From: an uncultured Gammaproteobacteria bacterium
Lineage (GTDB): Bacteria > Pseudomonadota > Gammaproteobacteria > Arenicellales > JAANXG01
Length of the DNA: 64,000 bases
Reading direction: 5' to 3'
Assembly: GCA_947259175.1 (NCBI GenBank)
Contig: CAMYKW010000009.1
Span: forward strand, 1-64,000
Part shown: in pieces, positions 1 through 64,000 of the stretch
Layout: every line of letters starts with the position of its first letter
Numbering within the stretch: the stretch's first letter is position 1
Notes under the pieces: model-generated
What the model saw: the letters and a program-made list of their open reading frames with translations, nothing else
What the model was told of the DNA's origin: nothing
The model's database searches: none
Position numbers and translations under genes: made by a program

Positions 1-45
1 ATCAAGGGACACTACTACCAATAGAATCGATGCCAAATATCGCAT
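1..45 (-). CDS. Start of a cassette-borne gene, cut by the left edge
   Basis: On the minus strand an ATG at 45 opens a frame of 15 codons that runs off the window edge. It reads MRYLASILLVVVSLD, which looks like the start of a signal peptide or membrane anchor. It begins 24 nt after the R' core of the attC site at 63-164, which is where a gene in the next integron cassette is expected to start. An AGGAG lies 16 nt before the ATG, rather far for a ribosome binding site. Fifteen codons cannot prove a gene; the support is the cassette geometry. Confidence 0.3.
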   Translation of the reverse strand, partial: MRYLASILLVVVSLD

Positions 46-62
46 AGTCGCCGCGTTTAGAC

Positions 63-164
63 TCCTAACGATCTAGCTCAGCGGCAAAGGCAAGCTGGCG
101 TGGCTTTTGCGACAGCAAAAGGCATGACAGATTGACTTTGTCCGTCTGGAGCGCTTTGTTAGGT
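63..164 (-). other. attC recombination site of an integron gene cassette
   Basis: Read on the minus strand, the site opens with the core ACCTAAC (164-158, RYYYAAC consensus) and closes with GTTAGGA (69-63), one base off GTTRRRY. After the cores and spacers of 5 and 6 nt, GCTCCAGACGG...CAAAG pairs with the complement of GCTCAGCGG...CAAAG, leaving three unpaired bases all on one strand. That is the extrahelical-base pattern of folded attC sites. The centre carries a further CTTTTGC/GCAAAAG hairpin with a TGTC loop. The total length of 102 bp fits known attC sites, and the stop codon of the adjoining gene lies inside the R'' core, as is common in cassettes. Confidence 0.8.
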
Positions 165-596
165 TGCACTTGTAAATTCAAACCGGTAGTTCTCGACAAA
201 CCGGAACTCTGAATCTCGCATCATCGCTAAGTCTACCTCCATTTCTCCGGGCTCAGCATCGACATAGCCCTTTTCGCCCCAAGCGTCAATTACATCGACT
301 TTAAAGCCATTTTCTACTAGATCCCTTACGACGCGGATAAAATTCCGTGTTGCCTCTAGCTCATCAGGCTCTTCGGGAAACCAATCGACCGCTTCTCCGA
401 AACCTAACTCGGGACTATGTAAGTGACGAAACGTGCAACTGCACTCAGATTTAGAGCCTACGTACCACCGCTGAGGGTGCGCGAGGTTATCAACTTCAGG
501 CACGTCGGGCACGTCCCGGCTGAATCGAACCAATTCGTCGTTCGAAGAGGTTAAATCGCCACCGTAATCAGTACTTAGAAGTAAGACGTAGCACAT
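159..596 (-). CDS. Cassette-encoded hypothetical protein, 145 aa
   Basis: This is the only gene of a complete integron-type cassette spanning about 69-614. It encodes an acidic soluble protein with no signal peptide or membrane segment. The most distinctive part is the segment WYVGSKSECSCTFRHL at about residues 44-59, which has a C-x-C pair, followed by an aromatic and acidic stretch. I recognise no catalytic motif. The ATG is 12 nt downstream of a GTTAGGT core (615-609), and the TAA stop sits inside the ACCTAAC core of the attC. The gene is visibly less GC-rich than the chromosomal genes to its right, consistent with acquisition. Similar hypothetical proteins may recur in other cassettes, but I could not search for them. 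Confidence 0.8.
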   Translation of the reverse strand: MCYVLLLSTDYGGDLTSSNDELVRFSRDVPDVPEVDNLAHPQRWYVGSKSECSCTFRHLHSPELGFGEAVDWFPEEPDELEATRNFIRVVRDLVENGFKVDVIDAWGEKGYVDAEPGEMEVDLAMMRDSEFRFVENYRFEFTSAT

Positions 597-608
597 AGCT
601 CGAGAGCA

Positions 609-702
609 ACCTAACTAAATGTATCTAACCTAAATGTTAATATTGAAACCCGATTTTTGGGCTAGATTTTGTGTTGGTGGCCCTTAAAACAACATGTTAG
701 AT
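609..702 (-). other. Second attC-like cassette boundary
   Basis: On the minus strand ATCTAAC (702-696) is matched by GTTAGAT (629-623), a perfect 7-bp core pair about 80 bp apart. A further consensus core GTTAGGT (615-609) lies just before the gene at 596. ATGTT follows the first core and has its complement near the second, offset by four bases, so arm pairing is weaker than in the site at 63-164. The position is right for the attC of the cassette preceding the 145-aa gene. It may be degenerate, and which of the two R' cores was used for insertion is unclear. Confidence 0.5.
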
Positions 703-1399
703 GCGGAAGTTGTAATAAAATCTTGGAATTCATCCCGCAGAGGCTTCGTGTCGTGAACATTCCTGCCTTTCGAGCTCGTTCATTCATTCCGGTGCGCTTA
801 CATTCACAGTATCCGCGCCGGTTTCGACGATGTCCAGTGTGCGCGACGTCGTGGTTTTTGCGTTCTGTGAGAACGCATGCGGTTCACGGGTAATCGAACT
901 TTGCGGCCGTATGCCGAACGGCTCGGCTGCGCACGGGCTTAGATCGCGCCACGGGACGGTCGGTGGCAAAAATACCCTACCACCAAGTTGCCCGATGCCG
1001 ACGGGGCAGCGCTCGAAGCGTCGGCTTGTTGCGTGGTTGCTACGACGGGCTCGACTGTATCGAGGCGAAACCCGCTACCGGTTGAAACCGCCGGGATCCA
1101 AAGCCACTGTGTACGCCGGACCCTTGTCGGAATGTGCTCAGGGGCTACCGGTGCCAGGTATCGATGCTTCGCGAAGTCTGTAGGAATCGTGTCATCCCGC
1201 GACTTGAACGCGCCGCTCGGCGTTCCAATCTCGCTGCGTGGTCCGCTGCCCTCGTCGTGGCGCCGGAAGCGAAAGCCAGCCGTGGAGCCGGATTTTGGGT
1301 TGCATGGATTCGGCTGCGGAAGTGGTATGATTGGGCACGGGAACTTCGCGAACCTTTCCTTTTCGAATACTGTCCACGAATCATATTTCATTCTCACGC
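703..1399. other. Gene-free stretch between cassette boundary and efflux operon
   Basis: No convincing coding region is visible on either strand. Several open frames of 60-185 codons exist, but they overlap each other, have arginine- or proline-rich low-complexity composition and lack start signals. No integrase gene and no further core-site pairs were found. The right end holds the probable promoter of the efflux operon. Confidence 0.5.
1323..1331 (+). promoter_or_regulatory. Possible extended -10 promoter of the RND operon
   Basis: TGGTATGAT reads as an extended -10 element (TG-N-TATGAT) about 70 nt upstream of the adaptor gene. TTGCAT at 1300-1305 could act as a -35, but the 20-nt spacer is long. 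This is pattern only. Confidence 0.3.
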
Positions 1400-2473
1400 A
1401 TGGATTTTCGTACCGTACTCGCAGCCGCGGTGTTGATGCTGCTGACCGCGCCGTCATGGGCGCAGGCCAAAAAATCAGCGCCCGCGGGACCGCCACCCGC
1501 CCTGGTGAAGGTCGCTGCGGCCGAACAGATACGAATGGCGCCGACGGTATGGTTGCCGGGATCCGTCGTCAGCCGCGACGATGCGCGTATCGCGGCGGAA
1601 GTGGACGGCCGGCTGGTAAGCGTGGCAGAGGTAGGAACCCGCGCCGAGACGGGCGATCCGCTGGCGCGTATCGACGAAACCGAGCTGAAGATTCTGAAGA
1701 CCGAGGCCGAGGCGGTGGTGCTGCGCGAACGCGCGAAATTGCAGTATGCCGAACAGGAACTCGTGCGCCTCAAGAGCCTCGCCGGCAAGGGTCTGGTCAC
1801 CAAGAGCAGACTGGATCAGGCGCGCGCGGAACGGGACGCGGCCCGTGGGGAGTGGAAGGTTGCAAAAGCGCGCCTGGACGGCGCCCAGGACCGCCTGAAC
1901 GACACCGTCATAGCCGCTCCGTTTTCAGGCGTGGTCGCGGAGCGTTATCGATCCTTGGGTGAGCGGGTGAGCGCGGGTGACGAAGTGGTGCGCCTGGTCA
2001 GCCCCGAGTCATTGGAGACCCGGGTGCGCATTCCACCCGCGAGCCTGCCCCATGTCACCCTGGGCACCGAGGTGCGGGTGCTTGCGAATCCCTCGCAGAC
2101 CATCGCTAAAGTGCGTTCCGTGGTGCCGGTGGGAGACGATCGCTCGCGGCTGTATGACGTTCGCCTGGCTTTGGTGGACGCGCACTGGCCGGCCGGCACC
2201 ACGGTTCGCGTGGCGGTGCCGACGGCGAAACCCAGACAGGTGATCGCCGTGCCCCGCGATGCGCTGGTGCTGCGGCCCACCGGCATATCGGTGTTCCGCG
2301 CCGGTGAAGACGGTAAGGCCGAGCTGGTGCGTGTGCAAACCGGACTCGCCGAGGGGGAGATGATCGAGGTGATTGGAGACATCAAGCCGGGCGATCGGGT
2401 GATCACCCGTGGCGGCGAATTGCTGCGCCCCGGGCAGGCGCTGAACATTATGCCGGACCGGACGGTGAATTGA
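1400..2473 (+). CDS. RND efflux periplasmic adaptor (membrane fusion) protein
   Basis: Bridges an inner-membrane RND pump to an outer-membrane channel. The 357-aa product begins with a signal peptide of about 22 residues ending in APSWAQA. It continues with a biotinyl-lipoyl-like half motif, an alpha-helical hairpin rich in Glu, Arg and Ala (about residues 95-165), the second lipoyl half with its APFSGVV segment, a beta-barrel and a C-terminal membrane-proximal domain. The ATG at 1400 is chosen because it starts the signal peptide; the open frame continues 23 codons upstream without such a feature. The permease gene starts 4 nt after the stop, so the two are co-transcribed. Substrate unknown; no outer-membrane factor gene is adjacent. 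Confidence 0.92.
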   Translation: MDFRTVLAAAVLMLLTAPSWAQAKKSAPAGPPPALVKVAAAEQIRMAPTVWLPGSVVSRDDARIAAEVDGRLVSVAEVGTRAETGDPLARIDETELKILKTEAEAVVLRERAKLQYAEQELVRLKSLAGKGLVTKSRLDQARAERDAARGEWKVAKARLDGAQDRLNDTVIAAPFSGVVAERYRSLGERVSAGDEVVRLVSPESLETRVRIPPASLPHVTLGTEVRVLANPSQTIAKVRSVVPVGDDRSRLYDVRLALVDAHWPAGTTVRVAVPTAKPRQVIAVPRDALVLRPTGISVFRAGEDGKAELVRVQTGLAEGEMIEVIGDIKPGDRVITRGGELLRPGQALNIMPDRTVN

Positions 2474-2477
2474 TCTT

Positions 2478-5400
2478 ATGAGCCCGACACGCCTGGCGCT
2501 GTCCAACCCGGTTGCGGTCGTGGTCGCGGTACTGTTGGTGCTGTTGTTCGGATCAATCAGCCTGTCGCGGCTGCCGGTGCAATTGACCCCCAACATAGAG
2601 AAGCCGGAGATCACCATCCGCCAGACCTGGCGCGCGGCGGCGCCGGAGGAGGTCGAGGCGGACCTGGTCGAGGCCCAGGAGGAAGTATTCCGCGGCCTGC
2701 CGGGGGTGACCAAGATCGTGTCCAAGGCCAGCCGTGGCCAGTCCGAGATCACCTTGACCTTCGATGTCGATACCAGCCTGGAGCGCAATCTGCTCGAGGT
2801 CCTCAACCGGCTGAACCGCGTGGCCAGTTATCCGGAGGACGCGGACGAGCCGGTGATCAGCGCGGTGGGTGGCGACAGCCGCGCGATTGCATGGTTCATC
2901 ATCAAGGCGGTGCCGGGCAATCCGCGTCCTATCGACAGCTACCAGGACTTTATCGAAGAGGTGGTGCAGTCGCGGTTCGAACGCGTGCCCGGTGTGGCGC
3001 TGTCCCAGGTGTACGGCGGGCGGGACACGGAGATTCGCATCACCTTCGATCCGTATCGCGCTGCGAGTCTGGGCGTGGAGCTGCCCAGGGCGGCGCGGCT
3101 CGCCGGCAGCAGCAAGGACGCGTCGGGGGGGTTCACCGAGGTCGGTAAACGCCGCTACACGCTGCGTTTTGCGGGCACCTATCCGATCGAGGAACTCGGG
3201 GAGATGGTCATTGAATGGCGCCAGGGACGCCCCATCCAACTGCGGGACGTCGCTAAGGTGGAAGCGCGCCTGGTGGATCGCGACAGTTTCGTCGTCACCA
3301 ACGGCACCGCGTCCATCGCCGTGAACGCCCACCGCGAACAGGGAGTCAACGTGCTGCAGGTGATGGCGGGCCTGCGCAACGCAGTGGCGGAGCTACAGGC
3401 GGGACCGTTGCAGCGCGCCGATCTCACTATCGAGCAGGTCTACGACGAGACCACGTATATCGATCGCTCCATCGAGATGCTGCGCAACAACCTGGTGCTG
3501 GGCATGATCCTGGCGATCGGGGTGTTGTGGTGGTTTCTGCGCAAGTTCCGCGCCACGTTGATGGTGGCGGTGGCGATTCCGCTGTCTCTGTTCGTGGCGT
3601 TCATGCTGATGGACGCCATGGGACGCACCTTGAATGTCATCTCGTTGGCGGGCCTGGCGTTTGCCGTGGGCATGGTGCTGGATGCCAGCATCGTGGTGCT
3701 GGAGAACATCCTGCGCCTGCGGGAGCAGGGGGACTCGCCGTCCCAGGCCGCTGAGCGCGGCGCGATTCAGGTGTGGGGTGCGTTGCTGGCCTCGACTGCC
3801 ACTACGGTGGCGATCTTTTTGCCGGTGGTGTTTCTGGAGAACGAGATCGGCCAATTGTTCGGCGACTTGGCGTTGACCATCACGGTGGCGATCGTCGCGT
3901 CACTGGTCATCGCCTTGACCATCATTCCCACCGCCGCCAACCAGTTCATCCGCAGCAAAAACATCGAAGACCCGCACAGCCACTGGTGGGATGCCGGATG
4001 CCGAACCGTGATGAGCCTGACCGCCACACCCGGCCGCCGGTGGTTCTGGATCGCGTTGCTGTTGTCGCTGCCGGTGATCATCGCCTACGTGTTGATTCCA
4101 AAGGCGGACTATCTCCCGGAGGGTAACCGGAATCTGGTGTTTGCGTTTATCGTTCCGCCGCCCGGCTCGAGCGTCAATTACATCGAGGAAGAGATGGGGC
4201 AGATCCTGGAAGATCGGCTGAAACCCTATATGACCGGAGAGAAGGAACCGCAGGTGAGGTACTACTTTTTCGTGACCTTTTCCCGCGGCACCTTCATGGG
4301 CGCGCGCACCGAGGATCCGGAGCGCACGGCCGAGCTGGTGGGCGTGGTCAACGAAGTGGTGGCGGGGTTCCCGGATACCATCGCCTTCGCCAGGCGCGCG
4401 TCTCTGTTCGGCGGGCTGTCCGGCGGCAACACCGTGGAGGTGGACATCCAGTCGCGCAGCGTGCCGGAGCTGCTGCGCGCCGCGACCGTCGGACTCGGCA
4501 CGATCGGCAAAGTACTGCCCGGTTCGCGGGTTCGGCCGCTGCCAGGTGTGGTGCTCGCCGAACCGGAGCTGCGTTTGCTGCCTGATGAACGACGCATTGC
4601 GGAGGCCGGTTGGGATCGGGGCGTAATGTCATCGGTGATTCGCGCCCTGGGAGACGGCCTGTTCGTTGGTGACTTCTTCGACGGAGAAAAACGGCGCGAC
4701 ATCATCCTGCGCGCGGAACCCTGGGGCACCCCGGAAGAATTGGCGGCCATCCCGCTGGCGACGCCGGACGGCGGCATCGTTCCTGTGGGTGAGCTGGTGC
4801 GGGTGACGCGCACCGCCGGACCCAATGAGATTCGCCGCGTGAATCGCCGCCGCACGGTGACCTTGCAGGTGACCCCGCCCGAAGGCATGGCGTTGGAGAC
4901 CGTGATCGGAACACTTCGCGAACAGGCAGAGCCCGTGATCAGGAATGCGCTGCCCGAGGACGGTGTGATCAGCTATTCGGGTTCCGCGGACAAGCTCGAC
5001 ATCGCGGTGCAAACCATGAGCGGCACGTTTGTTCTGGCGATCGCGATTCTCTATTTGTTGATCAGCGCGCTGTTTCGATCCTTCGTTGACAGCCTGCTGG
5101 TTGTCCTGGTCATCCCGCTGGCGACCGTGGGCGGTGTCGCGGCGATTAATCTGGTTAACCTCGTGGTTCCGCAACCGATGGATTTGTTGACCATGATCGG
5201 GTTCATCATTCTGCTTGGGCTGGTAGTCAATAACGCCATCCTGCTGGTGCATCAAACCCGCGCCGCCGAGCGCGACGGCGTCCCGCGTCGCCAGGCGGTG
5301 GAGCAGGCGGTGCGTGTCCGGCTGCGCCCGATTCTAATGAGTACCCTGACCAGCTTGTTCGGCATGCTGCCGCTGCTGGTGAATCCCGGCGCGGGCAGTG

Positions 5401-5546
5401 AGCTGTACCGGGGGCTGGCGGCGGTGATCGTCGGTGGTCTCAGCGTGAGCACGATTTTCACCCTAATCCTGCTGCCCAGCCTGTTGCGCCTGGGGGAGAC
5501 GAGCGCGGGCAGGGAAGCCGTCTCAACGCAACCGGTGGTCTCCTAG
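2478..5546 (+). CDS. RND efflux permease
   Basis: Proton-driven inner-membrane exporter of 1022 aa, the usual size for the hydrophobe/amphiphile efflux family. It shows TM1 near the N terminus, a first periplasmic loop, a central TM bundle (about residues 340-545), a second large periplasmic loop and a C-terminal TM bundle with the segment GLVVNNAILLVHQTR. In TM4 the sequence GMVLDASIVVLEN has one aspartate (D402) where drug pumps such as AcrB carry a DD pair. It forms an operon with the adaptor gene 4 nt upstream. The family is clear, but substrate cannot be read from the sequence. Confidence 0.93.
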   Translation: MSPTRLALSNPVAVVVAVLLVLLFGSISLSRLPVQLTPNIEKPEITIRQTWRAAAPEEVEADLVEAQEEVFRGLPGVTKIVSKASRGQSEITLTFDVDTSLERNLLEVLNRLNRVASYPEDADEPVISAVGGDSRAIAWFIIKAVPGNPRPIDSYQDFIEEVVQSRFERVPGVALSQVYGGRDTEIRITFDPYRAASLGVELPRAARLAGSSKDASGGFTEVGKRRYTLRFAGTYPIEELGEMVIEWRQGRPIQLRDVAKVEARLVDRDSFVVTNGTASIAVNAHREQGVNVLQVMAGLRNAVAELQAGPLQRADLTIEQVYDETTYIDRSIEMLRNNLVLGMILAIGVLWWFLRKFRATLMVAVAIPLSLFVAFMLMDAMGRTLNVISLAGLAFAVGMVLDASIVVLENILRLREQGDSPSQAAERGAIQVWGALLASTATTVAIFLPVVFLENEIGQLFGDLALTITVAIVASLVIALTIIPTAANQFIRSKNIEDPHSHWWDAGCRTVMSLTATPGRRWFWIALLLSLPVIIAYVLIPKADYLPEGNRNLVFAFIVPPPGSSVNYIEEEMGQILEDRLKPYMTGEKEPQVRYYFFVTFSRGTFMGARTEDPERTAELVGVVNEVVAGFPDTIAFARRASLFGGLSGGNTVEVDIQSRSVPELLRAATVGLGTIGKVLPGSRVRPLPGVVLAEPELRLLPDERRIAEAGWDRGVMSSVIRALGDGLFVGDFFDGEKRRDIILRAEPWGTPEELAAIPLATPDGGIVPVGELVRVTRTAGPNEIRRVNRRRTVTLQVTPPEGMALETVIGTLREQAEPVIRNALPEDGVISYSGSADKLDIAVQTMSGTFVLAIAILYLLISALFRSFVDSLLVVLVIPLATVGGVAAINLVNLVVPQPMDLLTMIGFIILLGLVVNNAILLVHQTRAAERDGVPRRQAVEQAVRVRLRPILMSTLTSLFGMLPLLVNPGAGSELYRGLAAVIVGGLSVSTIFTLILLPSLLRLGETSAGREAVSTQPVVS

Positions 5547-5635
5547 CGTTCCCCGGCGGCGGCCGCGCGCCGGTTCCGGGGCCGCGATATCCGCAGGAAA
5601 TTTCCGTCGCAGGCGGCAATTTGGGACAGTTGCGG

Positions 5636-5641
5636 TATAAT
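5636..5641 (+). promoter_or_regulatory. Possible -10 element upstream of the 922-aa membrane protein
   Basis: A perfect TATAAT sits about 100 nt upstream of the next start, in a short AT-rich patch of a GC-rich gap. No good -35 lies 16-18 nt upstream, so this is a candidate only. Confidence 0.3.
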
Positions 5642-5740
5642 CGCGCGCTATTTTTTACGCATCCGGCGCGGCTGCGCCCGGCGCATTGAGTGACGACGTT
5701 TTATTCATCCCCGCCGTTGCCCCGGTAATTCGGTAAATAC

Positions 5741-8509
5741 ATGGAAATTTCGATGACTCGTTTGCGGCTTGGCATCGCCATGGTCGCGTTTTGCACGCTG
5801 ATGCTGGAGCTCAGCCTGGTGCGCGTATTCGACGTGATTCTCACCAGCACCATGGGTTATGCGGTGGTCACCGCGACCGTATTCGCGTTGGGACTGGGAG
5901 GAATCTACCTGTACATCTTTCCCGTCGACCGGCAACGGGCGCTGCGCTTGATGTCGCCCTTGTATATCAGTTTCGCGGTCACCACCCTGCTCATTCTGCC
6001 GCTGCTCAACACGCTGCCGTTCAAGCTCAATCTGGCCGGTAGCTCCCTGGGGGTGCAGATCGTGTCCTGGATCGCGATGTATATCATCTTGATCGCACCC
6101 TTTTTTGTCGCCGGTGTGATCATCTCGTTGATTCTCACCCATTACTCTTCGTATGTGCATTCGCTGTATTTCTTTGACCTCGTGGGGGCGGGCCTCGGCT
6201 GCGTACTGGTGATCCCTCTGATCGGCCCCTACGGTCCCGGCGGTATCCAGTTCCTGGTCGCCGGCCTGATATTGCTGGGCGCCGCAGTGTTCACCGAACG
6301 CCGCACGGTGACCGTCGCCCTCGTCGTGATCAGCGTACTGCTGTCCGCGTATCCGGCGACCCGGGACAGTTACCTGGAGTTCCGCGGTCACGCCGACAAA
6401 CGAGGCGTGGATACGTGGATTGAACGCGGTCTGCGGGACTTTGTGCGCTGGGACCCGGTGTCCAAGCTGGACGTATTGGCATCCAGTCCCACGGCATTCA
6501 ACTTCGCCCTGGACGGTGGCCAACAGGGGTCCTGGCTGCAGCGCTTCGATGGTGATTTCGAAAAGCTGCGCCGGGAAATTGCAGCCAATCCCAACGGTTA
6601 CTACTTCGGGATTAACTCCGTGGTCCATTATCTTTTGCGCGGCACCCACCCGGAGGTGCTGATTATCGGCGCGGCGGTCGGCGGCGAAACCAAGGCCGCG
6701 GTGTTGTTCGGCGCCAAGCGCGTCGACTCCATAGAGCTGGTCAAGGAGATGGTCGAGGTGGCCAAGACGCGTTACGCGGACTACAGCGGCAACGTCTTCA
6801 ATCACAGCCGGGTCAATTATCTGGTGGGCGAGGGGCGTACGTTTTTACGCGCTTCGGACAATAAATACGACGTCATCCAGATGTTCAGCAATCACACCAG
6901 CTCCAGCATCGCGGATGGTTCCGGAGCGGTGGGCGCGGCTTATCTGCAGACCGTCGAGGCTTATGTCGAGTACTTCACTCATCTGGCTGACAACGGCGTC
7001 ATGCAGATCAATCACCACCTGTTTCCGCGCATGTTGACCGCCGCTGCCGAGGCGTGGCGGCGTACCGGCAGAGAAAAATTTTCGCGGCATGTTCTGGTGC
7101 TCGAACGCTGGCATCCGGACACTCTGCCGACGGTGTTGATCAAGATGCAGCCCTGGACGCAGGCCGAGATCGACGATGTCTATCAGTACATGAACCGCGA
7201 GCCGCTGGGACCGCCGCTGTTGGAAGCCTATAAACCGTCGCCGCGGATCTATGCCGGGCATCCGTTCGAGTCGCGGTTATATCCCAATCAGGACGTGCTC
7301 TCTACGGTGGCGATCAAATTCGGCACCTATCATCAGGCCGGTCTGGATCACGATATCGAGCTGGAGCTGTCGCGCGGTGATCAAGTGCTGTTCAAAGCCC
7401 GGATTCCCGGCGCCGAGGTGCAGGACAACCAGGTCTACACGCTGCGCCTGGATCCACCGCTGCGCGGCATCAAACACGAGGCAATTGATGTCGCGCTGCG
7501 GACGCAGAATCGGTCGCCGGACAAGGCGTTCTCCGTGTGGTTGAAAGCCAACGGCGACCCACTGATCAGTTTTCGCGGTCAGCCGGTCTCGTTCGTGATC
7601 GCGTTTCATCCGCTGGATCCGGCACAGCGTCTGTTGCCGGCGGAGTTTCTGGACGGACCGTTCCCGCAGCGCCTGGCGGCAAAGGCGAATTTCAGGATGG
7701 CGCCGGCCACCGACGATAATCCTTATTTCGGCATGATCCGTAACAGAATCGGGTATGTTTCCGCTGCCCGGTCCCCGTACATGGACGGTGGCACTGAATT
7801 CTTTCTCAACACCCAGGTGCTGCCGTTTCTATCGTCCGACTGGCTCAATTTGTTTATCGTCGGCGTCATCTCGGTGGCGTTTTCGGTGGTGTTCATCTTC
7901 CTGCCGCTGTTTTTTTCCAAGCACGGCCGGGCGCGCTGGCCGGGCATGGCGTCCTACCTCACCTACTTCTCGTGCCTGGGCGCCGGATTCATCATTATCG
8001 AGCTGGTGTTTGTCCAGCTGTTCAAGAAACTTATCGGCTTTCCCACCCATACTTACGCGACCGTGATCTTTGCGTTGCTGGTATCGGCGGGGCTCGGCAG
8101 CTTGCTGACCAAGCCGTTGCGGATCGCGGAGAAAGGACGGTGGGCGATTGTATTCTCTTTGCTGCTGCTGTTGCTGGTTGTTTTCCTGGCCACCTATGCG
8201 GCGGTTTTTCACGTGTTTCTGGCGTATCCGTTGCCGATCCGGATTATTGTCGCGATGCTGATGCTGTTTCCGTTCGGATTGTTGATGGGCATGCCGTTGC
8301 CGCTGGCGGTCAACAAGCTGGGGAAGATTGAGCCGGCCGGAATACCCTGGGCGTGGGGAATGAACGGCTTTTTTACCGTATTCGGTGGGTTTTTGTCGGT
8401 GATGCTGTCGTTCTTGTTCGGTTTCAGTGTGGTGTTGGGCGTCGGTTTTGTCATCTACGCGCTGGCCTTTTGGATGTTCGCGCGCTTTCACCGCCTACAC
8501 CCCGTTTGA
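5741..8509 (+). CDS. Membrane-embedded spermidine-synthase-like protein
   Basis: A 922-aa three-part protein. About seven hydrophobic helices (residues 1-210) precede a soluble Rossmann methyltransferase/aminopropyltransferase-like domain (about residues 290-480). Its motif I reads VLIIGAAVGGET, a loosened GxGxG, followed by an acidic strand end (DSIELVKEM). A second soluble part leads to a C-terminal block of about seven helices from residue 700 on. Such fusions are often annotated as fused MFS/spermidine synthases; polyamine synthesis is not shown. The conserved D-D pair of true aminopropyltransferases is not obvious, so substrate and reaction are open. An ATG at 5753, preceded by GGAAA, is an alternative start. 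The gene stands alone, with TauE and Nudix genes downstream. Confidence 0.75.
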   Translation: MEISMTRLRLGIAMVAFCTLMLELSLVRVFDVILTSTMGYAVVTATVFALGLGGIYLYIFPVDRQRALRLMSPLYISFAVTTLLILPLLNTLPFKLNLAGSSLGVQIVSWIAMYIILIAPFFVAGVIISLILTHYSSYVHSLYFFDLVGAGLGCVLVIPLIGPYGPGGIQFLVAGLILLGAAVFTERRTVTVALVVISVLLSAYPATRDSYLEFRGHADKRGVDTWIERGLRDFVRWDPVSKLDVLASSPTAFNFALDGGQQGSWLQRFDGDFEKLRREIAANPNGYYFGINSVVHYLLRGTHPEVLIIGAAVGGETKAAVLFGAKRVDSIELVKEMVEVAKTRYADYSGNVFNHSRVNYLVGEGRTFLRASDNKYDVIQMFSNHTSSSIADGSGAVGAAYLQTVEAYVEYFTHLADNGVMQINHHLFPRMLTAAAEAWRRTGREKFSRHVLVLERWHPDTLPTVLIKMQPWTQAEIDDVYQYMNREPLGPPLLEAYKPSPRIYAGHPFESRLYPNQDVLSTVAIKFGTYHQAGLDHDIELELSRGDQVLFKARIPGAEVQDNQVYTLRLDPPLRGIKHEAIDVALRTQNRSPDKAFSVWLKANGDPLISFRGQPVSFVIAFHPLDPAQRLLPAEFLDGPFPQRLAAKANFRMAPATDDNPYFGMIRNRIGYVSAARSPYMDGGTEFFLNTQVLPFLSSDWLNLFIVGVISVAFSVVFIFLPLFFSKHGRARWPGMASYLTYFSCLGAGFIIIELVFVQLFKKLIGFPTHTYATVIFALLVSAGLGSLLTKPLRIAEKGRWAIVFSLLLLLLVVFLATYAAVFHVFLAYPLPIRIIVAMLMLFPFGLLMGMPLPLAVNKLGKIEPAGIPWAWGMNGFFTVFGGFLSVMLSFLFGFSVVLGVGFVIYALAFWMFARFHRLHPV

Positions 8510-8545
8510 CGCGACGCTCCCCGCGGCAGCCGCCATCGCCACACC

Positions 8546-9292
8546 ATGGAATACCCGCACACTGGGCACTCGTTTTGGTTCCTGGTTCTAATCGCCCTGG
8601 CCGCGGCCCTCTATTCATCGGTGGGGCAAGGCGGAGGCTCGGGTTATCTGGCGGTGATGGCGTTGTACGGAGTCGCCCCCGCGCACATGAAACCGGCGGC
8701 GCTGGTGATGAACGTGTTCGTCACGTCGATCGTGTGGTACCGGTATTACGCCGGCGGAGAATTCAACTGGCGGTTCTTCTGGCCGTTCGCGGTGACCTCG
8801 ATCCCCATGGCGTTCGTCGGAGGCGCATTGACGCTGCACGCCGCGGCATATCGCGTGATTGTCGCCCTGGCGCTGATGGTGGCGGCGATACGCATCTTGT
8901 GGCGGCCGGTGCACGCGGGTCGCATACGACAGCCCGGCTGGTTCCTCATCGCCGTGATCGGTGGCGTGTTGGGGCTGGTGAGTGGGATTACCGGCGTCGG
9001 CGGCGGTATATTCCTGAGCCCCTTGTTGTTGCTGCTCGGCTGGTGCTCGCTGCGCGAGACATTCGCCCTGTCGTCGGGTTTTATCTGGGTCAATTCGGTC
9101 GCCGGTATCTCCGGCTACGCGGTTGCCGCGAACCCGTGGCCTCCGGATTTGCCTTGGCTGGTGGCCGCGGCCTTGGCCGGTACCGTCGTGGGTGTGAAAA
9201 TTCTCGCCGGACGTGGGACGCCGCAGACTCTGCAGCGTATTCTCGGCGTGGTGTTGATGCTTGCCGCGTTGCGTATGCTGATCGCCATATAA
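8546..9292 (+). CDS. TauE/SafE-family sulfite/sulfonate exporter-like protein
   Basis: A 248-aa integral membrane protein with about eight hydrophobic segments in two related halves. Each half carries a glycine-rich signature: GQGGGSGYLAVMALYG near the N terminus and GVGGGIFLSPLLLLLG in the second half. This is typical of the TauE/SafE (DUF81) family, which exports sulfite, sulfoacetate and related small anions. There is no clear Shine-Dalgarno before the ATG at 8546. The Nudix gene follows 2 nt after the stop. Sulfur-anion transport is known only for part of the family; no sulfur genes lie nearby. Confidence 0.85.
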   Translation: MEYPHTGHSFWFLVLIALAAALYSSVGQGGGSGYLAVMALYGVAPAHMKPAALVMNVFVTSIVWYRYYAGGEFNWRFFWPFAVTSIPMAFVGGALTLHAAAYRVIVALALMVAAIRILWRPVHAGRIRQPGWFLIAVIGGVLGLVSGITGVGGGIFLSPLLLLLGWCSLRETFALSSGFIWVNSVAGISGYAVAANPWPPDLPWLVAAALAGTVVGVKILAGRGTPQTLQRILGVVLMLAALRMLIAI

Positions 9293-9294
9293 CG

Positions 9295-9903
9295 ATGCAA
9301 GGGTGTTTGAATCTGCCGATTATTCGACAACGATTGGCCGCTTATTCGGCGCAACGGTTGGCGGTGGGTGGGGACCGGCGCGCCGCCGTGGCGATGCTGC
9401 TGCGGCAGGCCGATGCATACGCGGAGTTGTTGTTGATCGAACGCGCCCGGCGCCGCGGGGATCCCTGGTCCGGGCAGATGGCGTTCCCCGGCGGCATGGT
9501 GGAGTCGTCGGATCGCGATGCACGGGCGGCAGCGGAGCGCGAGACCTGTGAAGAAATCGGCGTGGATCTCACCGCCCATGACTACGTGGGCCGCCTCGAC
9601 GACATGCAGGGCCGACATCGGGGGCATCCCAGCGGCATTATCGTATCCGCCTATGTATATATGACAGAACCGGACTTTATCCCGCGGCTCAACCACGAAG
9701 TGCGCGATGTGCTCTGGGTGCCGTTGACGGTATTTCAGGAACACGGGCGCGTGGTCGAGGTGCGGCATCCGGCTGCGCCGGAAGAAGTTTTCCCCGGCAT
9801 CCGGGTATCGGAGAATGACGATCAAATCGTGTGGGGCCTGACGCGCCGTTTTCTGGAAAGGTTTTTCCGTCTCCTCGACGCTGATTTCATTGCGTTGGAT
9901 TAA
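9295..9903 (+). CDS. Nudix hydrolase, CoA-pyrophosphatase (NudL) type
   Basis: A 202-aa protein likely to split CoA or a related nucleotide diphosphate. The segment SGQMAFPGG followed by an acidic stretch and RETCEEIGV is the arrangement of the CoA-diphosphatase branch, in which an AGQxAFPGG motif precedes a modified Nudix box. The arginine-glutamate and the EE pair that bind metal are present. The ATG at 9295 follows the TauE-like stop by 2 nt, so the two are probably translated from one message. The open frame runs far upstream of this start, but only antisense or out-of-frame sequence of the neighbour is found there. Confidence 0.82.
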   Translation: MQGCLNLPIIRQRLAAYSAQRLAVGGDRRAAVAMLLRQADAYAELLLIERARRRGDPWSGQMAFPGGMVESSDRDARAAAERETCEEIGVDLTAHDYVGRLDDMQGRHRGHPSGIIVSAYVYMTEPDFIPRLNHEVRDVLWVPLTVFQEHGRVVEVRHPAAPEEVFPGIRVSENDDQIVWGLTRRFLERFFRLLDADFIALD

Positions 9904-9998
9904 TTGCAGCCATCGGCTTTGGCCGCGCACGGCGACGGTCACGGCATATGGTAAGATGCAAACGATTTCTCGTATACAGAATTAAAATGGAGGCATTC

Positions 9999-10595
9999 AT
10001 GGCGCGCACGCTATCGACCATGCTGGAGCTGGGGACGACGGCTCCGGATTTTCGCTTGCACAATAGCAACCCGTCCTTTGGCGGCGAGACGGTTTCCTTA
10101 TCAGACTTTGCCGACGCCAAGGCGCTACTGGTTGCCTTCATCTGCAATCACTGCCCCTACGTCATCCACATACGCGATAAATTCGTCAGATTTGCCAAGG
10201 AGTACCAGGCGAAAGGATTGGCCGTGGTCGCGATCAGCGCCAACGATATATCCACCCATCCCGCGGACGGTCCCGGGAAGATGACCGACACCGCTAGACA
10301 GAGCGGATTTACGTTCCCGTATCTGTTCGACGAGACACAAGGTGTGGCGCAGGCCTACCAGGCGGCGTGCACGCCGGATTTCTTTTTATTCGATGCCGAG
10401 CGAAAACTTTATTATCGCGGACAATTCGATAAGTCACGTCCGAAAAACAATGAGCCTGTCAATGGAGAGGATCTTCGCGCCGCGGCGGATGCGGCGCTCG
10501 CCGGAGCAAGCGCTCCGTCGGAGCAGATTCCGAGCATGGGCTGCAATATCAAGTGGAAGTCCGGCAACGAACCGGTATACGCGGTCAGCGGTTGA
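9999..10595 (+). CDS. Thioredoxin-like AhpC/TSA-family protein
   Basis: A 198-aa thioredoxin-fold protein of the group with the active-site segment CNHCPYV, a C-x-x-C motif at about residues 48-51, after a typical N-terminal GTTAPDFRL segment. The later stretch ending CTPDFFLFD contains the cis-Pro region. It lacks a signal peptide, so a cytoplasmic redox role is inferred. The ATG at 9999 is preferred over the in-frame ATG at 9987 because GGAGG lies 5 nt before it. It stands alone between the Nudix and antiporter genes. Confidence 0.88.
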   Translation: MARTLSTMLELGTTAPDFRLHNSNPSFGGETVSLSDFADAKALLVAFICNHCPYVIHIRDKFVRFAKEYQAKGLAVVAISANDISTHPADGPGKMTDTARQSGFTFPYLFDETQGVAQAYQAACTPDFFLFDAERKLYYRGQFDKSRPKNNEPVNGEDLRAAADAALAGASAPSEQIPSMGCNIKWKSGNEPVYAVSG

Positions 10596-10703
10596 CGCGG
10601 ATCGTTCGCCGACCGCGCCGCGACTAGCCGGCGTCGTAGCCCGTTGAGGTCCCCAGGCGGGTTTCCCGCACGGGGCTGAATGCCGCCGCTCCAGAAGGAT
10701 GTC

Positions 10704-11873
10704 ATGACAGACGAATCCATAGTGTTCTCCATCTTTCTGATCTTCACCGGAGCGGCGGTGACCGCCACCATTGCGTTGTATGCACGCCAGGCGCTGCTCA
10801 TCGGTTATATCGTCCTGGGCGCCATCACCGGGCCGTGGGGGTTGGGGCTGGTCTCGGATTCTGATCTGATCCGTGATATCGCCCACATAGGAATCATATT
10901 TCTGCTGTTCCTGCTGGGTCTGAATCTCTACCCGCAAAAGCTTATTCAACTGCTGCGGGAAACCACGCTGATCACCATAGCCACGTCCGTTGCGTTTGGC
11001 GCCATCGGCGGCGTAATCGCGTATCTGTCCGGATTGAATCTTAATGACTGTATCGTGGTGGGCCTGGCATCGATGTTCTCCAGCACGATCATCGGACTCA
11101 AGCTGCTCCCGACCACGGTGTTGCATCACCGGCACATGGGAGAGGTCATCATCAGTATCCTGCTGTTGCAGGACCTGATCGCCATTGTGGTCTTGCTGGT
11201 GATGCAGGGCCTCAGCAGGGGGGACGTCCCGATTACCGATGTCGGCGCGTTGCTGCTGGCGTTGCCGGCACTGATAGCGGTCGCTTACTTGATGAAGCGC
11301 TTTGTGTTGATCAAACTGCTCAGGCGCTTCGACAAGATTCAAGAGTACGTGTTTCTGCTGGCCATCGGCTGGTGTCTGGGGATTGCGGAATTGGCCAATG
11401 CCCTGGGTCTGTCCTATGAGATCGGCGCGTTTGTCGCCGGAATTGCCGTAGCCACTAGTCCCATCGCCCGTTATATCGCGGAAAGCCTGAGACCGCTGCG
11501 GGATTTTTTCCTGGTGATGTTCTTTTTCGCCTTGGGCGCCGGTTTGGATTTTGGCGTCATCGCTGAAGTGTGGCTGCCGGCGCTGGTGCTGGCGATGGCG
11601 TTGTTGGTGCTTAAGCCGGTGGTATTCAAATACCTGCTGACCCAGGTCGCGGAAACCAATAAGTTGGCCTGGGAAACCGGATGGCGTCTGGGGCAGATGA
11701 GTGAGTTTTCGTTGTTGATTGCGTTCGTCGCGTTGGAGGCCGGGTTGATTGCCGCTGAGGCGGCGTATTTGATCCACGTCGCCACCCTGTTCACATTCGT
11801 CGGATCGTCTTACGTGATTGTGTTTCGCTTTCCAACGCCGATCGCCGTCTCCGATCAATTACGTCGCGATTAG
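10704..11873 (+). CDS. CPA2-family cation:proton antiporter (Kef-type)
   Basis: A 389-aa membrane protein with about twelve hydrophobic segments covering the Na+/H+ exchanger domain (PF00999) alone. The cytosolic TrkA-N/RCK domain found in KefB and KefC is absent. The segment ELANALGLSYEIGAFVAG is typical of the family. The ATG at 10704 is chosen over 10680 because AAGGA lies 4 nt before it. Loss of the regulatory domain suggests it does not respond to NAD or glutathione adducts as full-length Kef proteins do. Ion specificity is not readable. The 3' end abuts the left arm of the inverted repeat at 11880. Confidence 0.87.
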   Translation: MTDESIVFSIFLIFTGAAVTATIALYARQALLIGYIVLGAITGPWGLGLVSDSDLIRDIAHIGIIFLLFLLGLNLYPQKLIQLLRETTLITIATSVAFGAIGGVIAYLSGLNLNDCIVVGLASMFSSTIIGLKLLPTTVLHHRHMGEVIISILLLQDLIAIVVLLVMQGLSRGDVPITDVGALLLALPALIAVAYLMKRFVLIKLLRRFDKIQEYVFLLAIGWCLGIAELANALGLSYEIGAFVAGIAVATSPIARYIAESLRPLRDFFLVMFFFALGAGLDFGVIAEVWLPALVLAMALLVLKPVVFKYLLTQVAETNKLAWETGWRLGQMSEFSLLIAFVALEAGLIAAEAAYLIHVATLFTFVGSSYVIVFRFPTPIAVSDQLRRD

Positions 11874-11879
11874 ATTTTT

Positions 11880-11985
11880 CGCCCAGCGACTATTCTCGGT
11901 ATGACAGTTCACGAACGTTCGCCGTCTATTCGTAGCATCACCGTTGCAGTTCATTCGGGTCCATACCAGGAATAGTCGCTGGGCG
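11880..11985. repeat. Long inverted repeat, 24-bp arms, 58-bp spacer
   Basis: CGCCCAGCGACTATTC at 11880-11895 is exactly reverse-complemented at 11970-11985. The match extends to 24 bp (11880-11903 against 11962-11985) with a two-base mismatch. The left arm starts 6 nt after the antiporter stop; the right arm lies inside the 3' coding end of the Sel1-like gene. An RNA from this region could fold into a 24-bp stem. There is no T-run typical of an intrinsic terminator. Confidence 0.85.
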
Positions 11986-12234
11986 AGGGCAGGCCTGGTT
12001 GTACCAATACTCGGCCTGCGTCGGATCCACGGGCACGCCCAAGCCGTTGTCAAACATGGTGCCCAACCGAAACTGCGCATCCGCATGCCCTCGTTCGGCC
12101 AGGGGCCGCAACAGCCGCAGTGCGGCGTCATAATCGCCGGCGTCATAGGCGCTTAGCGCGTCTCCAAATCCATCGGCCAAGGCGATGTTCACCCAGACCC
12201 AGAACATTGCCAGCATGGTGATCCGCTTACTCAT
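11938..12234 (-). CDS. Small exported Sel1-repeat protein
   Basis: A 98-aa product with a signal peptide of about 20 residues ending in NIALA, then one tetratricopeptide-like hairpin (SAYDAGDYDAALRLLRPLA) and one Sel1 repeat with the pattern AQFRLGTMFDNGLGV. Such proteins mediate protein contacts in the periplasm. The ATG at 12234 is chosen because it begins the signal peptide; the frame is open 40 codons further upstream without support. A GGAGGG lies 13 nt upstream. The last dozen codons are made of the right arm of the inverted repeat, so the C terminus may have been altered. Confidence 0.7.
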   Translation of the reverse strand: MSKRITMLAMFWVWVNIALADGFGDALSAYDAGDYDAALRLLRPLAERGHADAQFRLGTMFDNGLGVPVDPTQAEYWYNQACPRPATIPGMDPNELQR

Positions 12235-12347
12235 GGTGAACGCGTTAACCCTCCTGCAGGGGTGACACCATACCGCGCCTCTACAATGAAACTCAATCAT
12301 ACCGGATGCGGTGTGCACGCACGCGCCAATTGTGGTATCCAGGGAAC

Positions 12348-13226
12348 GTGTCATCGGTATTTGTCATCGGTTGTGGTTATGTCGGCACCCGGCTGGCGCA
12401 GGACTGGCTGTCCCGTGGCGCCCGGGTGACGGCGATCGTCCGCGGCCAGGCGAGGGAAGACGCGCTGGCCAGGCTCGGGATATCGGCAGTGCCGGGGGAC
12501 CTGGCGGATATCTGGAGCCTGCGCCGTCTGGATCTCAGCGGGCAACTGGTTTACTACCTGGCGCCGCCGCCGTCCGGCGGCACCAATGACCCATGGATGC
12601 GGAATTTTGTCGCCGCCTTGGGAGCGCAGCGACTCCCGGCGCGGTGCATCCTGATCAGCACCACCGGCGTGTATGGTGATCATCAGGGCGCGTGGGTGGA
12701 CGAAAACTCACCGCTGCGCCCCGGCACCGACCGCGCGCGGCGGCGTCTCGATGCGGAGCGCGTACTCAGGACATGGGGGCGCGTGCGGCGGGTTCCGGTG
12801 GTGGTGCTGCGGGTGGCCGGTATCTACGGGCCGGACCGACTGCCCCTGGCGCGTTTGCGCTCCGGTGCGCCGGTGCTCAATGAACACGAATGCCCGTACT
12901 CGAATCGCATTCACGTCGATGATCTGGTGCAGGCGTGCGTGGCAGCCGCGGAGTATGGTGTCGCGGACGAGGTCTACAATGTGTGTGACGGCGTGCCGGG
13001 TACCATGACCGGGTATTTCAATGCCGTGGCGGACGCCTTTGATTTGCCGCGGCCCCCGGTGTTGACCATGGAGCAGGCCAGATCCGAGCTCACTGCGGGT
13101 ATGCTGTCCTATCTTTCCGAATCGCGCCGATTGCGTAATGACAAGATGGTGGCACAGCTCCGTGTGCGCCTGCGTTACCCGGACCTGGAGGCTGGGCTGG
13201 TGGGCATAAAAAAAGCGGGTAGGTAA
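12348..13226 (+). CDS. NAD-dependent epimerase/dehydratase-like SDR protein
   Basis: A 292-aa extended short-chain dehydrogenase/reductase-like protein. The N terminus carries the nucleotide-binding strand and loop VIGCGYVGTRLAQ, and STTGVYGDHQG follows near residue 105. The length and pattern match the YeeZ-like group of unknown substrate. The catalytic Tyr-x-x-x-Lys is not obvious, so activity may be lost or altered. The GTG start at 12348 is chosen because AGGGA precedes it and the Rossmann strand follows directly; an ATG at 12306 is possible. The last codons lie within the terminator at 13212-13240. Confidence 0.8.
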   Translation: MSSVFVIGCGYVGTRLAQDWLSRGARVTAIVRGQAREDALARLGISAVPGDLADIWSLRRLDLSGQLVYYLAPPPSGGTNDPWMRNFVAALGAQRLPARCILISTTGVYGDHQGAWVDENSPLRPGTDRARRRLDAERVLRTWGRVRRVPVVVLRVAGIYGPDRLPLARLRSGAPVLNEHECPYSNRIHVDDLVQACVAAAEYGVADEVYNVCDGVPGTMTGYFNAVADAFDLPRPPVLTMEQARSELTAGMLSYLSESRRLRNDKMVAQLRVRLRYPDLEAGLVGIKKAGR

Positions 13227-13240
13227 TACCTACCCGCTTT
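13212..13240. terminator. Bidirectional intrinsic terminator
   Basis: AAAGCGGGTAGG pairs perfectly with CCTACCCGCTTT around the loop TAATA. An A-run precedes the stem (13208-13214), so a U-run follows it on minus-strand transcripts; on the plus strand the tract is a shorter TTT-C-T. It separates the convergent SDR and repeat-protein genes. The TAA stop of the SDR gene is inside the hairpin. Confidence 0.85.
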
Positions 13241-13266
13241 CTGGTACTGCGATCGGCCGTGCAGCT

Positions 13267-13956
13267 TTACTTCTTGGCTTCGGCTTCGGCGGCGGCCGGT
13301 TGGGTGGTCTGGGCCGCGGCGCCCGTCCACGTGGAGGGGTCAAACCAGTTGTAACCCCCGGCGCCGGCAGCGGAGACGTCCATGCCCGGGATGGCATAGG
13401 CAGCCGGATTCATCCACTGCATGTAGGTCATCGGGTTCATGAACGCCGCATAGTTGGCGGGGTTCATCGGCTGCATATACTGGGAGACATCCATCATGTG
13501 CATGTATGCGGCGGGGTTCATCCAGTAGGCGTAGTTGGACGGATTCATGAATGCGCCGTAGGAGGCCGGATTCATCCACGCCATCCAGTTGCTGGGATTC
13601 ATGAACTGCATGTAGAACTGCGGGGTCATGAACTGCGCATAGGTCGCCGGATTGGTAAACGCACGGTGCGCCTGGGCGTGGGTGGCCGGATCAAAGAACA
13701 TCGCCCAACCGGCCGGATGCGCGGGATTGAACTGCATCGTGGTGCCCGCTGTGGCGGTGCCCCAAGTCGACGGGTCAAACCAGTTGATGGTGCCGCCTTC
13801 ACCTTGACCGGTGAAACCGCTGGTCCAGGTGTTGGGATCGAACCAATTGGGGATCGCTGCGGACTGTTCAGTCTGCGCGGCCTGCTCGGCGGCCTGCACC
13901 GGCGTGAGGCTGAGGCCCAACGCGATGATCGCCGCGGTGATGATGGATTTAAACAT
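13267..13956 (-). CDS. Exported protein of tandem Met-Asn-Pro-x-x-Tyr repeats
   Basis: A 229-aa protein of no family I recognise. A signal peptide of about 22 residues (ending PVQA) precedes two NWFDPxTW motifs at about residues 37-44 and 58-65. Residues 100-190 then consist of about ten 9-residue units of the form [MF]-[ND]-P-x-x-[YW]-x-x-[FW], and a third NWFDPSTW lies at 203-210. The tail is Ala-, Gln- and Glu-rich. The composition is extreme in Met, Asn, Pro, Tyr, Phe and Trp. Cys is absent. The ATG at 13956 has GGAGG 9 nt upstream; an upstream ATG at 13992 would add 12 residues before the signal peptide. A structural or surface-binding role is possible, but function is unknown. Confidence 0.88.
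   Translation of the reverse strand: MFKSIITAAIIALGLSLTPVQAAEQAAQTEQSAAIPNWFDPNTWTSGFTGQGEGGTINWFDPSTWGTATAGTTMQFNPAHPAGWAMFFDPATHAQAHRAFTNPATYAQFMTPQFYMQFMNPSNWMAWMNPASYGAFMNPSNYAYWMNPAAYMHMMDVSQYMQPMNPANYAAFMNPMTYMQWMNPAAYAIPGMDVSAAGAGGYNWFDPSTWTGAAAQTTQPAAAEAEAKK
13387..13659 (-). repeat. 27-bp coding tandem repeats (nonapeptide array)
   Basis: The DNA encoding residues 100-190 of the repeat protein is periodic at 27 bp, with TTCAT, the complement of ATGAA, recurring once per unit. Codon choice varies between units, so the array is old or under protein-level selection rather than a fresh slippage product. Confidence 0.75.
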
Positions 13957-14094
13957 TGGTGGAATTCCTCCGATAAATTTGAATGCCTTCAAACATTAAA
14001 AATATTAATATATAAGGAACATCTAATATATCATGATCGCGGCCAAATACCACCCTGTTTGCCGGGACAAAAGAGATACGCCGCCTGTCCTGGC

Positions 14095-14122
14095 TTGCCC
14101 TTTGGCCATAAACTGGTACTAT
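14095..14122 (+). promoter_or_regulatory. Candidate sigma70-type promoter of the 168-aa exported protein
   Basis: TTGCCC (14095-14100) and TACTAT (14117-14122) are separated by 16 nt and lie 38 nt before the TTG start at 14160. The region between this and the divergent repeat-protein gene is markedly AT-rich (13990-14030), suiting a divergent promoter zone. Confidence 0.4.
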
Positions 14123-14159
14123 CCCATTAGAGGTAGACAACAACCACGAGGGCGAGATC

Positions 14160-14666
14160 TTGGACAAAAAGATGTGGTGGGGGACGGGCTCGTTGGCGGC
14201 CCTTGGGGCTCTGACCTTTGTGCTAAACGGCAACCCCGCGGCCGCGCCGGAGGCATCACCGCAACAATTAGCGGCCACGCAGCCGGCCGCGGTGTTGGCC
14301 ACACCGGCCACCGCCGATCCCGCGCCGGCGCCGGAAAAAGCCGTCGCGACGGTTGACGCCGAGGTGGGTGCGAAGCCAGACACGCAAACCCGGCCGCCGG
14401 CGAATCCGCAGACCACGCGCGTCGATCCCGGGGCGCGAAACCTGCTGCCGACGCAATCAGCGGAAAATTTCAAACGCGCTCAGGCCTTGCGCTCCGCCGA
14501 TGACGCCGCGAGCCGGCCCGTAGGACCCGCGGAAGCCTGCGTGACGCAGGTCAAGGCGGTGTTTTGTCCGATTATCGGTAACATACCGTTTATTCGCGAT
14601 GTCGCCGGCCAGGTGGCGATGTGGGGAAATTTCGACTGTCCCACCGGTATGACGCCCAAGATTTGA
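14160..14666 (+). CDS. Small Ala/Pro-rich exported or anchored protein
   Basis: A 168-aa product of unknown function. A short charged N terminus and hydrophobic segment (about residues 5-22) look like a signal anchor. An Ala/Pro/Thr-rich linker follows to about residue 100, then a small C-terminal domain with three cysteines (EACVTQVKAVFC and NFDC). The start is TTG with GAGGG 7 nt upstream; ATG at 14172 is the alternative but has no ribosome binding site. It is divergent from the repeat-protein gene, and both products are exported, so a shared function is conceivable but unproven. Confidence 0.7.
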   Translation: MDKKMWWGTGSLAALGALTFVLNGNPAAAPEASPQQLAATQPAAVLATPATADPAPAPEKAVATVDAEVGAKPDTQTRPPANPQTTRVDPGARNLLPTQSAENFKRAQALRSADDAASRPVGPAEACVTQVKAVFCPIIGNIPFIRDVAGQVAMWGNFDCPTGMTPKI

Positions 14667-14691
14667 GCTGCGGACAAGATTGGAGCTGCGG
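14658..14691 (+). repeat. Two-copy 18-bp direct repeat over a stop codon
   Basis: AAGATTTGAGCTGCGG (14658-14673) recurs at 14676-14691 with one change (AAGATTGGAGCTGCGG). The first copy contains the TGA stop of the upstream gene. It is probably a small slippage duplication. Confidence 0.7.
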
Positions 14692-14704
14692 GTTCCCCGC
14701 GTCG

Positions 14705-15235
14705 TTAATCGGATTCCTTAACTAGTTTCTGTATCCGATTGATAATGTCTGGACTATCCCATTCCATGGCGCCGTGCATGATATAGACGACGCGTCCCTG
14801 CTTGTCCAACACGAACGTCGCCGGCAGCGCCTTTAACGGCCACAGGCGTGACGAGTCCATATGTTCGTCCAATAACACGGTAAAAGTCGGCCGCGGTGAC
14901 AGCGACAACAAGAAGCTGGAAATTGCCCGTTCATTCTCATTGACGGCAACGGCGAGCATTTCGAAGTCCTCGTCCTTGAGCCGGTCCCATGCGCGCTGTA
15001 GCGACGGCATCTCCGCGCGGCAGGGGGGGCACCAGGTGGCCCAGAAATTTATCAGTACGACCTTGCCGCGAAGCCCGTAAAGGCGGTGCAGCCGGCCCTC
15101 CAGATCGGTAAGTGAGAAATCCGGCGCCAGCGGCCGACGCTCGAGCTGCTTCAGGGAATACGCCGCATTGGCGGGTATCAGCACAAACATCAAACCGAGA
15201 ATGATGCTGTGCCAGATTGTGAATTTCCGATTCAT
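14705..15235 (-). CDS. TlpA-type periplasmic thioredoxin
   Basis: A 176-aa membrane-anchored or exported thiol-disulfide oxidoreductase. The N-terminal hydrophobic segment (about residues 8-25) is followed by APDFSLTDLEG and the active-site segment INFWATWCPPCRAEMPSLQ, with the C-x-x-C at about residues 70-73. The cis-proline segment KALPATFV and the usual C-terminal helix are present. Its probable role is reducing periplasmic protein or haem-binding thiols. No cytochrome maturation genes lie nearby. The gene is convergent with the 168-aa exported protein and followed upstream by a long non-coding gap. Confidence 0.9.
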   Translation of the reverse strand: MNRKFTIWHSIILGLMFVLIPANAAYSLKQLERRPLAPDFSLTDLEGRLHRLYGLRGKVVLINFWATWCPPCRAEMPSLQRAWDRLKDEDFEMLAVAVNENERAISSFLLSLSPRPTFTVLLDEHMDSSRLWPLKALPATFVLDKQGRVVYIMHGAMEWDSPDIINRIQKLVKESD

Positions 15236-15646
15236 CCACGCCAGTCCACGGTTTCAGGCTGCAAGCGTGTATATTCGCTTCGCAGCGCAGTACATCGCAC
15301 TTTCGCGGTGTTAGTCATGTTGAGTAGAGTCCGGACGGTCTAAGCAATGTTGTTGTGAATCATATCGCAAACTCGACGCTCATCGGCGTACAGTGACTCT
15401 CAGAATACACCTTAAAACACGACATGAGTATCGATTGTGACACTTGTCAACAATATTTCAATAAATCAACCGTCAATACCGGGTGTCCCGCTGCATACCC
15501 CGTTGCTCCCCAGTGAAGCGCACCCTGTAGATTCCGCCGATCACGGCATCAAAAGCACTTATGTACGACACGTCCAAGGGATATACAATCCCCATCAAAT
15601 CCCATAGCAAACGCGATGTGACGATCGCACTTCATCCTTCTTGTAA
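15236..15646. other. AT-rich gene-free spacer
   Basis: About 410 nt between two divergent genes. It is AT-rich around 15340-15480 compared with the genes, consistent with promoters for both, but I found no promoter with convincing -35 and -10 spacing and no ORF with coding character. Confidence 0.5.
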
Positions 15647-17245
15647 ATGCGGACCAGCCCCATGCCAAAATCGAACACGACAGACGCTGCGCATCCCACC
15701 GCTAAAGATGTCACCCTCGGGAAACTTGAACTGCATGAGCTCAATCCGGGAGCTTGCGCCGGACCGGATGAGTGGCTGGACGGAAATAGCGCCACAAAAT
15801 TCGATTCCATTAACCCGGCGACCGGTTCCCCGATTGCCTCGGCGTTTTGCGCCAACCACGATGACTATGAGCGGGTCATTGCACGCGCCCGGGAGGCCTG
15901 TTTGCGCTGGCACATGGTGCCGGCCCCCAAGCGTGGCGAGTTGGTTCGTAAGATCGGAGATGCATTGCGGGAGAACAAAGACGTGCTCGGCGAACTGGTT
16001 TCCCTGGAAACCGGAAAGATCAAACAGGAAGGGGTCGGCGAGGTGCAGGAGATGATAGACATCGCCGACTTGGCCGTCGGCCAGTCGCGCATGCTTTACG
16101 GCAAGACCATGCACTCCGAACGGGTCGAGCATCGGATGTACGAGCAATGGCACCCGCTGGGTGTGGTCGGTGTGATAACGGCGTTTAACTTTCCAGTCGC
16201 GGTATGGGCGTGGAATGCGCTGATCGCGGCGGTAGCCGGCAACACCGTAGTGTGGAAGCCGTCCCCCAAAGCGTTCTTATGCGCCCTTGCGGTACAGCAC
16301 ATATGCAATCGCGTCATGCGCCGGGAAGGCTACCCGGGGATCTTTTCGTTGATCATCGAAGATGGCGCGGAGTTGGCGAATCGATTGGTCAACGATCAGC
16401 GTGTTGCCCTGATCTCGTTTACCGGTTCCACCGCGGTGGGCCGGCGCGTTGGCGAAACGGTGGCGGGCCGCATGGCTAAGGTGTTGCTGGAATTGAGTGG
16501 CAATAACGCGGTCATCGTCGATGATTCAGCGGATCTGGACTTGGCCATCCCCGCTATCGTGTTTGGCAGTGTCGGCACCGCCGGGCAACGCTGTACCACC
16601 ACTCGCCGACTGTTAATACACCGAAACGTCTACGAGGAGGTGACCGCCCGTCTGTCACGCGCCTATGAACAAGTTAAGGTCGGTGATCCGCTCGCCCCCG
16701 GCGTGCTGATGGGGCCGCTCATCGACGCGCAGGCAAAACAGCGTTTCCTGGATGCCATTCGGGAGTTGCGGCAACTCGGTGGCGTGATTATCCGCGGCGG
16801 CGATGGTCTCGATCGGCCCGGATTTTACGTGGAGCCCACCATTGCGGCCGCGGAGAATAAATGGGCGCTGGTGCAGCGAGAGACCTTCGGACCGTTGCTT
16901 TACGTGATGAAGTTCGAAACCCTGGAAGACGCGATCGCTATGCAAAATGACGTCTCCCAGGGGCTGTCCTCAGCCCTGTTTACCAATGATCTACGCCACG
17001 CGGAGCTGTTTCTGTCTCATGCCGGCAGCGACTGTGGTATCGCCAACATCAACATCGGCACGTCGGGGGCGGAAATCGGGGGAGCGTTCGGGGGGGAGAA
17101 GGACACCGGCGGTGGCCGCGAGGCTGGATCGGATGCATGGCGTGCGTACATGCGCCGCCAGACCAATACCATCAACTGGGGCCGGGAGCTGCCCCTGGCC
17201 CAGGGGATCGAATTTGATCTCCAGGCGACCGAATCCGCCGGGTAG
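15647..17245 (+). CDS. ALDH7-family aldehyde dehydrogenase (antiquitin-like)
   Basis: An NAD(P)-dependent aldehyde dehydrogenase of 532 aa. The catalytic cysteine is C316 in GTAGQRCTTTRR and the general base is E282 in LLELSGNNA. The C-terminal stretch NIGTSGAEIGGAFGGEK and the closing RRQTNTINWGRELPLAQG are characteristic of antiquitin/ALDH7, whose bacterial members oxidise piperideine-6-carboxylate (alpha-aminoadipate semialdehyde) in lysine breakdown. No other lysine catabolism gene is near, so the substrate is inferred from family only. Two ATGs (15647 and 15662) are possible starts and neither has a Shine-Dalgarno. Confidence 0.9.
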   Translation: MRTSPMPKSNTTDAAHPTAKDVTLGKLELHELNPGACAGPDEWLDGNSATKFDSINPATGSPIASAFCANHDDYERVIARAREACLRWHMVPAPKRGELVRKIGDALRENKDVLGELVSLETGKIKQEGVGEVQEMIDIADLAVGQSRMLYGKTMHSERVEHRMYEQWHPLGVVGVITAFNFPVAVWAWNALIAAVAGNTVVWKPSPKAFLCALAVQHICNRVMRREGYPGIFSLIIEDGAELANRLVNDQRVALISFTGSTAVGRRVGETVAGRMAKVLLELSGNNAVIVDDSADLDLAIPAIVFGSVGTAGQRCTTTRRLLIHRNVYEEVTARLSRAYEQVKVGDPLAPGVLMGPLIDAQAKQRFLDAIRELRQLGGVIIRGGDGLDRPGFYVEPTIAAAENKWALVQRETFGPLLYVMKFETLEDAIAMQNDVSQGLSSALFTNDLRHAELFLSHAGSDCGIANINIGTSGAEIGGAFGGEKDTGGGREAGSDAWRAYMRRQTNTINWGRELPLAQGIEFDLQATESAG

Positions 17246-17277
17246 CACAAGACGCCGCACGGTAAGCTGCGTAGTAG

Positions 17278-17808
17278 CTATCCCGCCAACAGCTGCTGGG
17301 TATAAAACAGCCCCGCTACGGTCTTGGCGTCGCGGATCTCGTTGTTTCGCACCATGGTCAGCGTGGTATCTACGGACAACCAGTGCACCTCGATCAGTTC
17401 GTCGTAATTGTGCCTGACGTCCGTGCGGTTGAGTTCCCGCGCGAGATACAGGTGCAGAATTTCATCGCAATAACCGGGGCTCGGCCAGATGGTCCCCAGG
17501 TCGCGCCAGATTCCGGCGCGCACGCCGGCCTCTTCTTCCAATTCACGTTTTGCCGTCTGTAGAGGCGTTTCGTCGGCGTCGATGGTTCCCGCCGGAAGCT
17601 CCCATATATAACCGCCCACCGCATAGCGGTATTGCCGGATCAGGCACACCTTCCGTTCGGCGTCGACGGCGACGATCACCGCTCCGCCGGGATGGCGAAC
17701 GATCTCCAGTTCCAGTTCGACGTCACCGGGCAGGTCGACGGTCTCCAGCCCCAGGCTGATGAGCCGCCCCCGGTAAACGTCGGTGCGACTCGACGGCACG
17801 GCATTCAT
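17278..17808 (-). CDS. Nudix hydrolase, ADP-ribose pyrophosphatase type
   Basis: A 176-aa protein with a complete Nudix box, AGTIDADETPLQTAKRELEEEAGV split over about residues 73-96, giving G-x5-E-x7-REL-x-EE-x-G. The segment before it (VCLIRQYRYAVGGYIWELPAG) is typical of ADP-ribose diphosphatases, which hydrolyse ADP-ribose to AMP and ribose 5-phosphate. The start codon overlaps the stop of gpmA by 4 nt (ATGA), so it is translationally coupled to it. It lies at the downstream end of the rph-rdgB-gpmA gene string. Confidence 0.88.
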   Translation of the reverse strand: MNAVPSSRTDVYRGRLISLGLETVDLPGDVELELEIVRHPGGAVIVAVDAERKVCLIRQYRYAVGGYIWELPAGTIDADETPLQTAKRELEEEAGVRAGIWRDLGTIWPSPGYCDEILHLYLARELNRTDVRHNYDELIEVHWLSVDTTLTMVRNNEIRDAKTVAGLFYTQQLLAG

Positions 17809-18551
17809 TGTTTCGCCGCGGCGGTCTGATCGGCAACCTCCTTGACCGCCGAGCTCAGAGCGTCCTCATCGGCGAGGTAATAGTTATTGACCGCCTCGAG
17901 TTGCGGGTTGAATTCATACACCAGGGGGATGCCGGTGGGAACGTTTACCTCCATGATCTGCTCGTCGCTGATACCGTCCAAGTGCTTTATCAGCGCGCGC
18001 AGGCTGTTGCCGTGCGCGGATATGATCGGCAACCTACCTTGCTCGAGCAGCGGCACGACCTTTTCGCGCCAATAGGGCACCACCCGGTTCAGCGTGTCGG
18101 CAAGCGACTCGGAACCGGGAACCTGTTGCAGACCGCGGTAACGCAGGTCATGACTCGGATGGGTCGGATCGCTGGGATCCAGCGCCGGTGGCCGCACTTC
18201 GTAACCTCTACGCCACAGCCGGACCTGTTTCTTGCCGTGTTTCTCCACCATCTCTTTCTTGTTGCTTCCCTGCAAGGCGCCGTAGTGACGCTCATTCAAA
18301 CGCCAGTCCGTGTCCACCGGCAGCCACATCCGGTCCATTTCCTCGAGAACCAGCCATAAGGTGCGGATCGCTCGTTTCAAATACGAGGTCAGCGCAATGT
18401 CGATCTCCAGACCGGCTTCGCGCAACGCAATACCGGCCTTTCGCGCCTCATCGATACCGCGTTCGGACAGATCCACATCTGTCCACCCAGTGAAAATATT
18501 CTCTTTGTTCCAGGTGCTTTGACCGTGACGCAACAACACTACTTTAGACAT
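17805..18551 (-). CDS. gpmA: 2,3-bisphosphoglycerate-dependent phosphoglycerate mutase
   Basis: Interconverts 3- and 2-phosphoglycerate in glycolysis. The 248-aa product opens with VLLRHGQSTWNKENIFTGW, which holds the phosphorylated histidine of the RHG motif and matches cofactor-dependent mutases in sequence and length. The second catalytic histidine is in the segment ISAHGNSLRALIKHLDG. The glutamate-containing segment NERHYGALQG is also present. The next gene begins inside the stop codon. The upstream gap to rdgB is 148 nt with no clear terminator. Confidence 0.95.
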   Translation of the reverse strand: MSKVVLLRHGQSTWNKENIFTGWTDVDLSERGIDEARKAGIALREAGLEIDIALTSYLKRAIRTLWLVLEEMDRMWLPVDTDWRLNERHYGALQGSNKKEMVEKHGKKQVRLWRRGYEVRPPALDPSDPTHPSHDLRYRGLQQVPGSESLADTLNRVVPYWREKVVPLLEQGRLPIISAHGNSLRALIKHLDGISDEQIMEVNVPTGIPLVYEFNPQLEAVNNYYLADEDALSSAVKEVADQTAAAKQ

Positions 18552-18699
18552 GTCTCGTTCCTCAAATTCGTAATTGTCCGGCGCGAAACTTCACCGCAGC
18601 CACGGGTGTGGGCACCGCGTGAGTTTCCAGCCGTTTGTAACCGGTGCGTGGTTGGACGCTATTCGTTGGCATCGCTCGGTGTATTGTAAAACTTAGTGG

Positions 18700-19296
18700 T
18701 TAATACGACAGCAGTTTTACCAGATGCGCCAGGGCTTGCCCCCGGTGGCTGACGCGGTTTTTGGTATCCGCATCCAACTCGGCTGCCGTGCATCCATGAT
18801 CGGCGGCATAAAACACCGGATCGTAACCGAAGCCGTTTGCGCCTCGGGGTGTATCAATGATCACCCCTTCCCACGTTCCCTGACAGACCAGGGGCGTAGG
18901 GTCGAGGGGATGGCGCATATATACCACAACGCATTGGAATCGGGCCGTGCGCCGTGATGTTTCCACTTTCGCTAACTCGCGCAGCAGTTTTTGGGTATTT
19001 TCCAGATCCGTTGCGTTGGCGCCGGCATACCGTGCGGAATAGATTCCCGGCGCACCGTTCAAGGCGTCGACCTCGAGGCCCGAGTCGTCGGCGACGGCCG
19101 GCAGCCCGGTGTGCTGTGCCGTGTTGCGTGCCTTCAAGATGGCGTTCTCAATAAACGTCAAGCCGGTTTCGGCTATTGTCGGCACGTCGAATTCTTGTTG
19201 CGAATGTACCACGAGTTTAAGCGGCGACAGCAGCGCCTGGAGTTCGCGCAATTTGCCGGGGTTGGTCGAGGCCAACACGATTTCTCCGTTTCGCAT
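18700..19296 (-). CDS. rdgB: RdgB/Ham1 XTP/dITP pyrophosphatase
   Basis: Removes non-canonical purine nucleotides (dITP, XTP) by pyrophosphate hydrolysis. The 198-aa product begins with IVLASTNPGKLRELQALL, the SxNxxK nucleotide-binding motif of the family. It contains ADDSGLEVDALNGAPGIYSARY, with the catalytic aspartates, and GFGYDPVF followed by SHRGQAL at the C terminus. Its start is 4 nt after the rph stop, the common rph-rdgB arrangement in proteobacteria. Confidence 0.95.
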   Translation of the reverse strand: MRNGEIVLASTNPGKLRELQALLSPLKLVVHSQQEFDVPTIAETGLTFIENAILKARNTAQHTGLPAVADDSGLEVDALNGAPGIYSARYAGANATDLENTQKLLRELAKVETSRRTARFQCVVVYMRHPLDPTPLVCQGTWEGVIIDTPRGANGFGYDPVFYAADHGCTAAELDADTKNRVSHRGQALAHLVKLLSY

Positions 19297-19300
19297 CGGA

Positions 19301-20020
19301 TTAGCTCGCCAGCGACCGCCGTTGATGTTCCATGAGCTCGCGAATACCCTGTGCCGCGTATTCCGACATTTCCACCAGTTGACGCAGGCTGAAGGCCTCG
19401 CCTTCGGCTGTTCCTTGGACTTCGACGAAGTCCCCGCTTTCGTTCATCACGAAATTCATGTCCGTATGTGCGCCACTGTCTTCGGCATAGTCCAAATCCA
19501 GTACTACCTGGCCGTTATAGACACCCGCAGAGACCGACGCGACCTGCCCGATAATCGGGTTCGCCTTGATGCGTTGAATCTCCAGTAGATGGGAAACGGC
19601 ATCGACCAGCGCCACGTAGGCGCCGGTTATCGACGCGGTGCGTGTTCCCCCGTCTGCCTGCAGCACGTCGCAATCTACCGTGATCGTGCGCTCTCCCAGT
19701 TTGCGCAAGTCGACAATAGCCCGCAATGAGCGCCCGATCAGGCGCTGAATCTCCAGCGTGCGGCCGGATTGCCGCCCGCGCACGGCCTCGCGCATGGTTC
19801 GTGTACCAGTCGCCCTTGGGAGCATCGCATACTCCGCGGTCACCCATCCCTGTTCGGCGCCACGCAGAAAACCCGGAACCTTGTCCTCGATAGTCGCACA
19901 GCAAAGCACCCTGGTATCACCGAAGCCGATCAGCACCGAGCCCTCTGCATACTTGGTATAAGTACGTTCAATGGATATTGGTCTTAACTCATGGGGTGCG
20001 CGCCCACTCGGACGGGACAT
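19301..20020 (-). CDS. rph: Ribonuclease PH
   Basis: Phosphorolytic 3'-5' exoribonuclease that trims tRNA precursors. The 239-aa product starts [21 protein letters not shown], with the family's R-P-x(n)-LRP start, and carries [35 protein letters not shown] sequence at about residues 70-105 and [19 protein letters not shown] with the catalytic aspartates. It is not truncated. The downstream rdgB gene follows in 4 nt. A TATACT on the minus strand (20081-20086) could be a -10 element, with a poor -35. Confidence 0.95.
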
Positions 20021-20163
20021 TTGAGGCTCCTTGGCGTTTGAACCAGCCGCTGCTGGATGTTTCGAGGCTTGAAGCGGTCTAGTATAAGGGAGCGTGATAC
20101 GCGTAGCGAGTGCTTGCGACTGAGTGCAGTTCGGGAGTCGAGGCCGCCGGGGTTTTGTTTACA

Positions 20164-21090
20164 TCAGATAATGTCGTCGATCTTGTCCACAAAGGACTCC
20201 AGATCCGCGATCTTGTTCTTCAAATTGTCGGCGTCGTCTGCGGCGACTTTTGTGTTGGTGTTTTGATCCGCTTCGCTGGAATTCCGGACATGCCATAGAT
20301 TGTCTTGATCGATCGCGGGTATTGCCAATTCGTATATCGGCTCCGCTGTGCTCGCCGCCGCTTCCCATCGAAACAGGATCACGCTCATGTTGTCGCATTC
20401 CCGGGGGCGCGAGTTCTGGGCCTGCGCCAGCAAGCCCTCCGCGCCGTCTTCGAGTTGCGGTGTAGTGATATGCGCCTCAATGTCCGCGTTAGTCAGCTCC
20501 CGCCACACACCATCGGAGCACAACAGTATGGTATCTCCGCTCTGCAGCCGCGTTTCAGCCCCCAGAGTCAGGCGTGGCGAGCGGGCTCCCCCTACACATC
20601 GGGTAAGCTGCCCATACTCGTCAAAGGATCTATCCTCGGCGATCATTCCCTGCTTGATCAGCTCTTCGTTCATAGAGTGGTCCCTGGTGCGTGTGTGTAT
20701 GCGCCGGGTTCGACACAAATACAAACGGCTGTCACCCGCATGGGCCCAATAGGCCAATCCGTTTTGCACCAGACAAACGACGCAGGTTGTGCGCGGGGTC
20801 ACCGCGTCCAGTCCCCTCTTCAGAGAGCGACGTTTTATCAGGGTGTGGGCGTGAACGGTGGTGAGCACCAGATAAGCGGCGGGATCGGTTATCTCCCGCT
20901 GTCGAATTTTCTGAAAAGAGCGGATGAAGGTGTTGACTAGAGTCTCTGCAGCAAGCTCGCCGCCTTCGTAGCCACCGAGGCCGTCGGCAAGCACCATTAA
21001 TACCGCGTTATCGCGTTCTATATAGCCAATGCGGTCCTGGTTGGCGGACCGCGATCCTATACGACTTTGATGGGCCACGGAGAAGTGCAT
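20164..21090 (-). CDS. PP2C-family Ser/Thr protein phosphatase
   Basis: A 308-aa cytosolic metal-dependent phosphatase. Motifs in order are SANQDRIG (D19), VLADGLGGYEGGELAAE (D36-G37), WAHAGDSRLYL, LLCSDGVWREL and CDNMSVILFRW, together the full metal-binding set. The C terminus after about residue 245 is a short extension with a probable coiled coil (DDADNLKNKIADLESFVDKID). The gene starts 3 nt after the stop of the kinase gene, so the two form a phosphorylation/dephosphorylation pair. Confidence 0.9.
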   Translation of the reverse strand: MHFSVAHQSRIGSRSANQDRIGYIERDNAVLMVLADGLGGYEGGELAAETLVNTFIRSFQKIRQREITDPAAYLVLTTVHAHTLIKRRSLKRGLDAVTPRTTCVVCLVQNGLAYWAHAGDSRLYLCRTRRIHTRTRDHSMNEELIKQGMIAEDRSFDEYGQLTRCVGGARSPRLTLGAETRLQSGDTILLCSDGVWRELTNADIEAHITTPQLEDGAEGLLAQAQNSRPRECDNMSVILFRWEAAASTAEPIYELAIPAIDQDNLWHVRNSSEADQNTNTKVAADDADNLKNKIADLESFVDKIDDII

Positions 21091-21093
21091 CGA

Positions 21094-22005
21094 TTATGAC
21101 CACCAGTCCATAAACCCGCTTTTGGGCCTGCGTTTTGCCGTGGTTTTCAGAAGCGCAAGTAAGGCGTCCGCATCCTGGGGGCGTCTGTGCTGTTCCAGTT
21201 CCACCGCCCAGTCGATGCATTCCAGGATCTGTGGGCTGTACCTACGGGAGTGGCTTTTCGATACTGGGGCGAGGCGCTCCCCGTCAAGGCGTCGCCGCGC
21301 GGAGGGCGGGGCTTTACCGGTGATACATATGCGCATCGTCATGCCGAGGGAGTAGAGATCCGACCAGGGTCCCATCGCTCCCGCCTCGTACTGTTCCGGC
21401 GGAGCGTATCCATGGGTGAGGGTTTGCACGCCGGTGCATTGTTCTCCGGGCCGCAGGTGCTGCACAGCGCCAAAGTCGAGCAGCAACGGCTGACCGGAGG
21501 CGCGCAACAGTATATTCGCGGGTTTGATGTCGAGGTGCAGAAAATCCAGGGAGTGCAGCTCGCGCAGTCCCTCGAGAATCTTTGGGAAAACGGCAAACAG
21601 GAATTGCTCCCCGAGCCGGCCTTTGGTGCGTTTGATGAACCAGCGCAGGTCGCGCCCCTGCTCGAAGTCCATGACCATGAATACGGTGCCATTGGCGCGA
21701 AAAAAGTTTGATACGTGAACGATGTTCGGGTGTTCCAACTTGGACAGCGCCATGCCTTCGCTGAAGAAGCGTTTCAGGCCCAATTGAAATTGGCGCAAGG
21801 TGTCGGGGTTGACCGGCGCCACCCGCCCGCCAGGCATGCGATCAACCAGATCATGTGGAAAGTATTCCTTGATTACAACCTTGGCCTTGGTGCGGATATG
21901 GTACGCGAGATATACGAAGCTGAAGCCGCCTCCGCCGATTAGTCGCTCAATGCGGTAACCGTCGAGAAGGTATCCCCGGGAGAGCGTTTGCTTGGTGGTC
22001 GCCAT
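21094..22005 (-). CDS. Hanks-type Ser/Thr protein kinase
   Basis: A 303-aa kinase without a membrane segment. It has the glycine loop IGGGGFSFVYLA (residues 23-34), the ATP-binding lysine K46 in VVIKEYFP, the catalytic loop HLDIKPANILL (D159, K161, N164; HLD in place of HRD), DFG at 177-179 and an APE-like YAPPEQYE. HLD is found in some bacterial kinases and does not by itself mean loss of activity. The C-terminal extension is short and basic. It pairs with the PP2C gene downstream and is divergent from yicC. Substrates are unknown. Confidence 0.9.
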   Translation of the reverse strand: MATTKQTLSRGYLLDGYRIERLIGGGGFSFVYLAYHIRTKAKVVIKEYFPHDLVDRMPGGRVAPVNPDTLRQFQLGLKRFFSEGMALSKLEHPNIVHVSNFFRANGTVFMVMDFEQGRDLRWFIKRTKGRLGEQFLFAVFPKILEGLRELHSLDFLHLDIKPANILLRASGQPLLLDFGAVQHLRPGEQCTGVQTLTHGYAPPEQYEAGAMGPWSDLYSLGMTMRICITGKAPPSARRRLDGERLAPVSKSHSRRYSPQILECIDWAVELEQHRRPQDADALLALLKTTAKRRPKSGFMDWWS

Positions 22006-22029
22006 AGTTTGCTTATTGGAGTACCAAGA

Positions 22030-22060
22030 TTGAATAAAGGCCGGATTTCGCAGGTATACT
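22030..22060 (+). promoter_or_regulatory. Possible promoter of yicC
   Basis: TTGAAT (22030-22035) and TATACT (22055-22060) are 19 nt apart, a long spacer. They lie in the divergent kinase/yicC gap. A strong AGGAG lies at 22124-22128, 13 nt before the yicC ATG. Confidence 0.35.
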
Positions 22061-22141
22061 CCCTCCAGCGCGCCGTCATTAGTTATTATTTAAGATCGTA
22101 TATCCGCATTTTTCAAAAAGTATAGGAGATCCCGACCAATC

Positions 22142-23008
22142 ATGCCCAACAGTATGACCGCTTTTGCCCAGACGAAGGAAGACGCCGAATGCGGAGAGAT
22201 CACGTGTGAGTTGCGGACCGTCAACCATCGTTACCTCGAGGTTAATCCGCGGTTGCCCGAGGAATTACGCCAGTTTGAGCCCACAATCCGTGAGCTGATC
22301 GCCAAAACTATCAAACGAGGACGAGTGGACTGCACAATGCGGTTTTCGCCACAGTTTGCCGATGTTCAGGAACTGGGAGTGAATCACGCGTTAGTGGAGT
22401 CATTAGTCAGTTTAGCCGCGGATGTACAGCAGCGGGGCCGGAATGTGGAGCCCATCCGGGTCGTCGATATTCTTCGCTGGCCGGGGGTGATCAAAACGCC
22501 GGAGATTGATCGCGAGCAGCTGCAGAAAATCGTCGTCGACGTCGTCTCAAGGGCAATACGGGGGGTGGCGGCGGCACGTTCGCGGGAGGGGGCGAAGTTG
22601 TCGGATCTGGTCCTGGAGCGGCTCAAAGCGGCACGCGCGCTGGTGCAAAGAGCAACACAGCTGCTGCCGGGGATCAAGCAAGCATACAGGCAGCGATTGG
22701 AAGAGCGCCTTGCCGAGGTGCGAGAGCAACTAGACCCCAACCGTTTGGAGCAGGAGATCGTGTTGTTCCTGCAAAAAACAGACGTCGCGGAGGAGCTCGA
22801 CCGGCTCGAAATTCACCTCGACGAGGTGCAATCGGTGCTGTCCAAGCCGCAACTCATCGGCAGGCGCCTGGATTTCCTGATGCAGGAACTGAATCGAGAG
22901 GCGAATACATTGGGCGCGAAGTCCGTGGATACCGCTACGACGCAGGTATCGGTGGAATTAAAGGTATTGATTGAACAGATGCGTGAACAAGTGCAAAACA
23001 TCGAATAA
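22142..23008 (+). CDS. yicC: YicC-family endoribonuclease
   Basis: A 288-aa YicC protein. The start MPNSMTAFAQ matches the family's M-x-x-SMTAFA beginning, which fixes the start codon. The central segment on TVNHRYLEVNPRLPEELR, the helical middle and the C-terminal RRLDFLMQELNREANTLGAKS are family hallmarks. E. coli YicC is an RNA endonuclease. Gene order yicC then gmk, with rph divergent upstream (here separated by the kinase and phosphatase genes), is common in proteobacteria. The gene is complete. Confidence 0.93.
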   Translation: MPNSMTAFAQTKEDAECGEITCELRTVNHRYLEVNPRLPEELRQFEPTIRELIAKTIKRGRVDCTMRFSPQFADVQELGVNHALVESLVSLAADVQQRGRNVEPIRVVDILRWPGVIKTPEIDREQLQKIVVDVVSRAIRGVAAARSREGAKLSDLVLERLKAARALVQRATQLLPGIKQAYRQRLEERLAEVREQLDPNRLEQEIVLFLQKTDVAEELDRLEIHLDEVQSVLSKPQLIGRRLDFLMQELNREANTLGAKSVDTATTQVSVELKVLIEQMREQVQNIE

Positions 23009-23074
23009 GATAGGAATTCGTTTGTCGGTTCGGCCATTGGCGCCAACTGCCGAGCCGATCACCCGAGCGTAAAA

Positions 23075-23686
23075 ATGCCCCGCGGAATGCTATTCATAAT
23101 TTCTGCTCCGTCAGGCGCAGGCAAGACGACGCTGGCGAAAGCGCTGGTGAACTCTGTGCCCGGTACGGTGTTATCGGTGTCGCACACCACCCGCAGCCGT
23201 CGCGCGGGAGAACGCGACGGCGTCGATTATTATTTCGTTGACGGTCAGCGATTCCAAGACATGGTGCGCGAGGGCAAGTTCCTGGAGTATGCGGAGGTAT
23301 TCGGTAACTTTTATGGCACCTCACGCGCGGCGGTCGAACAGCAGTTGTCGCAAGGCGACAACGTATTGCTTGACATCGATTGGCAGGGGGCGCGGGAGGT
23401 TAAGCGGAAAATGCCCGATGTTCGCAGCATATTTGTTCTTCCGCCGTCGCGAAGTGAGCTGGAAAAAAGGCTGCGGGGCCGAGGTCAGGACTCGGACACG
23501 GTGATAATGGAGCGCATGCGGAAGGCATCCGCCGAGATGCGTCATCACGATGAGTACGAGTATCTGGTGGTGAACGATGATTTTGGCCAAGCCTTGGCGG
23601 ATTTGCGCGCCATCATCACCGGCAATGAGGGGCGGCGGCGCACCGTGAGCGCGGATCTGAAGAATCTGTTGCGCGAGAGCGCATGA
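23075..23686 (+). CDS. gmk: Guanylate kinase
   Basis: Phosphorylates GMP to GDP. The 203-aa product has the P-loop ISAPSGAGKTTLAKAL at about residues 7-22, then the GMP-binding stretch SHTTRSRRAGERDGVDYYFV, and DIDWQGAREVK for the lid and Mg site. Length is typical. It lies 66 nt after yicC and precedes rpoZ by about 200 nt containing the hairpin cluster. The gap may hold processing or termination signals. Confidence 0.96.
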   Translation: MPRGMLFIISAPSGAGKTTLAKALVNSVPGTVLSVSHTTRSRRAGERDGVDYYFVDGQRFQDMVREGKFLEYAEVFGNFYGTSRAAVEQQLSQGDNVLLDIDWQGAREVKRKMPDVRSIFVLPPSRSELEKRLRGRGQDSDTVIMERMRKASAEMRHHDEYEYLVVNDDFGQALADLRAIITGNEGRRRTVSADLKNLLRESA

Positions 23687-23723
23687 TCGTGTATGTGAGT
23701 GAGATAGATCTGATATTTACGGA

Positions 23724-23869
23724 AGCTCTGAATAATACATCCCTGTATTATCAGAGCTCGATAAACGAAAAGTGCGATTTTCGTTTTTCTCCACAGTTCA
23801 ATCAGTTACGTGATTGAACTGTGTCAGTACGTCCATGTACCGGCGGAACCGCTGACAATCAGAGGTTCC
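23724..23869. repeat. Run of consecutive hairpins between gmk and rpoZ
   Basis: Five inverted repeats follow each other in about 150 nt. 23724-23758: AGCTCTGA(A)TAATACA pairing around TCCC. 23763-23786: AAACGAAAA/TTTTCGTTT, followed by TT. 23792-23823: CACAGTTCAATCA/TGATTGAACTGTG, a perfect 13-bp stem. 23827-23840: GTAC/GTAC around GTCCAT. 23845-23869: GGAACC/GGTTCC. The last ends about 20 nt before the rpoZ start. The array may form structured RNA; a single terminator does not explain it. Confidence 0.75.
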
Positions 23870-23889
23870 TCAACGTTTCGAGGTAAGCA

Positions 23890-24189
23890 ATGGCGAGGAT
23901 TACAGTAGAAGACTGTTTGCAGCATGTCGACAACCGATTCCAGTTGGTGCTGGTGGCAACTAAGCGCGCACGACAGCTCGCCTTGGGGTCGTTACCGCTG
24001 GTTGAAGTCGAGAACGATAAGCCGACGGTGATCGCGTTACGAGAAATTGCCGAGGGATTGGTCACCAAGGCAATACTGGAAGATGAACCTCCAACTTTGG
24101 ATCTAAGCGAAGAACAGGAAGACGTCGAAGAAGTCGACGAGATTCAGCCAGATGCAGATACCGGCGCTGCGGACGAAACGCCTGCGTAA
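23890..24189 (+). CDS. rpoZ: RNA polymerase omega subunit
   Basis: Small subunit that assists assembly of RNA polymerase and links it to ppGpp. The 99-aa product begins [29 protein letters not shown] and continues with [16 protein letters not shown], both highly conserved; the tail is acidic ([11 protein letters not shown]). A GAGG lies 6 nt before the ATG. The 3' end overlaps the spoT start by 38 nt. Confidence 0.96.
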
Positions 24190-26338
24190 TGCGGGTATTC
24201 GTATCAATCCGCGGGTTCCCCGGAAACCCGCCAGTGCGCTGTGCGACAAGCTGAGCGAGTACCTCGATGACCAAGCCATCGAGGAGGTGTACCACGCGTA
24301 TCTGTTCGGCGCCGAGGCGCACCAGGGGCAACGGCGAGTCAGCGGTGAGCCCTATATCAACCACCCGATAGCAGTCGCGGAAATACTGTCCGAATTACGA
24401 CTGGACAGCCGCAGCATTATCGCCGCCATTCTCCACGACGTCATCGAGGATACCGAAATCCCCGCAGAGACGGTGGCCCGGGAGTTCGGCGATGAAGTGG
24501 CTGAACTGGTTGACGGCGTGAGCAAGATCAGTCAGATCGAATTTGACAGCAAGGAGCACGCCGAGGCGGAGAACTTGCGCAAGATGCTGCTGGCGATGTC
24601 CCGCGATATTCGCGTGATTCTCATCAAACTCGCGGATCGGATGCACAACATGCGGACCCTGGATGCGCTGCCCGCCGCAAAACAACGGACCATCGCCAAG
24701 CAAACTCTCGATATATACGCCCCCATCGCCAATAGACTGGGCCTGCACCAATGGAGCCGCGAGCTGCAGGACTTGAGTTTTCATCATATCTATCCCAACC
24801 GCTACCGGGCGATAGCCAAGGCCCTGAAGAAACGTGCGGGAAACCGCAAGGCGGTGGTCAAGAAACTGCGTGTCAGCATCGAGCGGGAACTCCGCGAGTC
24901 CGGCCTGGATGCGAAGGTGCTGGGGCGGAAGAAGAGTGTGTATAGCATCTATAAAAAGATGTCACGGAAACACCGGTCATTCGATGAACTGCATGATATT
25001 TACGGTTTTCGCATCATTATGAATTCAGTGGACGACTGTTACCGGGCCTTGGGGATCATCCACAATCTATACAAGCCGATACCCGGGCGGTTTACCGATT
25101 ACATAGCGATACCGAAGGCCAACGGCTATCAATCCCTGCACACCGTGGTGTTTGGCGCCTTCGGTGAATCCTTAGAGGTGCAGATTCGCACCGAAGACAT
25201 GAATCGAATCGCTGAAGCGGGCGTTGCCGCCCACTGGATATACAAGTCCGGTCCCGAATCCGGCGCCACGCCTCCGCAACTGGCCCGTCAGTGGTTGCTG
25301 GATTTGCTCGACACGCAACAACAAACCGGAAATCCCAGCGAATTTCTGGAGCACCTGAAGATAGATCTGTTTCCCGATGAGGTCTATGTGTTCACGCCTA
25401 AGGGGGATATCAAGAAACTGCCCCGCGGCGCTACGGCGCTTGACTTCGCCTATGCAGTACATACCGACATCGGCAACCGCTGTGCCGGTGCACGAATTAA
25501 CCATGAACTGGTCTCATTGCCCACTGTGCTCAACAACGGTGACCACGTCGAAATAATATCTTCGGATACTGCGCATCCAACGGCGACGTGGTTGAACTAT
25601 GCGGTGACCGGAAAGGCTCGCGCCACGATCCGCAATTACCTCAAGAGTCAACAGCGCTACGAGGCGGTGAATCTCGGTAAACGCTTGCTTGACCGGGCGA
25701 TCAAGACCCGCAGGTTTGGGCGCAAGAAGCTGACCGATGATCAACGTAGAATGCTGCTCGATGCGCTGGGTGTGGATAATTGGGACGATTTGCTATCCGA
25801 CATCGGTTCCGGAATACGGATGGCGGATATGGTCGCGAAGCAGTTATTGCCCCCGCCGACAAACAAAGACAAAACGGTCACGGACGACAACGATCAACCG
25901 TTGGCGATCCATGGTTCCGAAGGAATGCTGATCCATTATGCGCGCTGTTGTAACCCCATACCCGGCGACACGATCGTGGGATTTTTTACTACCGGCCGCG
26001 GCATCGTGATTCATACCACCGATTGTCCGAATGCGAAGGGCTATCGCAAGCAGCCCGATAAATGGGTTCCGGTGGAATGGGCGGCGGAGGTCACCGGCCA
26101 TTTCCCGGTGAATCTCAGGGTCGAGGTCCACAATAAGCGCGGCGTTCTGGCGCGAATTGCCACGGTCATCGCCGAGCAGGAATCCAATATCAACAACGTC
26201 AACGTAGACGAGCGCGACGGTAAGTTTCCCGCCATACGATTCATCGTTGAGGTCGCGGACCGGATTCACCTGGCGCAAATTCTGCGTCAAATACGCACCG
26301 AGCCGTCGGTGATCAAGGTAACGCGTGCCAAGGGCTAG
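24152..26338 (+). CDS. spoT: Bifunctional (p)ppGpp synthetase/hydrolase
   Basis: Stringent-response enzyme of 728 aa, usual for SpoT/Rel. It has an HD hydrolase domain with HDVIEDTEI near residue 95, the synthetase domain with [18 protein letters not shown], a TGS domain ([27 protein letters not shown]) near residue 410 and a C-terminal ACT domain. Both catalytic sets look intact, so the protein is predicted to make and degrade (p)ppGpp. The start is inside rpoZ, overlapping it by 38 nt, which suggests coupled translation. No separate relA is seen in the window. Confidence 0.95.
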
Positions 26339-26391
26339 ACTTGAATCTCCGCTAAAATCACGCACCCGAAGCAGACCCGGGAGTCCGACGC

Positions 26392-26799
26392 ATGGCACAT
26401 AGAAAAGTAGTGAAAACGAATAATGCGCCGAGTGCGATCGGCACCTATTCGCAGGCGGTAAAGGTGGGCAACACGGTCTATGTATCCGGCCAGATTCCCC
26501 TGGATCCACAATCCATGCAGCTTGTGGGTGGCGATTTTCGCGCCCAGGTGGTGCGGGTATTCGAGAATCTCAAGGCAGTGTCACAGGCAGCGGGGGGGTC
26601 TTTGCGCGATGTGGTCAAGCTCAATGTGTTCGTGACCGATATGTCGAATTTTCCCACCGTGAACGAAGTGATGGCCGAGTATTTTCACGGTTCCTTTCCA
26701 GCCCGAGCGGTGGTTGGTGTGGCCTCTTTGCCCAAAGACGCGCAGGTGGAAATGGACGCGGTTCTAGAGCTTCCCGAGGAAGTGGACCTGGGGCCGTGA
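26392..26799 (+). CDS. ridA: RidA-family enamine/imine deaminase
   Basis: Hydrolyses reactive 2-aminoacrylate-type enamines and imines. The 135-aa product has the family core [22 protein letters not shown] and the C-terminal [23 protein letters not shown], which includes the substrate-binding arginine and the glutamate. Length is typical. It sits between spoT and recG, a frequent arrangement in gammaproteobacteria. A GGGAG lies about 10 nt upstream of the ATG. Confidence 0.92.
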
Positions 26800-27150
26800 T
26801 CGCGGACCGAAGGTATACGGGCAGCTGAGCTGCCGCGATCCGTTGGACTTGCCGGCCTGTCCGTGGATGCGCCCGGGGTCTCCGGTTGGAGCGAACGAAC
26901 CGAACGCTGGTTCACCGCGCGACAGCGGTATTTGGGCCGTCGCCCTGGGCCGTGTAACGCAGACAATCACGCGTTCGCGGGTACGCCCCAATCGCTAGAG
27001 TCCCGCCGAAATGACTGTGGAGCAACGAATGTCGTTATTTGCTGGGAGAGACGCTGCAGGTGGCCTCCACTGAGAAGTACGATGACGCACGCAGCGACCG
27101 GAGGCCGTGTGCGGGTTAGATCGTCCGTCACTCCCGCCGCCGGGACGCGT
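26800..27150. other. Gene-free stretch before recG
   Basis: The recG frame is open through this 350-nt stretch, but the encoded residues are Arg/Trp/Pro-rich and unlike RecG. No other gene is evident and no clear promoter was found. Confidence 0.5.
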
Positions 27151-29223
27151 ATGGATCTGGCTGCGGCGCCGGTCTCCGCCGTCAAGGGTGTGGGTCGGCA
27201 ACTGGCTGCCAAACTGGTGCGGCTGGGAATTCATTCCGTTCAGGACCTGCTGTTTCATCTGCCGGCCCGCTACCAGGATCGCACCCGGGTGACACCCATC
27301 GGAGCCGCGCGGCTGGGCAACGAAGTCGTCGTTGTCGGACGTATCGAACATACCGGGATTGCCTACGGACGCCGGCGCAGCCTGTTGTGCCGTCTCAGCG
27401 ATGGCACCGGCGCGTTGACCATGCGCCTGTTTCATTTCAGCGCGTCGCAGCAGGAGCGTCTGCAAACAGGAAAATGGTTGAAGTGTTTTGGCGAGATACG
27501 CCGTGGTCCGGTGACGCTGGAGATGGTGCACCCCGAGTACCAGGTGACGGCGCAAAGACCCGAAGTCGGCGCCGACGAGGGGCTGACCCCGATCTACCCC
27601 GCCACCGAGGGCGTCGGGCAGGGTCAATTGCGGCGCATCAGCGGCGAGGCCTTGAATTGCTGTGTGGAGCATGTGGTGGAGTTGCTCCCTGAATCCGTGT
27701 TGGACGTATTGGATTACCCCAGGCTGCGGACCGCCTTACGCTACGTGCACCGTCCACCGTCAGATGCCGACGCCGAACGCCTGCAGGCCGGCGCCGATCC
27801 CGCCCAGCAGCGGTTGGCGTTTGAGGAATTGCTTGCCCATCACCTGAGTTTGCGGCTGGCGCGACAGCAACGCCGCTCTCATCCGGCGCCGGAATTGAGC
27901 GGCAACAGCGGATTGGTGGATGCCTTCTGGGGGCAATTGAACTTTGCGCCCACCCGTGCTCAGCAAACGGCATGCGCGGAGATCCTGCAAGACCTCCGTA
28001 GGCCGGTTCCAATGCTGCGGTTGTTGCAGGGCGACGTGGGTTCGGGAAAAACGGTGGTCGCCGGCGCCGCGGTTGCCCATGTGTTGGACAACCGTTATCA
28101 GGCCGCGGTCATGGCGCCCACGGAACTTCTCGCGGAGCAGCATTTCCGCACCTTTTCGCATTGGTTCGACGCTTTGGACATCGAGGTGGGCTGGTTATCC
28201 AGCCGCGTGAGCGGCCGCCAGCGTCGCCAGGTGGTGAATGCGTTGGGTGCGGGGGATATCCAATTGGCCATCGGTACCCATGCTTTGTTTCAGCGGGGTG
28301 TTGAATTTCAGCGCCTGGGTTTGATTGTGGTCGATGAACAACATCGCTTCGGTGTCGACCAGCGCCTGGCGTTGCGGGACAAGGGCACCACCGACGATAG
28401 CGTTCCACATCAGTTGGTGATGACCGCCACGCCTATCCCGCGTACGCTGGCGATGACCTTTTACGCCGATCTCGATGTGTCGAATATTGACGAATTACCA
28501 CCGGGCCGGCAGCCGGTGGAGACTGTGGTCGTGCGGGAGACGCGGCGTGGAGAGGTAGTGGCGCGGGTGGAGGCTGCATGTCGCGAGGGGCGGCAGGCCT
28601 ACTGGGTGTGCCCCATCATTGACGAGTCCGAAGTGTTGGAGGTGCAGGCCGCGACTGAGATGGAGACCGCCCTGTCCACGGCGTTACCGAATCTGCGCAT
28701 CGGGTTGGTGCACGGCCGTATGAAACCCCAGCAGAAAGAAACTGTAATGGAGCAGTTTCGTAATCGTGAAGTGGATTTGCTGGTGGCTACCACCGTGATC
28801 GAAGTCGGCGTCGATGTGCCAAACGCCAGTTTGATGGTCATCGAAAATGCCGAACGTTTGGGTCTCGCGCAGTTACATCAGTTGCGGGGCCGCGTCGGAC
28901 GAGGCCGTGATAATGCATGTTGCGTACTGATGTATCGACCGCCGTTGAGCGCCCATGCCAATACCCGGTTGGCCACGTTGCGCGCGACTACCGACGGTTT
29001 TGAAATCGCACGCAAAGACCTGGAGTTGCGCGGCCCTGGCGAGGTGTTGGGTACCCGGCAGACGGGTTTGCTGAACCTGATGGTTGCAGATCTGGTCCGT
29101 GATCGTGAGCTGTTGCCGAAAGTGGAGGAGATTGGCCGCTTGCTTTTGGCGGAATATCCCGCCAACACCCGGGCGTTGATTTCGCGATGGGTGGGTCACA
29201 GTGAGAGCTATGTCAATGTTTGA
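27151..29223 (+). CDS. recG: ATP-dependent DNA helicase RecG
   Basis: Branch-migrating helicase that remodels stalled forks and Holliday junctions. The 690-aa product from ATG 27151 has the usual RecG length. The N-terminal wedge begins AVKGVGRQLAAKLVRLG. Walker A is LLQGDVGSGKTVVAGA, the DEQH box is VVDEQHRFGVDQRL and the motif VATTVIEVGVDVPNA is in the second helicase half. An earlier start would add residues not seen in the family. The stop overlaps the ubiA start region. Confidence 0.94.
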   Translation: MDLAAAPVSAVKGVGRQLAAKLVRLGIHSVQDLLFHLPARYQDRTRVTPIGAARLGNEVVVVGRIEHTGIAYGRRRSLLCRLSDGTGALTMRLFHFSASQQERLQTGKWLKCFGEIRRGPVTLEMVHPEYQVTAQRPEVGADEGLTPIYPATEGVGQGQLRRISGEALNCCVEHVVELLPESVLDVLDYPRLRTALRYVHRPPSDADAERLQAGADPAQQRLAFEELLAHHLSLRLARQQRRSHPAPELSGNSGLVDAFWGQLNFAPTRAQQTACAEILQDLRRPVPMLRLLQGDVGSGKTVVAGAAVAHVLDNRYQAAVMAPTELLAEQHFRTFSHWFDALDIEVGWLSSRVSGRQRRQVVNALGAGDIQLAIGTHALFQRGVEFQRLGLIVVDEQHRFGVDQRLALRDKGTTDDSVPHQLVMTATPIPRTLAMTFYADLDVSNIDELPPGRQPVETVVVRETRRGEVVARVEAACREGRQAYWVCPIIDESEVLEVQAATEMETALSTALPNLRIGLVHGRMKPQQKETVMEQFRNREVDLLVATTVIEVGVDVPNASLMVIENAERLGLAQLHQLRGRVGRGRDNACCVLMYRPPLSAHANTRLATLRATTDGFEIARKDLELRGPGEVLGTRQTGLLNLMVADLVRDRELLPKVEEIGRLLLAEYPANTRALISRWVGHSESYVNV

Positions 29224-30079
29224 GCACATCGTCGATCGCGTCCGGCAATACGGGTTGTTGATGCGCATCGACCGGCCCATCGGCACCTTACTGCTGTTGT
29301 GGCCCAGTCTGTGGGGGGTGTGGATAGCCGCCGAGGGACGTCCGCATCCCTGGGTGTTGTTTGTTTTCTTGAGCGGGGTGTTTCTGATGCGTTCCGCCGG
29401 ATGTGTGGTCAATGACTACGCCGACCGTGAGTTCGACCCGTTTGTAGCGCGGACCCGTGACCGACCGATCGCGGCGGGCCGGGTGAGCGCGAAAGAGGCG
29501 CTGGTATTATTTACCGCGCTGTGCATCGCGGCCCTGGCTTTGGTGTTGACTTTGAACCGCTTCACTATAGTTTTGTCGGCCGTGGGGGTGGTGATGGCGA
29601 TCCTCTATCCATTCACCAAACGCTACATCTACCACCCCCAGTTCATCCTGGGGATCGCATTCTCGTGGGGCATCCCGATGGCATTTGCGGCGCAGACCAA
29701 TGCGCTGCCGGCAAGCGCCTGGTGGCTGGCAGCCGCAAACATCGCGTGGGTGCTGGCCTATGACACTATCTATGCAATGGTGGATCGTGCGGACGACCTG
29801 CGCGTCGGCGTCAAGTCCACGGCGATACTATTCGGCCGCTACGATCGGGCGATGATCGCAGCGTTTCAATTGTTTACCTTGGGTGTTCTTTTTTACCTTG
29901 GGAACCGCCTTGAGCTGGATGCTTATTTCTACGGTGGACTGATCCTTGCCGGTGGATTTGCAGTTTATCAGCAAATACTAATACGTGACCGGGAAGAGCC
30001 GCGCTGTTTCCGGGCATTCCTCAACAACGCCTGGTTCGGCGCCGCGGTGTTTGCTGGGCTGGTGCTTTCCTATTTGTAG
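29210..30079 (+). CDS. ubiA: 4-hydroxybenzoate polyprenyltransferase
   Basis: Membrane prenyltransferase that attaches the isoprenoid tail to 4-hydroxybenzoate in ubiquinone synthesis. The 289-aa product has about eight to nine helices, the first Asp-rich motif NDYADREFD and the second YDTIYAMVDRADD, which bind Mg-diphosphate. ATG 29210 is chosen; ATG 29216 and a GTG at 29201 are also in frame. It overlaps the recG stop and is translated from the same message. No ubiC is adjacent. Confidence 0.94.
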   Translation: MSMFEHIVDRVRQYGLLMRIDRPIGTLLLLWPSLWGVWIAAEGRPHPWVLFVFLSGVFLMRSAGCVVNDYADREFDPFVARTRDRPIAAGRVSAKEALVLFTALCIAALALVLTLNRFTIVLSAVGVVMAILYPFTKRYIYHPQFILGIAFSWGIPMAFAAQTNALPASAWWLAAANIAWVLAYDTIYAMVDRADDLRVGVKSTAILFGRYDRAMIAAFQLFTLGVLFYLGNRLELDAYFYGGLILAGGFAVYQQILIRDREEPRCFRAFLNNAWFGAAVFAGLVLSYL

Positions 30080-30240
30080 CCGGGCACGCTGCGCGACCGC
30101 CAACACGCTCCCGCCGCTGGCGTATCGGCTCCCGGTGGATGGGTCGCGTGAGACTCGGCCACGGTGGCATCGCCGCCACGATACGGGTTATCCTAGCGAC
30201 TCTTGACCATTAAAAGGCCCCCTGGCCCCAGGAGATAACA

Positions 30241-30876
30241 ATGCGGTCGATTCTCGTGGTTAACCCTAAAGGCGGCTGCGGAAAAACAACCATCGCCACC
30301 AATCTTGCCACCTATTATGGCGTTTGGGGGGTGCCCACGGCGCTGGTAGACGTGGATCCGCAACAATCGTCCATGGAATGGCTCGAAGCGAGACCCGATA
30401 ATTACACCAAGATCCACGGAATGTCCGCCTTGAGTGGTCATATCACGTTGCCTGACGGCACCAAACGCGTCATCTACGACGCCCCGGCCCGCTCCAAGAC
30501 CGACAAAGTCGTCGAATTAATGAAGCTGACCCAGGCAGTGATCATTCCAGTGTTGCCCTCTCCCATCGATATCCGCGCGGCGGCGCATTTCATCGGCGAA
30601 CTGTTGGTGCAAGGCCACCTGAAGCAGAGCAAGAAGCTGGTGGGAGTGGTGGCGAATCGGGTACGGGAAAACACGCTGGTTTACCATGATCTCGAAAAAT
30701 TTCTCAGGAGTCTGGAAATACCCTTTGTTACCACGCTTCGCGATACACAAAATTATGTGCGCGCCGCGGCCAAGGGTATCGGTATCTTCGAAATGGGGCC
30801 GTCAGCGGTGGAACAGGATATCAAGCAGTGGCGGCCGCTGATCAACTGGATCGAGGGTAAGAAGACCATCCGTTAA
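30241..30876 (+). CDS. Orphan ParA/MinD-like ATPase
   Basis: A 211-aa deviant Walker ATPase. The N terminus is ILVVNPKGGCGKTTIATNLA, with the K-x-x-x-x-GKT signature of ParA-type proteins that dimerise on ATP. VDVDPQQSSMEWLEARP follows and YDAPAR matches the Walker B region. No ParB, SopB-like or centromere repeat lies beside it, so a chromosome-partition role is not supported. It may position another cellular structure. AGGAGATAACAATG gives a good ribosome binding site. It is convergent with the Memo-AMMECR1 fusion. Confidence 0.85.
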   Translation: MRSILVVNPKGGCGKTTIATNLATYYGVWGVPTALVDVDPQQSSMEWLEARPDNYTKIHGMSALSGHITLPDGTKRVIYDAPARSKTDKVVELMKLTQAVIIPVLPSPIDIRAAAHFIGELLVQGHLKQSKKLVGVVANRVRENTLVYHDLEKFLRSLEIPFVTTLRDTQNYVRAAAKGIGIFEMGPSAVEQDIKQWRPLINWIEGKKTIR

Positions 30877-30923
30877 CGGATCGGTCGACACGCTGCAAAC
30901 TGCGGGCCGATCGGTTTCTCCTG

Positions 30924-32279
30924 CTACCAGGACTCGGTCGTATACCGGGCGACCCGCACCGTCGGTGACCAGTAGTGAGCGTCCAAACCGGCTTTGCGTT
31001 TGAGTTGCTGCAGGAAGCTGTTACGTTCGGGGATGCTCTCCCACACGCTCGGCAAGAAAGTCCCACGGTGATTCCCATCCGACAGTACCAAACCGTCGAT
31101 TCCCGGCCGCAGTTGGTCGAGCAGATCCTGTTGCGTGGCAAAGCTGATCGGCTCCGGCGCCGACAAAACCGAAATGTGAATACTCAGTTCGCGAAGCTCA
31201 TCGTGGACCACCCTGGAAAAGCGCGGGTCGTGAAACGCGGCGGCATAGGCATTGTGCGCGACATCTTCGACCAACGGCCTGGAAGCCTCGAGGCTGCCGA
31301 TGCAACCGCGCAGATCGCCGTTCTTCTTGATCGTGATAAAGCTCGCCTGCAGTGATTGTAACGATTCGGGCCAATCGTCGAGTGTCACCGGCAAAGGATC
31401 TCCGTGATCCAATCCATGTTTTACGGATTGTTGCGCGAGCTCGGTGAGCCGGGTGCGTTCGTCTGTAGAAAGCGAGTGCTCCGGGGTGGATTCGAAGAAA
31501 GAGTATGCGCCGTATCCCACGACTTGATCCCGCGGGCCGGCGGTATCACCGGAGTTACGAACATCCAGGGTTTCAACGTGTAGGTGGTGGCGGGTCGCCG
31601 CGCGCAACAAACCCCGGACCGGAATCTGGCCACAGGCATGTTCCCCGGTGAGGCTGGCGGGATCGAGTTGCTCGATCCGGCTCGTGGTGTACCGATCAAG
31701 CTGTTGCGCCGTGGTGTAGTCATGGTAGTGACTGAGATCGGAGCTGATAACAATCAGTGTCTCCTCGCCTCCCCAGAGGCGCTCCAGGAGCTGTTCGATC
31801 TGGGCTGGGTGCGCACCACCCACCGCAAACGGGAGTAGTGCGAAACGATCCAACGCGGACTGCAGGAATGGTAGCTGGACCTCCAGGCTGTGTTCCAACG
31901 CATGGGCTTCGTCCATGTAAAACACGAAATCCATGTCGTCAACGAGCCGTGCGATCGTCTCGCGGTCTACGGGAACTTCCCCAAGGGGTGACGCAAATGC
32001 ACCCGCTGAGCTGGCGGCGACGCCGTTAACCGCCACGCGGTGGGCCGGGCCCAGCAGCACCACGCGGTTTATTCGGTCGCGCAAGGCGGTTACCGCGGCG
32101 TAGGCCGAGCCCGCCACCGGCCCGGAATAGACGTAGCCGGCATGGGGTGCGATAACGGCCTTTGGGACGTGGTGGGCGGGTTTTGCGTTACGCAGGAAAT
32201 CCCCCACCTGTTGTCGCAGCGAAGACGCGTCATCGGTGTAAAACATGCCCGCTACCGCGGGTTGTCGAGTCTCAATCAT
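30924..32279 (-). CDS. AmmeMemoRadiSam fused Memo (B) and AMMECR1 (A) protein
   Basis: A 451-aa fusion. Residues 1-262 are a Memo-like domain with H46 (PHAGYV), H80 (GPAHR) and C216 (EHACGQ), which correspond to the metal-binding His, His and Cys of human MEMO1. Residues about 270-451 are an AMMECR1 domain with LRGCIGSLEASRPLVEDV. The two occur as separate genes or fusions beside a radical SAM gene in many bacteria and archaea, where the system's function is not settled. The partner gene AmrS-like (32475-33584) is divergent with a 195-nt gap that probably holds both promoters. Confidence 0.9.
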   Translation of the reverse strand: MIETRQPAVAGMFYTDDASSLRQQVGDFLRNAKPAHHVPKAVIAPHAGYVYSGPVAGSAYAAVTALRDRINRVVLLGPAHRVAVNGVAASSAGAFASPLGEVPVDRETIARLVDDMDFVFYMDEAHALEHSLEVQLPFLQSALDRFALLPFAVGGAHPAQIEQLLERLWGGEETLIVISSDLSHYHDYTTAQQLDRYTTSRIEQLDPASLTGEHACGQIPVRGLLRAATRHHLHVETLDVRNSGDTAGPRDQVVGYGAYSFFESTPEHSLSTDERTRLTELAQQSVKHGLDHGDPLPVTLDDWPESLQSLQASFITIKKNGDLRGCIGSLEASRPLVEDVAHNAYAAAFHDPRFSRVVHDELRELSIHISVLSAPEPISFATQQDLLDQLRPGIDGLVLSDGNHRGTFLPSVWESIPERNSFLQQLKRKAGLDAHYWSPTVRVARYTTESW

Positions 32280-32474
32280 TGCAGACCTCGGTGGATGATT
32301 GACGATATACTTACATGTTAACGCCAGCCAGCGCCAACCACCAAGGTCCGGTGGCCGAGACCCGTACGTTCAGGACCGTCGGCCGCGAGCCTGGACAAAG
32401 TGCGTGGTGGCGCGGGCGAGCTAGAACCACGAATGCGTGGCGTGTGCACTCAGGACCCTTGACGTCATTATGAA

Positions 32475-33584
32475 ATGCCCCCATTTATAAAGACGATGGA
32501 AGCGATTATCGACACGGTTAGCACTAAATATTGGCATGTTCTCGATGATGGTCGCGTGCAGTGCGATCTGTGTCCGCGTTTTTGCCATTTGCGCGAGGGA
32601 CAACGCGGGCTGTGTTTTGTGCGAATGGCCCAGGGAGACCGGATCGTGCTTACGACCTACGGGCGGTCCAGTGGATTTTGCGTGGATCCGATCGAGAAAA
32701 AACCTCTCAATCACTTTTATCCCGGGACCAGCGTCCTGTCCTTCGGCACTGCCGGGTGCAATCTGGCGTGCAAATTCTGTCAAAACTGGGATATCAGCAA
32801 GTCGCGCCAGACCGACACCCTGGCGGACAGCGCCTCGCCGCAACGAATCGCCGAAGTCGCCAAGCAGTTGAATTGCCGGAGCGTCGCATTTACCTATAAC
32901 GACCCGGTCATCTTTCACGAGTACGCCATAGATATTGCCCAGGCATGCCACGAGCTGGACATCAAGACCGTCGCCGTCACCGCGGGATACGTATGTCCTG
33001 AACCACGCGAGGAGTTCTATCGCCATATGGATGCCGCAGACGTGGATCTAAAGGCTTTCACCGAACGGTTTTACAAAAAGATCTGCGGCGGCGGTTTGCA
33101 GCCGGTTCTTGATACGTTGGAGTATCTCAAGCACGAGACCCAGGTATGGTTCGAACTGACGACCTTGTTGATTCCCGGGGAGAACGATTCGGAACAGGAG
33201 ATAGACGAAATGACGCAATGGGTGGTGGATCGCCTGGGTCCCGACGTACCGATGCACTTTACGGCGTTTCATCCGGACTGGAAGATGCTCGACAAACCGG
33301 CTACGCCGCCAAACACCTTGTCGAAGGCGCGGGACATCGCATTGCGAAACGGCGTACGCTATGCCTATACCGGCAATGTGCACGACGAAGCGGGCGGCAG
33401 CACCTATTGCCACGAATGCGGCATCAAACTGATCGGACGCGACTGGTACGAATTGCACGATTGGAATCTCGACGACAGCGGCCACTGCCGGGCCTGCGGC
33501 ACCCGTTGCGCCGGCGCGTTCGAGGGGCCACCCGGCACCTGGGGCCGCAGACGCCTGCCGGTGCGCATGAGCGCCGGGGTGTAA
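32475..33584 (+). CDS. AmmeMemoRadiSam radical SAM enzyme (AmrS-like)
   Basis: A 369-aa radical SAM protein. C95-x3-C99-x2-C102 in GTAGCNLACKFCQNWDIS is the [4Fe-4S]/SAM motif. Four N-terminal cysteines (C30, C33, C37, C47) form a likely metal or cluster site. A C-terminal zinc-ribbon-like region (CHECG and CRACGTRC) completes it. The pattern is that of the radical SAM member of the AmmeMemoRadiSam system. No Shine-Dalgarno was found before ATG 32475; ATG 32496 is an alternative start. The substrate is not known. Confidence 0.9.
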   Translation: MPPFIKTMEAIIDTVSTKYWHVLDDGRVQCDLCPRFCHLREGQRGLCFVRMAQGDRIVLTTYGRSSGFCVDPIEKKPLNHFYPGTSVLSFGTAGCNLACKFCQNWDISKSRQTDTLADSASPQRIAEVAKQLNCRSVAFTYNDPVIFHEYAIDIAQACHELDIKTVAVTAGYVCPEPREEFYRHMDAADVDLKAFTERFYKKICGGGLQPVLDTLEYLKHETQVWFELTTLLIPGENDSEQEIDEMTQWVVDRLGPDVPMHFTAFHPDWKMLDKPATPPNTLSKARDIALRNGVRYAYTGNVHDEAGGSTYCHECGIKLIGRDWYELHDWNLDDSGHCRACGTRCAGAFEGPPGTWGRRRLPVRMSAGV

Positions 33585-33778
33585 CCGGCGTCGCGGTAGC
33601 CGTTGCACCCGTACGCAGGAGCGGTAGACTCGGCAGCCGGGATACGTCGGCATCACAACCAATCCGCGCGTCACTCGCTACCAACTTACCGGCCGTTGTT
33701 TTTCAAGCAACGCTATCGGGTGAAAATCTGCCGGGAACCGGGCGGATTATAATTCTGACTAAATACAGGAGATAGTAC

Positions 33779-34177
33779 ATGAGCGATTCAACATATGGGT
33801 TCAGCGTGCGGGTGCCAGGTGGCTTTGACCAGGCCATCGCACGTGTCACCGAGGAACTGGCCAAGGAGGGTTTCGGCGTGTTAACCGAGATCGATGTCAA
33901 GGCGACGTTGAAAAAGAAGCTGGGGGTCGATAAAGACCCGTATGTGATTCTCGGCGCGTGTAATCCGACGCTCGCCAACCAGGCATTGGATGCCGAGCCG
34001 GATATCGGACTGCTGCTGCCATGCAACGTGGTGGTGCGCGAGGACAAAGACGGTATCGTCGTGGCGTTCATGGATCCAGCGGCAGTGCTCGGTATCGTCA
34101 AGCGGGAGGAATTGGCGGAACTCGGCGACGAGGTGCGTGGACGGCTGCAACGGGTGCGCGATGCCTTGAGCTCGTGA
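33779..34177 (+). CDS. DUF302 protein
   Basis: A 132-aa DUF302 protein. The start [22 protein letters not shown] and the central [18 protein letters not shown] are the family's conserved segments. The role of DUF302 is not established. AGGAGA lies 8 nt before the ATG, and TATAAT at 33748-33753 may be a -10 element, without a clear -35. The next gene starts 26 nt later, so the two are likely co-transcribed. Confidence 0.88.
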
Positions 34178-34203
34178 CAACTGCATCGCCGGGAATGTGA
34201 ATA

Positions 34204-35055
34204 ATGAGCATTGACGAATTCGTGTTGCGCCATGAAGGATTGATCCGGATCGGATTCTTTCTCGGCGTGTTCGCGGTGATGGCGTGGTGGGAAGTCAACG
34301 CCCCACGCCGGCCGCTGTTGGTGTCCAAGCTGCGTCGCTGGATCAGCAACATCGGTATCGTTGTTCTGAATACGATTTTGCTGCGCTTGATTTTTCCGGC
34401 GGCGGCAATCGGCGCCGCGCTGTTCGCCGCCGCGCACGGTTGGGGGGTTCTCAACTACGCGTCGCTACCGGCTGCGCTCGAAGTGGCGTTGGCAGTCCTG
34501 GTCCTGGATCTCGCCATCTATCTTCAGCATGTGATGTTTCATGCCGTGCCGGCGCTTTGGCGTCTCCATCGGATGCATCACGCCGATCTCGATTTCGACG
34601 TTACCACCGGTGCCCGTTTTCATCCGATCGAGATCGTGTTATCCATGGGTATAAAGTTTGCGGTGATTTTCGCCCTGGGTCCGCCGGTGCTCGGTGTGTT
34701 GATATTCGAAGTGCTCCTCAATGCCACCGCCATGTTCAACCACTCCAATGTGCGTATGCCGGAAACGCTGGACGCCAGGCTGCGCTGGCTGGTGGTGACC
34801 CCCGACATGCACCGCGTGCATCATTCGGTGAAGCGTCATGAGACCAACAGCAATTTCGGATTCAACCTGCCGTGGTGGGACCGGTTGTTCGGCACCTACC
34901 GGGCGCAACCGGACGGCGGTCATACCGCCATGACCATCGGTCTCGATACGTTTCAAGACAGCCGCGTCTGTGCCGACCTGCCCGGCATGCTGTGGATCCC
35001 GTTTCGCCGAGATACCGGTGTCTACCCCATCGGGCGCAACCCGGATTCCACGTAG
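34204..35055 (+). CDS. Sterol desaturase/fatty acid hydroxylase-like membrane protein
   Basis: A 283-aa integral membrane di-iron protein. Hydrophobic helices alternate with His clusters: HVMFH near residue 103, HRMHH near 120, and HRVHHS near 205, with an additional FHPIE. These are the eight-histidine ligand pattern of the fatty acid hydroxylase superfamily. The substrate (lipid, sterol or carotenoid) is not readable. It follows the DUF302 gene closely. Confidence 0.88.
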   Translation: MSIDEFVLRHEGLIRIGFFLGVFAVMAWWEVNAPRRPLLVSKLRRWISNIGIVVLNTILLRLIFPAAAIGAALFAAAHGWGVLNYASLPAALEVALAVLVLDLAIYLQHVMFHAVPALWRLHRMHHADLDFDVTTGARFHPIEIVLSMGIKFAVIFALGPPVLGVLIFEVLLNATAMFNHSNVRMPETLDARLRWLVVTPDMHRVHHSVKRHETNSNFGFNLPWWDRLFGTYRAQPDGGHTAMTIGLDTFQDSRVCADLPGMLWIPFRRDTGVYPIGRNPDST

Positions 35056-35245
35056 TCGACGCAGAGTGTCGTTGCGATGCGTAGGGCGACGGTCCTGGCG
35101 ATTTGTCCTCGCATTACTTCGTCCCGTCGGCCCGGGATTCGGAACAGAGCTGAAGCGAGGGAAAATCCCCAGGACGCGCCGTGAATACACCCCCCAAGGC
35201 CCGGCGCCGGAGTCACCGCGGGGCTGGGTTGTTCGTGGACTTGAC

Positions 35246-35875
35246 TCAGGCCGGGACGTTCGGGTTCAGGCTGTAGGTGCCGGTGATGCTGGCCTGATCG
35301 AGGATATGACCGTCGATGGCGGTCAGTACGTCGCCGCCGGTGAAATCGCCATGCACCGGGCAGCGCTCGATGTCCAGTGCATAGACAGTAAACACGTACC
35401 GATGTCTGATGGCGTCGTTCCACGGCGGGCAGGGCCCGTCATAGCCGCAATACTTTCCCGACATATCGGCATCGCCTGCGAACCAATTCGTATAATCGTT
35501 GACACCGCGACGGGCGCCGCCGGGGCCGGGTGTCTGATCCTTTCCGCGCACGGTTACGCCGTCGGAATCGGTACCAGGCTCGATCTCGGCAACGGTTTTG
35601 GGAATGTCCACCAACACCCAGTGATAGAAGTCGGTGCGCGGCAGGTCAGCCGGTACCTCGCGCCCTTCCTGGTTGACGTCATCGGGTTTGCTCGGCACGT
35701 CCGGATCGACGCCGATTAACACGAAGGACTGGGTAGAGGCGGGCGCACCGTCCCAACTCAAGTGCGGGTTGCGGTTTAACGCCAGATCCACGTGGGATTC
35801 GGGGTCGGGTAAACAGAATGCAAACTCGCTCGGAATCGGTTGGTCGTTGGTAAAACTTTCGCTGTTGATCTGCAT
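35246..35875 (-). CDS. PEBP-family (YbhB/YbcL) protein
   Basis: A 209-aa phosphatidylethanolamine-binding-protein-like protein. The ligand-pocket motifs DPDVPSKPDD and FYHWVLVDIP and the bacterial signature YDGPCPPW are present. No signal peptide. AGGAGG lies 6 nt before the ATG. Ligand unknown; the family includes putative kinase inhibitors. It stands alone in the same orientation as the MscS gene but is separated from its 3' end by 77 nt. Confidence 0.9.
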   Translation of the reverse strand: MQINSESFTNDQPIPSEFAFCLPDPESHVDLALNRNPHLSWDGAPASTQSFVLIGVDPDVPSKPDDVNQEGREVPADLPRTDFYHWVLVDIPKTVAEIEPGTDSDGVTVRGKDQTPGPGGARRGVNDYTNWFAGDADMSGKYCGYDGPCPPWNDAIRHRYVFTVYALDIERCPVHGDFTGGDVLTAIDGHILDQASITGTYSLNPNVPA

Positions 35876-35952
35876 GATTGCCTCCTGTGGCGCTTCTTAG
35901 TCATAGGTTGTGAGCCCGTCATCACCGGCGGATTGATGATGAACACTCGCAG

Positions 35953-38499
35953 TCAGTCTTTGGGTTCGTGTTTTTCGACTCCAATCGCCGCCTGATCACC
36001 AGCGATGTTACGGTTGCGTGTCAGGCCGGTCGGCTGCCCAGCGGACGACGTGGCCCGATCGGCCGTGACGGCTTCTGCCGGATTCGGCTTGTTCCGGATA
36101 TGTACATCGCGCTGTGGAAATGGAATCTCGATGCCGGCCTCGTCCAATGCCTTCTTGATCGCGAAACGCAGGTCACTGGCGGTGCGCAGTCGTTGGTCGA
36201 TGTCGCGGATGTAAAACCGCAACTCGAAATCCAGCGAGCTGTTGCCGAACTCCCTGAAGATGACTTGCGGTAGCGGCCGTTTCAGCACTTCATCATTACC
36301 ATCCGCGCACTTCATTAGTACTTCGCGCACCCGCTCGGGATTTGAATCGTACGAGACTCCGACTGGAATAATTACGCGCCCGACTTTACTTTTGTGCATC
36401 CAGTTCATGACTTCCGTTGTCACGAGATTGCTGTTAGGCACGATCAGTGATGCGTTGTCGAAGGTCTGTATTTCCGTAGAAATCACATTAATCCGTTTGA
36501 CGTACCCCTCTTGGTTTCCTATCACAATCCAATCTCCGGATTTGATCGGGCGTTGAATCAGGAGGATGAGCCCCGAGACAAAATTGTTGACCGTGTGCTG
36601 AAGGCCAAAACCGATACCCACCGACAACGCACCGAAGATTATTGTCAGTTGGCTCAGGTTGAGACCGAGCACGGAAAATGTGACCAACACGGCAAGTACA
36701 ATGCCGACATACCCGACACCGGAGGTCAGTGCATCACGCACACCGATGTCGAGACTGGTCTGCACCAGAATGCGGTTGGAGAGCAATCGCTGCACCAGGC
36801 GGACGCCGATTGACAGAAGCACAAAGACAATAATGGCGATTCCAATGTTGAAAATAGAAAATTCGAAATCGCCGACCTCGATGCCGTCCGCAAGACCGGC
36901 AAAGATCGGTCTCACTTCCGTCCAGGGCATCCCCCATGTCAACAGAGTTGATATGGCCGTCACTAGCAACAACAACACATCCGCGAGCAGCACTACCCAG
37001 AATTCCAGCCGCGCGGCGCCGGCGTTGCCCAAACCCAGCCGCTGCCGCACCCAGGCGCCCAAAGCGTTACCCTCCGATGTAGCCTGTTTCGCTCCCGCGC
37101 CAATCAAACCATGAATCAACCACGCGATTCCGAATAAAGCCAGGGTCCATACGATGCGTTTCGATACGAACAGACCGAAATTGAGGTAACCGAATACGCC
37201 GGCGATCACACTGATGACGAGCCCGGCGCGCGCCAGCACGAACAGTAAGCCGTATCTCATAGAGGGCATACTTTCGGAAGGCGGATCGGTGCTGGCATCG
37301 ACAAAACGCCAATTGCGCGACCGCAACACGTTGAATACCAGCGAGCTCAGTACGAGCAATGCGCCCATGCCCACTACTGCCGATAATTCGGCCGGCGCCC
37401 TTATCCCGGTAAGCCGCTTGACGAGCAGCGGCTCCACGATCGCCACTCCGCTGACCGCCAGCACCGAATGAACCAATAATGCGACCCCGGCGAACAACCA
37501 CAGCGCACGGTCAAGCTGCATGGCTGCGTCGTTGGTAAAGTTTGTCATGCGCCACTGCCGGCGACGCGGCGCGAGAACGACCGCGGACAATCCAGTGACG
37601 ACTACAAATTGCAGGCCGGCGATGGACAGCCTGTTCACGAGTGATCTGAATTCTTGACCCAGTGCCAGGATGTGCAAGATAGAAAAGGTAAGCGCCAATA
37701 TACACACGACCGGCAACAGTACCCGGGCGGTGCTTTCTACCAGGGCGGCGATCAGTTGTTGGTGTGCAGCGGGATCCCGGATGTCCGGGTCGCGTCCATG
37801 AGCTCGCAACAGCCTTTGGTGCGAGACCCACCAGAACGTAAGGACGACGATAATGGTCAGCAACGCCAGTGCGATGCGTGTGCCTAGATGGGGGGTGAGG
37901 TCTTGCTGCGACCACCACTGAATCCCGTCACCGCCCAATTCTTGAAGTCGTCCCGGAATTTGGCTGAACGCTGTCGCGACTACGCCCGGTGAGAACGGAG
38001 GCGGTGAACGTTGGCTGAGGAGTCGCGCCAGGGTCACTAACTCGGCGTCGGCGATCTGCCGCAATATTCCGGCGGCCCGCACCAGGACCAAAGCACTTTG
38101 CTTGATGCGACCGTCCAAGCGGGCGGTCTGCTCGCCGAGTGTGCTGCGCTTTGCCCTTACGTCGTCGGATTCCGGTGGCTCGCCCTCCTTCGGCGGCGGG
38201 CCCAGGGCGTTGAGCAGCCTGGTGTACTTGGCGAGTTCCAGTTCCGCCCGTTCCCGGGTTTCCTGGGCGGACTCCCGGACCACGGTGATGTTTTGCATCA
38301 GTGGTTCGATTTCGCGTTTACCCAGCCGTGGCGCCGCTAGTGCGCGTTCGGTGAAATCAAGCACGTCGTTCCAGCGCGCGTGCAAGTCCTCGAAGCGAGT
38401 CTCGGCCTCGTCCCCCGGTACTGCCGGCATCGCAGGCGCGATCGGCGCCAGAGCGCCCAGGAGGCACATCACCAGTCGTTTAATCGTCAGCGACCGCAT
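35953..38499 (-). CDS. Large MscS-family mechanosensitive channel
   Basis: An 848-aa inner-membrane channel of the MscK/KefA-like type. A signal peptide (MRSLTIKRLV... to MPAVPG) precedes a periplasmic coiled-coil-like domain (about residues 25-190), many hydrophobic segments and a C-terminal MscS core with GLQHTVNNFVSGLILL followed by a beta domain (SGDWIVIGNQEGYVKRI). ATG 38499 is preferred as it opens the signal peptide; an upstream in-frame ATG exists at 38607. Such channels release ions on osmotic downshock. The gene is divergent from the cyclic-nucleotide-binding protein. Confidence 0.87.
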   Translation of the reverse strand: MRSLTIKRLVMCLLGALAPIAPAMPAVPGDEAETRFEDLHARWNDVLDFTERALAAPRLGKREIEPLMQNITVVRESAQETRERAELELAKYTRLLNALGPPPKEGEPPESDDVRAKRSTLGEQTARLDGRIKQSALVLVRAAGILRQIADAELVTLARLLSQRSPPPFSPGVVATAFSQIPGRLQELGGDGIQWWSQQDLTPHLGTRIALALLTIIVVLTFWWVSHQRLLRAHGRDPDIRDPAAHQQLIAALVESTARVLLPVVCILALTFSILHILALGQEFRSLVNRLSIAGLQFVVVTGLSAVVLAPRRRQWRMTNFTNDAAMQLDRALWLFAGVALLVHSVLAVSGVAIVEPLLVKRLTGIRAPAELSAVVGMGALLVLSSLVFNVLRSRNWRFVDASTDPPSESMPSMRYGLLFVLARAGLVISVIAGVFGYLNFGLFVSKRIVWTLALFGIAWLIHGLIGAGAKQATSEGNALGAWVRQRLGLGNAGAARLEFWVVLLADVLLLLVTAISTLLTWGMPWTEVRPIFAGLADGIEVGDFEFSIFNIGIAIIVFVLLSIGVRLVQRLLSNRILVQTSLDIGVRDALTSGVGYVGIVLAVLVTFSVLGLNLSQLTIIFGALSVGIGFGLQHTVNNFVSGLILLIQRPIKSGDWIVIGNQEGYVKRINVISTEIQTFDNASLIVPNSNLVTTEVMNWMHKSKVGRVIIPVGVSYDSNPERVREVLMKCADGNDEVLKRPLPQVIFREFGNSSLDFELRFYIRDIDQRLRTASDLRFAIKKALDEAGIEIPFPQRDVHIRNKPNPAEAVTADRATSSAGQPTGLTRNRNIAGDQAAIGVEKHEPKD

Positions 38500-38646
38500 T
38501 TCGTCTTTCAGTTGGCGGATCAGGGTGTCAGGAATGGCGTGAATATTGTAACCTGTGCGCAGCATACGAGTCGGGAAAAGGTTGATCTGGAGGATTCGCC
38601 ATGTCAACCTTGAAGCTCTGTTAGTTGCTTATCGGGGACAGGCATT

Positions 38647-39111
38647 GTGACGCTGACCGCTGAAGCGCAGGTACTGGGAAACATTCCGTTGTTCGCGAAG
38701 TTGCCGCCAGCGAAGCTGAAATTGCTGGCTTTCACCAGTGAGGCTGTCACGTTCATTGACGGTGAGGAGTTGTTTCACGCCGGTGACCAATCCGACTGCG
38801 CTTACGTTGTGATCGATGGAGAAGTGGAAGTGTTTACCCACAGCGATGCCGACAAAGCCAGCTTCGTGCTCGGAAAGAACGAGCTGATCGGTGAAATGGG
38901 CGTCCTGAACAATGCACCGCGATCCGCGACCATCCGCGCGAAAGGACAAGTGCGCGTGCTTCGTGTGACCAGCGAGACTTTGTTGAAACTACTGTCGGAG
39001 AACGCAGAGATTGCGCTTGATGTCATGCGGTTGTTGAGCGACCGACTGGCGAATACCCTGCATAAGTACGAAGAATCACAAGCTAAGTTGAAGCAGTACG
39101 AAGACCTGTGA
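38647..39111 (+). CDS. Single-domain cyclic-nucleotide-binding protein
   Basis: A 154-aa protein made of one cNMP-binding domain. The phosphate-binding cassette LIGEMGVLNNAPRSATIRA keeps the Glu and Arg that bind cyclic nucleotide. No DNA-binding helix-turn-helix follows; instead the C terminus is a probable coiled coil (HKYEESQAKLKQYED). The start is GTG. It sits about 750 nt from a class III cyclase gene that faces it, with an HD gene between. A cAMP-binding adaptor is possible. Confidence 0.87.
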   Translation: MTLTAEAQVLGNIPLFAKLPPAKLKLLAFTSEAVTFIDGEELFHAGDQSDCAYVVIDGEVEVFTHSDADKASFVLGKNELIGEMGVLNNAPRSATIRAKGQVRVLRVTSETLLKLLSENAEIALDVMRLLSDRLANTLHKYEESQAKLKQYEDL

Positions 39112-39203
39112 GAGCGGGCGCAAGGCTGCTCCCGGTGTTAAAACCAAGGGACTTTCGATGTTTGCGGAAGGCGGCGGTGATTCCCGCGAGTCGGTATTGA
39201 GAA

Positions 39204-39845
39204 GTGGACGAAATCATGCAGCAGCGATTCGTTTCCTTATGGGCACGCTGTGTTCCCGACTCGGGGGCGCGGCGTGCCGGAGATGTATACCGCAAGCTGC
39301 ATGCGCTCTACCAACATCCCGGTCGCTACTATCACGACCTGAACCACATCCGCGCCTGTCTGCGGCACATCGACGCGGTGGGCAGTCGGCTGAATCACCC
39401 GGATGCGGTGGAGATGGCGTTGTGGTTTCATGACGTGATCTACGAGCCCGGTGCACAAGACAACGAGCGCCGCAGCGCCGAATTTTTCACGGAAATCGCG
39501 GTCACGGTCGCCGACGTGGGTTTTGCGGATGAAGTGAGTGGTTTAATCATGATGACCGTCCATCCCAGCACACCCCGGACCTTGGATGAAAAATTCACCG
39601 TGGATATAGATCTTGCAAGCTTCGGTTTGCCGTGGGAGGAATTTGCGAGCCTGGGGGAGTTGGTGAGAAAGGAATTTCCGCATTCTTCAGACCGGGACTT
39701 CGAGGCACGTCAACTCCGGTTTTTCGAAATGCTGACCCGGCAGCGCTATTTCTACTTTACCGATTTCTTTCGTTCCCGTTTCGAGGCTAATGCGCAGGCC
39801 AATCTGCGGCGTAGAATCGCGCAACTAGAAAGCGGCATTACGTAG
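39204..39845 (+). CDS. HD-domain metal-dependent phosphohydrolase-like protein
   Basis: A 213-aa HD-superfamily protein of the COG4339 group. YYHDLNHIRACL gives the first His-Asp, WFHDVIYEPGAQDNERRSA the second HD, and DIDLASFG a further aspartate. The start is GTG at 39204, with ATG 39216 as an alternative. A nucleotide or phosphoester substrate is likely from the fold but unknown. It lies 92 nt after the cNMP-binding gene and is convergent with the cyclase gene. Confidence 0.85.
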   Translation: MDEIMQQRFVSLWARCVPDSGARRAGDVYRKLHALYQHPGRYYHDLNHIRACLRHIDAVGSRLNHPDAVEMALWFHDVIYEPGAQDNERRSAEFFTEIAVTVADVGFADEVSGLIMMTVHPSTPRTLDEKFTVDIDLASFGLPWEEFASLGELVRKEFPHSSDRDFEARQLRFFEMLTRQRYFYFTDFFRSRFEANAQANLRRRIAQLESGIT

Positions 39846-39861
39846 CGAAAAAGCCGTTCGG

Positions 39862-41211
39862 TCAGTGGTCGCTTGGTGTGTCGGCATTCACTGAGAAAAT
39901 GGTGGTGTCGGCTTGCCTCCCGCGCACTTTAACGGCGCCGATTCTTGTAAACGAGAAGCGATCGGCGCCGGCGAGTTGACACGTAGTTTCCGATACCAAT
40001 ATCCGCGTTCCGTACTGCTTATTGAGTTGTTCCAAACGCGCCGCCAGGTTTACGTCATCACCTAAGACTGTGTAACTCAATCGATCGCTGGTGCCTACCA
40101 ATCCGCCTACGACAATACCGGTGTTCACGCCGATACGGGAGCGAAAACTTATACCGTCACCGAAAGTACGGCGGCCCAGGACGCTTTGAATGGCTATCGC
40201 GGCTCGCACTGCGTTGGCGGCATGGTCCGGATCGGCCTTGGGCAGGTTGAAGCTGGCCAGGATGGCATCGCCCTGAAATTGATTTATTACGCCGCCAAAC
40301 TGCTCGATGGGTTCGGCGACAGCAGTGCAAAAGTCATTAAGCGTGTTGATCAATTCCGTCGGTGACATGTTCTCGCAAAGCGTCGTGAAGTTTTCCACAT
40401 CCGCAAACAGCACTGTTGTCTGTCGAACCTCGCCTTCGCCGGCGATCATCTCGTGATCCGATGACTTGAGTTGTTGAGCGATCTCGGTAGGAACAAATCG
40501 CGACAGGTCGCGTGCCACGGTTCCCTCCACAACGGATTGCACCAGCAGGCCGCGGGCGCGATGCAGCGCAATGGCCAGGATCGTGGTTACCATCAGGATG
40601 GAGATCACTTTATCGAACTCGGCGCCCAGCAGCATGCTGTTGGAAGTCATATATTGCACATAGTCCCGCGTGACCATGTCGCCCTGGGCGTCGTACACCA
40701 CTACGTAGAGCATCATCAGCAGCCAACCGGCGGCGGCAACGGCGCCGGCGGTGACGACGAATCCGGCTTCGAATCGAAGCGCCCTTAATGAAATGAATAT
40801 GAACACATACAACAAGGTGGGTGCCTTGAGGTAGAACGATGGCGGCTGACCGTATTGGATGTGAAAAGTCCAGATCAACCCGAACAGCAAAGCGATGTCG
40901 ACCACTACCGAGACATAGAGCAGCCAGTCCGGCAGTCTACGACGGTGCGCCAACGCCAGCCTGACCACGGTGAACAAAAGGTACGCGCTCAAAACCCACG
41001 GTACCGGTGCAAACTCCGCCTCCTCGCCGAAGGTCTTGGGGGCCAAGGTGTACAACGCGGCAAAAACCGTGACAACGCCGAGCTGAATCCATCCTATCAG
41101 CACCTCGCTGGAATCCTGCTGCATGCGAATGGCTGCGGCTAAGCGGGGCGGCATTTTCCGGTTTCGCGCGCTGAATGCCGGGAAAAAATGATTGCGAAGT
41201 TTGGCTGACAT
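39862..41211 (-). CDS. Membrane class III adenylate/guanylate cyclase
   Basis: A 449-aa protein with about six hydrophobic helices (residues 35-235), an amphipathic linker and a catalytic domain. D271 (LFADVENF) and D315 (QGDAI) bind metal; N388 and R392 (DDVNLAARLE) stabilise the transition state. Q311 occupies the position where adenylate cyclases carry the purine-selecting lysine (K-x-x-GD), and T381 takes the place of the paired aspartate, so nucleotide specificity is uncertain. A good AGGAAAA precedes the ATG. It faces the HD gene and is divergent from the glycosyltransferases. Confidence 0.9.
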   Translation of the reverse strand: MSAKLRNHFFPAFSARNRKMPPRLAAAIRMQQDSSEVLIGWIQLGVVTVFAALYTLAPKTFGEEAEFAPVPWVLSAYLLFTVVRLALAHRRRLPDWLLYVSVVVDIALLFGLIWTFHIQYGQPPSFYLKAPTLLYVFIFISLRALRFEAGFVVTAGAVAAAGWLLMMLYVVVYDAQGDMVTRDYVQYMTSNSMLLGAEFDKVISILMVTTILAIALHRARGLLVQSVVEGTVARDLSRFVPTEIAQQLKSSDHEMIAGEGEVRQTTVLFADVENFTTLCENMSPTELINTLNDFCTAVAEPIEQFGGVINQFQGDAILASFNLPKADPDHAANAVRAAIAIQSVLGRRTFGDGISFRSRIGVNTGIVVGGLVGTSDRLSYTVLGDDVNLAARLEQLNKQYGTRILVSETTCQLAGADRFSFTRIGAVKVRGRQADTTIFSVNADTPSDH

Positions 41212-41362
41212 ACCGGTTTTCCTGTATCGATTTCAGGCGAAGGACTGTGTGGGTTGATGTTATATAGACTGCATTGAGGGGGCAAAGTGCGCGGAAATAG
41301 TGCGCCCGATACGCAGGCGATGTAATATGTGTTGAGTTACACGCCCCTGGGGGAGAACTGCA

Positions 41363-42595
41363 ATGAGTGAGCGCTTGAACGGAGGTCGGGTACTCATATA
41401 CAGCCACGATACTTTCGGTCTTGGCCACCTTCGCCGATGCCGGGCGATCGCTCATTCGCTGGTTGAAAGATATAAAGGGCTTTCGGTGCTAATTCTGTCC
41501 GGTTCGCCCATCATCGGAAGCTTCGACTATCGGGCGCGCGTTGATTTTGTGCGCATACCCGGCGTCATCAAGCTCCACAACGGCAAATACACTTCGCTGG
41601 GGCTGCATATCGATCTGGAGCAAACCTTGGCTATGCGCTCCTCGATCATCCATCATACCGCTAAGATTTTCGACCCCGATCTGTTCCTGGTCGACAAGGA
41701 GCCCTTGGGGCTTGGTGGAGAGGTTCTGGGAACTTTACAGCTCCTGCAGCAGCGGGACACCGTGACCGTGCTTGGTCTGCGGGATGTCATGGATGAGCCG
41801 GTCTTGCTGCGGCGTGAATGGCAGCGAAAACGCGCACTGCCGGCATTGCAGGATCTTTACAATGAGATATGGGTGTATGGTTTGGAACAACTGGGCGAGC
41901 CGCTGACCGGTCTGAGTGTTCCGCCTTCGGTGCAGGCCAAGATGATCTATACCGGCTACCTGCGTCGAGATTCCCCGAAAGGACGGATGTTGCCGTCGGT
42001 GGAGATGACTGAACCGTATTTATTGGTCACTGCTGGCGGCGGCGGTGACGGTGAGGAAATGATAGACTGGGTGCTGCGTGCGTATGAGCACGACGCCGAT
42101 TTGCCCTTTTCCGCACTGTTGGTTCTGGGTCCTTTCATGTCCCCCGCGCGACAACGGGCATTCCAACTCCGAGCGAATGACTTGCCGAACGTGCAAACCC
42201 TGGAGTTCGATAATCACATCGAGCTGCTCATGGAGAAGGCGATCGGTGTGGTTGCCATGGGTGGTTACAACACCTTTTGCGAGATCCTGAGCCTGAACAA
42301 AAGGGCGTTACTGGTCCCGCGCACGCGGCCAAGAAAAGAACAACTGATTCGCGCACGCCGCGCCCAGCAACTCGGAGTCGCCAAGATGCTCATAGGCAGC
42401 GGGGACCGTGACTGGAGGGTCATGGCCCGGGCGCTTCGCGAACTGCTTAGTCAACCGCTCCCATCGGAAGTGGTGATCCCCGGAATTCTCGATGGTTTGG
42501 CAACCATCGGCGACCGCGTGGAGTGGTGGGTGGCGAATCGGCGCAAACCATCCACTGCATTGCGCTCGAATATGTCCCTGGGTGCGCCGCAGTAG
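41363..42595 (+). CDS. Predicted glycosyltransferase (COG4671-like)
   Basis: A 410-aa GT-B-type protein. The N terminus VLIYSHDTFGLGHLRRCRAIAHSL is typical of COG4671 and related MurG-like enzymes, with the acceptor-side GHLRR loop. The C-terminal half contains VTAGGGGDGEEMID and GGYNTFCEILSLNKRALLVPR, the nucleotide-sugar-binding region. No membrane segment. A GGGGGAG lies before the ATG. A second homologous gene follows within 7 nt, suggesting a tandem pair acting on one glycan. Donor and acceptor are unknown. Confidence 0.85.
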   Translation: MSERLNGGRVLIYSHDTFGLGHLRRCRAIAHSLVERYKGLSVLILSGSPIIGSFDYRARVDFVRIPGVIKLHNGKYTSLGLHIDLEQTLAMRSSIIHHTAKIFDPDLFLVDKEPLGLGGEVLGTLQLLQQRDTVTVLGLRDVMDEPVLLRREWQRKRALPALQDLYNEIWVYGLEQLGEPLTGLSVPPSVQAKMIYTGYLRRDSPKGRMLPSVEMTEPYLLVTAGGGGDGEEMIDWVLRAYEHDADLPFSALLVLGPFMSPARQRAFQLRANDLPNVQTLEFDNHIELLMEKAIGVVAMGGYNTFCEILSLNKRALLVPRTRPRKEQLIRARRAQQLGVAKMLIGSGDRDWRVMARALRELLSQPLPSEVVIPGILDGLATIGDRVEWWVANRRKPSTALRSNMSLGAPQ

Positions 42596-42602
42596 GTCAT
42601 CC

Positions 42603-43763
42603 TTGCCCGGAGTTTCAATCGAGGCAGCAACCTCCGGGGTGCGGGTTCTAATTTATGTGCAGCACTTGTTGGGAACCGGTCACCTGAGACGTAGCGCGCT
42701 GCTGGCGCAGGGGCTTGCAGCGGCCGGTATGCGTGTGGAACTGATATCCGGGGGCTTACCGGCACCCCATCTGCCTCACCCCGTAGTCCAATTGCCGCCG
42801 GTTCGCTGTGCAGCGGGTGATTTCACGCTGCTGCTTGATGAGGCTGGATCGCCCGTTTCGGACGCATGGCGGTCCCGGCGGCGCCGATGTTTGTTGAATC
42901 GTTTCGCCGCGTACCAGCCTCATGCCCTGATCGTCGAGACTTTTCCCTTCGGCCGCAGGCAGATGGATTTCGAACTCGTACCTTTGATAAAAAACGCCGC
43001 CGCCGCGGAACCTCGGCCCGTCGTCGTTTCCTCGGTGCGGGATGTGTTGCAAAAACGACGGCCGCAAAGGGTGATGGAAGCCGCCTCGCTGCTGAATGAA
43101 TATTTCGATAAGGTATTGGTGCATGGTGACCCGTCATTTATCGGATTCGATGAAACGTTTCCCATGGCTGATGACATTCGAGACAAGATCGTCTATACCG
43201 GTTACATCGCCGAAGGTGTGCGCACGGATCAGCCGCAGGGCACCGACGGAGAGAACGAAGTTCTGGTGTCCGCCGGCGGTGGCGCTGTAAGTAAACACCT
43301 GATGTCGACGGCGCTGCAAGCGCGGCGGCTGTCCGCACTGAGTACACATCGCTGGCGTTTTCTGGTTGGACCCGGACTGTCAGCGCGGGATATTCGGGAG
43401 TTGGAGGCGCATGCGGAACGCGACGTGATTGTCGAATCGGTGCGATCAGATTTTGCCGACTTATTGAGGCGTTGCAAGGTCTCGGTGTCCCAGGGAGGTT
43501 ACAACACGGTCGTGGACGTTTTACGCGCCGGCGCGCGCGCGGTGATCGTGCCGTTCTCCAGAGGAGGCGAAACCGAGCAGACGTTCCGCGCCGGACGGCT
43601 GCATGAACGTGGGTACGCGTGGGTCGTCGATGAAGCGGCGCTGACACCAAAATCGTTGGCTGCGGCCATTGATCGCGCGTCGCTCATGAAGTCCGCGGAG
43701 GCTCCCATCGACATGAACGGCGCCGCCAACAGCGCCAGACAGATCGCGGCTGCGCTGGCATGA
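42603..43763 (+). CDS. Second predicted glycosyltransferase, paralogue of the upstream gene
   Basis: A 386-aa GT-B-like protein similar in layout to the gene before it: RVLIYVQHLLGTGHLRRSALLAQGL at the N terminus, VSAGGGAVSKHLMS in the second half and GGYNTVVDVLRAGARAVIVPFSRGGETEQ near the C terminus. Start is uncertain: TTG 42603 with AGGT 5 nt upstream is taken here, but GTG 42639 directly before RVLIY is equally possible. It shares GHLRR and GGYNT with its neighbour, indicating an old duplication. Confidence 0.82.
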   Translation: MPGVSIEAATSGVRVLIYVQHLLGTGHLRRSALLAQGLAAAGMRVELISGGLPAPHLPHPVVQLPPVRCAAGDFTLLLDEAGSPVSDAWRSRRRRCLLNRFAAYQPHALIVETFPFGRRQMDFELVPLIKNAAAAEPRPVVVSSVRDVLQKRRPQRVMEAASLLNEYFDKVLVHGDPSFIGFDETFPMADDIRDKIVYTGYIAEGVRTDQPQGTDGENEVLVSAGGGAVSKHLMSTALQARRLSALSTHRWRFLVGPGLSARDIRELEAHAERDVIVESVRSDFADLLRRCKVSVSQGGYNTVVDVLRAGARAVIVPFSRGGETEQTFRAGRLHERGYAWVVDEAALTPKSLAAAIDRASLMKSAEAPIDMNGAANSARQIAAALA

Positions 43764-43782
43764 TGCCCCGGCAGTTGCGTGC

Positions 43783-44547
43783 ATGATGACGCATTGGGCG
43801 GAATTCGTCGCCGAGCTGGATGCGTGGCGGGCTGCGGGCCGCACCGCGACGTTCTGGTGGCGGGACGATGACGCGATCAACAACGACCCGGCGATAGACC
43901 GTTTGCTGACCCTGCGGCGCAGGTTGGGCGTGCCTCTCGCGGTTGCCGCGATCCCGGCGTCTACGGACACATTGTTCGCCAATGCGGTGTTGGCCGACAC
44001 CGAAGTATGGGTGTTGCAACACGGCTATGCCCACCACAACCATGCGCCTGCCGGCGAGAAGAAAAGTGAATTTACACACGGCCGGGCCAGGAGCGCGGTA
44101 TGCGAGGATCTGAATGCAGGCGCACAACTGCTGCGAGATTTGTTCGGAGCGCGCCTGCTGTCGGTGTTGGTGCCGCCGTGGAACCGTATTCATGAAGGCT
44201 GGATCCGGGAGTTGTCCAGCCTCGGCTATCGCGGCCTGTCGCTCTACAAGCCGCGGTCTGCGCGCTATGCCGCGCCGGGGCTGTGTCTGGTGAACACCCA
44301 TGTAGATATCGTCGATTGGCGGGGACGACGCGGCTATGTCGGGCTGGATAGCGCACTGGGGCAGGTGGTCGCGCATCTTAAGCAGCGGCGGCATGGCGAT
44401 GTGGATGCCGACGAACCCACCGGTCTATTGACGCATCATCTCGTTCACGACGAGCAATGCTGGACTTTTGTTGAGGAATTCGTCGCGCGATCCGGCGCCC
44501 ATCCGGCAGTGGGCTGGTTAAACGCGGCGAACCTTTTTACGCCTTGA
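43783..44547 (+). CDS. Polysaccharide-deacetylase-like protein
   Basis: A 254-aa protein related to NodB-type carbohydrate esterases. FWWRDDDAINNDPA supplies the acidic metal-binding motif, LQHGYAHHNHAP the His-rich motif and PPWNRIHEGWI a motif-3-like segment. The acidic motif is RDDD rather than TFDDG, so activity may differ. No signal peptide, so a cytoplasmic substrate such as a lipid-linked sugar is plausible. It follows the glycosyltransferase pair by 19 nt. Confidence 0.78.
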   Translation: MMTHWAEFVAELDAWRAAGRTATFWWRDDDAINNDPAIDRLLTLRRRLGVPLAVAAIPASTDTLFANAVLADTEVWVLQHGYAHHNHAPAGEKKSEFTHGRARSAVCEDLNAGAQLLRDLFGARLLSVLVPPWNRIHEGWIRELSSLGYRGLSLYKPRSARYAAPGLCLVNTHVDIVDWRGRRGYVGLDSALGQVVAHLKQRRHGDVDADEPTGLLTHHLVHDEQCWTFVEEFVARSGAHPAVGWLNAANLFTP

Positions 44548-44568
44548 TAGTGGAAGGTACGGTGTCGG

Positions 44569-45240
44569 TCACCGGTAACCGATCAACATGAAGCGAGTGT
44601 ATTTCTTCAGTCGCAATGATGCTGCGAACAGGAGTTGGCTCATCGGTGCCTGACGCTGAAATGCTTGGAGATCCGGAACGCAGTTAGAGTGTTCTTCACA
44701 AGCGTAATAGTCATTCGACTGTAGCACCTGTAGCACTCCCGAGGGCACCTTTGCGTACCATTCCTCGAAGCGGTCGAGGTGTTCGCAGGAGGTGTTTATG
44801 AGCACGTCGGGTATGGACCCGGGACCATTGCCGGCCGCCATCCGCTCATAGTCCAGTTGGTAAATATCGGCGGTAATCGCGTGGAATTTACCGTGCTCGA
44901 TCTGGGTGCGGTTGAGACTCTCCGCGATCGGTTTGCAGTGTTCATCCCGGTCGACACATACCACACACTCGATATCGAAACGTTCGTCGTGCAGCAACAT
45001 TGCCGCCAGAACGCCGTACCAACTGCCCAGGATGTGAATGTTGCGAAAACGTCCGCCGGCCACGCGGTGTAGTTCGTTTACCAGCCACTGCTTTCCGGAG
45101 ATTTGGTTTTTGTTCAACGCCGCTCCGAGATCCGGCGCGGGGAAACGGGATGCCGTGGCCAGAATGTCAGCGATGAACGGACTGGCATAATAGCTCGCAA
45201 GACCTTCCAGGATATCGCGATAGTACTCGTCCTTATCCAA
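44569..45240 (-). CDS. SAM-methyltransferase-like protein
   Basis: A 223-aa protein with a Rossmann-like core: IHILGSWYGVLAAML resembles motif I, CVVCVDRDEHCKP motif II, and DVLINTSCEHLDRFEEWY a motif IV/V-like stretch. The start is TTG at 45240 with a very strong GAGGAGGG 7 nt upstream, overlapping the 3' end of the preceding glycosyltransferase by 8 nt. Family assignment is tentative; the substrate is unknown. It lies in the glycan cluster and is convergent with the deacetylase-like gene. Confidence 0.65.
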   Translation of the reverse strand: MDKDEYYRDILEGLASYYASPFIADILATASRFPAPDLGAALNKNQISGKQWLVNELHRVAGGRFRNIHILGSWYGVLAAMLLHDERFDIECVVCVDRDEHCKPIAESLNRTQIEHGKFHAITADIYQLDYERMAAGNGPGSIPDVLINTSCEHLDRFEEWYAKVPSGVLQVLQSNDYYACEEHSNCVPDLQAFQRQAPMSQLLFAASLRLKKYTRFMLIGYR

Positions 45241-46417
45241 GGGACTGCCCTCCTCGTACCGGCGCGCGATGACGCACGGCCGACCGGCGCGCGATGATCT
45301 CGTCCACGAGTTGCTTTAGTGTATTGCGTGCGGCGGCAATATCGTGCAGTGCCTGTGCCTTACAGCGAGCCTGTCGACCCATGTGTCGACGGCGATCGGG
45401 GTGTTTGATTAACGATCGTACTGCGGTGCTGATTGCGCCGGCGTTTTGCTCCACCAACAGACCGGTTTGCCCATGTTCAACGATGTCCGATACGCCGCCG
45501 CAACGACCGGCTACTACCGGTATTCCCCAGGCGTGCGCCTCGAGCAACGCCATGCCAAAGGCTTCGCCGATCGCCGGCCACACCATGAGATCGCAGACCG
45601 AAAGCCATTGCTCTATGGCGTCGGCGCCGAGTTCGCCCAGAAAGCGCACCCGTTCTTCAGGCAGGGTCGCGAATGCCTCCAGCACCCGGTCACGCGCCGG
45701 CCCGTCGCCTATAACAATCAGTGTCCACCGCTGGTCTTGGAGTATTTCGAGCGCCTTGGCCAGCAATTGAAATGACGCCAACTTACTGACTTCCCGCATC
45801 ATGGCGACTGTGATCAGCCAGGGTTGGTCGCGGGGAATGGCGTGTCGCGTCGCCAGCTGCGTGCGCAGGCCGGCGGTTGTCGACGCAGTGGCTACTCGCG
45901 GCAGGTCTATGAATGGCCGCATCAACACCACGCCCTGGTCCCGCAGCCGGCTGATACCTGGCAGGTCATCTGAATTCAGCACGATCACGGCATCCGCCTT
46001 GATTATCGCGTCAGTGGCGGCTGCGTAGCCCACCGACCATCGCCCGCGCGCTTGTTTTGCAGCATGGGATGCCTCGACGACCAGGTAGGGTATGTCCAGG
46101 GCCGAGGCGACCGCGGGACCGATCCAGTCCGGGGCTTTGTGGTACAGGTGGTAGGTCACCCACAGATCGGGGCGCTGCGCGGGCGCGCTGGTCCGCCATA
46201 GATTAATCAGTTTGCATGCGTGATGCTTGCCGATACGTTCTAATCGTTGCTGGCGCCGCGCGTCGCCCGCGGCATCCCAGCTGCGGAATCGGGAAGCCAG
46301 AAGCACGTGATGCGGGTCGGCATCCAAGGCGCGCCAGAACAAACGAGCGACTCTCCGGTCGCCGGATGGCTCTGGATCGTCGGGTGGCTTCATGGGTGCA
46401 TAATACGCTATTTTCAT
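45233..46417 (-). CDS. GT4-family glycosyltransferase
   Basis: A 394-aa retaining GT-B enzyme. The C-terminal half has VIGDGPARDRVLEAF and the E-x7-E donor site in GEAFGMALLEAHAWGIPVVAGRCGG, the GT4 hallmark. No membrane segment. It overlaps its upstream neighbour by 4 nt (ATGA) and its downstream neighbour by 8 nt, so the three minus-strand genes are co-translated. Sugar donor is not determinable. Confidence 0.88.
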   Translation of the reverse strand: MKIAYYAPMKPPDDPEPSGDRRVARLFWRALDADPHHVLLASRFRSWDAAGDARRQQRLERIGKHHACKLINLWRTSAPAQRPDLWVTYHLYHKAPDWIGPAVASALDIPYLVVEASHAAKQARGRWSVGYAAATDAIIKADAVIVLNSDDLPGISRLRDQGVVLMRPFIDLPRVATASTTAGLRTQLATRHAIPRDQPWLITVAMMREVSKLASFQLLAKALEILQDQRWTLIVIGDGPARDRVLEAFATLPEERVRFLGELGADAIEQWLSVCDLMVWPAIGEAFGMALLEAHAWGIPVVAGRCGGVSDIVEHGQTGLLVEQNAGAISTAVRSLIKHPDRRRHMGRQARCKAQALHDIAAARNTLKQLVDEIIARRSAVRHRAPVRGGQSLG

Positions 46418-47673
46418 GCTTCGCTTACCGGTTGCACGCCGAACTTGGCGGCGATGCCGTCGATATGGGCGTCGAGCGAGAATTTCTCCCGCACCCTGGT
46501 GTTGCCCATTTCGCCCAAACGTGAGCGAAGATCGGGATCGACGATCAGCCGATCCAACGCTGATGTCAAGGCCGCGACGTCGCGTTGCGGAACGATGAGC
46601 CCGTGCTCATTGTCGTTGATGAGCTCGGGTATGCCGGAGATGCCGGTCGAAATTACCGCCACGGATTGACTCAACGCCTCCAGTAGCACGTTGGGCAGCC
46701 CATCCCGGTCGCCGTCGCTGCTGACGCGGCAGGCGAGCGCAAATATGTCCGCGTGTCGATACCATTTCAATACGTCCTGTTGCGGCAAGGCGCCGAGCCA
46801 TCTGATACGTGACGCGATTCCCAGCTGTTGGGCAAGCTGTTTGAGTGCCGCCAAGCGATCACCATCGCCGATATGGACGAACCGCCATTGGCGGCGTGGT
46901 GGTAACTGGCGCAACGCCTGCAATAAGTCATCGTAGCCCTTCTTGTCCACAGCCCGGCCCACCGACAGAATTATCACCGGGTCGCCGGAATGGCGGCCGT
47001 CCCGTGGTCTTCGCGCCTGGGTCGGCGGCGGAAAACGTCGCACATCCAAGCCGTGGTAATTCAGCATCACCTTGGCGGGGTCATCCGCGATGTCGCGTAG
47101 ATGCGTGGCATTCGCTTGCGTACAAGTGGTTATCCATGCGCACTCGGCGAGCTTCTGGCGTTTTTCCCACGCCGGCGTGGTCCAGATGTCCTTCGCGTGG
47201 GCCGAGCAACTCCAGGGCACTCCCATTATGGCGCTCGCGTAACGAACCACCGAAGCCGGCGTATGCAGAAAGTGCGCGTGCAGATGGCTTACTCTCCCGA
47301 TGAGTTCACTGCCCAACACCATCGCCTGACCAAAGCGCCGGATGCGATTCGCGGTTCGATCGCGTCCTAGGTCATTACGCCACATACTGCGGGCGGCCAT
47401 GTAGTCAGGAAAACGGCGCACTCTGATCCAGGCGTGAATGAGCCGCAGGGGCTCCTGATACAAATATTCGGGCAGGTATAACACCGGCGCCTTAATCTCT
47501 TCGTGTATCGGATGAATTGAGCCATCGGTGGGATGCCGCAAAGACACAATCATGATATCCAATCCACGCCGCTCCAGGGCGAGAATTTCCTGGGCGATGA
47601 ACGACTCTGACAGTCGTGGGTATCCTTTTAAGACGAAGGCTATGGTGTCCGCCCCTGAGACCGTTGACATCAT
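46414..47673 (-). CDS. GT4-family glycosyltransferase
   Basis: A 419-aa GT-B protein. The N-terminal IAFVLKGYPRLSESFIAQEILALE is typical of colanic-acid- and exopolysaccharide-type GT4 enzymes. HIGDGDRLAALKQLAQQLG and the donor-site segment RDGLPNVLLEALSQSVAVIST are in the C-terminal half. It overlaps the formyltransferase gene by 4 nt upstream and the second GT4 by 4 nt downstream. Confidence 0.9.
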   Translation of the reverse strand: MMSTVSGADTIAFVLKGYPRLSESFIAQEILALERRGLDIMIVSLRHPTDGSIHPIHEEIKAPVLYLPEYLYQEPLRLIHAWIRVRRFPDYMAARSMWRNDLGRDRTANRIRRFGQAMVLGSELIGRVSHLHAHFLHTPASVVRYASAIMGVPWSCSAHAKDIWTTPAWEKRQKLAECAWITTCTQANATHLRDIADDPAKVMLNYHGLDVRRFPPPTQARRPRDGRHSGDPVIILSVGRAVDKKGYDDLLQALRQLPPRRQWRFVHIGDGDRLAALKQLAQQLGIASRIRWLGALPQQDVLKWYRHADIFALACRVSSDGDRDGLPNVLLEALSQSVAVISTGISGIPELINDNEHGLIVPQRDVAALTSALDRLIVDPDLRSRLGEMGNTRVREKFSLDAHIDGIAAKFGVQPVSEA

Positions 47674-48380
47674 AGTCGCGAGGTGAATTTCTCAAATCGT
47701 TTGATACATAGCTCTTTCAGAACACTTGGCATGAAAGAGTAGTAGCGGCCGACCGTTTGCAGCGGTCGGGACTCTAGCGCGTGGTCGTGTTGAAGGCTGG
47801 CCAATATTCGGCGTGATAGCTCTACCGCCGCCTCGGTGCCGGCTGCGCGCAATTGAAACAGCCGCATTCCGGGCTTGAGGATTACGTTTTCCATTCCCAG
47901 CATATCGCCGCGATCGAGTTCCGTGGCCAGGCGCTGCATCGCAACCGACAACGCTTCGAAATCGCGATGGTAGATCGCCCATAGGTGAGCATCGAGCCCG
48001 CGGTACTGCTCCGGGTTTCCGGTGTGAATGTTAAACGCGGCGGAAGGGCAAACATCAATCACCGACTTGTTGAGTTTGCGCGTTCCGAACACCAGCATGG
48101 CCTCCGGTCGGGCGGCGGTCATAGCGGATATCGCTTCCGGTTGGCTCAACGAGGGAAAGAACTCGGTGTCGGCGACGTCTTTGAAAGGCGGCGATCTTCC
48201 GTTGAACCAAACGCGCTTCTCGTGGTTCTTGCTCTGTTCCTCGAACGGGTGAAACGTGTCAAAGGGCGGTGTCAACTCACCGGTCTCGACAAATACGCGG
48301 GTCACCGGCATCGACCTGCTGAGCGCGTGGACAAAGTAACGTCGGCGTACTGATCCGGTTGTTAGAATAATCAATCTCAT
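47670..48380 (-). CDS. Formyltransferase-family protein
   Basis: A 236-aa protein with the core of the formyltransferase superfamily: AAFNIHTGNPEQYRGLDAHLWAIYHRD carries the Asn-x-His-x-Gly catalytic segment and a Tyr-Arg-Gly that precedes the acceptor region. It may transfer a formyl group to an amino sugar, as in some polysaccharide clusters, but the donor folate-binding N terminus is only loosely similar. It is the first gene of the minus-strand cluster, and its start is in a 115-nt gap divergent from the ABC gene. Confidence 0.75.
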   Translation of the reverse strand: MRLIILTTGSVRRRYFVHALSRSMPVTRVFVETGELTPPFDTFHPFEEQSKNHEKRVWFNGRSPPFKDVADTEFFPSLSQPEAISAMTAARPEAMLVFGTRKLNKSVIDVCPSAAFNIHTGNPEQYRGLDAHLWAIYHRDFEALSVAMQRLATELDRGDMLGMENVILKPGMRLFQLRAAGTEAAVELSRRILASLQHDHALESRPLQTVGRYYSFMPSVLKELCIKRFEKFTSRL

Positions 48381-48495
48381 TTACCAACCCGCATTATTAT
48401 TTGAGTCGAGCATGACGCCCTTGTAAGCTACGCTCGTGGATTGCCTCGCTAAGATACCAACGGATAAACCTTGTTCAGCCCGCCGGTGACTGATC

Positions 48496-51138
48496 ATGGA
48501 ACCGTCCATTTATCGTTACGTTCTGAAGCATACGCTCAAGGATCAGATTTTCTTGATTGTTCTGACCGCCGCTTCTTTGCCGCTTGTTTACATCACCCTC
48601 GAGGTTCCCAAACGCATTATCAACGAAGCCATAGGCGGTCAGGGCGCGCCTTATTCGATATTGGGTTTTGAACTCGATCAAATCGGATACCTGTTGGTAT
48701 TGTGTTTCTTTTATCTGGGCCTGGTTATTCTAAACGGGGGTTTCAAATACGTTAATAATGTCTACCGGGGAGTCGTTGGCGAGCGGATGTTGCGCCGGTT
48801 TCGCTACGAACTATTCAACCGCATATTACGTTTCCCCTTACCGCACTTCAAACGCACTTCTCAGGGTGAGTTAATCCCGATGATCGTCGCCGAAACCGAA
48901 CCCTTGGGTGGGTTTATCGGCGAGGCGTTTGCGCTTCCGGCATTTCAGGGCGGCATCCTGCTCACCTATCTGTCGTTTATTTTTGTGCAGGACGTGTTCC
49001 TGGGAATCGCCTCAATCATGATGTACCCGTTGCAGATGTACGTCATTCCGAAGCTTCAGCGTAAGGTAAACAACCTCAACAAGCAAAGAGTCAAGAAAGT
49101 ACGAACGTTTTCCGATCGCATCGGCGAAACCGTCTCTGGCATTACCGAGATTCATGCCCACAACACCTCCCGATTCGCTCGCGCCGTGGTTGGATCGATA
49201 CTGGGCGCCGTTTTCCATATTCGTTACGAAGTCTACCGGCGTAAGTTTTTCATTAAGTTTCTGAACAATTTCCTGGATAAACTGACGCCGTTTTTCTTTT
49301 ATTCCGTGGGTGGTTATCTGGTGATAACCGGAAAGCTGTCTCTTGGGGCGCTGGTTGCCGCGCTGGCGGCGTATAAGGACATCTCGGACCCATGGAAGAC
49401 TTTGCTCAAATATTACCAGACCAAGGAAGACATACGGGTAAAGTACGCGCAGATCATCGAGCAGTTTCAACCTGAAAACATGATGACGCGCGAATTGTTG
49501 GACACAGAACCCGAACAGATCCCGCCGCTGAGGGGCAACATCAGCACGACCAATTTGAGTTATACGGAGGACGGAGCGACCAAGCCCGTCGATGGAGTCA
49601 GCTTAACGGTAAGTGAGAATACCCATGTCATCAGCGTGGGGCCGGGTAACAGTGGAAAAGACGAGTTGGCCATGTTGTTGGCGCGGTTGGTCCAACCCGC
49701 AGGCGGGCGAATGGTCATCGATGATCTCAATCTGGCCGAGTTGCCGGAGGCGGTGCTGGGAAGGCGCATGGCCTACGTTGGGCAAAATGCTTATGTGTTT
49801 GCGGGAACCATACGCGACAACCTTTTCTACGGCCTCAAGCATCGTCCGATAATTGATCCTGATTATGACGATGAACAACAGCGAGCGCGGGCGGATGAAC
49901 TCAAGGCGGCGATCGCCGCAGACAACAGTCGCGATGACGTGCTCGCGGATTGGATCGACTACCAGGCCGTCGGAGTCGTCAGTCCCGAGGAGCTCGAACA
50001 GAAGGCGTTTGAACTCGCGGAACTCCTGGATATGGAACACGATCTTTATCAGTTGGGATTACGCGGCAAGATAGATCCGGGCGCCTATCCTGAGCTTTGT
50101 GATCGAATTCTGGCGGCACGGGACAAATTGCGTCTTCGCTTGCGGCAACCGGAAGTAGCGGATTTGGTGCAATCCTTTGACCGCAATCTGTATAACAGCA
50201 ACATGTCCGTCGCCGAGAACCTGTTGTTCGGTTCGGCCCTGGACCCGGCGTTTGCCCTGGAGAATCTGGCGACCAATGCGGATGTGCGTCGGATTCTGGA
50301 TGACGCGGGTCTCACGGATGACATGGTAGACATCGGCAAGCATGTGGCGGAGACCATGGTTGAATTGTTCGCCGATGTGGACCCGGATAGCGAACTGTTC
50401 GAGAAGTACAGCTTTATCAGCGCCGACGACTTACCCGGTTTTACCAAGCTGCTGTCGCGCGCCGAGGAGCTGGGTATACCGGGCTTGGACGAGGATGAAC
50501 GTGTGCGTCTGTTTTCCTTGACCTTTAAGCTGGTGCCCTCGCAACACCGCTTGGGCCTGATTGATGAGCAGATGCAGTCTCGCCTCGTCGAGGCGCGCCG
50601 CGAACTGGCTGAGCGCTTGACGGCCATGGAAACGTCTGTCGCCGGATTCGATGCGGATCATTTCAATGCGGCGCTGTCGCTTCAAGACAACATCTTGTTT
50701 GGCAGGCTGAACCCAGGGCAGGCGCGGGCGCAAACCCGGATCGGCGAGCTGCTCGCCGAAACCGTTGACGAGCTGAACCTGCACCAGGCGATCACCAAGG
50801 TTGGTCTCGACTATGAAGTCGGGATCGGCGGCTCCCGGCTCAGCCTGGCGCTGCGCCAGAAACTGGCGATCGGACGTTGCTTACTCAAAAATCCGGATGT
50901 TTTCATTGTCAACCAGGCCACCGGTGCGCTCGATCCGGGCGCCGAACTCAACATCGTGAGGAAATTGACCGAGTATAGAAAGGGTAAGTCTTTGATCTGG
51001 ATATCCGATCGTGCGGAATTGGCGCGACATTTTGACCGCGTGATCGTGATGGACAATGGGAAAATTGGCGAACAGGGCACATTCGACGAGTTGTCGAGCC
51101 AAGGCAAGCTGTTTCCGCGGCTGTTGGGGTCCGTGTGA
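48496..51138 (+). CDS. ABC-exporter-like protein with a degenerate, insertion-bearing NBD
   Basis: An 880-aa protein laid out like a type IV half-exporter: about six TM helices (residues 15-330), then an NBD. The Q-loop (Q430) and the GALDPG D-loop are kept. Walker A is GPGNSGKD (382-389), with Asp in place of the Ser/Thr; the signature is LSLAL (782-786), not LSGGQ; Walker B ends N806-Q807, not Asp-Glu; and the switch histidine is D838. About 290 extra residues lie between the Q-loop and the signature and contain two more copies of a xNLxFG motif (570-579 and 727-736) besides 437-446. ATP hydrolysis is unlikely. Other cases may exist in the family; none were checked. Confidence 0.85.
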   Translation: MEPSIYRYVLKHTLKDQIFLIVLTAASLPLVYITLEVPKRIINEAIGGQGAPYSILGFELDQIGYLLVLCFFYLGLVILNGGFKYVNNVYRGVVGERMLRRFRYELFNRILRFPLPHFKRTSQGELIPMIVAETEPLGGFIGEAFALPAFQGGILLTYLSFIFVQDVFLGIASIMMYPLQMYVIPKLQRKVNNLNKQRVKKVRTFSDRIGETVSGITEIHAHNTSRFARAVVGSILGAVFHIRYEVYRRKFFIKFLNNFLDKLTPFFFYSVGGYLVITGKLSLGALVAALAAYKDISDPWKTLLKYYQTKEDIRVKYAQIIEQFQPENMMTRELLDTEPEQIPPLRGNISTTNLSYTEDGATKPVDGVSLTVSENTHVISVGPGNSGKDELAMLLARLVQPAGGRMVIDDLNLAELPEAVLGRRMAYVGQNAYVFAGTIRDNLFYGLKHRPIIDPDYDDEQQRARADELKAAIAADNSRDDVLADWIDYQAVGVVSPEELEQKAFELAELLDMEHDLYQLGLRGKIDPGAYPELCDRILAARDKLRLRLRQPEVADLVQSFDRNLYNSNMSVAENLLFGSALDPAFALENLATNADVRRILDDAGLTDDMVDIGKHVAETMVELFADVDPDSELFEKYSFISADDLPGFTKLLSRAEELGIPGLDEDERVRLFSLTFKLVPSQHRLGLIDEQMQSRLVEARRELAERLTAMETSVAGFDADHFNAALSLQDNILFGRLNPGQARAQTRIGELLAETVDELNLHQAITKVGLDYEVGIGGSRLSLALRQKLAIGRCLLKNPDVFIVNQATGALDPGAELNIVRKLTEYRKGKSLIWISDRAELARHFDRVIVMDNGKIGEQGTFDELSSQGKLFPRLLGSV

Positions 51139-51191
51139 GCTGCGAGTTGCGCATGCTTCGGGCGACGGATTGAGCCGAGCCTCAGTGCGAT

Positions 51192-51749
51192 ATGTGGGTT
51201 AGAGATAGACAGCGGGATTCGGACGATAGCCGCCGCATGGTCGTCGAAACCAGCCTGTTGGATCGCATGATTGAACGGCTAGTGACCCAACGCGCCTGCC
51301 TGGAGCGGGCAGTGAAGCTCATCGCGAGCCTGCCGGGACCGGTAATCGAACTCGGCCTGGGGAAGGCGCGCACTTACGATCATCTACGCCGGTTGGTTCC
51401 AAATCGCCGCATCCTGGTGTTCGACCGGGAGATCCACGCGCCCGAAGCCTATGTTCCTGACGGTCAAGACCTGTATCTCGGTGATTTTCGCGACACTTTG
51501 CGTGAAGTGCAGGAACGCCTGCGGGGTACGGTGGTGCTGCTGCATGCGGATATCGGATCCACTGACCGCGACCGAGACCGGCGACTAATCGCCGAACTGA
51601 TCCCGTTGATCGAAGCCCTGGTGTGTGATTCGGGTATCGTAGTAAGCGACCGCGAGATGCCGCAACCCCACTGGGAGAGCCTCGCCCTGCCGTCATCCGC
51701 GGGCGATTGGCGCTACTACATGTATCGAGTCAGGAAGGCGGGGAAATAA
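51192..51749 (+). CDS. Small class I SAM methyltransferase (Methyltransf_17-like)
   Basis: A 185-aa SAM-dependent methyltransferase-like protein. GPVIELGLGKARTYDHLRRLVPNRRILVFDRE covers motifs I and II of the Rossmann fold and is close to the PF12692 pattern as I remember it; VLLHADIGSTDRDRD and CDSGIVVSDREMP follow. It starts 54 nt after the ABC-like gene; ATG 51237 is an alternative start. Its substrate is unknown. The adjoining ABC-like gene suggests they act together. Confidence 0.78.
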   Translation: MWVRDRQRDSDDSRRMVVETSLLDRMIERLVTQRACLERAVKLIASLPGPVIELGLGKARTYDHLRRLVPNRRILVFDREIHAPEAYVPDGQDLYLGDFRDTLREVQERLRGTVVLLHADIGSTDRDRDRRLIAELIPLIEALVCDSGIVVSDREMPQPHWESLALPSSAGDWRYYMYRVRKAGK

Positions 51750-51757
51750 CCACCCCG

Positions 51758-52936
51758 CTACTTATACGGATCGGCCGCGTCCCGTAATCCGTCGCCAAAG
51801 AAGTTGAACGCCAGGATTACGACTATTACCGGCACCACCGGTAGCATCAGCCACGGATAGAGGGCGACGACGTTAATGTTTTGCGCCTCGTTGAGCAGCA
51901 CTCCCCAGCTGGTGATCGGTGGACGCAGGCCTAACCCCAGGAAACTGAGCGCCGTCTCTCCGAGTATCATCGACGGAATAGAAAGTGTCGCGGAAGCGAT
52001 CAGGTGACTGAGAAAACCGGGCAACAGGTGACGGCCGATGACTCGTCGCGGGCGGGCGCCCATGAGTTGCGCCGCAGTACAATAATCCTCTTCCCGCAAC
52101 GCCAGTAGTTTCGAGCGAACCGCGCGCGCAAGACCGGTCCAGTCGAGTAATGCGAGGATGACGGTAATCCCGAAAAACACCAGGATCGGACTCCAGTTGA
52201 CCGGCAGGATTGCGGACAAGGCCATCCACAGCGGCAGCTCCGGGAACGATCGAATGATCTCGATCAGGCGTTGAATGACATTATCCACCCAGCCGCCGTA
52301 GTAGCCGGCGAGCCCGCCGATGATGATGCCCAATGCAAAACTGATCGTGATCCCCAGAAGGCCAATAGTCAATGAGATGCGTGCGCCATAGATGATGCGG
52401 GAAAGCATGTCGCGCCCGAGACGGTCGGTGCCCAGCAGAAACAAAGTGCCGTCCCGGGCCGGGCATACGAGATGAAAATTTGCCTCGAACAAGTCCCAGA
52501 ACATGTATCCATCTCCGTCGCAGAAAAATCTCAGCCGCTGCACGTTCTGCTTGTCTTCGCTGTATTCGCGTCGCAGGTTGGTCATGTTGAGTCGATACTC
52601 GAGCCCGTACACAAATGGGCCAATGAACTGGCCTTCGTTAAACCAGTGCACAGACTGTGGCGGTGCGTAGATGAAGTCAGTGTGCCGAGATTGCAGGTTG
52701 TAGGGGGTGACGACTTCGGCAAACAGCGCCGCGACGTAGAACATCAGGAGCACGGCGCCGGAAAACACCGCCAACCGATGGCGCTTGAGTTTCCACCACA
52801 TCAACTGCCATTGGGAGGCGAGATAATAACGCTCCTGTTCGGGCGCCAACGCCTCGATGGAGTAAGGATCGAAGGGCGCCTTGGATACGAAATGTTCCGT
52901 GCCGGATGTGTCGATGTCGTTTGACGGCGATGTCAT
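51758..52936 (-). CDS. ABC peptide importer permease (YejE-like)
   Basis: A 392-aa permease of the oligopeptide/dipeptide importer family. It has a soluble N terminus with YLASQWQLMWWKLKRHRLAV before the first helix, a large periplasmic loop, five further helices and the EAA-loop region ARAVRSKLLALREEDYCTAAQLMG. The length is greater than the usual 300 aa because of the N-terminal and loop regions, as in YejE. Its start overlaps the YejB-like gene by 4 nt. Confidence 0.9.
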   Translation of the reverse strand: MTSPSNDIDTSGTEHFVSKAPFDPYSIEALAPEQERYYLASQWQLMWWKLKRHRLAVFSGAVLLMFYVAALFAEVVTPYNLQSRHTDFIYAPPQSVHWFNEGQFIGPFVYGLEYRLNMTNLRREYSEDKQNVQRLRFFCDGDGYMFWDLFEANFHLVCPARDGTLFLLGTDRLGRDMLSRIIYGARISLTIGLLGITISFALGIIIGGLAGYYGGWVDNVIQRLIEIIRSFPELPLWMALSAILPVNWSPILVFFGITVILALLDWTGLARAVRSKLLALREEDYCTAAQLMGARPRRVIGRHLLPGFLSHLIASATLSIPSMILGETALSFLGLGLRPPITSWGVLLNEAQNINVVALYPWLMLPVVPVIVVILAFNFFGDGLRDAADPYK

Positions 52937-53931
52937 CGGGTGGTGCCCCCTTGCAGCCGGATGCGGGGATCCAGCGCGGCGAGGGCAAGATCCGAAAGCA
53001 GTACGCCAATGACGGTGAGCGAAGCGAGAAACATCAGAAACGAGCCGGCAAGATACATGTCTTGGCTCTGCAACGCGCTCAGCATCATCGGCCCGGTCGT
53101 CGGCAGGGATAACACCACTGCCACCACCTCGGCGCCGGAGATGACGCTGGGCAGGATGCTGCCAATATCCGATATGAAAAAATTCAGCGCCATGCGCAAA
53201 GGATATTTTGTGAGTAGCCTGAAGTGAGGCAATCCTTTTGCAAGCCCGGTGACCACATACTGTTTCTGCAGTTCATCGAGCAGGTTGGCGCGCAACCGGC
53301 GGATCATTCCCGCCGTCCCGGAGGTGCCGATGACCAACACCGGTATCCATAGGTGTTCCAGCACCGACATGAACTTGTCCCAGCTCCACGGCTGATCTAT
53401 ATATTCCGGATCCATCAATCCCCCGATGGAGGTGCCGAAGTACACGTTGGCCAAATAGAGCATAACCAGGGCAAGCAGAAAGTTGGGTGTAGCCAGGCCG
53501 ATAAAGCCAAGAAAGGTCAGACCGTAGTCTCCCCAACTGTACTGGTGGGTAGCGGAATAAATCCCGATCGGAAAGGCGATAATCCAGGTAAATACGATGG
53601 TGATAAACGAAACCAGCACGGTAAGCACCAAGCGGTCGCCGACGACCTCGGTTACCGGCAGGTCGTACTCAAATGAATATCCAAAATCTCCCCGGAACAT
53701 TCCCGTCAACCAGTGGAAATACTGCTCATGTAACGGTTTATCCAATCCATAGTGTTGGCGCAGAAATGCAATTTTTTCCGGATCGACGGATTCGCCCTGA
53801 CTCTGCAGTTCAGCGATATAGCTTTCCAGATAATCGCCGGGCGGCAGCTGAATAATGACGAATACGATAAGGCTGATGATCAACAGGGTTGGGATCATCA
53901 TTAACAGGCGATGTAATATGTAACGCAGCAT
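52933..53931 (-). CDS. ABC peptide importer permease (YejB-like)
   Basis: A 332-aa permease with six hydrophobic segments and the EAA-loop sequence LRANLLDELQKQYVVTGLAKG. The start MLRYILHRLLMMIPTLLIIS is typical of DppB/OppB-like proteins. It is coupled by overlaps or short gaps to the solute-binding protein (15 nt) upstream and the second permease downstream (4-nt overlap). Confidence 0.92.
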   Translation of the reverse strand: MLRYILHRLLMMIPTLLIISLIVFVIIQLPPGDYLESYIAELQSQGESVDPEKIAFLRQHYGLDKPLHEQYFHWLTGMFRGDFGYSFEYDLPVTEVVGDRLVLTVLVSFITIVFTWIIAFPIGIYSATHQYSWGDYGLTFLGFIGLATPNFLLALVMLYLANVYFGTSIGGLMDPEYIDQPWSWDKFMSVLEHLWIPVLVIGTSGTAGMIRRLRANLLDELQKQYVVTGLAKGLPHFRLLTKYPLRMALNFFISDIGSILPSVISGAEVVAVVLSLPTTGPMMLSALQSQDMYLAGSFLMFLASLTVIGVLLSDLALAALDPRIRLQGGTTR

Positions 53932-53946
53932 TGTTCTTTTTAGATG

Positions 53947-55860
53947 CTACTCGTCGGCAAACCAGAACGTGTCGGGCCGGTAAATCCCGAAGTAGGACCC
54001 CGGCTCCCAGTTGTATATCCCTTCCTCGGGTACATTCCGGAGGCGATTGTTGATCACTACCGGTTGCGGCACGCCACACACGGTCCCGATGGTGAACTGC
54101 TGTTCAGCGTGTGTCTCCAACATGGTCAGCCAGATACGCTCTCGTTCCTCACGTGTTTCGGCAAATCGCCATTGGTTGTTGAGTTTCGCTAGCTGGTCAA
54201 CACTGTCCATGGTGGGTGATTGGCCGCTCCGGCCACGGGTTTCGAAATACTGCCCCCATTTGGGCCATTGAAGTTGTTGCTGTGTGGTCGGCGCCAGTTC
54301 TTTCGGACTCATGTCCGCAGTGGCGATGCCGTTCGAGAGTCCTGCCCATACCGTCATGATTGTGTCGCCGGCGAACGTTCTGTTGCGGAATACCTCGCGT
54401 TGCGAAGGGCGTGTATAAAGTTTGATGCCGGCCTGCAACCAGCTATCATGGATCAGCTCCAGTACGTCGGTTTCCTCGGTGCTTTCGCCGGCCGTCTGGA
54501 CAATAATTTCGATCGGCCGTCCGTCCGGCAGCACGCGTATTCCGCGGTTGTCGTACTGGGTTAAACCGATCTCGTCGAGCAACTGGTTTGCCCGGGGTAA
54601 GTCGAAATCCGTCCAGGTTTTCTGGAACTCGGGGCGGAACAGCGGGCTCTGCGGCAGCACTGTATTGTTGCTCTCGAGCACCAGGCCGAAATAGATGACC
54701 TGGTTGATCTCATGGCGATGAATAGCGAGTGACAGGGCGCGTCGAAAGCGGACGTCATGCAGTAGTTCGCGCCATACCTCATCGTTGGTGTTCAGATTGG
54801 GGAACAGGGCCATCTGGGAGCCCTTTGCGGTGCGCCACAGGCGCACCGAGAAATTGTTGCGCTGCTCACCCGCCTTGAGGAAGGTGTAATTGTCCAGGCG
54901 CAGATAACGCGCCTGCAGATCCGATTCTCCGGCCCCGGTCTTGGCCGGCACCAGGCTGCTGCTGGCGATGTTGACAATTACACGGTCGATATACGGAAGC
55001 TGTTTGCCATCGCTGTCGATGCGGTGGTAATAAGGATTGCGCTTGAATATGAATCGTTCTGAAGGCGGCCGCGTGGTATTCGCCCATGGCTGAAGGGTCG
55101 GCAGATCCGGGTTGTCGAACTTGTACATACGGGCCGAGCGGTGATGGAGGCCCGCCCAATTGCGGGTGCCGGCCTGCGCCACGTTGCGCGCGAGATCAGC
55201 TGTGTCGGTGTACCCGGCATGAAATCGCTTCAGGTAGTGAGCCGGGAGATATATAAACAGCGGCCGGGGTCCGGCGAGCGCCGGCAGAAAAAAGGGGTTG
55301 GGCTTGTGCCAGCTGTAACGAATCGTGGTTTTATTGATGATCTCAACTTGCGGCGGCTTTCCTTCGATCATCAAAGCCTGGGTCGGACCGAACGGCGATA
55401 GGTCTTTGTTATTGGCGACATCCTCCCAATAGTATCGAAAATCCTCGGCAGTAAACGGATGGCCGTCGGACCATCGATGACCGGGGCGCAGATAGAACGT
55501 AAACACCCGGTTGCCCTCGACCTCGTAGCGTTCCAGCAGGTCGGCAAAAAGCTCGAATCGGGTATCGTAAGCAACCAGCCGAGCGTAGCCGTATACGACC
55601 ATCATACGAATATCTCGGGCTTTACCCATCAGCAGGCGTAGTTCGCCGCCGTAACGTCCGGGGGTGTTTTCCGTCCCCTGGTAAGTGACGATCGCCGGTT
55701 GTGCGGGCACCCGCTGCCGGATCGGCGGCAGTTGACCGCCGCGTACCGCGTCCATCAATACCGGAACTTCGGCGAGTTCGGGAGTTTGCGCAATCGCCGG
55801 AAGACCGGATATCCCCGCCGCTACGACCAACAACAACCTCCAGACTCTATAAGTGCTCAT
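53947..55860 (-). CDS. Family 5 extracellular solute-binding protein
   Basis: A 637-aa exported binding protein. A signal peptide of about 25 residues ends SGLPAIAQ. The mature part has the layout of peptide/nickel-type binding proteins, with FTFYLRPGHRWSDGHPFTAEDFRYYWEDV and RRALSLAIHRHEINQVIY near the middle. There is no Cys after the cleavage site, so it is probably a soluble periplasmic protein, not a lipoprotein. It overlaps the ATPase gene by 4 nt. Ligand is inferred as peptides from the family and operon. Confidence 0.92.
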   Translation of the reverse strand: MSTYRVWRLLLVVAAGISGLPAIAQTPELAEVPVLMDAVRGGQLPPIRQRVPAQPAIVTYQGTENTPGRYGGELRLLMGKARDIRMMVVYGYARLVAYDTRFELFADLLERYEVEGNRVFTFYLRPGHRWSDGHPFTAEDFRYYWEDVANNKDLSPFGPTQALMIEGKPPQVEIINKTTIRYSWHKPNPFFLPALAGPRPLFIYLPAHYLKRFHAGYTDTADLARNVAQAGTRNWAGLHHRSARMYKFDNPDLPTLQPWANTTRPPSERFIFKRNPYYHRIDSDGKQLPYIDRVIVNIASSSLVPAKTGAGESDLQARYLRLDNYTFLKAGEQRNNFSVRLWRTAKGSQMALFPNLNTNDEVWRELLHDVRFRRALSLAIHRHEINQVIYFGLVLESNNTVLPQSPLFRPEFQKTWTDFDLPRANQLLDEIGLTQYDNRGIRVLPDGRPIEIIVQTAGESTEETDVLELIHDSWLQAGIKLYTRPSQREVFRNRTFAGDTIMTVWAGLSNGIATADMSPKELAPTTQQQLQWPKWGQYFETRGRSGQSPTMDSVDQLAKLNNQWRFAETREERERIWLTMLETHAEQQFTIGTVCGVPQPVVINNRLRNVPEEGIYNWEPGSYFGIYRPDTFWFADE

Positions 55861-57743
55861 GTGGTCAGCTCATGTTGTCGAGTGCCGACCGCGGCCCTTA
55901 CCTGATGTCCGTGATTTACCTGCACCAGTTCGGTTTGCGTATCGTCATTGACGGTGAACGGTGACGGCCATGCGGCAGGGTCGGAAGCCCGCCCTTCCAT
56001 CAACGCCGCCAAATCCAAACGCCGGTTCAGGTCCGGATAAGGCACCGCGGCAAGCAGCGCCCGTGTGTAAGGATGGACCGGATTCCGAAACAAAATTTCC
56101 CGGGGCGCAATTTCAACCAACCGTGCGTTGCACATCACTGCGATGCGGTCGGAGACATAATCCACCACAGCCAGATTGTGAGATACAAACAAGTAGGTCA
56201 ATCCGAGCTCCGCTTGCAGCTCTTTCAGAAGATTCAGGATCTGCGCTTGTATCGAGACATCGAGGGCCGAGACAGGTTCATCGCAAATCAGCAGGTCGGG
56301 TCGCAAGGCGAGTGCGCGTGCAATCCCGATGCGTTGCCGTTGCCCGCCGGAAAAACTATGCGGATAGCGGTTCAGAAACCGGGGATCCAGCCCCACCAGG
56401 CGTAACAACTCCTTGACCATTTCCGACTGGTACGCCTGATCGCCGAGTCGATGGATGATCAACGGTTCGCGGATGATATCGAACACGGTCATGCGCGGGT
56501 TCAAGGAGCTGAACGGGTCCTGGAAAATCAGTTGCATCCTGCGGCGGGCCACCAGGCCCTCTTCGCCCGCCAAGGCCAACACGTCGGTCAGTGTGCCGCG
56601 GTCGTTGTAGACGATGCTCCCGGTGTCCGGTCGGATAGCCCGCATGATGATTTTACTGAGTGTGGTCTTGCCGCATCCGCTTTCGCCCACCAGACCGAGG
56701 CATTCACCTCTTTTGATATCAAAACTGACGTCGCTCACGGCGGTGATGACTTCTTCGTCCTTGTGTCCCAACCATCCGCCTTTGCGAATGCGAAAAGTCT
56801 TGCTCAGGTTTTGCACCGAAAGATGAGCCCCGGCTTCTTCCGCCCCGCTGGGCCACGGTTTTATATCGCTGAGCAGCGGCCCGGTTTCATGCTCGACCTC
56901 CCGCACCGGCTGCAGTCGTTCGCCGGCTTTCATGTCGAAGTGGGGGACCGCCTTGAGCAGAGCCTGTAGATACGGATGACCGGGACGATTAAAAATGTCA
57001 CTCGCAGTGCCGCGTTCCATTACCTCACCGTGATATACAACCACGACATGTTCGGCGACGTTGGCGACGACACCCAGGTCATGCGTGATGATCAATACCG
57101 CCATCCCAAGTTCGGACTGGAGATCCTTGATCAAGCTCAGGATTTGCGCCTGGATCGTGACATCCAACGCGGTGGTCGGCTCGTCGGCGATCAATAGCGC
57201 CGGGCGACAGACCAACGCCATGGCAATCATTACCCGTTGCCGCAAACCGCCCGAAAGTTCGAACGGATAGGTGTTCATCGCTTGCGCGGGATTGGGAAAT
57301 CCCACGAGTCGCAACATATCCTGGGTCAGCGCCAGTCCTTCCTGTCTATCCATATCACGATGTAGAAACAAGGCCTCGCTGACCTGATCTCCGACGGTGT
57401 GCAGCGGCGATAGTGAAACCATCGGTTCCTGAAAGATGATCGAGATGCGCCCGCCCCGGATGGCTCGCATCGCGGCGCTCTTGCGGGGTAATTTTGCAAT
57501 ATCGACAACGTTGCCGGTGCGGGGTTCGGTGAACAGAATTTCTCCGGCGCTGATATGGCCGATATCCGGAAGTATCCCCATGATGGATTGTGCGATTACG
57601 GATTTCCCGGAGCCCGATTCCCCCACCAGGGCCACCGTGGCGCCGGGCGCGACTCCGAAAGAGACGCCACGCACGGCATGAACCACGGAGTGATGCACGC
57701 CAAACTCGACTTCCAGATTCCGAATACTCAGCAGATCCGGCAT
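55857..57743 (-). CDS. ABC importer ATPase with two nucleotide-binding domains (YejF-like)
   Basis: A 628-aa fused double ATPase. NBD1 (about residues 1-270) has Walker [13 protein letters not shown] and signature [12 protein letters not shown]2 (about 310-570) has [13 protein letters not shown] and [10 protein letters not shown] with CDEPVSALD. Both halves look catalytically intact. This YejF/GsiA-type fusion powers peptide or glutathione import. It is the first gene of the operon, in the order ATPase, binding protein, permease, permease, which differs from the E. coli yejA-B-E-F order. Confidence 0.93.
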
Positions 57744-58439
57744 GATAAACCCTTGTCCTCATCGAACACGCGAAAGGGGACCGAAGTCATGTACCCAATC
57801 CGTGGTCCGGCTCGTGGGTGAGCATGTGTCCTGTTTTCACGGACATTGTAACGTCATCGATTGGCTAACGCCTCAGTCCTGACCGACCGTGCCGCATCCC
57901 GCGAATACGAGCCGCAGGAGATGCAGTGCTGGGAACGACTACCCACCGGTTGTCACATGGTTTCACGATGCGTTGTTACGATCAAGCGAATCGCGGCCGA
58001 ATTCGCGCACCTAACTGAGCTGACGACGGTGGCCGGCCGCGCCCCGCGAGCGGCCCGTAGGTACCGGTCACCCACGCCGCGCGCTGGGTGCTAACTGCGT
58101 GGGTTGGGCGCTTGGTGCTGCTGGTTTCGGTGCTCGCTATGACCAAACAATGAAATCAATGAGTTGACTCGTTGCGGTGGATGGGGTTGAGCCACGAGGA
58201 CTTGGCCGCCACGCGTTGCACGAGCGCGGTTGTGCTATGATACTGGCGTCTAGACCATCGCGTTCCCGTCCCAGCATTCTTTTCCCACAGAGACCCGAGC
58301 GCAAGTGGTTTGCGTAATTTGGGTTAACCGATCTTCTCTCGCGTCCGATCCTTTAGCTCACCGTGCGCTTGGACTTAGCGCCACTTGAATCTAGTTTTGT
58401 TGGTGGCTTTTCGATAACTGATTACGCGAAGGCAAAATT
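57744..58439. other. Long gene-free region upstream of two divergent operons
   Basis: About 700 nt without a convincing gene; the frame at 57861-58094 has no ribosome binding site and a random composition. The left part probably holds the promoter of the ABC importer operon, the right part that of the FKBP gene. I found no terminator hairpin. Confidence 0.5.
58233..58241 (+). promoter_or_regulatory. Candidate extended -10 element of the FKBP gene
   Basis: TGCTATGAT fits the extended -10 form (TG-N-TATGAT). The best -35-like hexamer (TTGCAC, 58216-58221) is only 14 nt upstream, too short, so the extended -10 would have to act alone. It would give a leader of about 190 nt. Confidence 0.35.
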
Positions 58440-58952
58440 ATGAAGAGAATTCGTACACCGGGCTGTTGCTCGATATGGCTTACGACGCTATTGCTGCTAA
58501 CGAGCCACGCCGTTTATGCTGATGAACAGCCGGTGATTGAAAATGGGCGAAGCGTTTCCATTCAGTATGTGTTGACCCTGGATGACGGCTCCGTGGCATC
58601 CACCAATGTCGGTCAGGAGCCGTTGAAATTTACTCACGGCGAGGGCCAGATCTTACCGGGCCTGGAGTCGGCACTTAACGGGATGAAAAGTGGAGAAAAT
58701 ACCGATATTTCCCTGACCGCCGAGGAAGGTTATGGCGTGATAAATCCGGAAGCATTTGTGAAAGTACCCATAGATATGATCCCGGAGGATGCCCGGGAAG
58801 AGGGCACCATGCTGGTCGGCCGGGACCCTTCCGGTAACGAAATGTACGTCCGTGTTCACGAAGTGAATGAGGATCAAATCGTTATTGACCAGAATCATCC
58901 ACTAGCCGGTGAAGCGCTGCACTTCAAAATTACGGTTATTGCCGTGGAATAG
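58440..58952 (+). CDS. Periplasmic FKBP-type (SlyD-like) peptidyl-prolyl isomerase
   Basis: A 170-aa protein with a signal peptide ending HAVYA (about residues 1-27). The FKBP core follows: SVSIQYVLTLDDGSV near residue 39, LPGLESALNGMKSGE near 78, a flap with EEGYGVINPEAFVKVP, and NHPLAGEALHFKITV at the C terminus, in SlyD-like order. The export signal suggests a periplasmic folding factor, in contrast to cytosolic SlyD. No metal-binding His-rich tail is present. Confidence 0.9.
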   Translation: MKRIRTPGCCSIWLTTLLLLTSHAVYADEQPVIENGRSVSIQYVLTLDDGSVASTNVGQEPLKFTHGEGQILPGLESALNGMKSGENTDISLTAEEGYGVINPEAFVKVPIDMIPEDAREEGTMLVGRDPSGNEMYVRVHEVNEDQIVIDQNHPLAGEALHFKITVIAVE

Positions 58953-59029
58953 TTTCGCCGCCGTGAGGCGGAGACGTTCATTGCCCCTCGTTAACCGGGT
59001 TATCGCACGCATGATATGAGGCATTCGGC

Positions 59030-60415
59030 ATGGCCGTGCACAGCGAAATGACAAGCTTGCTGACGCGTCTTACGTCATTACTGGATGACCGGGTCTCGAC
59101 CAACGCCAACACACGCGAGCAACATGGCCGCGACGAGGGATTCCGGCCAAGCCAACCGCCGGACGTAGTTGTTTTCCCATTGAGCACGGAAGAGGTATCC
59201 GCAGTGGCGAAGGTGTGTGCGGACATGGCCGTGCCGATGATTCCGTACGGGGTGGGCACCTCCCTCGAGGGTCAGGTGATGGCGCCAAACGGGGGTGTTT
59301 GTATGGATATGTCGCGCATGAACGAGGTGCTGCAGGTCAATCCCAGGGATCTCGATTGTGTGGTCCAGGCCGGGGTCACACGGCGGCAATTGAATACTTA
59401 TCTGCGCGATCAAGGAATGTTTTTCCCGGTGGATCCGGGCGCCGACGCGACGATGGGCGGCATGGCGTCAACCAGGGCCTCCGGGACCAATGCGGTGCGC
59501 TATGGCACGATGCGAGAGAACGTGTTGGGCTTGACCGTGGTGTTGGCCGATGGCCGGGTAGTAACAACCGGCGGCCGCGCGCGCAAGTCATCCGCCGGTT
59601 ATGACTTGACCCATCTGTTCGTGGGATCCGAGGGAACGCTCGGGATTATTACCGAGCTTACGGTTCGTTTGTTCGGTCGCCTGGAAGCGATTTCCGCGGC
59701 GGTATGCAGTTTCAGCGATCTTTCAGCGGCGGTAGACGCTGTGATTGAAACTATACAGCTCGGTATACCGGTGGCGCGCATCGAGTTGCTAGACGAAGTT
59801 CAGATGGATGCCGTAAATCGTTATTCCGGTTTGAGTTATGCAGTGTCACCCACGTTGTTCCTTGAGTTTCACGGCACGCGATCCGCAGTCGCCGAACAGG
59901 CAGAACTGGTCGGCGACATCGTAAACCAGCATGGCGGCAGTAATTTTCAATGGGCGCGTGACGAGGTGGACAGAAACGCATTATGGCGGGCACGCCATGA
60001 TGCCGCCTATGCGTGTAAGGCGTTACGGGTGGGTTGCGAGATTTGGCCCACAGACGTGTGTGTTCCCATCTCCCAGCTGGCGGAGTGCATACGCCAGACC
60101 CGGCTGGATATAGTCCAATCCGGTCTGGTCGCACCGATTGTTGGGCACGTCGGTGATGGCAACTTTCACGTGGTCATTGTTCTGGATACCAACGATCCGG
60201 ACGAGATACGGCGTGCGAACGAATTCAACGAACGACTGATCGCACGAGCGCTGGCTGTGGGTGGTACCAGCACCGGGGAGCACGGGATTGGATTGGGCAA
60301 GCGCAAACATTTGCTTCGCGAGCACGGTAATGCCGTTGAGTTGATGGCCGGCATCAAGCAGGTGCTGGATCCTCAAAACTTGATGAATCCCGGAAAAATA
60401 TTCATGCGCCCCTGA
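59030..60415 (+). CDS. FAD-linked D-lactate/glycolate-type dehydrogenase
   Basis: A 461-aa soluble flavoprotein of the GlcD/LDHD family. The FAD-binding segment MIPYGVGTSLEGQV and GATDATMGGMASTRASGTNAVRYG-type sequence (about residues 75-170) precede the segment FVGSEGTLGIITELTV. The C-terminal substrate domain has VGHVGDGNFHVVI and GGTSTGEHGIGLGKRKH. It probably oxidises D-lactate or another 2-hydroxy acid and passes electrons to quinone or cytochrome. The gene stands alone; no glcE or glcF genes accompany it. Confidence 0.9.
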   Translation: MAVHSEMTSLLTRLTSLLDDRVSTNANTREQHGRDEGFRPSQPPDVVVFPLSTEEVSAVAKVCADMAVPMIPYGVGTSLEGQVMAPNGGVCMDMSRMNEVLQVNPRDLDCVVQAGVTRRQLNTYLRDQGMFFPVDPGADATMGGMASTRASGTNAVRYGTMRENVLGLTVVLADGRVVTTGGRARKSSAGYDLTHLFVGSEGTLGIITELTVRLFGRLEAISAAVCSFSDLSAAVDAVIETIQLGIPVARIELLDEVQMDAVNRYSGLSYAVSPTLFLEFHGTRSAVAEQAELVGDIVNQHGGSNFQWARDEVDRNALWRARHDAAYACKALRVGCEIWPTDVCVPISQLAECIRQTRLDIVQSGLVAPIVGHVGDGNFHVVIVLDTNDPDEIRRANEFNERLIARALAVGGTSTGEHGIGLGKRKHLLREHGNAVELMAGIKQVLDPQNLMNPGKIFMRP

Positions 60416-60484
60416 CGCTGCGGTGAATCCGGCAGTTGCGGAAGTCTAAAAGAAGTCCGCAGCACCCTAATCGGCAATGTTCGG

Positions 60485-61858
60485 CTACTCCTTAGAGTTG
60501 CCCCACAGCCACGACCAACCGCGGCTCTGTTTGTGTTCCCTGACGTCTATGGTGGCGAACTTGCGCTCTTGATCGCCGACGTAGAGCTGACGCGGCCGGC
60601 CGATCTGGGGAGGACCTTCTGACATCATTTCCTTCCAGTGTGCGATCCAGCCCACGGTGCGTGCAATGGCAAAGATCGCGGTAAACATATTTGTCGGGAA
60701 TCCCATCGCCTTGAGGATAATTCCGGAATAGAAGTCCACATTCGGATACAGTTTCCGTTCGACAAAATAGTCATCCTCGAGAGCGATCCGTTCGAGTTCC
60801 ATGGCGAGTTCCAGACGCGGATCGTCGATGCCCAGCTCATTGAGGACTTCGTGGCAGCTCTTGCGCATTACCTTGGCGCGCGGATCATAATTTTTGTACA
60901 CGCGATGGCCAAAGCCCATAAGGCGATAATCGTCTTTGGGATCCTTGGCGCGTTTCACAAATTCGGGGATGCGGTCCTTGGATCCAATTTCGCTCAACAT
61001 CCGCAACACCGCCTCGTTGGCGCCACCATGCGCCGGACCCCACAGAGAGCCGATTCCAGCGGCGATGCACGCAAACGGGTTGGCTGCGGAGGAGCCCGCC
61101 AGGCGCACTGTCGACGTGGATGCGTTTTGTTCGTGATCCGCATGCAGGATCAGTATGCGGTCCATCGCCTTGGCGAGCACCGGATTAACGTCGTAATTAT
61201 CGGCAGGAACCGAGAACACCATCTTCAATAAATTCTCAGAAAAACTCAGATCATTGCTGGGGTATATAAACGGCAGTCCCTTCGAGTATTTGTAAGCATA
61301 GGCGCCAATTGTCGGCATCTTCGCGATCAAGCGGTGAGACGCCACCATGCGTTGTTGCGGGTCGGTGATGTCCGTGCTGTCATGGTAGAAGGAAGACAGG
61401 GCACCGACTACGCCTACCATAATCGCCATCGGGTGCGCATCGCGGCGAAATCCGCGATAAAAGTACATCAGCTGCTCATGCAGCATGGTGTGATGTGTGA
61501 TGTGGTGGTCGAACTCGACTTTCTCTTCGGGAGACGGCAGTTCACCGTGCAGCAGCAGATAACACACATCCAGATAATCGCTGTTCTCCGCCAGATCCTC
61601 GATCGCATAGCCGCGATGTCTCAATATGCCCTTCTCACCGTCGATATAGGTGATTGCCGATGAACACGATGCTGTCGACGTAAATCCCGGGTCGTAAAGA
61701 AACAGGCCGGTCTTTTGGTAGAGGTTGCGGACGTCGATCACCGAGGGCTCCTCGGTGCCGTCCAGGACCGGCAAATCATACGACTCGCCAGTCGCGTTGT
61801 CGCGGAGAGTAAATGTATGTTGTTGAATTTCCTCAGATTTCGCTTCGCTCTTGCTCAC
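60485..61858 (-). CDS. gltA: Citrate synthase
   Basis: Condenses oxaloacetate and acetyl-CoA in the TCA cycle. The 457-aa product has the catalytic residues of the family in [17 protein letters not shown] and [17 protein letters not shown] (His), with the later Asp segment [16 protein letters not shown]. Length is that of type II (NADH-regulated) bacterial enzymes. The start is GTG with GGAGG 7 nt upstream. Upstream lies the inverted repeat at 61944-61964. It is transcribed in the same direction as the DapA-family gene. Confidence 0.95.
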
Positions 61859-61943
61859 TGCTTATCCTCCGCTCGATATTTCAATGGACATCTCATTTGA
61901 CATCAATTGTTAGCCGATTTGTTTATGTGCCCACTGTCCTATT

Positions 61944-61964
61944 TTCCCATATTTCTTATGGGAA
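61944..61964. promoter_or_regulatory. Inverted repeat upstream of gltA
   Basis: TTCCCATA and TATGGGAA pair perfectly around the loop TTTCT, 86 nt before the gltA start and 30 nt after the DapA-like stop. It could be an operator or a short terminator stem. No T-run follows, and the stem is AT-rich, so an operator is slightly more likely. Confidence 0.45.
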
Positions 61965-61994
61965 CTGGGAAAAACCAGGTAGTCTATCAGACAA

Positions 61995-62930
61995 TCACCC
62001 CGCTGCGACGCATGCCGCATTGATATCCACCTTGAATTCCACACCGTTGAGTGCGTCCAACAATGTCCGTCTCCGAGTCGCATCCAAGCGCAGCAAGGGC
62101 GGACGCACGGCCAACCAACCGGGATCATCGTTGAGGTCGCTGATCATCGTTTTCAGCGCCGGGATCATGGGATATGACTGGACGATATCACGAATCTCGG
62201 TGATTCTTGTCTGCAGGGCATCTGCTTGTGCACTTTCCCATTGATCATACACCTTGCGTATACCCCCCGGATTCACGTTACCGGTTGCGGTAATGCAGCC
62301 GGCGCCGCCGTGACGCAGCGTGGCGAGCAGAAACGCCTCGGATCCGGCGAAGGTTATGAAATCCGGGAAGTGTTGCAACACGGACAGAGTATTCGTCCAG
62401 TCCCCCGAGCTATCCTTGATGCCGACAACCACTTCCGGATAAACGGAAATGAGCCGCTCTATCAGCTTCAGGGAAACCGGCACCTGGGAGACCGGCGGTA
62501 TGTGGTACAAGTACACACGCAATCGTTGATCGCCCACGCGCTCGATCACCTCCGAGAACCCGGCGTACAGGCCGTCGTCCGATACCCCCTTGTAATAGAA
62601 CGGCGGAAGCATCAGGACGCCCCCACAGCCGCGGCGGACTGCATGTGCGGTCAAGCGGACGGAATCCGTCAATGCGCACGTACCGGTACCCGGCATCAAC
62701 TTGTTCGGCGGTACACCGCTTTCGACCAGCGCATCCAGTAATTCAATTTTTTCATCGACTGAAAGCGAGTTCGCCTCCCCGGTTGTGCCGAATATCGCCA
62801 GCCCGTCAACACCTTGGTCGAGCAACCAGAGGCAGTGATCGATAAATGCCTTCAAATTTGGATTCAGGTCCCGATGAAATGGTGTCAACGCGGGTACTAA
62901 TACACCTTTGAATTGCGCGTTCGTGGTCAT
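61995..62930 (-). CDS. DapA-family (N-acetylneuraminate lyase/DHDPS-like) aldolase
   Basis: A 311-aa class I aldolase. FGTTGEANSLS is the family TT-containing motif, YHIPP holds the conserved Tyr-x-x-Pro and GIKDSSGDW the Schiff-base lysine. This can be dihydrodipicolinate synthase, N-acetylneuraminate lyase or a 2-keto-deoxy-acid aldolase; the sequence does not decide. The lysine-pathway genes are not next to it, so a catabolic aldolase is possible. It precedes gltA in the same direction. Confidence 0.85.
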   Translation of the reverse strand: MTTNAQFKGVLVPALTPFHRDLNPNLKAFIDHCLWLLDQGVDGLAIFGTTGEANSLSVDEKIELLDALVESGVPPNKLMPGTGTCALTDSVRLTAHAVRRGCGGVLMLPPFYYKGVSDDGLYAGFSEVIERVGDQRLRVYLYHIPPVSQVPVSLKLIERLISVYPEVVVGIKDSSGDWTNTLSVLQHFPDFITFAGSEAFLLATLRHGGAGCITATGNVNPGGIRKVYDQWESAQADALQTRITEIRDIVQSYPMIPALKTMISDLNDDPGWLAVRPPLLRLDATRRRTLLDALNGVEFKVDINAACVAAG

Positions 62931-63123
62931 TTATTGCTGCTGAGCTATGGTTCGCGGGACGCGATAATGTAGCGGTTATTTGGACGATGTGCCAGACCGC
63001 GCAAACAGCTTGCGAGAATCGGAACGACACGCATTGCAACTTCGATCACAGCGTGCGCAGAGCGGGTTATAAGACCAATCGGCGGGGCATTCGAAGCTAC
63101 GATACCGATTGATTGGCGGCGGT

Positions 63124-64000
63124 TTAGTTCGAGTCCTCAATCAATGATTTGCCCGCAGACGTGTCCACAACGACTTCAGAGTGCAATGTTTGATGTATCG
63201 GACAGCGATCGGCGATCTCCAGAAGTCGTTTGCGTTGAGCGTCATCCAGTTCGCCTTCGATGTATATGCGGCGATCGATTCTATCGATTTTACCTTTTTT
63301 GGTTTCGCACTCACTGCAATCGCTGGCGTGAATCTTGCTATGCGAGAGCTCGACTTCCACGTGTTCGAGGGCAAGTTTTTTGTGCCTGGCGTACATGCGA
63401 AGCGTCATGGCGGTGCAGGCTCCCAGGGATGCCAGCAGCAGGTCGTATGGTGAGGGCCCGGAGTCGTCCCCACCAAAGGAAACGGGTTCATCGCCTCGCA
63501 GGTAATGGGGGCCGATGCTTATGTCTTGAGCGAACCCACTTTGGTCGGCCTCGGAAATGAAAACAGTTCTCGGTTTGCGGTCTTCTGCCGTTTCGCCCGT
63601 CGCCGTTGGCAGGTACGGATGCACCCAGGCGCTCACTAACGATGCGGCGTATTCCGCATCTTGCTCGCGGCTTAGCAGGTGGTTGGCGCCATACAGAGAT
63701 ATAAAACTTTTCGGATGCAGCGCGGACTCGTATATCGTGCGGGCATGGCCGATATCGACCGTCTCATCCTGCGGGCTGTGCAGAATGAGCAGTGCGCGAT
63801 TCAGTCCGCGAATTCGCTCCGCTATCGGATGCGCGGTAAGGTCATCCAGGAACTGCCTGCGAATCAGAAACTGCCGCCCGCCGAGTGTGACCGTCTGTTC
63901 ACCGTGTTTGATCACTTCATCAATATTCTCGGCAAACAGGTGCCGAACGTGGTCCGGCTCACTCGGGGCCCCAATGGTTACCACCGCTTTCGCTTCGGGA
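63124..64000 (-). CDS. Alpha/beta hydrolase fused to OsmC domain, 5' end missing
   Basis: The gene runs off the right edge, so its start is not seen; the frame is open through the edge and continues upstream with PEAKAVVTIGAPSEPDHV. The visible N-terminal part is the lid and C-terminal half of an alpha/beta hydrolase (HSPQDETVDIGHAR). The C-terminal OsmC/Ohr-like domain has LGACTAMTLRMYA and DRCPIHQTLHSEVVV, the two Cys of the peroxidase site. A fusion of hydrolase and OsmC is known and is thought to protect against organic peroxides. The function of the hydrolase half is unknown. Confidence 0.87.
   Translation of the reverse strand, partial: PEAKAVVTIGAPSEPDHVRHLFAENIDEVIKHGEQTVTLGGRQFLIRRQFLDDLTAHPIAERIRGLNRALLILHSPQDETVDIGHARTIYESALHPKSFISLYGANHLLSREQDAEYAASLVSAWVHPYLPTATGETAEDRKPRTVFISEADQSGFAQDISIGPHYLRGDEPVSFGGDDSGPSPYDLLLASLGACTAMTLRMYARHKKLALEHVEVELSHSKIHASDCSECETKKGKIDRIDRRIYIEGELDDAQRKRLLEIADRCPIHQTLHSEVVVDTSAGKSLIEDSN

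Follow-up and report, generated by a model that had tools for sequence, protein, structure and literature searches.

We describe a family of ABC exporter-like proteins from the Pseudomonadota in which, as a comparison of 69 distinct relatives shows, the predicted ATPase site is dismantled family-wide; the nucleotide-binding domain (NBD) has been kept and is enlarged by an insert of ~300 residues that contains two extra Q-loop-like segments. The gene neighbourhoods show that the family is genetically tied to cyclic-nucleotide-binding (cNMP) domains, either fused or encoded next door, and to glycosyltransferase (GT) genes. The family has apparently been undescribed until now: no ATPase-dead exporter family of this kind was found in the open-licence literature, subscription papers lying outside that search, and long-conserved, fully dismantled ABC motors have been very little described. 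The member studied here is encoded in the window, the stretch of 64,000 nucleotides that was analysed, which forms part of a 4.18-Mb genome. The features of the window are compiled in Table 1.

Table 1. Features of the window, with positions counted from its first nucleotide
Feature	Position	Strand	Basis or remark
Stand-alone cyclic-nucleotide-binding protein, 154 aa	38647..39111	+	cNMP_binding E 2e-19; phosphate-binding GEMGVLNNAPRSA
213-aa protein beside the cNMP gene, HD-phosphohydrolase-like by eye	39204-39845		no Pfam match
Membrane class III adenylate/guanylate cyclase	39862..41211	-	PF00211 E 5.7e-28; FADVENF, GDA and NLAAR motifs
Two GT28-type glycosyltransferase-like genes (41363-42595 and 42492-43763)	41363..43763	+	conserved cluster c2
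254-aa protein, polysaccharide-deacetylase-like by eye	43783..44547	+	no Pfam match; conserved neighbour
Two GT4-type glycosyltransferases (45233-46417 and 46414-47673)	45233..47673	-	Glycos_transf_1; conserved cluster c1
Formyltransferase-like protein, divergent from the exporter gene	47670..48380	-	PF00551 E 1.6e-6
Pseudo-ABC exporter gene, 880 aa, ATG start, open frame	48496..51138	+	ABC_membrane and split ABC_tran; relatives
Transmembrane domain (TMD), residues 1-330, best-conserved part of the family	48496..49485	+	PF00664 at residues 54-290; pairwise identity
NBD, N-terminal part, residues 345-448, to Q-loop and TIRDNLFYG	49528..49839	+	ABC_tran from residue 366; alignment
Degenerate Walker A GPGNSGKD, residues 382-389	49639..49662	+	
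Insertion of ~300 aa, residues 449-742, from Q-loop to signature	49840..50721	+	mostly helical in the model
Q-loop-like segment, second copy, FDRNLYNSNMSVAENLLFG	50161..50250	+	hhalign and column-shuffle control
Q-loop-like segment, third copy, FDADHFNAALSLQDNILFG	50641..50721	+	hhalign and column-shuffle control
NBD, C-terminal part, residues 743-880: LSLAL, N806/Q807, D-loop, D838	50722..51135	+	
Methyltransf_17 protein directly 3' of the exporter	51192..51749	+	Pfam E 5.4e-42
Oligopeptide/Yej-type importer operon	51758..57743	-	rhizobial records: oligopeptide ABC transporter

The window protein has the architecture of an ABC exporter, an ABC_membrane TMD (Pfam E 1.8e-19) fused to an NBD of ABC_tran fold, which Pfam matched partially (E 1.7e-11) and Foldseek recognized. 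Its best NCBIfam match is MsbA (TIGR02203), with 195.4 bits, which is under the curated cut-off of 602 bits. Re-reading of the sequence found each substitution at the residue given in the preliminary description. In Walker A, D389 takes the place of Ser/Thr; the signature region reads RLSLALRQK, with LSLAL (782-786) instead of LSGGQ; Walker B is VFIVNQAT, in which N806 and Q807 replace the Asp and the catalytic Glu; and D838 occupies the position of the switch His in WISDRAE. Q430 of the Q-loop and the D-loop ALD (811-813) remain, as had been noted, and so do the Walker A lysine and the A-loop Tyr356. The protein does not carry the full ATPase motif set (GxxGxGK[ST], Asp-Glu, LSGGQ, and switch His). 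Judged from these domain assignments, descent and fold make it a type IV ABC exporter half, whereas the motif definition would not include it.

Relatives of the same architecture were present in 31 of the 60 closest genomes and, in searches for which the insert alone also served as family probe, in 6 of 369 genomes of a class sample and in 31 of 398 genomes of a phylum sample. Another 328 plasmid or chromid records match, mostly from Rhizobium and Sinorhizobium, some of them by the TMD only; laboratory rhizobia such as Rhizobium etli and Sinorhizobium meliloti carry family members. The homologue comparison that the preliminary description had proposed gave a uniform result for the 69 distinct relatives, which come from across the Pseudomonadota: none possesses a complete set of ATPase motifs. 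A complete Walker A was found in six and LSGGQ in none, the switch His is present in two, the Walker B Asp is kept in 12, with Asn standing in its place in 47 of 67, and the Walker A lysine survives in 30, more than half of the family having lost it. The members at loci L034/L035 and L063/L067/L068 retain the Walker A Ser and the Asp-Glu pair without the signature or the His, so that residual ATP binding or hydrolysis is possible in those members. Losses of the same kind occur in relatives of the same genus (81-84% identity) and in distant ones, and the motif loss is therefore no sequencing error; intact motifs in homologues, which would have exposed a local error, were not found. The label "ABC transporter ATP-binding protein" that such genes bear in the records is probably misleading.

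Heavy motif loss might also mark a decaying pseudogene or an assembly error, an explanation that we regard as highly improbable and have rejected in view of the family-wide pattern in 69 sequences and the purifying selection on the gene. Reading frames are open in nearly all relatives, complete Rhizobium plasmid records agree in showing the same degenerate state, and the dN/dS ratio (omega) against the nearest relative is about 0.06 overall. By region, omega amounts to 0.017 for the TMD, 0.12 for the N-terminal NBD part, 0.10 for the insert, and 0.06 for the C-terminal NBD part, values that are rough, since synonymous sites are near saturation. As estimated in this way, selection is purifying in every region. 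The preliminary description was thus right to regard the open 880-codon frame as a maintained protein, and equally in placing its losses well beyond single-site degeneracy, with several motifs gone here and in the homologues. A second family member in the same genome (contig C88, L009:4004-6508, minus strand, 835 aa, 33-35% identical) is more degenerate still, with GADYREGQ at Walker A and ACH at Walker B. We also considered a covariation of Asp or Glu at position 389 with Asn at position 806 (Fisher p 0.0003), which was unsupported once relatedness was allowed for and is therefore not claimed.

Three points had escaped the preliminary description, namely, the insert of ~300 residues with a tripled Q-loop segment, an inversion of the usual conservation pattern, and the link to cyclic nucleotides. 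The NBD of the family is split by ~300 residues between Q-loop and signature that are absent from ordinary exporters. In a profile-profile comparison with hhalign, the sequence surrounding the Q-loop (..YVGQNAYVFAGTIRDNLFYG) was found two more times within this insert (..FDRNLYNSNMSVAENLLFG and ..FDADHFNAALSLQDNILFG). Copies 2 and 3 match each other over 75 columns (E 3.7e-21), and copy 1 matches copy 2 (E 9e-6) and copy 3 (E 2.5e-6) over about 27 columns each; all 60 column-shuffled controls scored below every one of these repeat matches. The window protein thus has the two extra xNLLFG segments that, together with the insert, define the family. Structure was predicted from an alignment of only 11 sequences. 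In the full-length AlphaFold model, the TMD was unusable (pLDDT 25-45) and the model of the NBD alone was used, which was of fair quality (mean pLDDT 75.8, pTM 0.70) and matched the ComA NBD in Foldseek with a target TM-score of 0.84. On the strength of this model and match, the core of the ABC fold on either side of the insert appears intact, and the NBD fold appears to have been retained despite the motif loss.

The preliminary description called the transmembrane region normal, which holds for its family (ABC_membrane) but not for its conservation, which is unusually high. Mean pairwise identity in the family is 0.63 for the TMD and 0.37-0.42 for the NBD parts. We compared TMD and NBD identity for the family and for MsbA in the same 14 genome pairs. 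TMD identity in the family exceeded that of the NBD by 0.14-0.29 (e.g., 0.72 vs 0.52), whereas in the MsbA control the NBD was better conserved in 10 of the 14 pairs and the TMD led by 0.01-0.07 in the remaining four. The TMD therefore seems, from this conservation, to be the functional core of the protein. Residues E125, E133, R198, and R203 of the coupling loops are invariant or nearly so, and the TMD thus probably still docks on the pseudo-NBD. A precedent for an exporter fold that works ATP-free is the type IV protein SbmA, from which the NBD and coupling helices are absent (PMC13316013). The family shares the exporter-fold TMD of the proton-driven SbmA/BacA group (SLiPTs) and may work similarly, without an ATPase. 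It differs in keeping both NBD and coupling loops, the window protein included, and a glutamate ladder like that of SLiPTs was not seen among the conserved TMD residues, as far as the unreliable TMD model allows their placement. The only ladder candidates are the conserved K250, K254, N257, N258, and D295 of the TM5/TM6 region; the conserved acids appear to lie mostly in loops (E96, E125, E133, E135, and E211), with D295 near TM6.

A rather unlikely alternative, in our estimation, is that other residues at the site still bind ATP and that the protein either cycles without the normal hydrolysis step or hydrolyzes slowly. Some residual ATP binding is conceivable because the Walker A lysine, the D-loop, and the A-loop tyrosine remain in the window protein, and the same lysine is found in the 30 relatives mentioned above. 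There is also a precedent in ABCB1, which continues to transport after four residues of one site have been changed to the ABCB11 type, ATP being released from that site unhydrolyzed (PMC7544095). However, D389 and N806 stand in for the Mg2+-coordinating Ser/Thr and Asp, Q807 stands in for the catalytic Glu, and the signature glycines and switch His are replaced at the same time; the lysine itself is missing from more than half of the family.

A need for an active partner ATPase, as the preliminary description had considered, found no genomic support. Known partner halves of exporters are generally encoded by linked genes or joined in one chain. A search with the MsbA profile revealed no conserved adjacent exporter-type ABC partner in 43 neighbourhoods; matches near the exporter covered NBD positions only (e.g., importer ATPases), apart from one partial match including the TMD (L124). 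The intact partner half encoded alongside, by which an asymmetric exporter is recognized, was accordingly not found in these 43 loci, a test of linked genes only. The pseudo-exporter could still pair, as the degenerate member of an asymmetric pump, with an intact half-exporter that is encoded elsewhere, and several intact exporters do occur at other loci of the same genome. Many exporters have one degenerate site, for example, ABCB11 with its NBS1 (PMC7544095), and TAP, TM287/288, CydDC, CFTR, and SUR resemble the family in having lost the catalytic Glu, signature, or other residues in a still-conserved NBD. In those systems there is a second functional site, whereas the family has no evident partner. 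Known degenerate halves contribute half of a working site, whereas the window protein has lost Walker as well as signature elements, and the paralog on C88 is degenerate as well. We consider this heterodimer unlikely.

The neighbourhoods of the same 43 loci, many of which end at contig ends and some of which come from close relatives, were compared for recurrent genes. A number of conclusions can be drawn. (i) GT4 genes occur in 30 loci, GT28-type genes in 24, and both in 22, and the preliminary report of an adjoining glycan gene cluster thus extends to an association conserved across loci. (ii) In 4 loci the exporter bears a C-terminal cNMP-binding domain; in 12 the next gene downstream, on the same strand, is a cNMP gene, and in 2 the gene directly upstream is one. 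With fusions and all genes of the stretches read counted together, 23 loci have such a domain; the stretches read of the other 20, some of them short, contained none. Given about 10 matches to the window's cNMP protein in its genome, the chance of a given downstream gene on the same strand being cNMP is, by our own estimate, of the order of 0.1%, and the 12 downstream genes are hence far beyond chance, even allowing for relatedness. The tree of the TMD requires three or more changes of fusion state. (iii) Other recurrent neighbours are the Yej-type importer (15/43), a histidine phosphatase (14/43), the deacetylase-like protein (13/43), and a class III cyclase (11/43). In the window, the cNMP gene is ~9.4 kb from the exporter, not adjoining, and encodes the kind of protein that in other genomes is encoded directly 3' of the exporter. 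The window cyclase keeps its catalytic motifs. Annotated rhizobial records show the order adenylate cyclase, oligopeptide importer, GTs, exporter, and cNMP-binding protein.

Known systems share parts of this picture. The family resembles MsbA/PglK-type flippases of lipid-linked saccharides in its PF00664 TMD, coupling loops, NBD fold, and GT linkage, and differs from them in the absence of ATPase motifs, the insert, the higher conservation of TMD than NBD, and a score far under the MsbA cut-off. As in the family, a cNMP-type domain is associated with an ABC exporter in HetC of Nostoc, which needs this domain and also the catalytic Glu, the domain binding ppGpp in vitro (PMC10986499). Unlike the family, HetC has a C39 peptidase, carries its cNMP-type domain at the N terminus, and depends functionally on that Glu.

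The reading that we tentatively prefer, while holding it to be somewhat short of probable, is an exporter-fold membrane protein that works independently of ATPase activity and serves a glycan or glycolipid pathway, its pseudo-NBD being a structural or regulatory platform read by a cNMP partner. Two copies would form a homodimer, in which the pseudo-NBDs, no longer running an ATP cycle, would hold the coupling loops and offer a docking platform for the cNMP-binding protein. Cyclic AMP or another nucleotide from the neighbouring cyclase might then set the open or active state of the TMD, which, to judge from the neighbouring genes, would move or let through a product of the adjacent GTs, either a lipid-linked saccharide or a glycolipid. 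Energy could come from a gradient, as in SbmA, or from mass action rather than from ATP hydrolysis. Less likely, yet worth stating, is a cyclic-nucleotide-gated ABC-fold transporter or channel, in which an exporter-type pore for a glycan or glycolipid of the cell envelope is opened or driven by a second messenger on the fused or partner cNMP domain instead of by ATP hydrolysis; if so, an ABC motor domain would have been converted into a ligand-controlled gating platform. For the question of whether an ABC exporter fold can do without ATP in its energization or gating, the family provides a natural test case.

Alternatively, the protein might be a receptor or scaffold, its TMD binding a membrane-derived glycan or lipid and its NBD, insert, and cNMP module relaying a signal into the cytoplasm. 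The fused cNMP and GGDEF-type domains resemble signalling modules, and cyclases, the HD-like protein, and an MBL-fold hydrolase are recurrent neighbours. Against this, cNMP domains are usually inputs, the GT linkage suggests a transport step, and the fused GGDEF domain has lost its motif (SEAEF) and is thus not an evident output. We doubt this explanation, while retaining it beside the preferred ATPase-independent exporter fold. The GGDEF fusion was observed in a Rhodospirillales locus (L044:6001-9606), where pseudo-exporter, cNMP-binding, and GGDEF-type domains form one chain, the last being its second degenerate enzyme domain.

Several further observations concern the neighbourhoods. The Yej-type importer operon adjoins the pseudo-exporter from window-type metagenome-assembled genomes to Rhizobium. 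On plasmid pA of R. etli CIAT 652 (L128), the neighbours are named redA and redB in the deposited record, an origin for these names was not found in the open-licence literature, and a cyo oxidase operon follows. At L047, where the order is exporter, cNMP, and Fer2/cyclase, the gene directly after the first two (L047:9275-10927) encodes a membrane class III cyclase with a 2Fe-2S (Fer2) domain, whose composition suggests redox-controlled cyclic-nucleotide production. Finally, the pair formed in the window by the cNMP gene and the 213-aa HD-like protein recurs in four other loci (L091, L095, L098, and L099).
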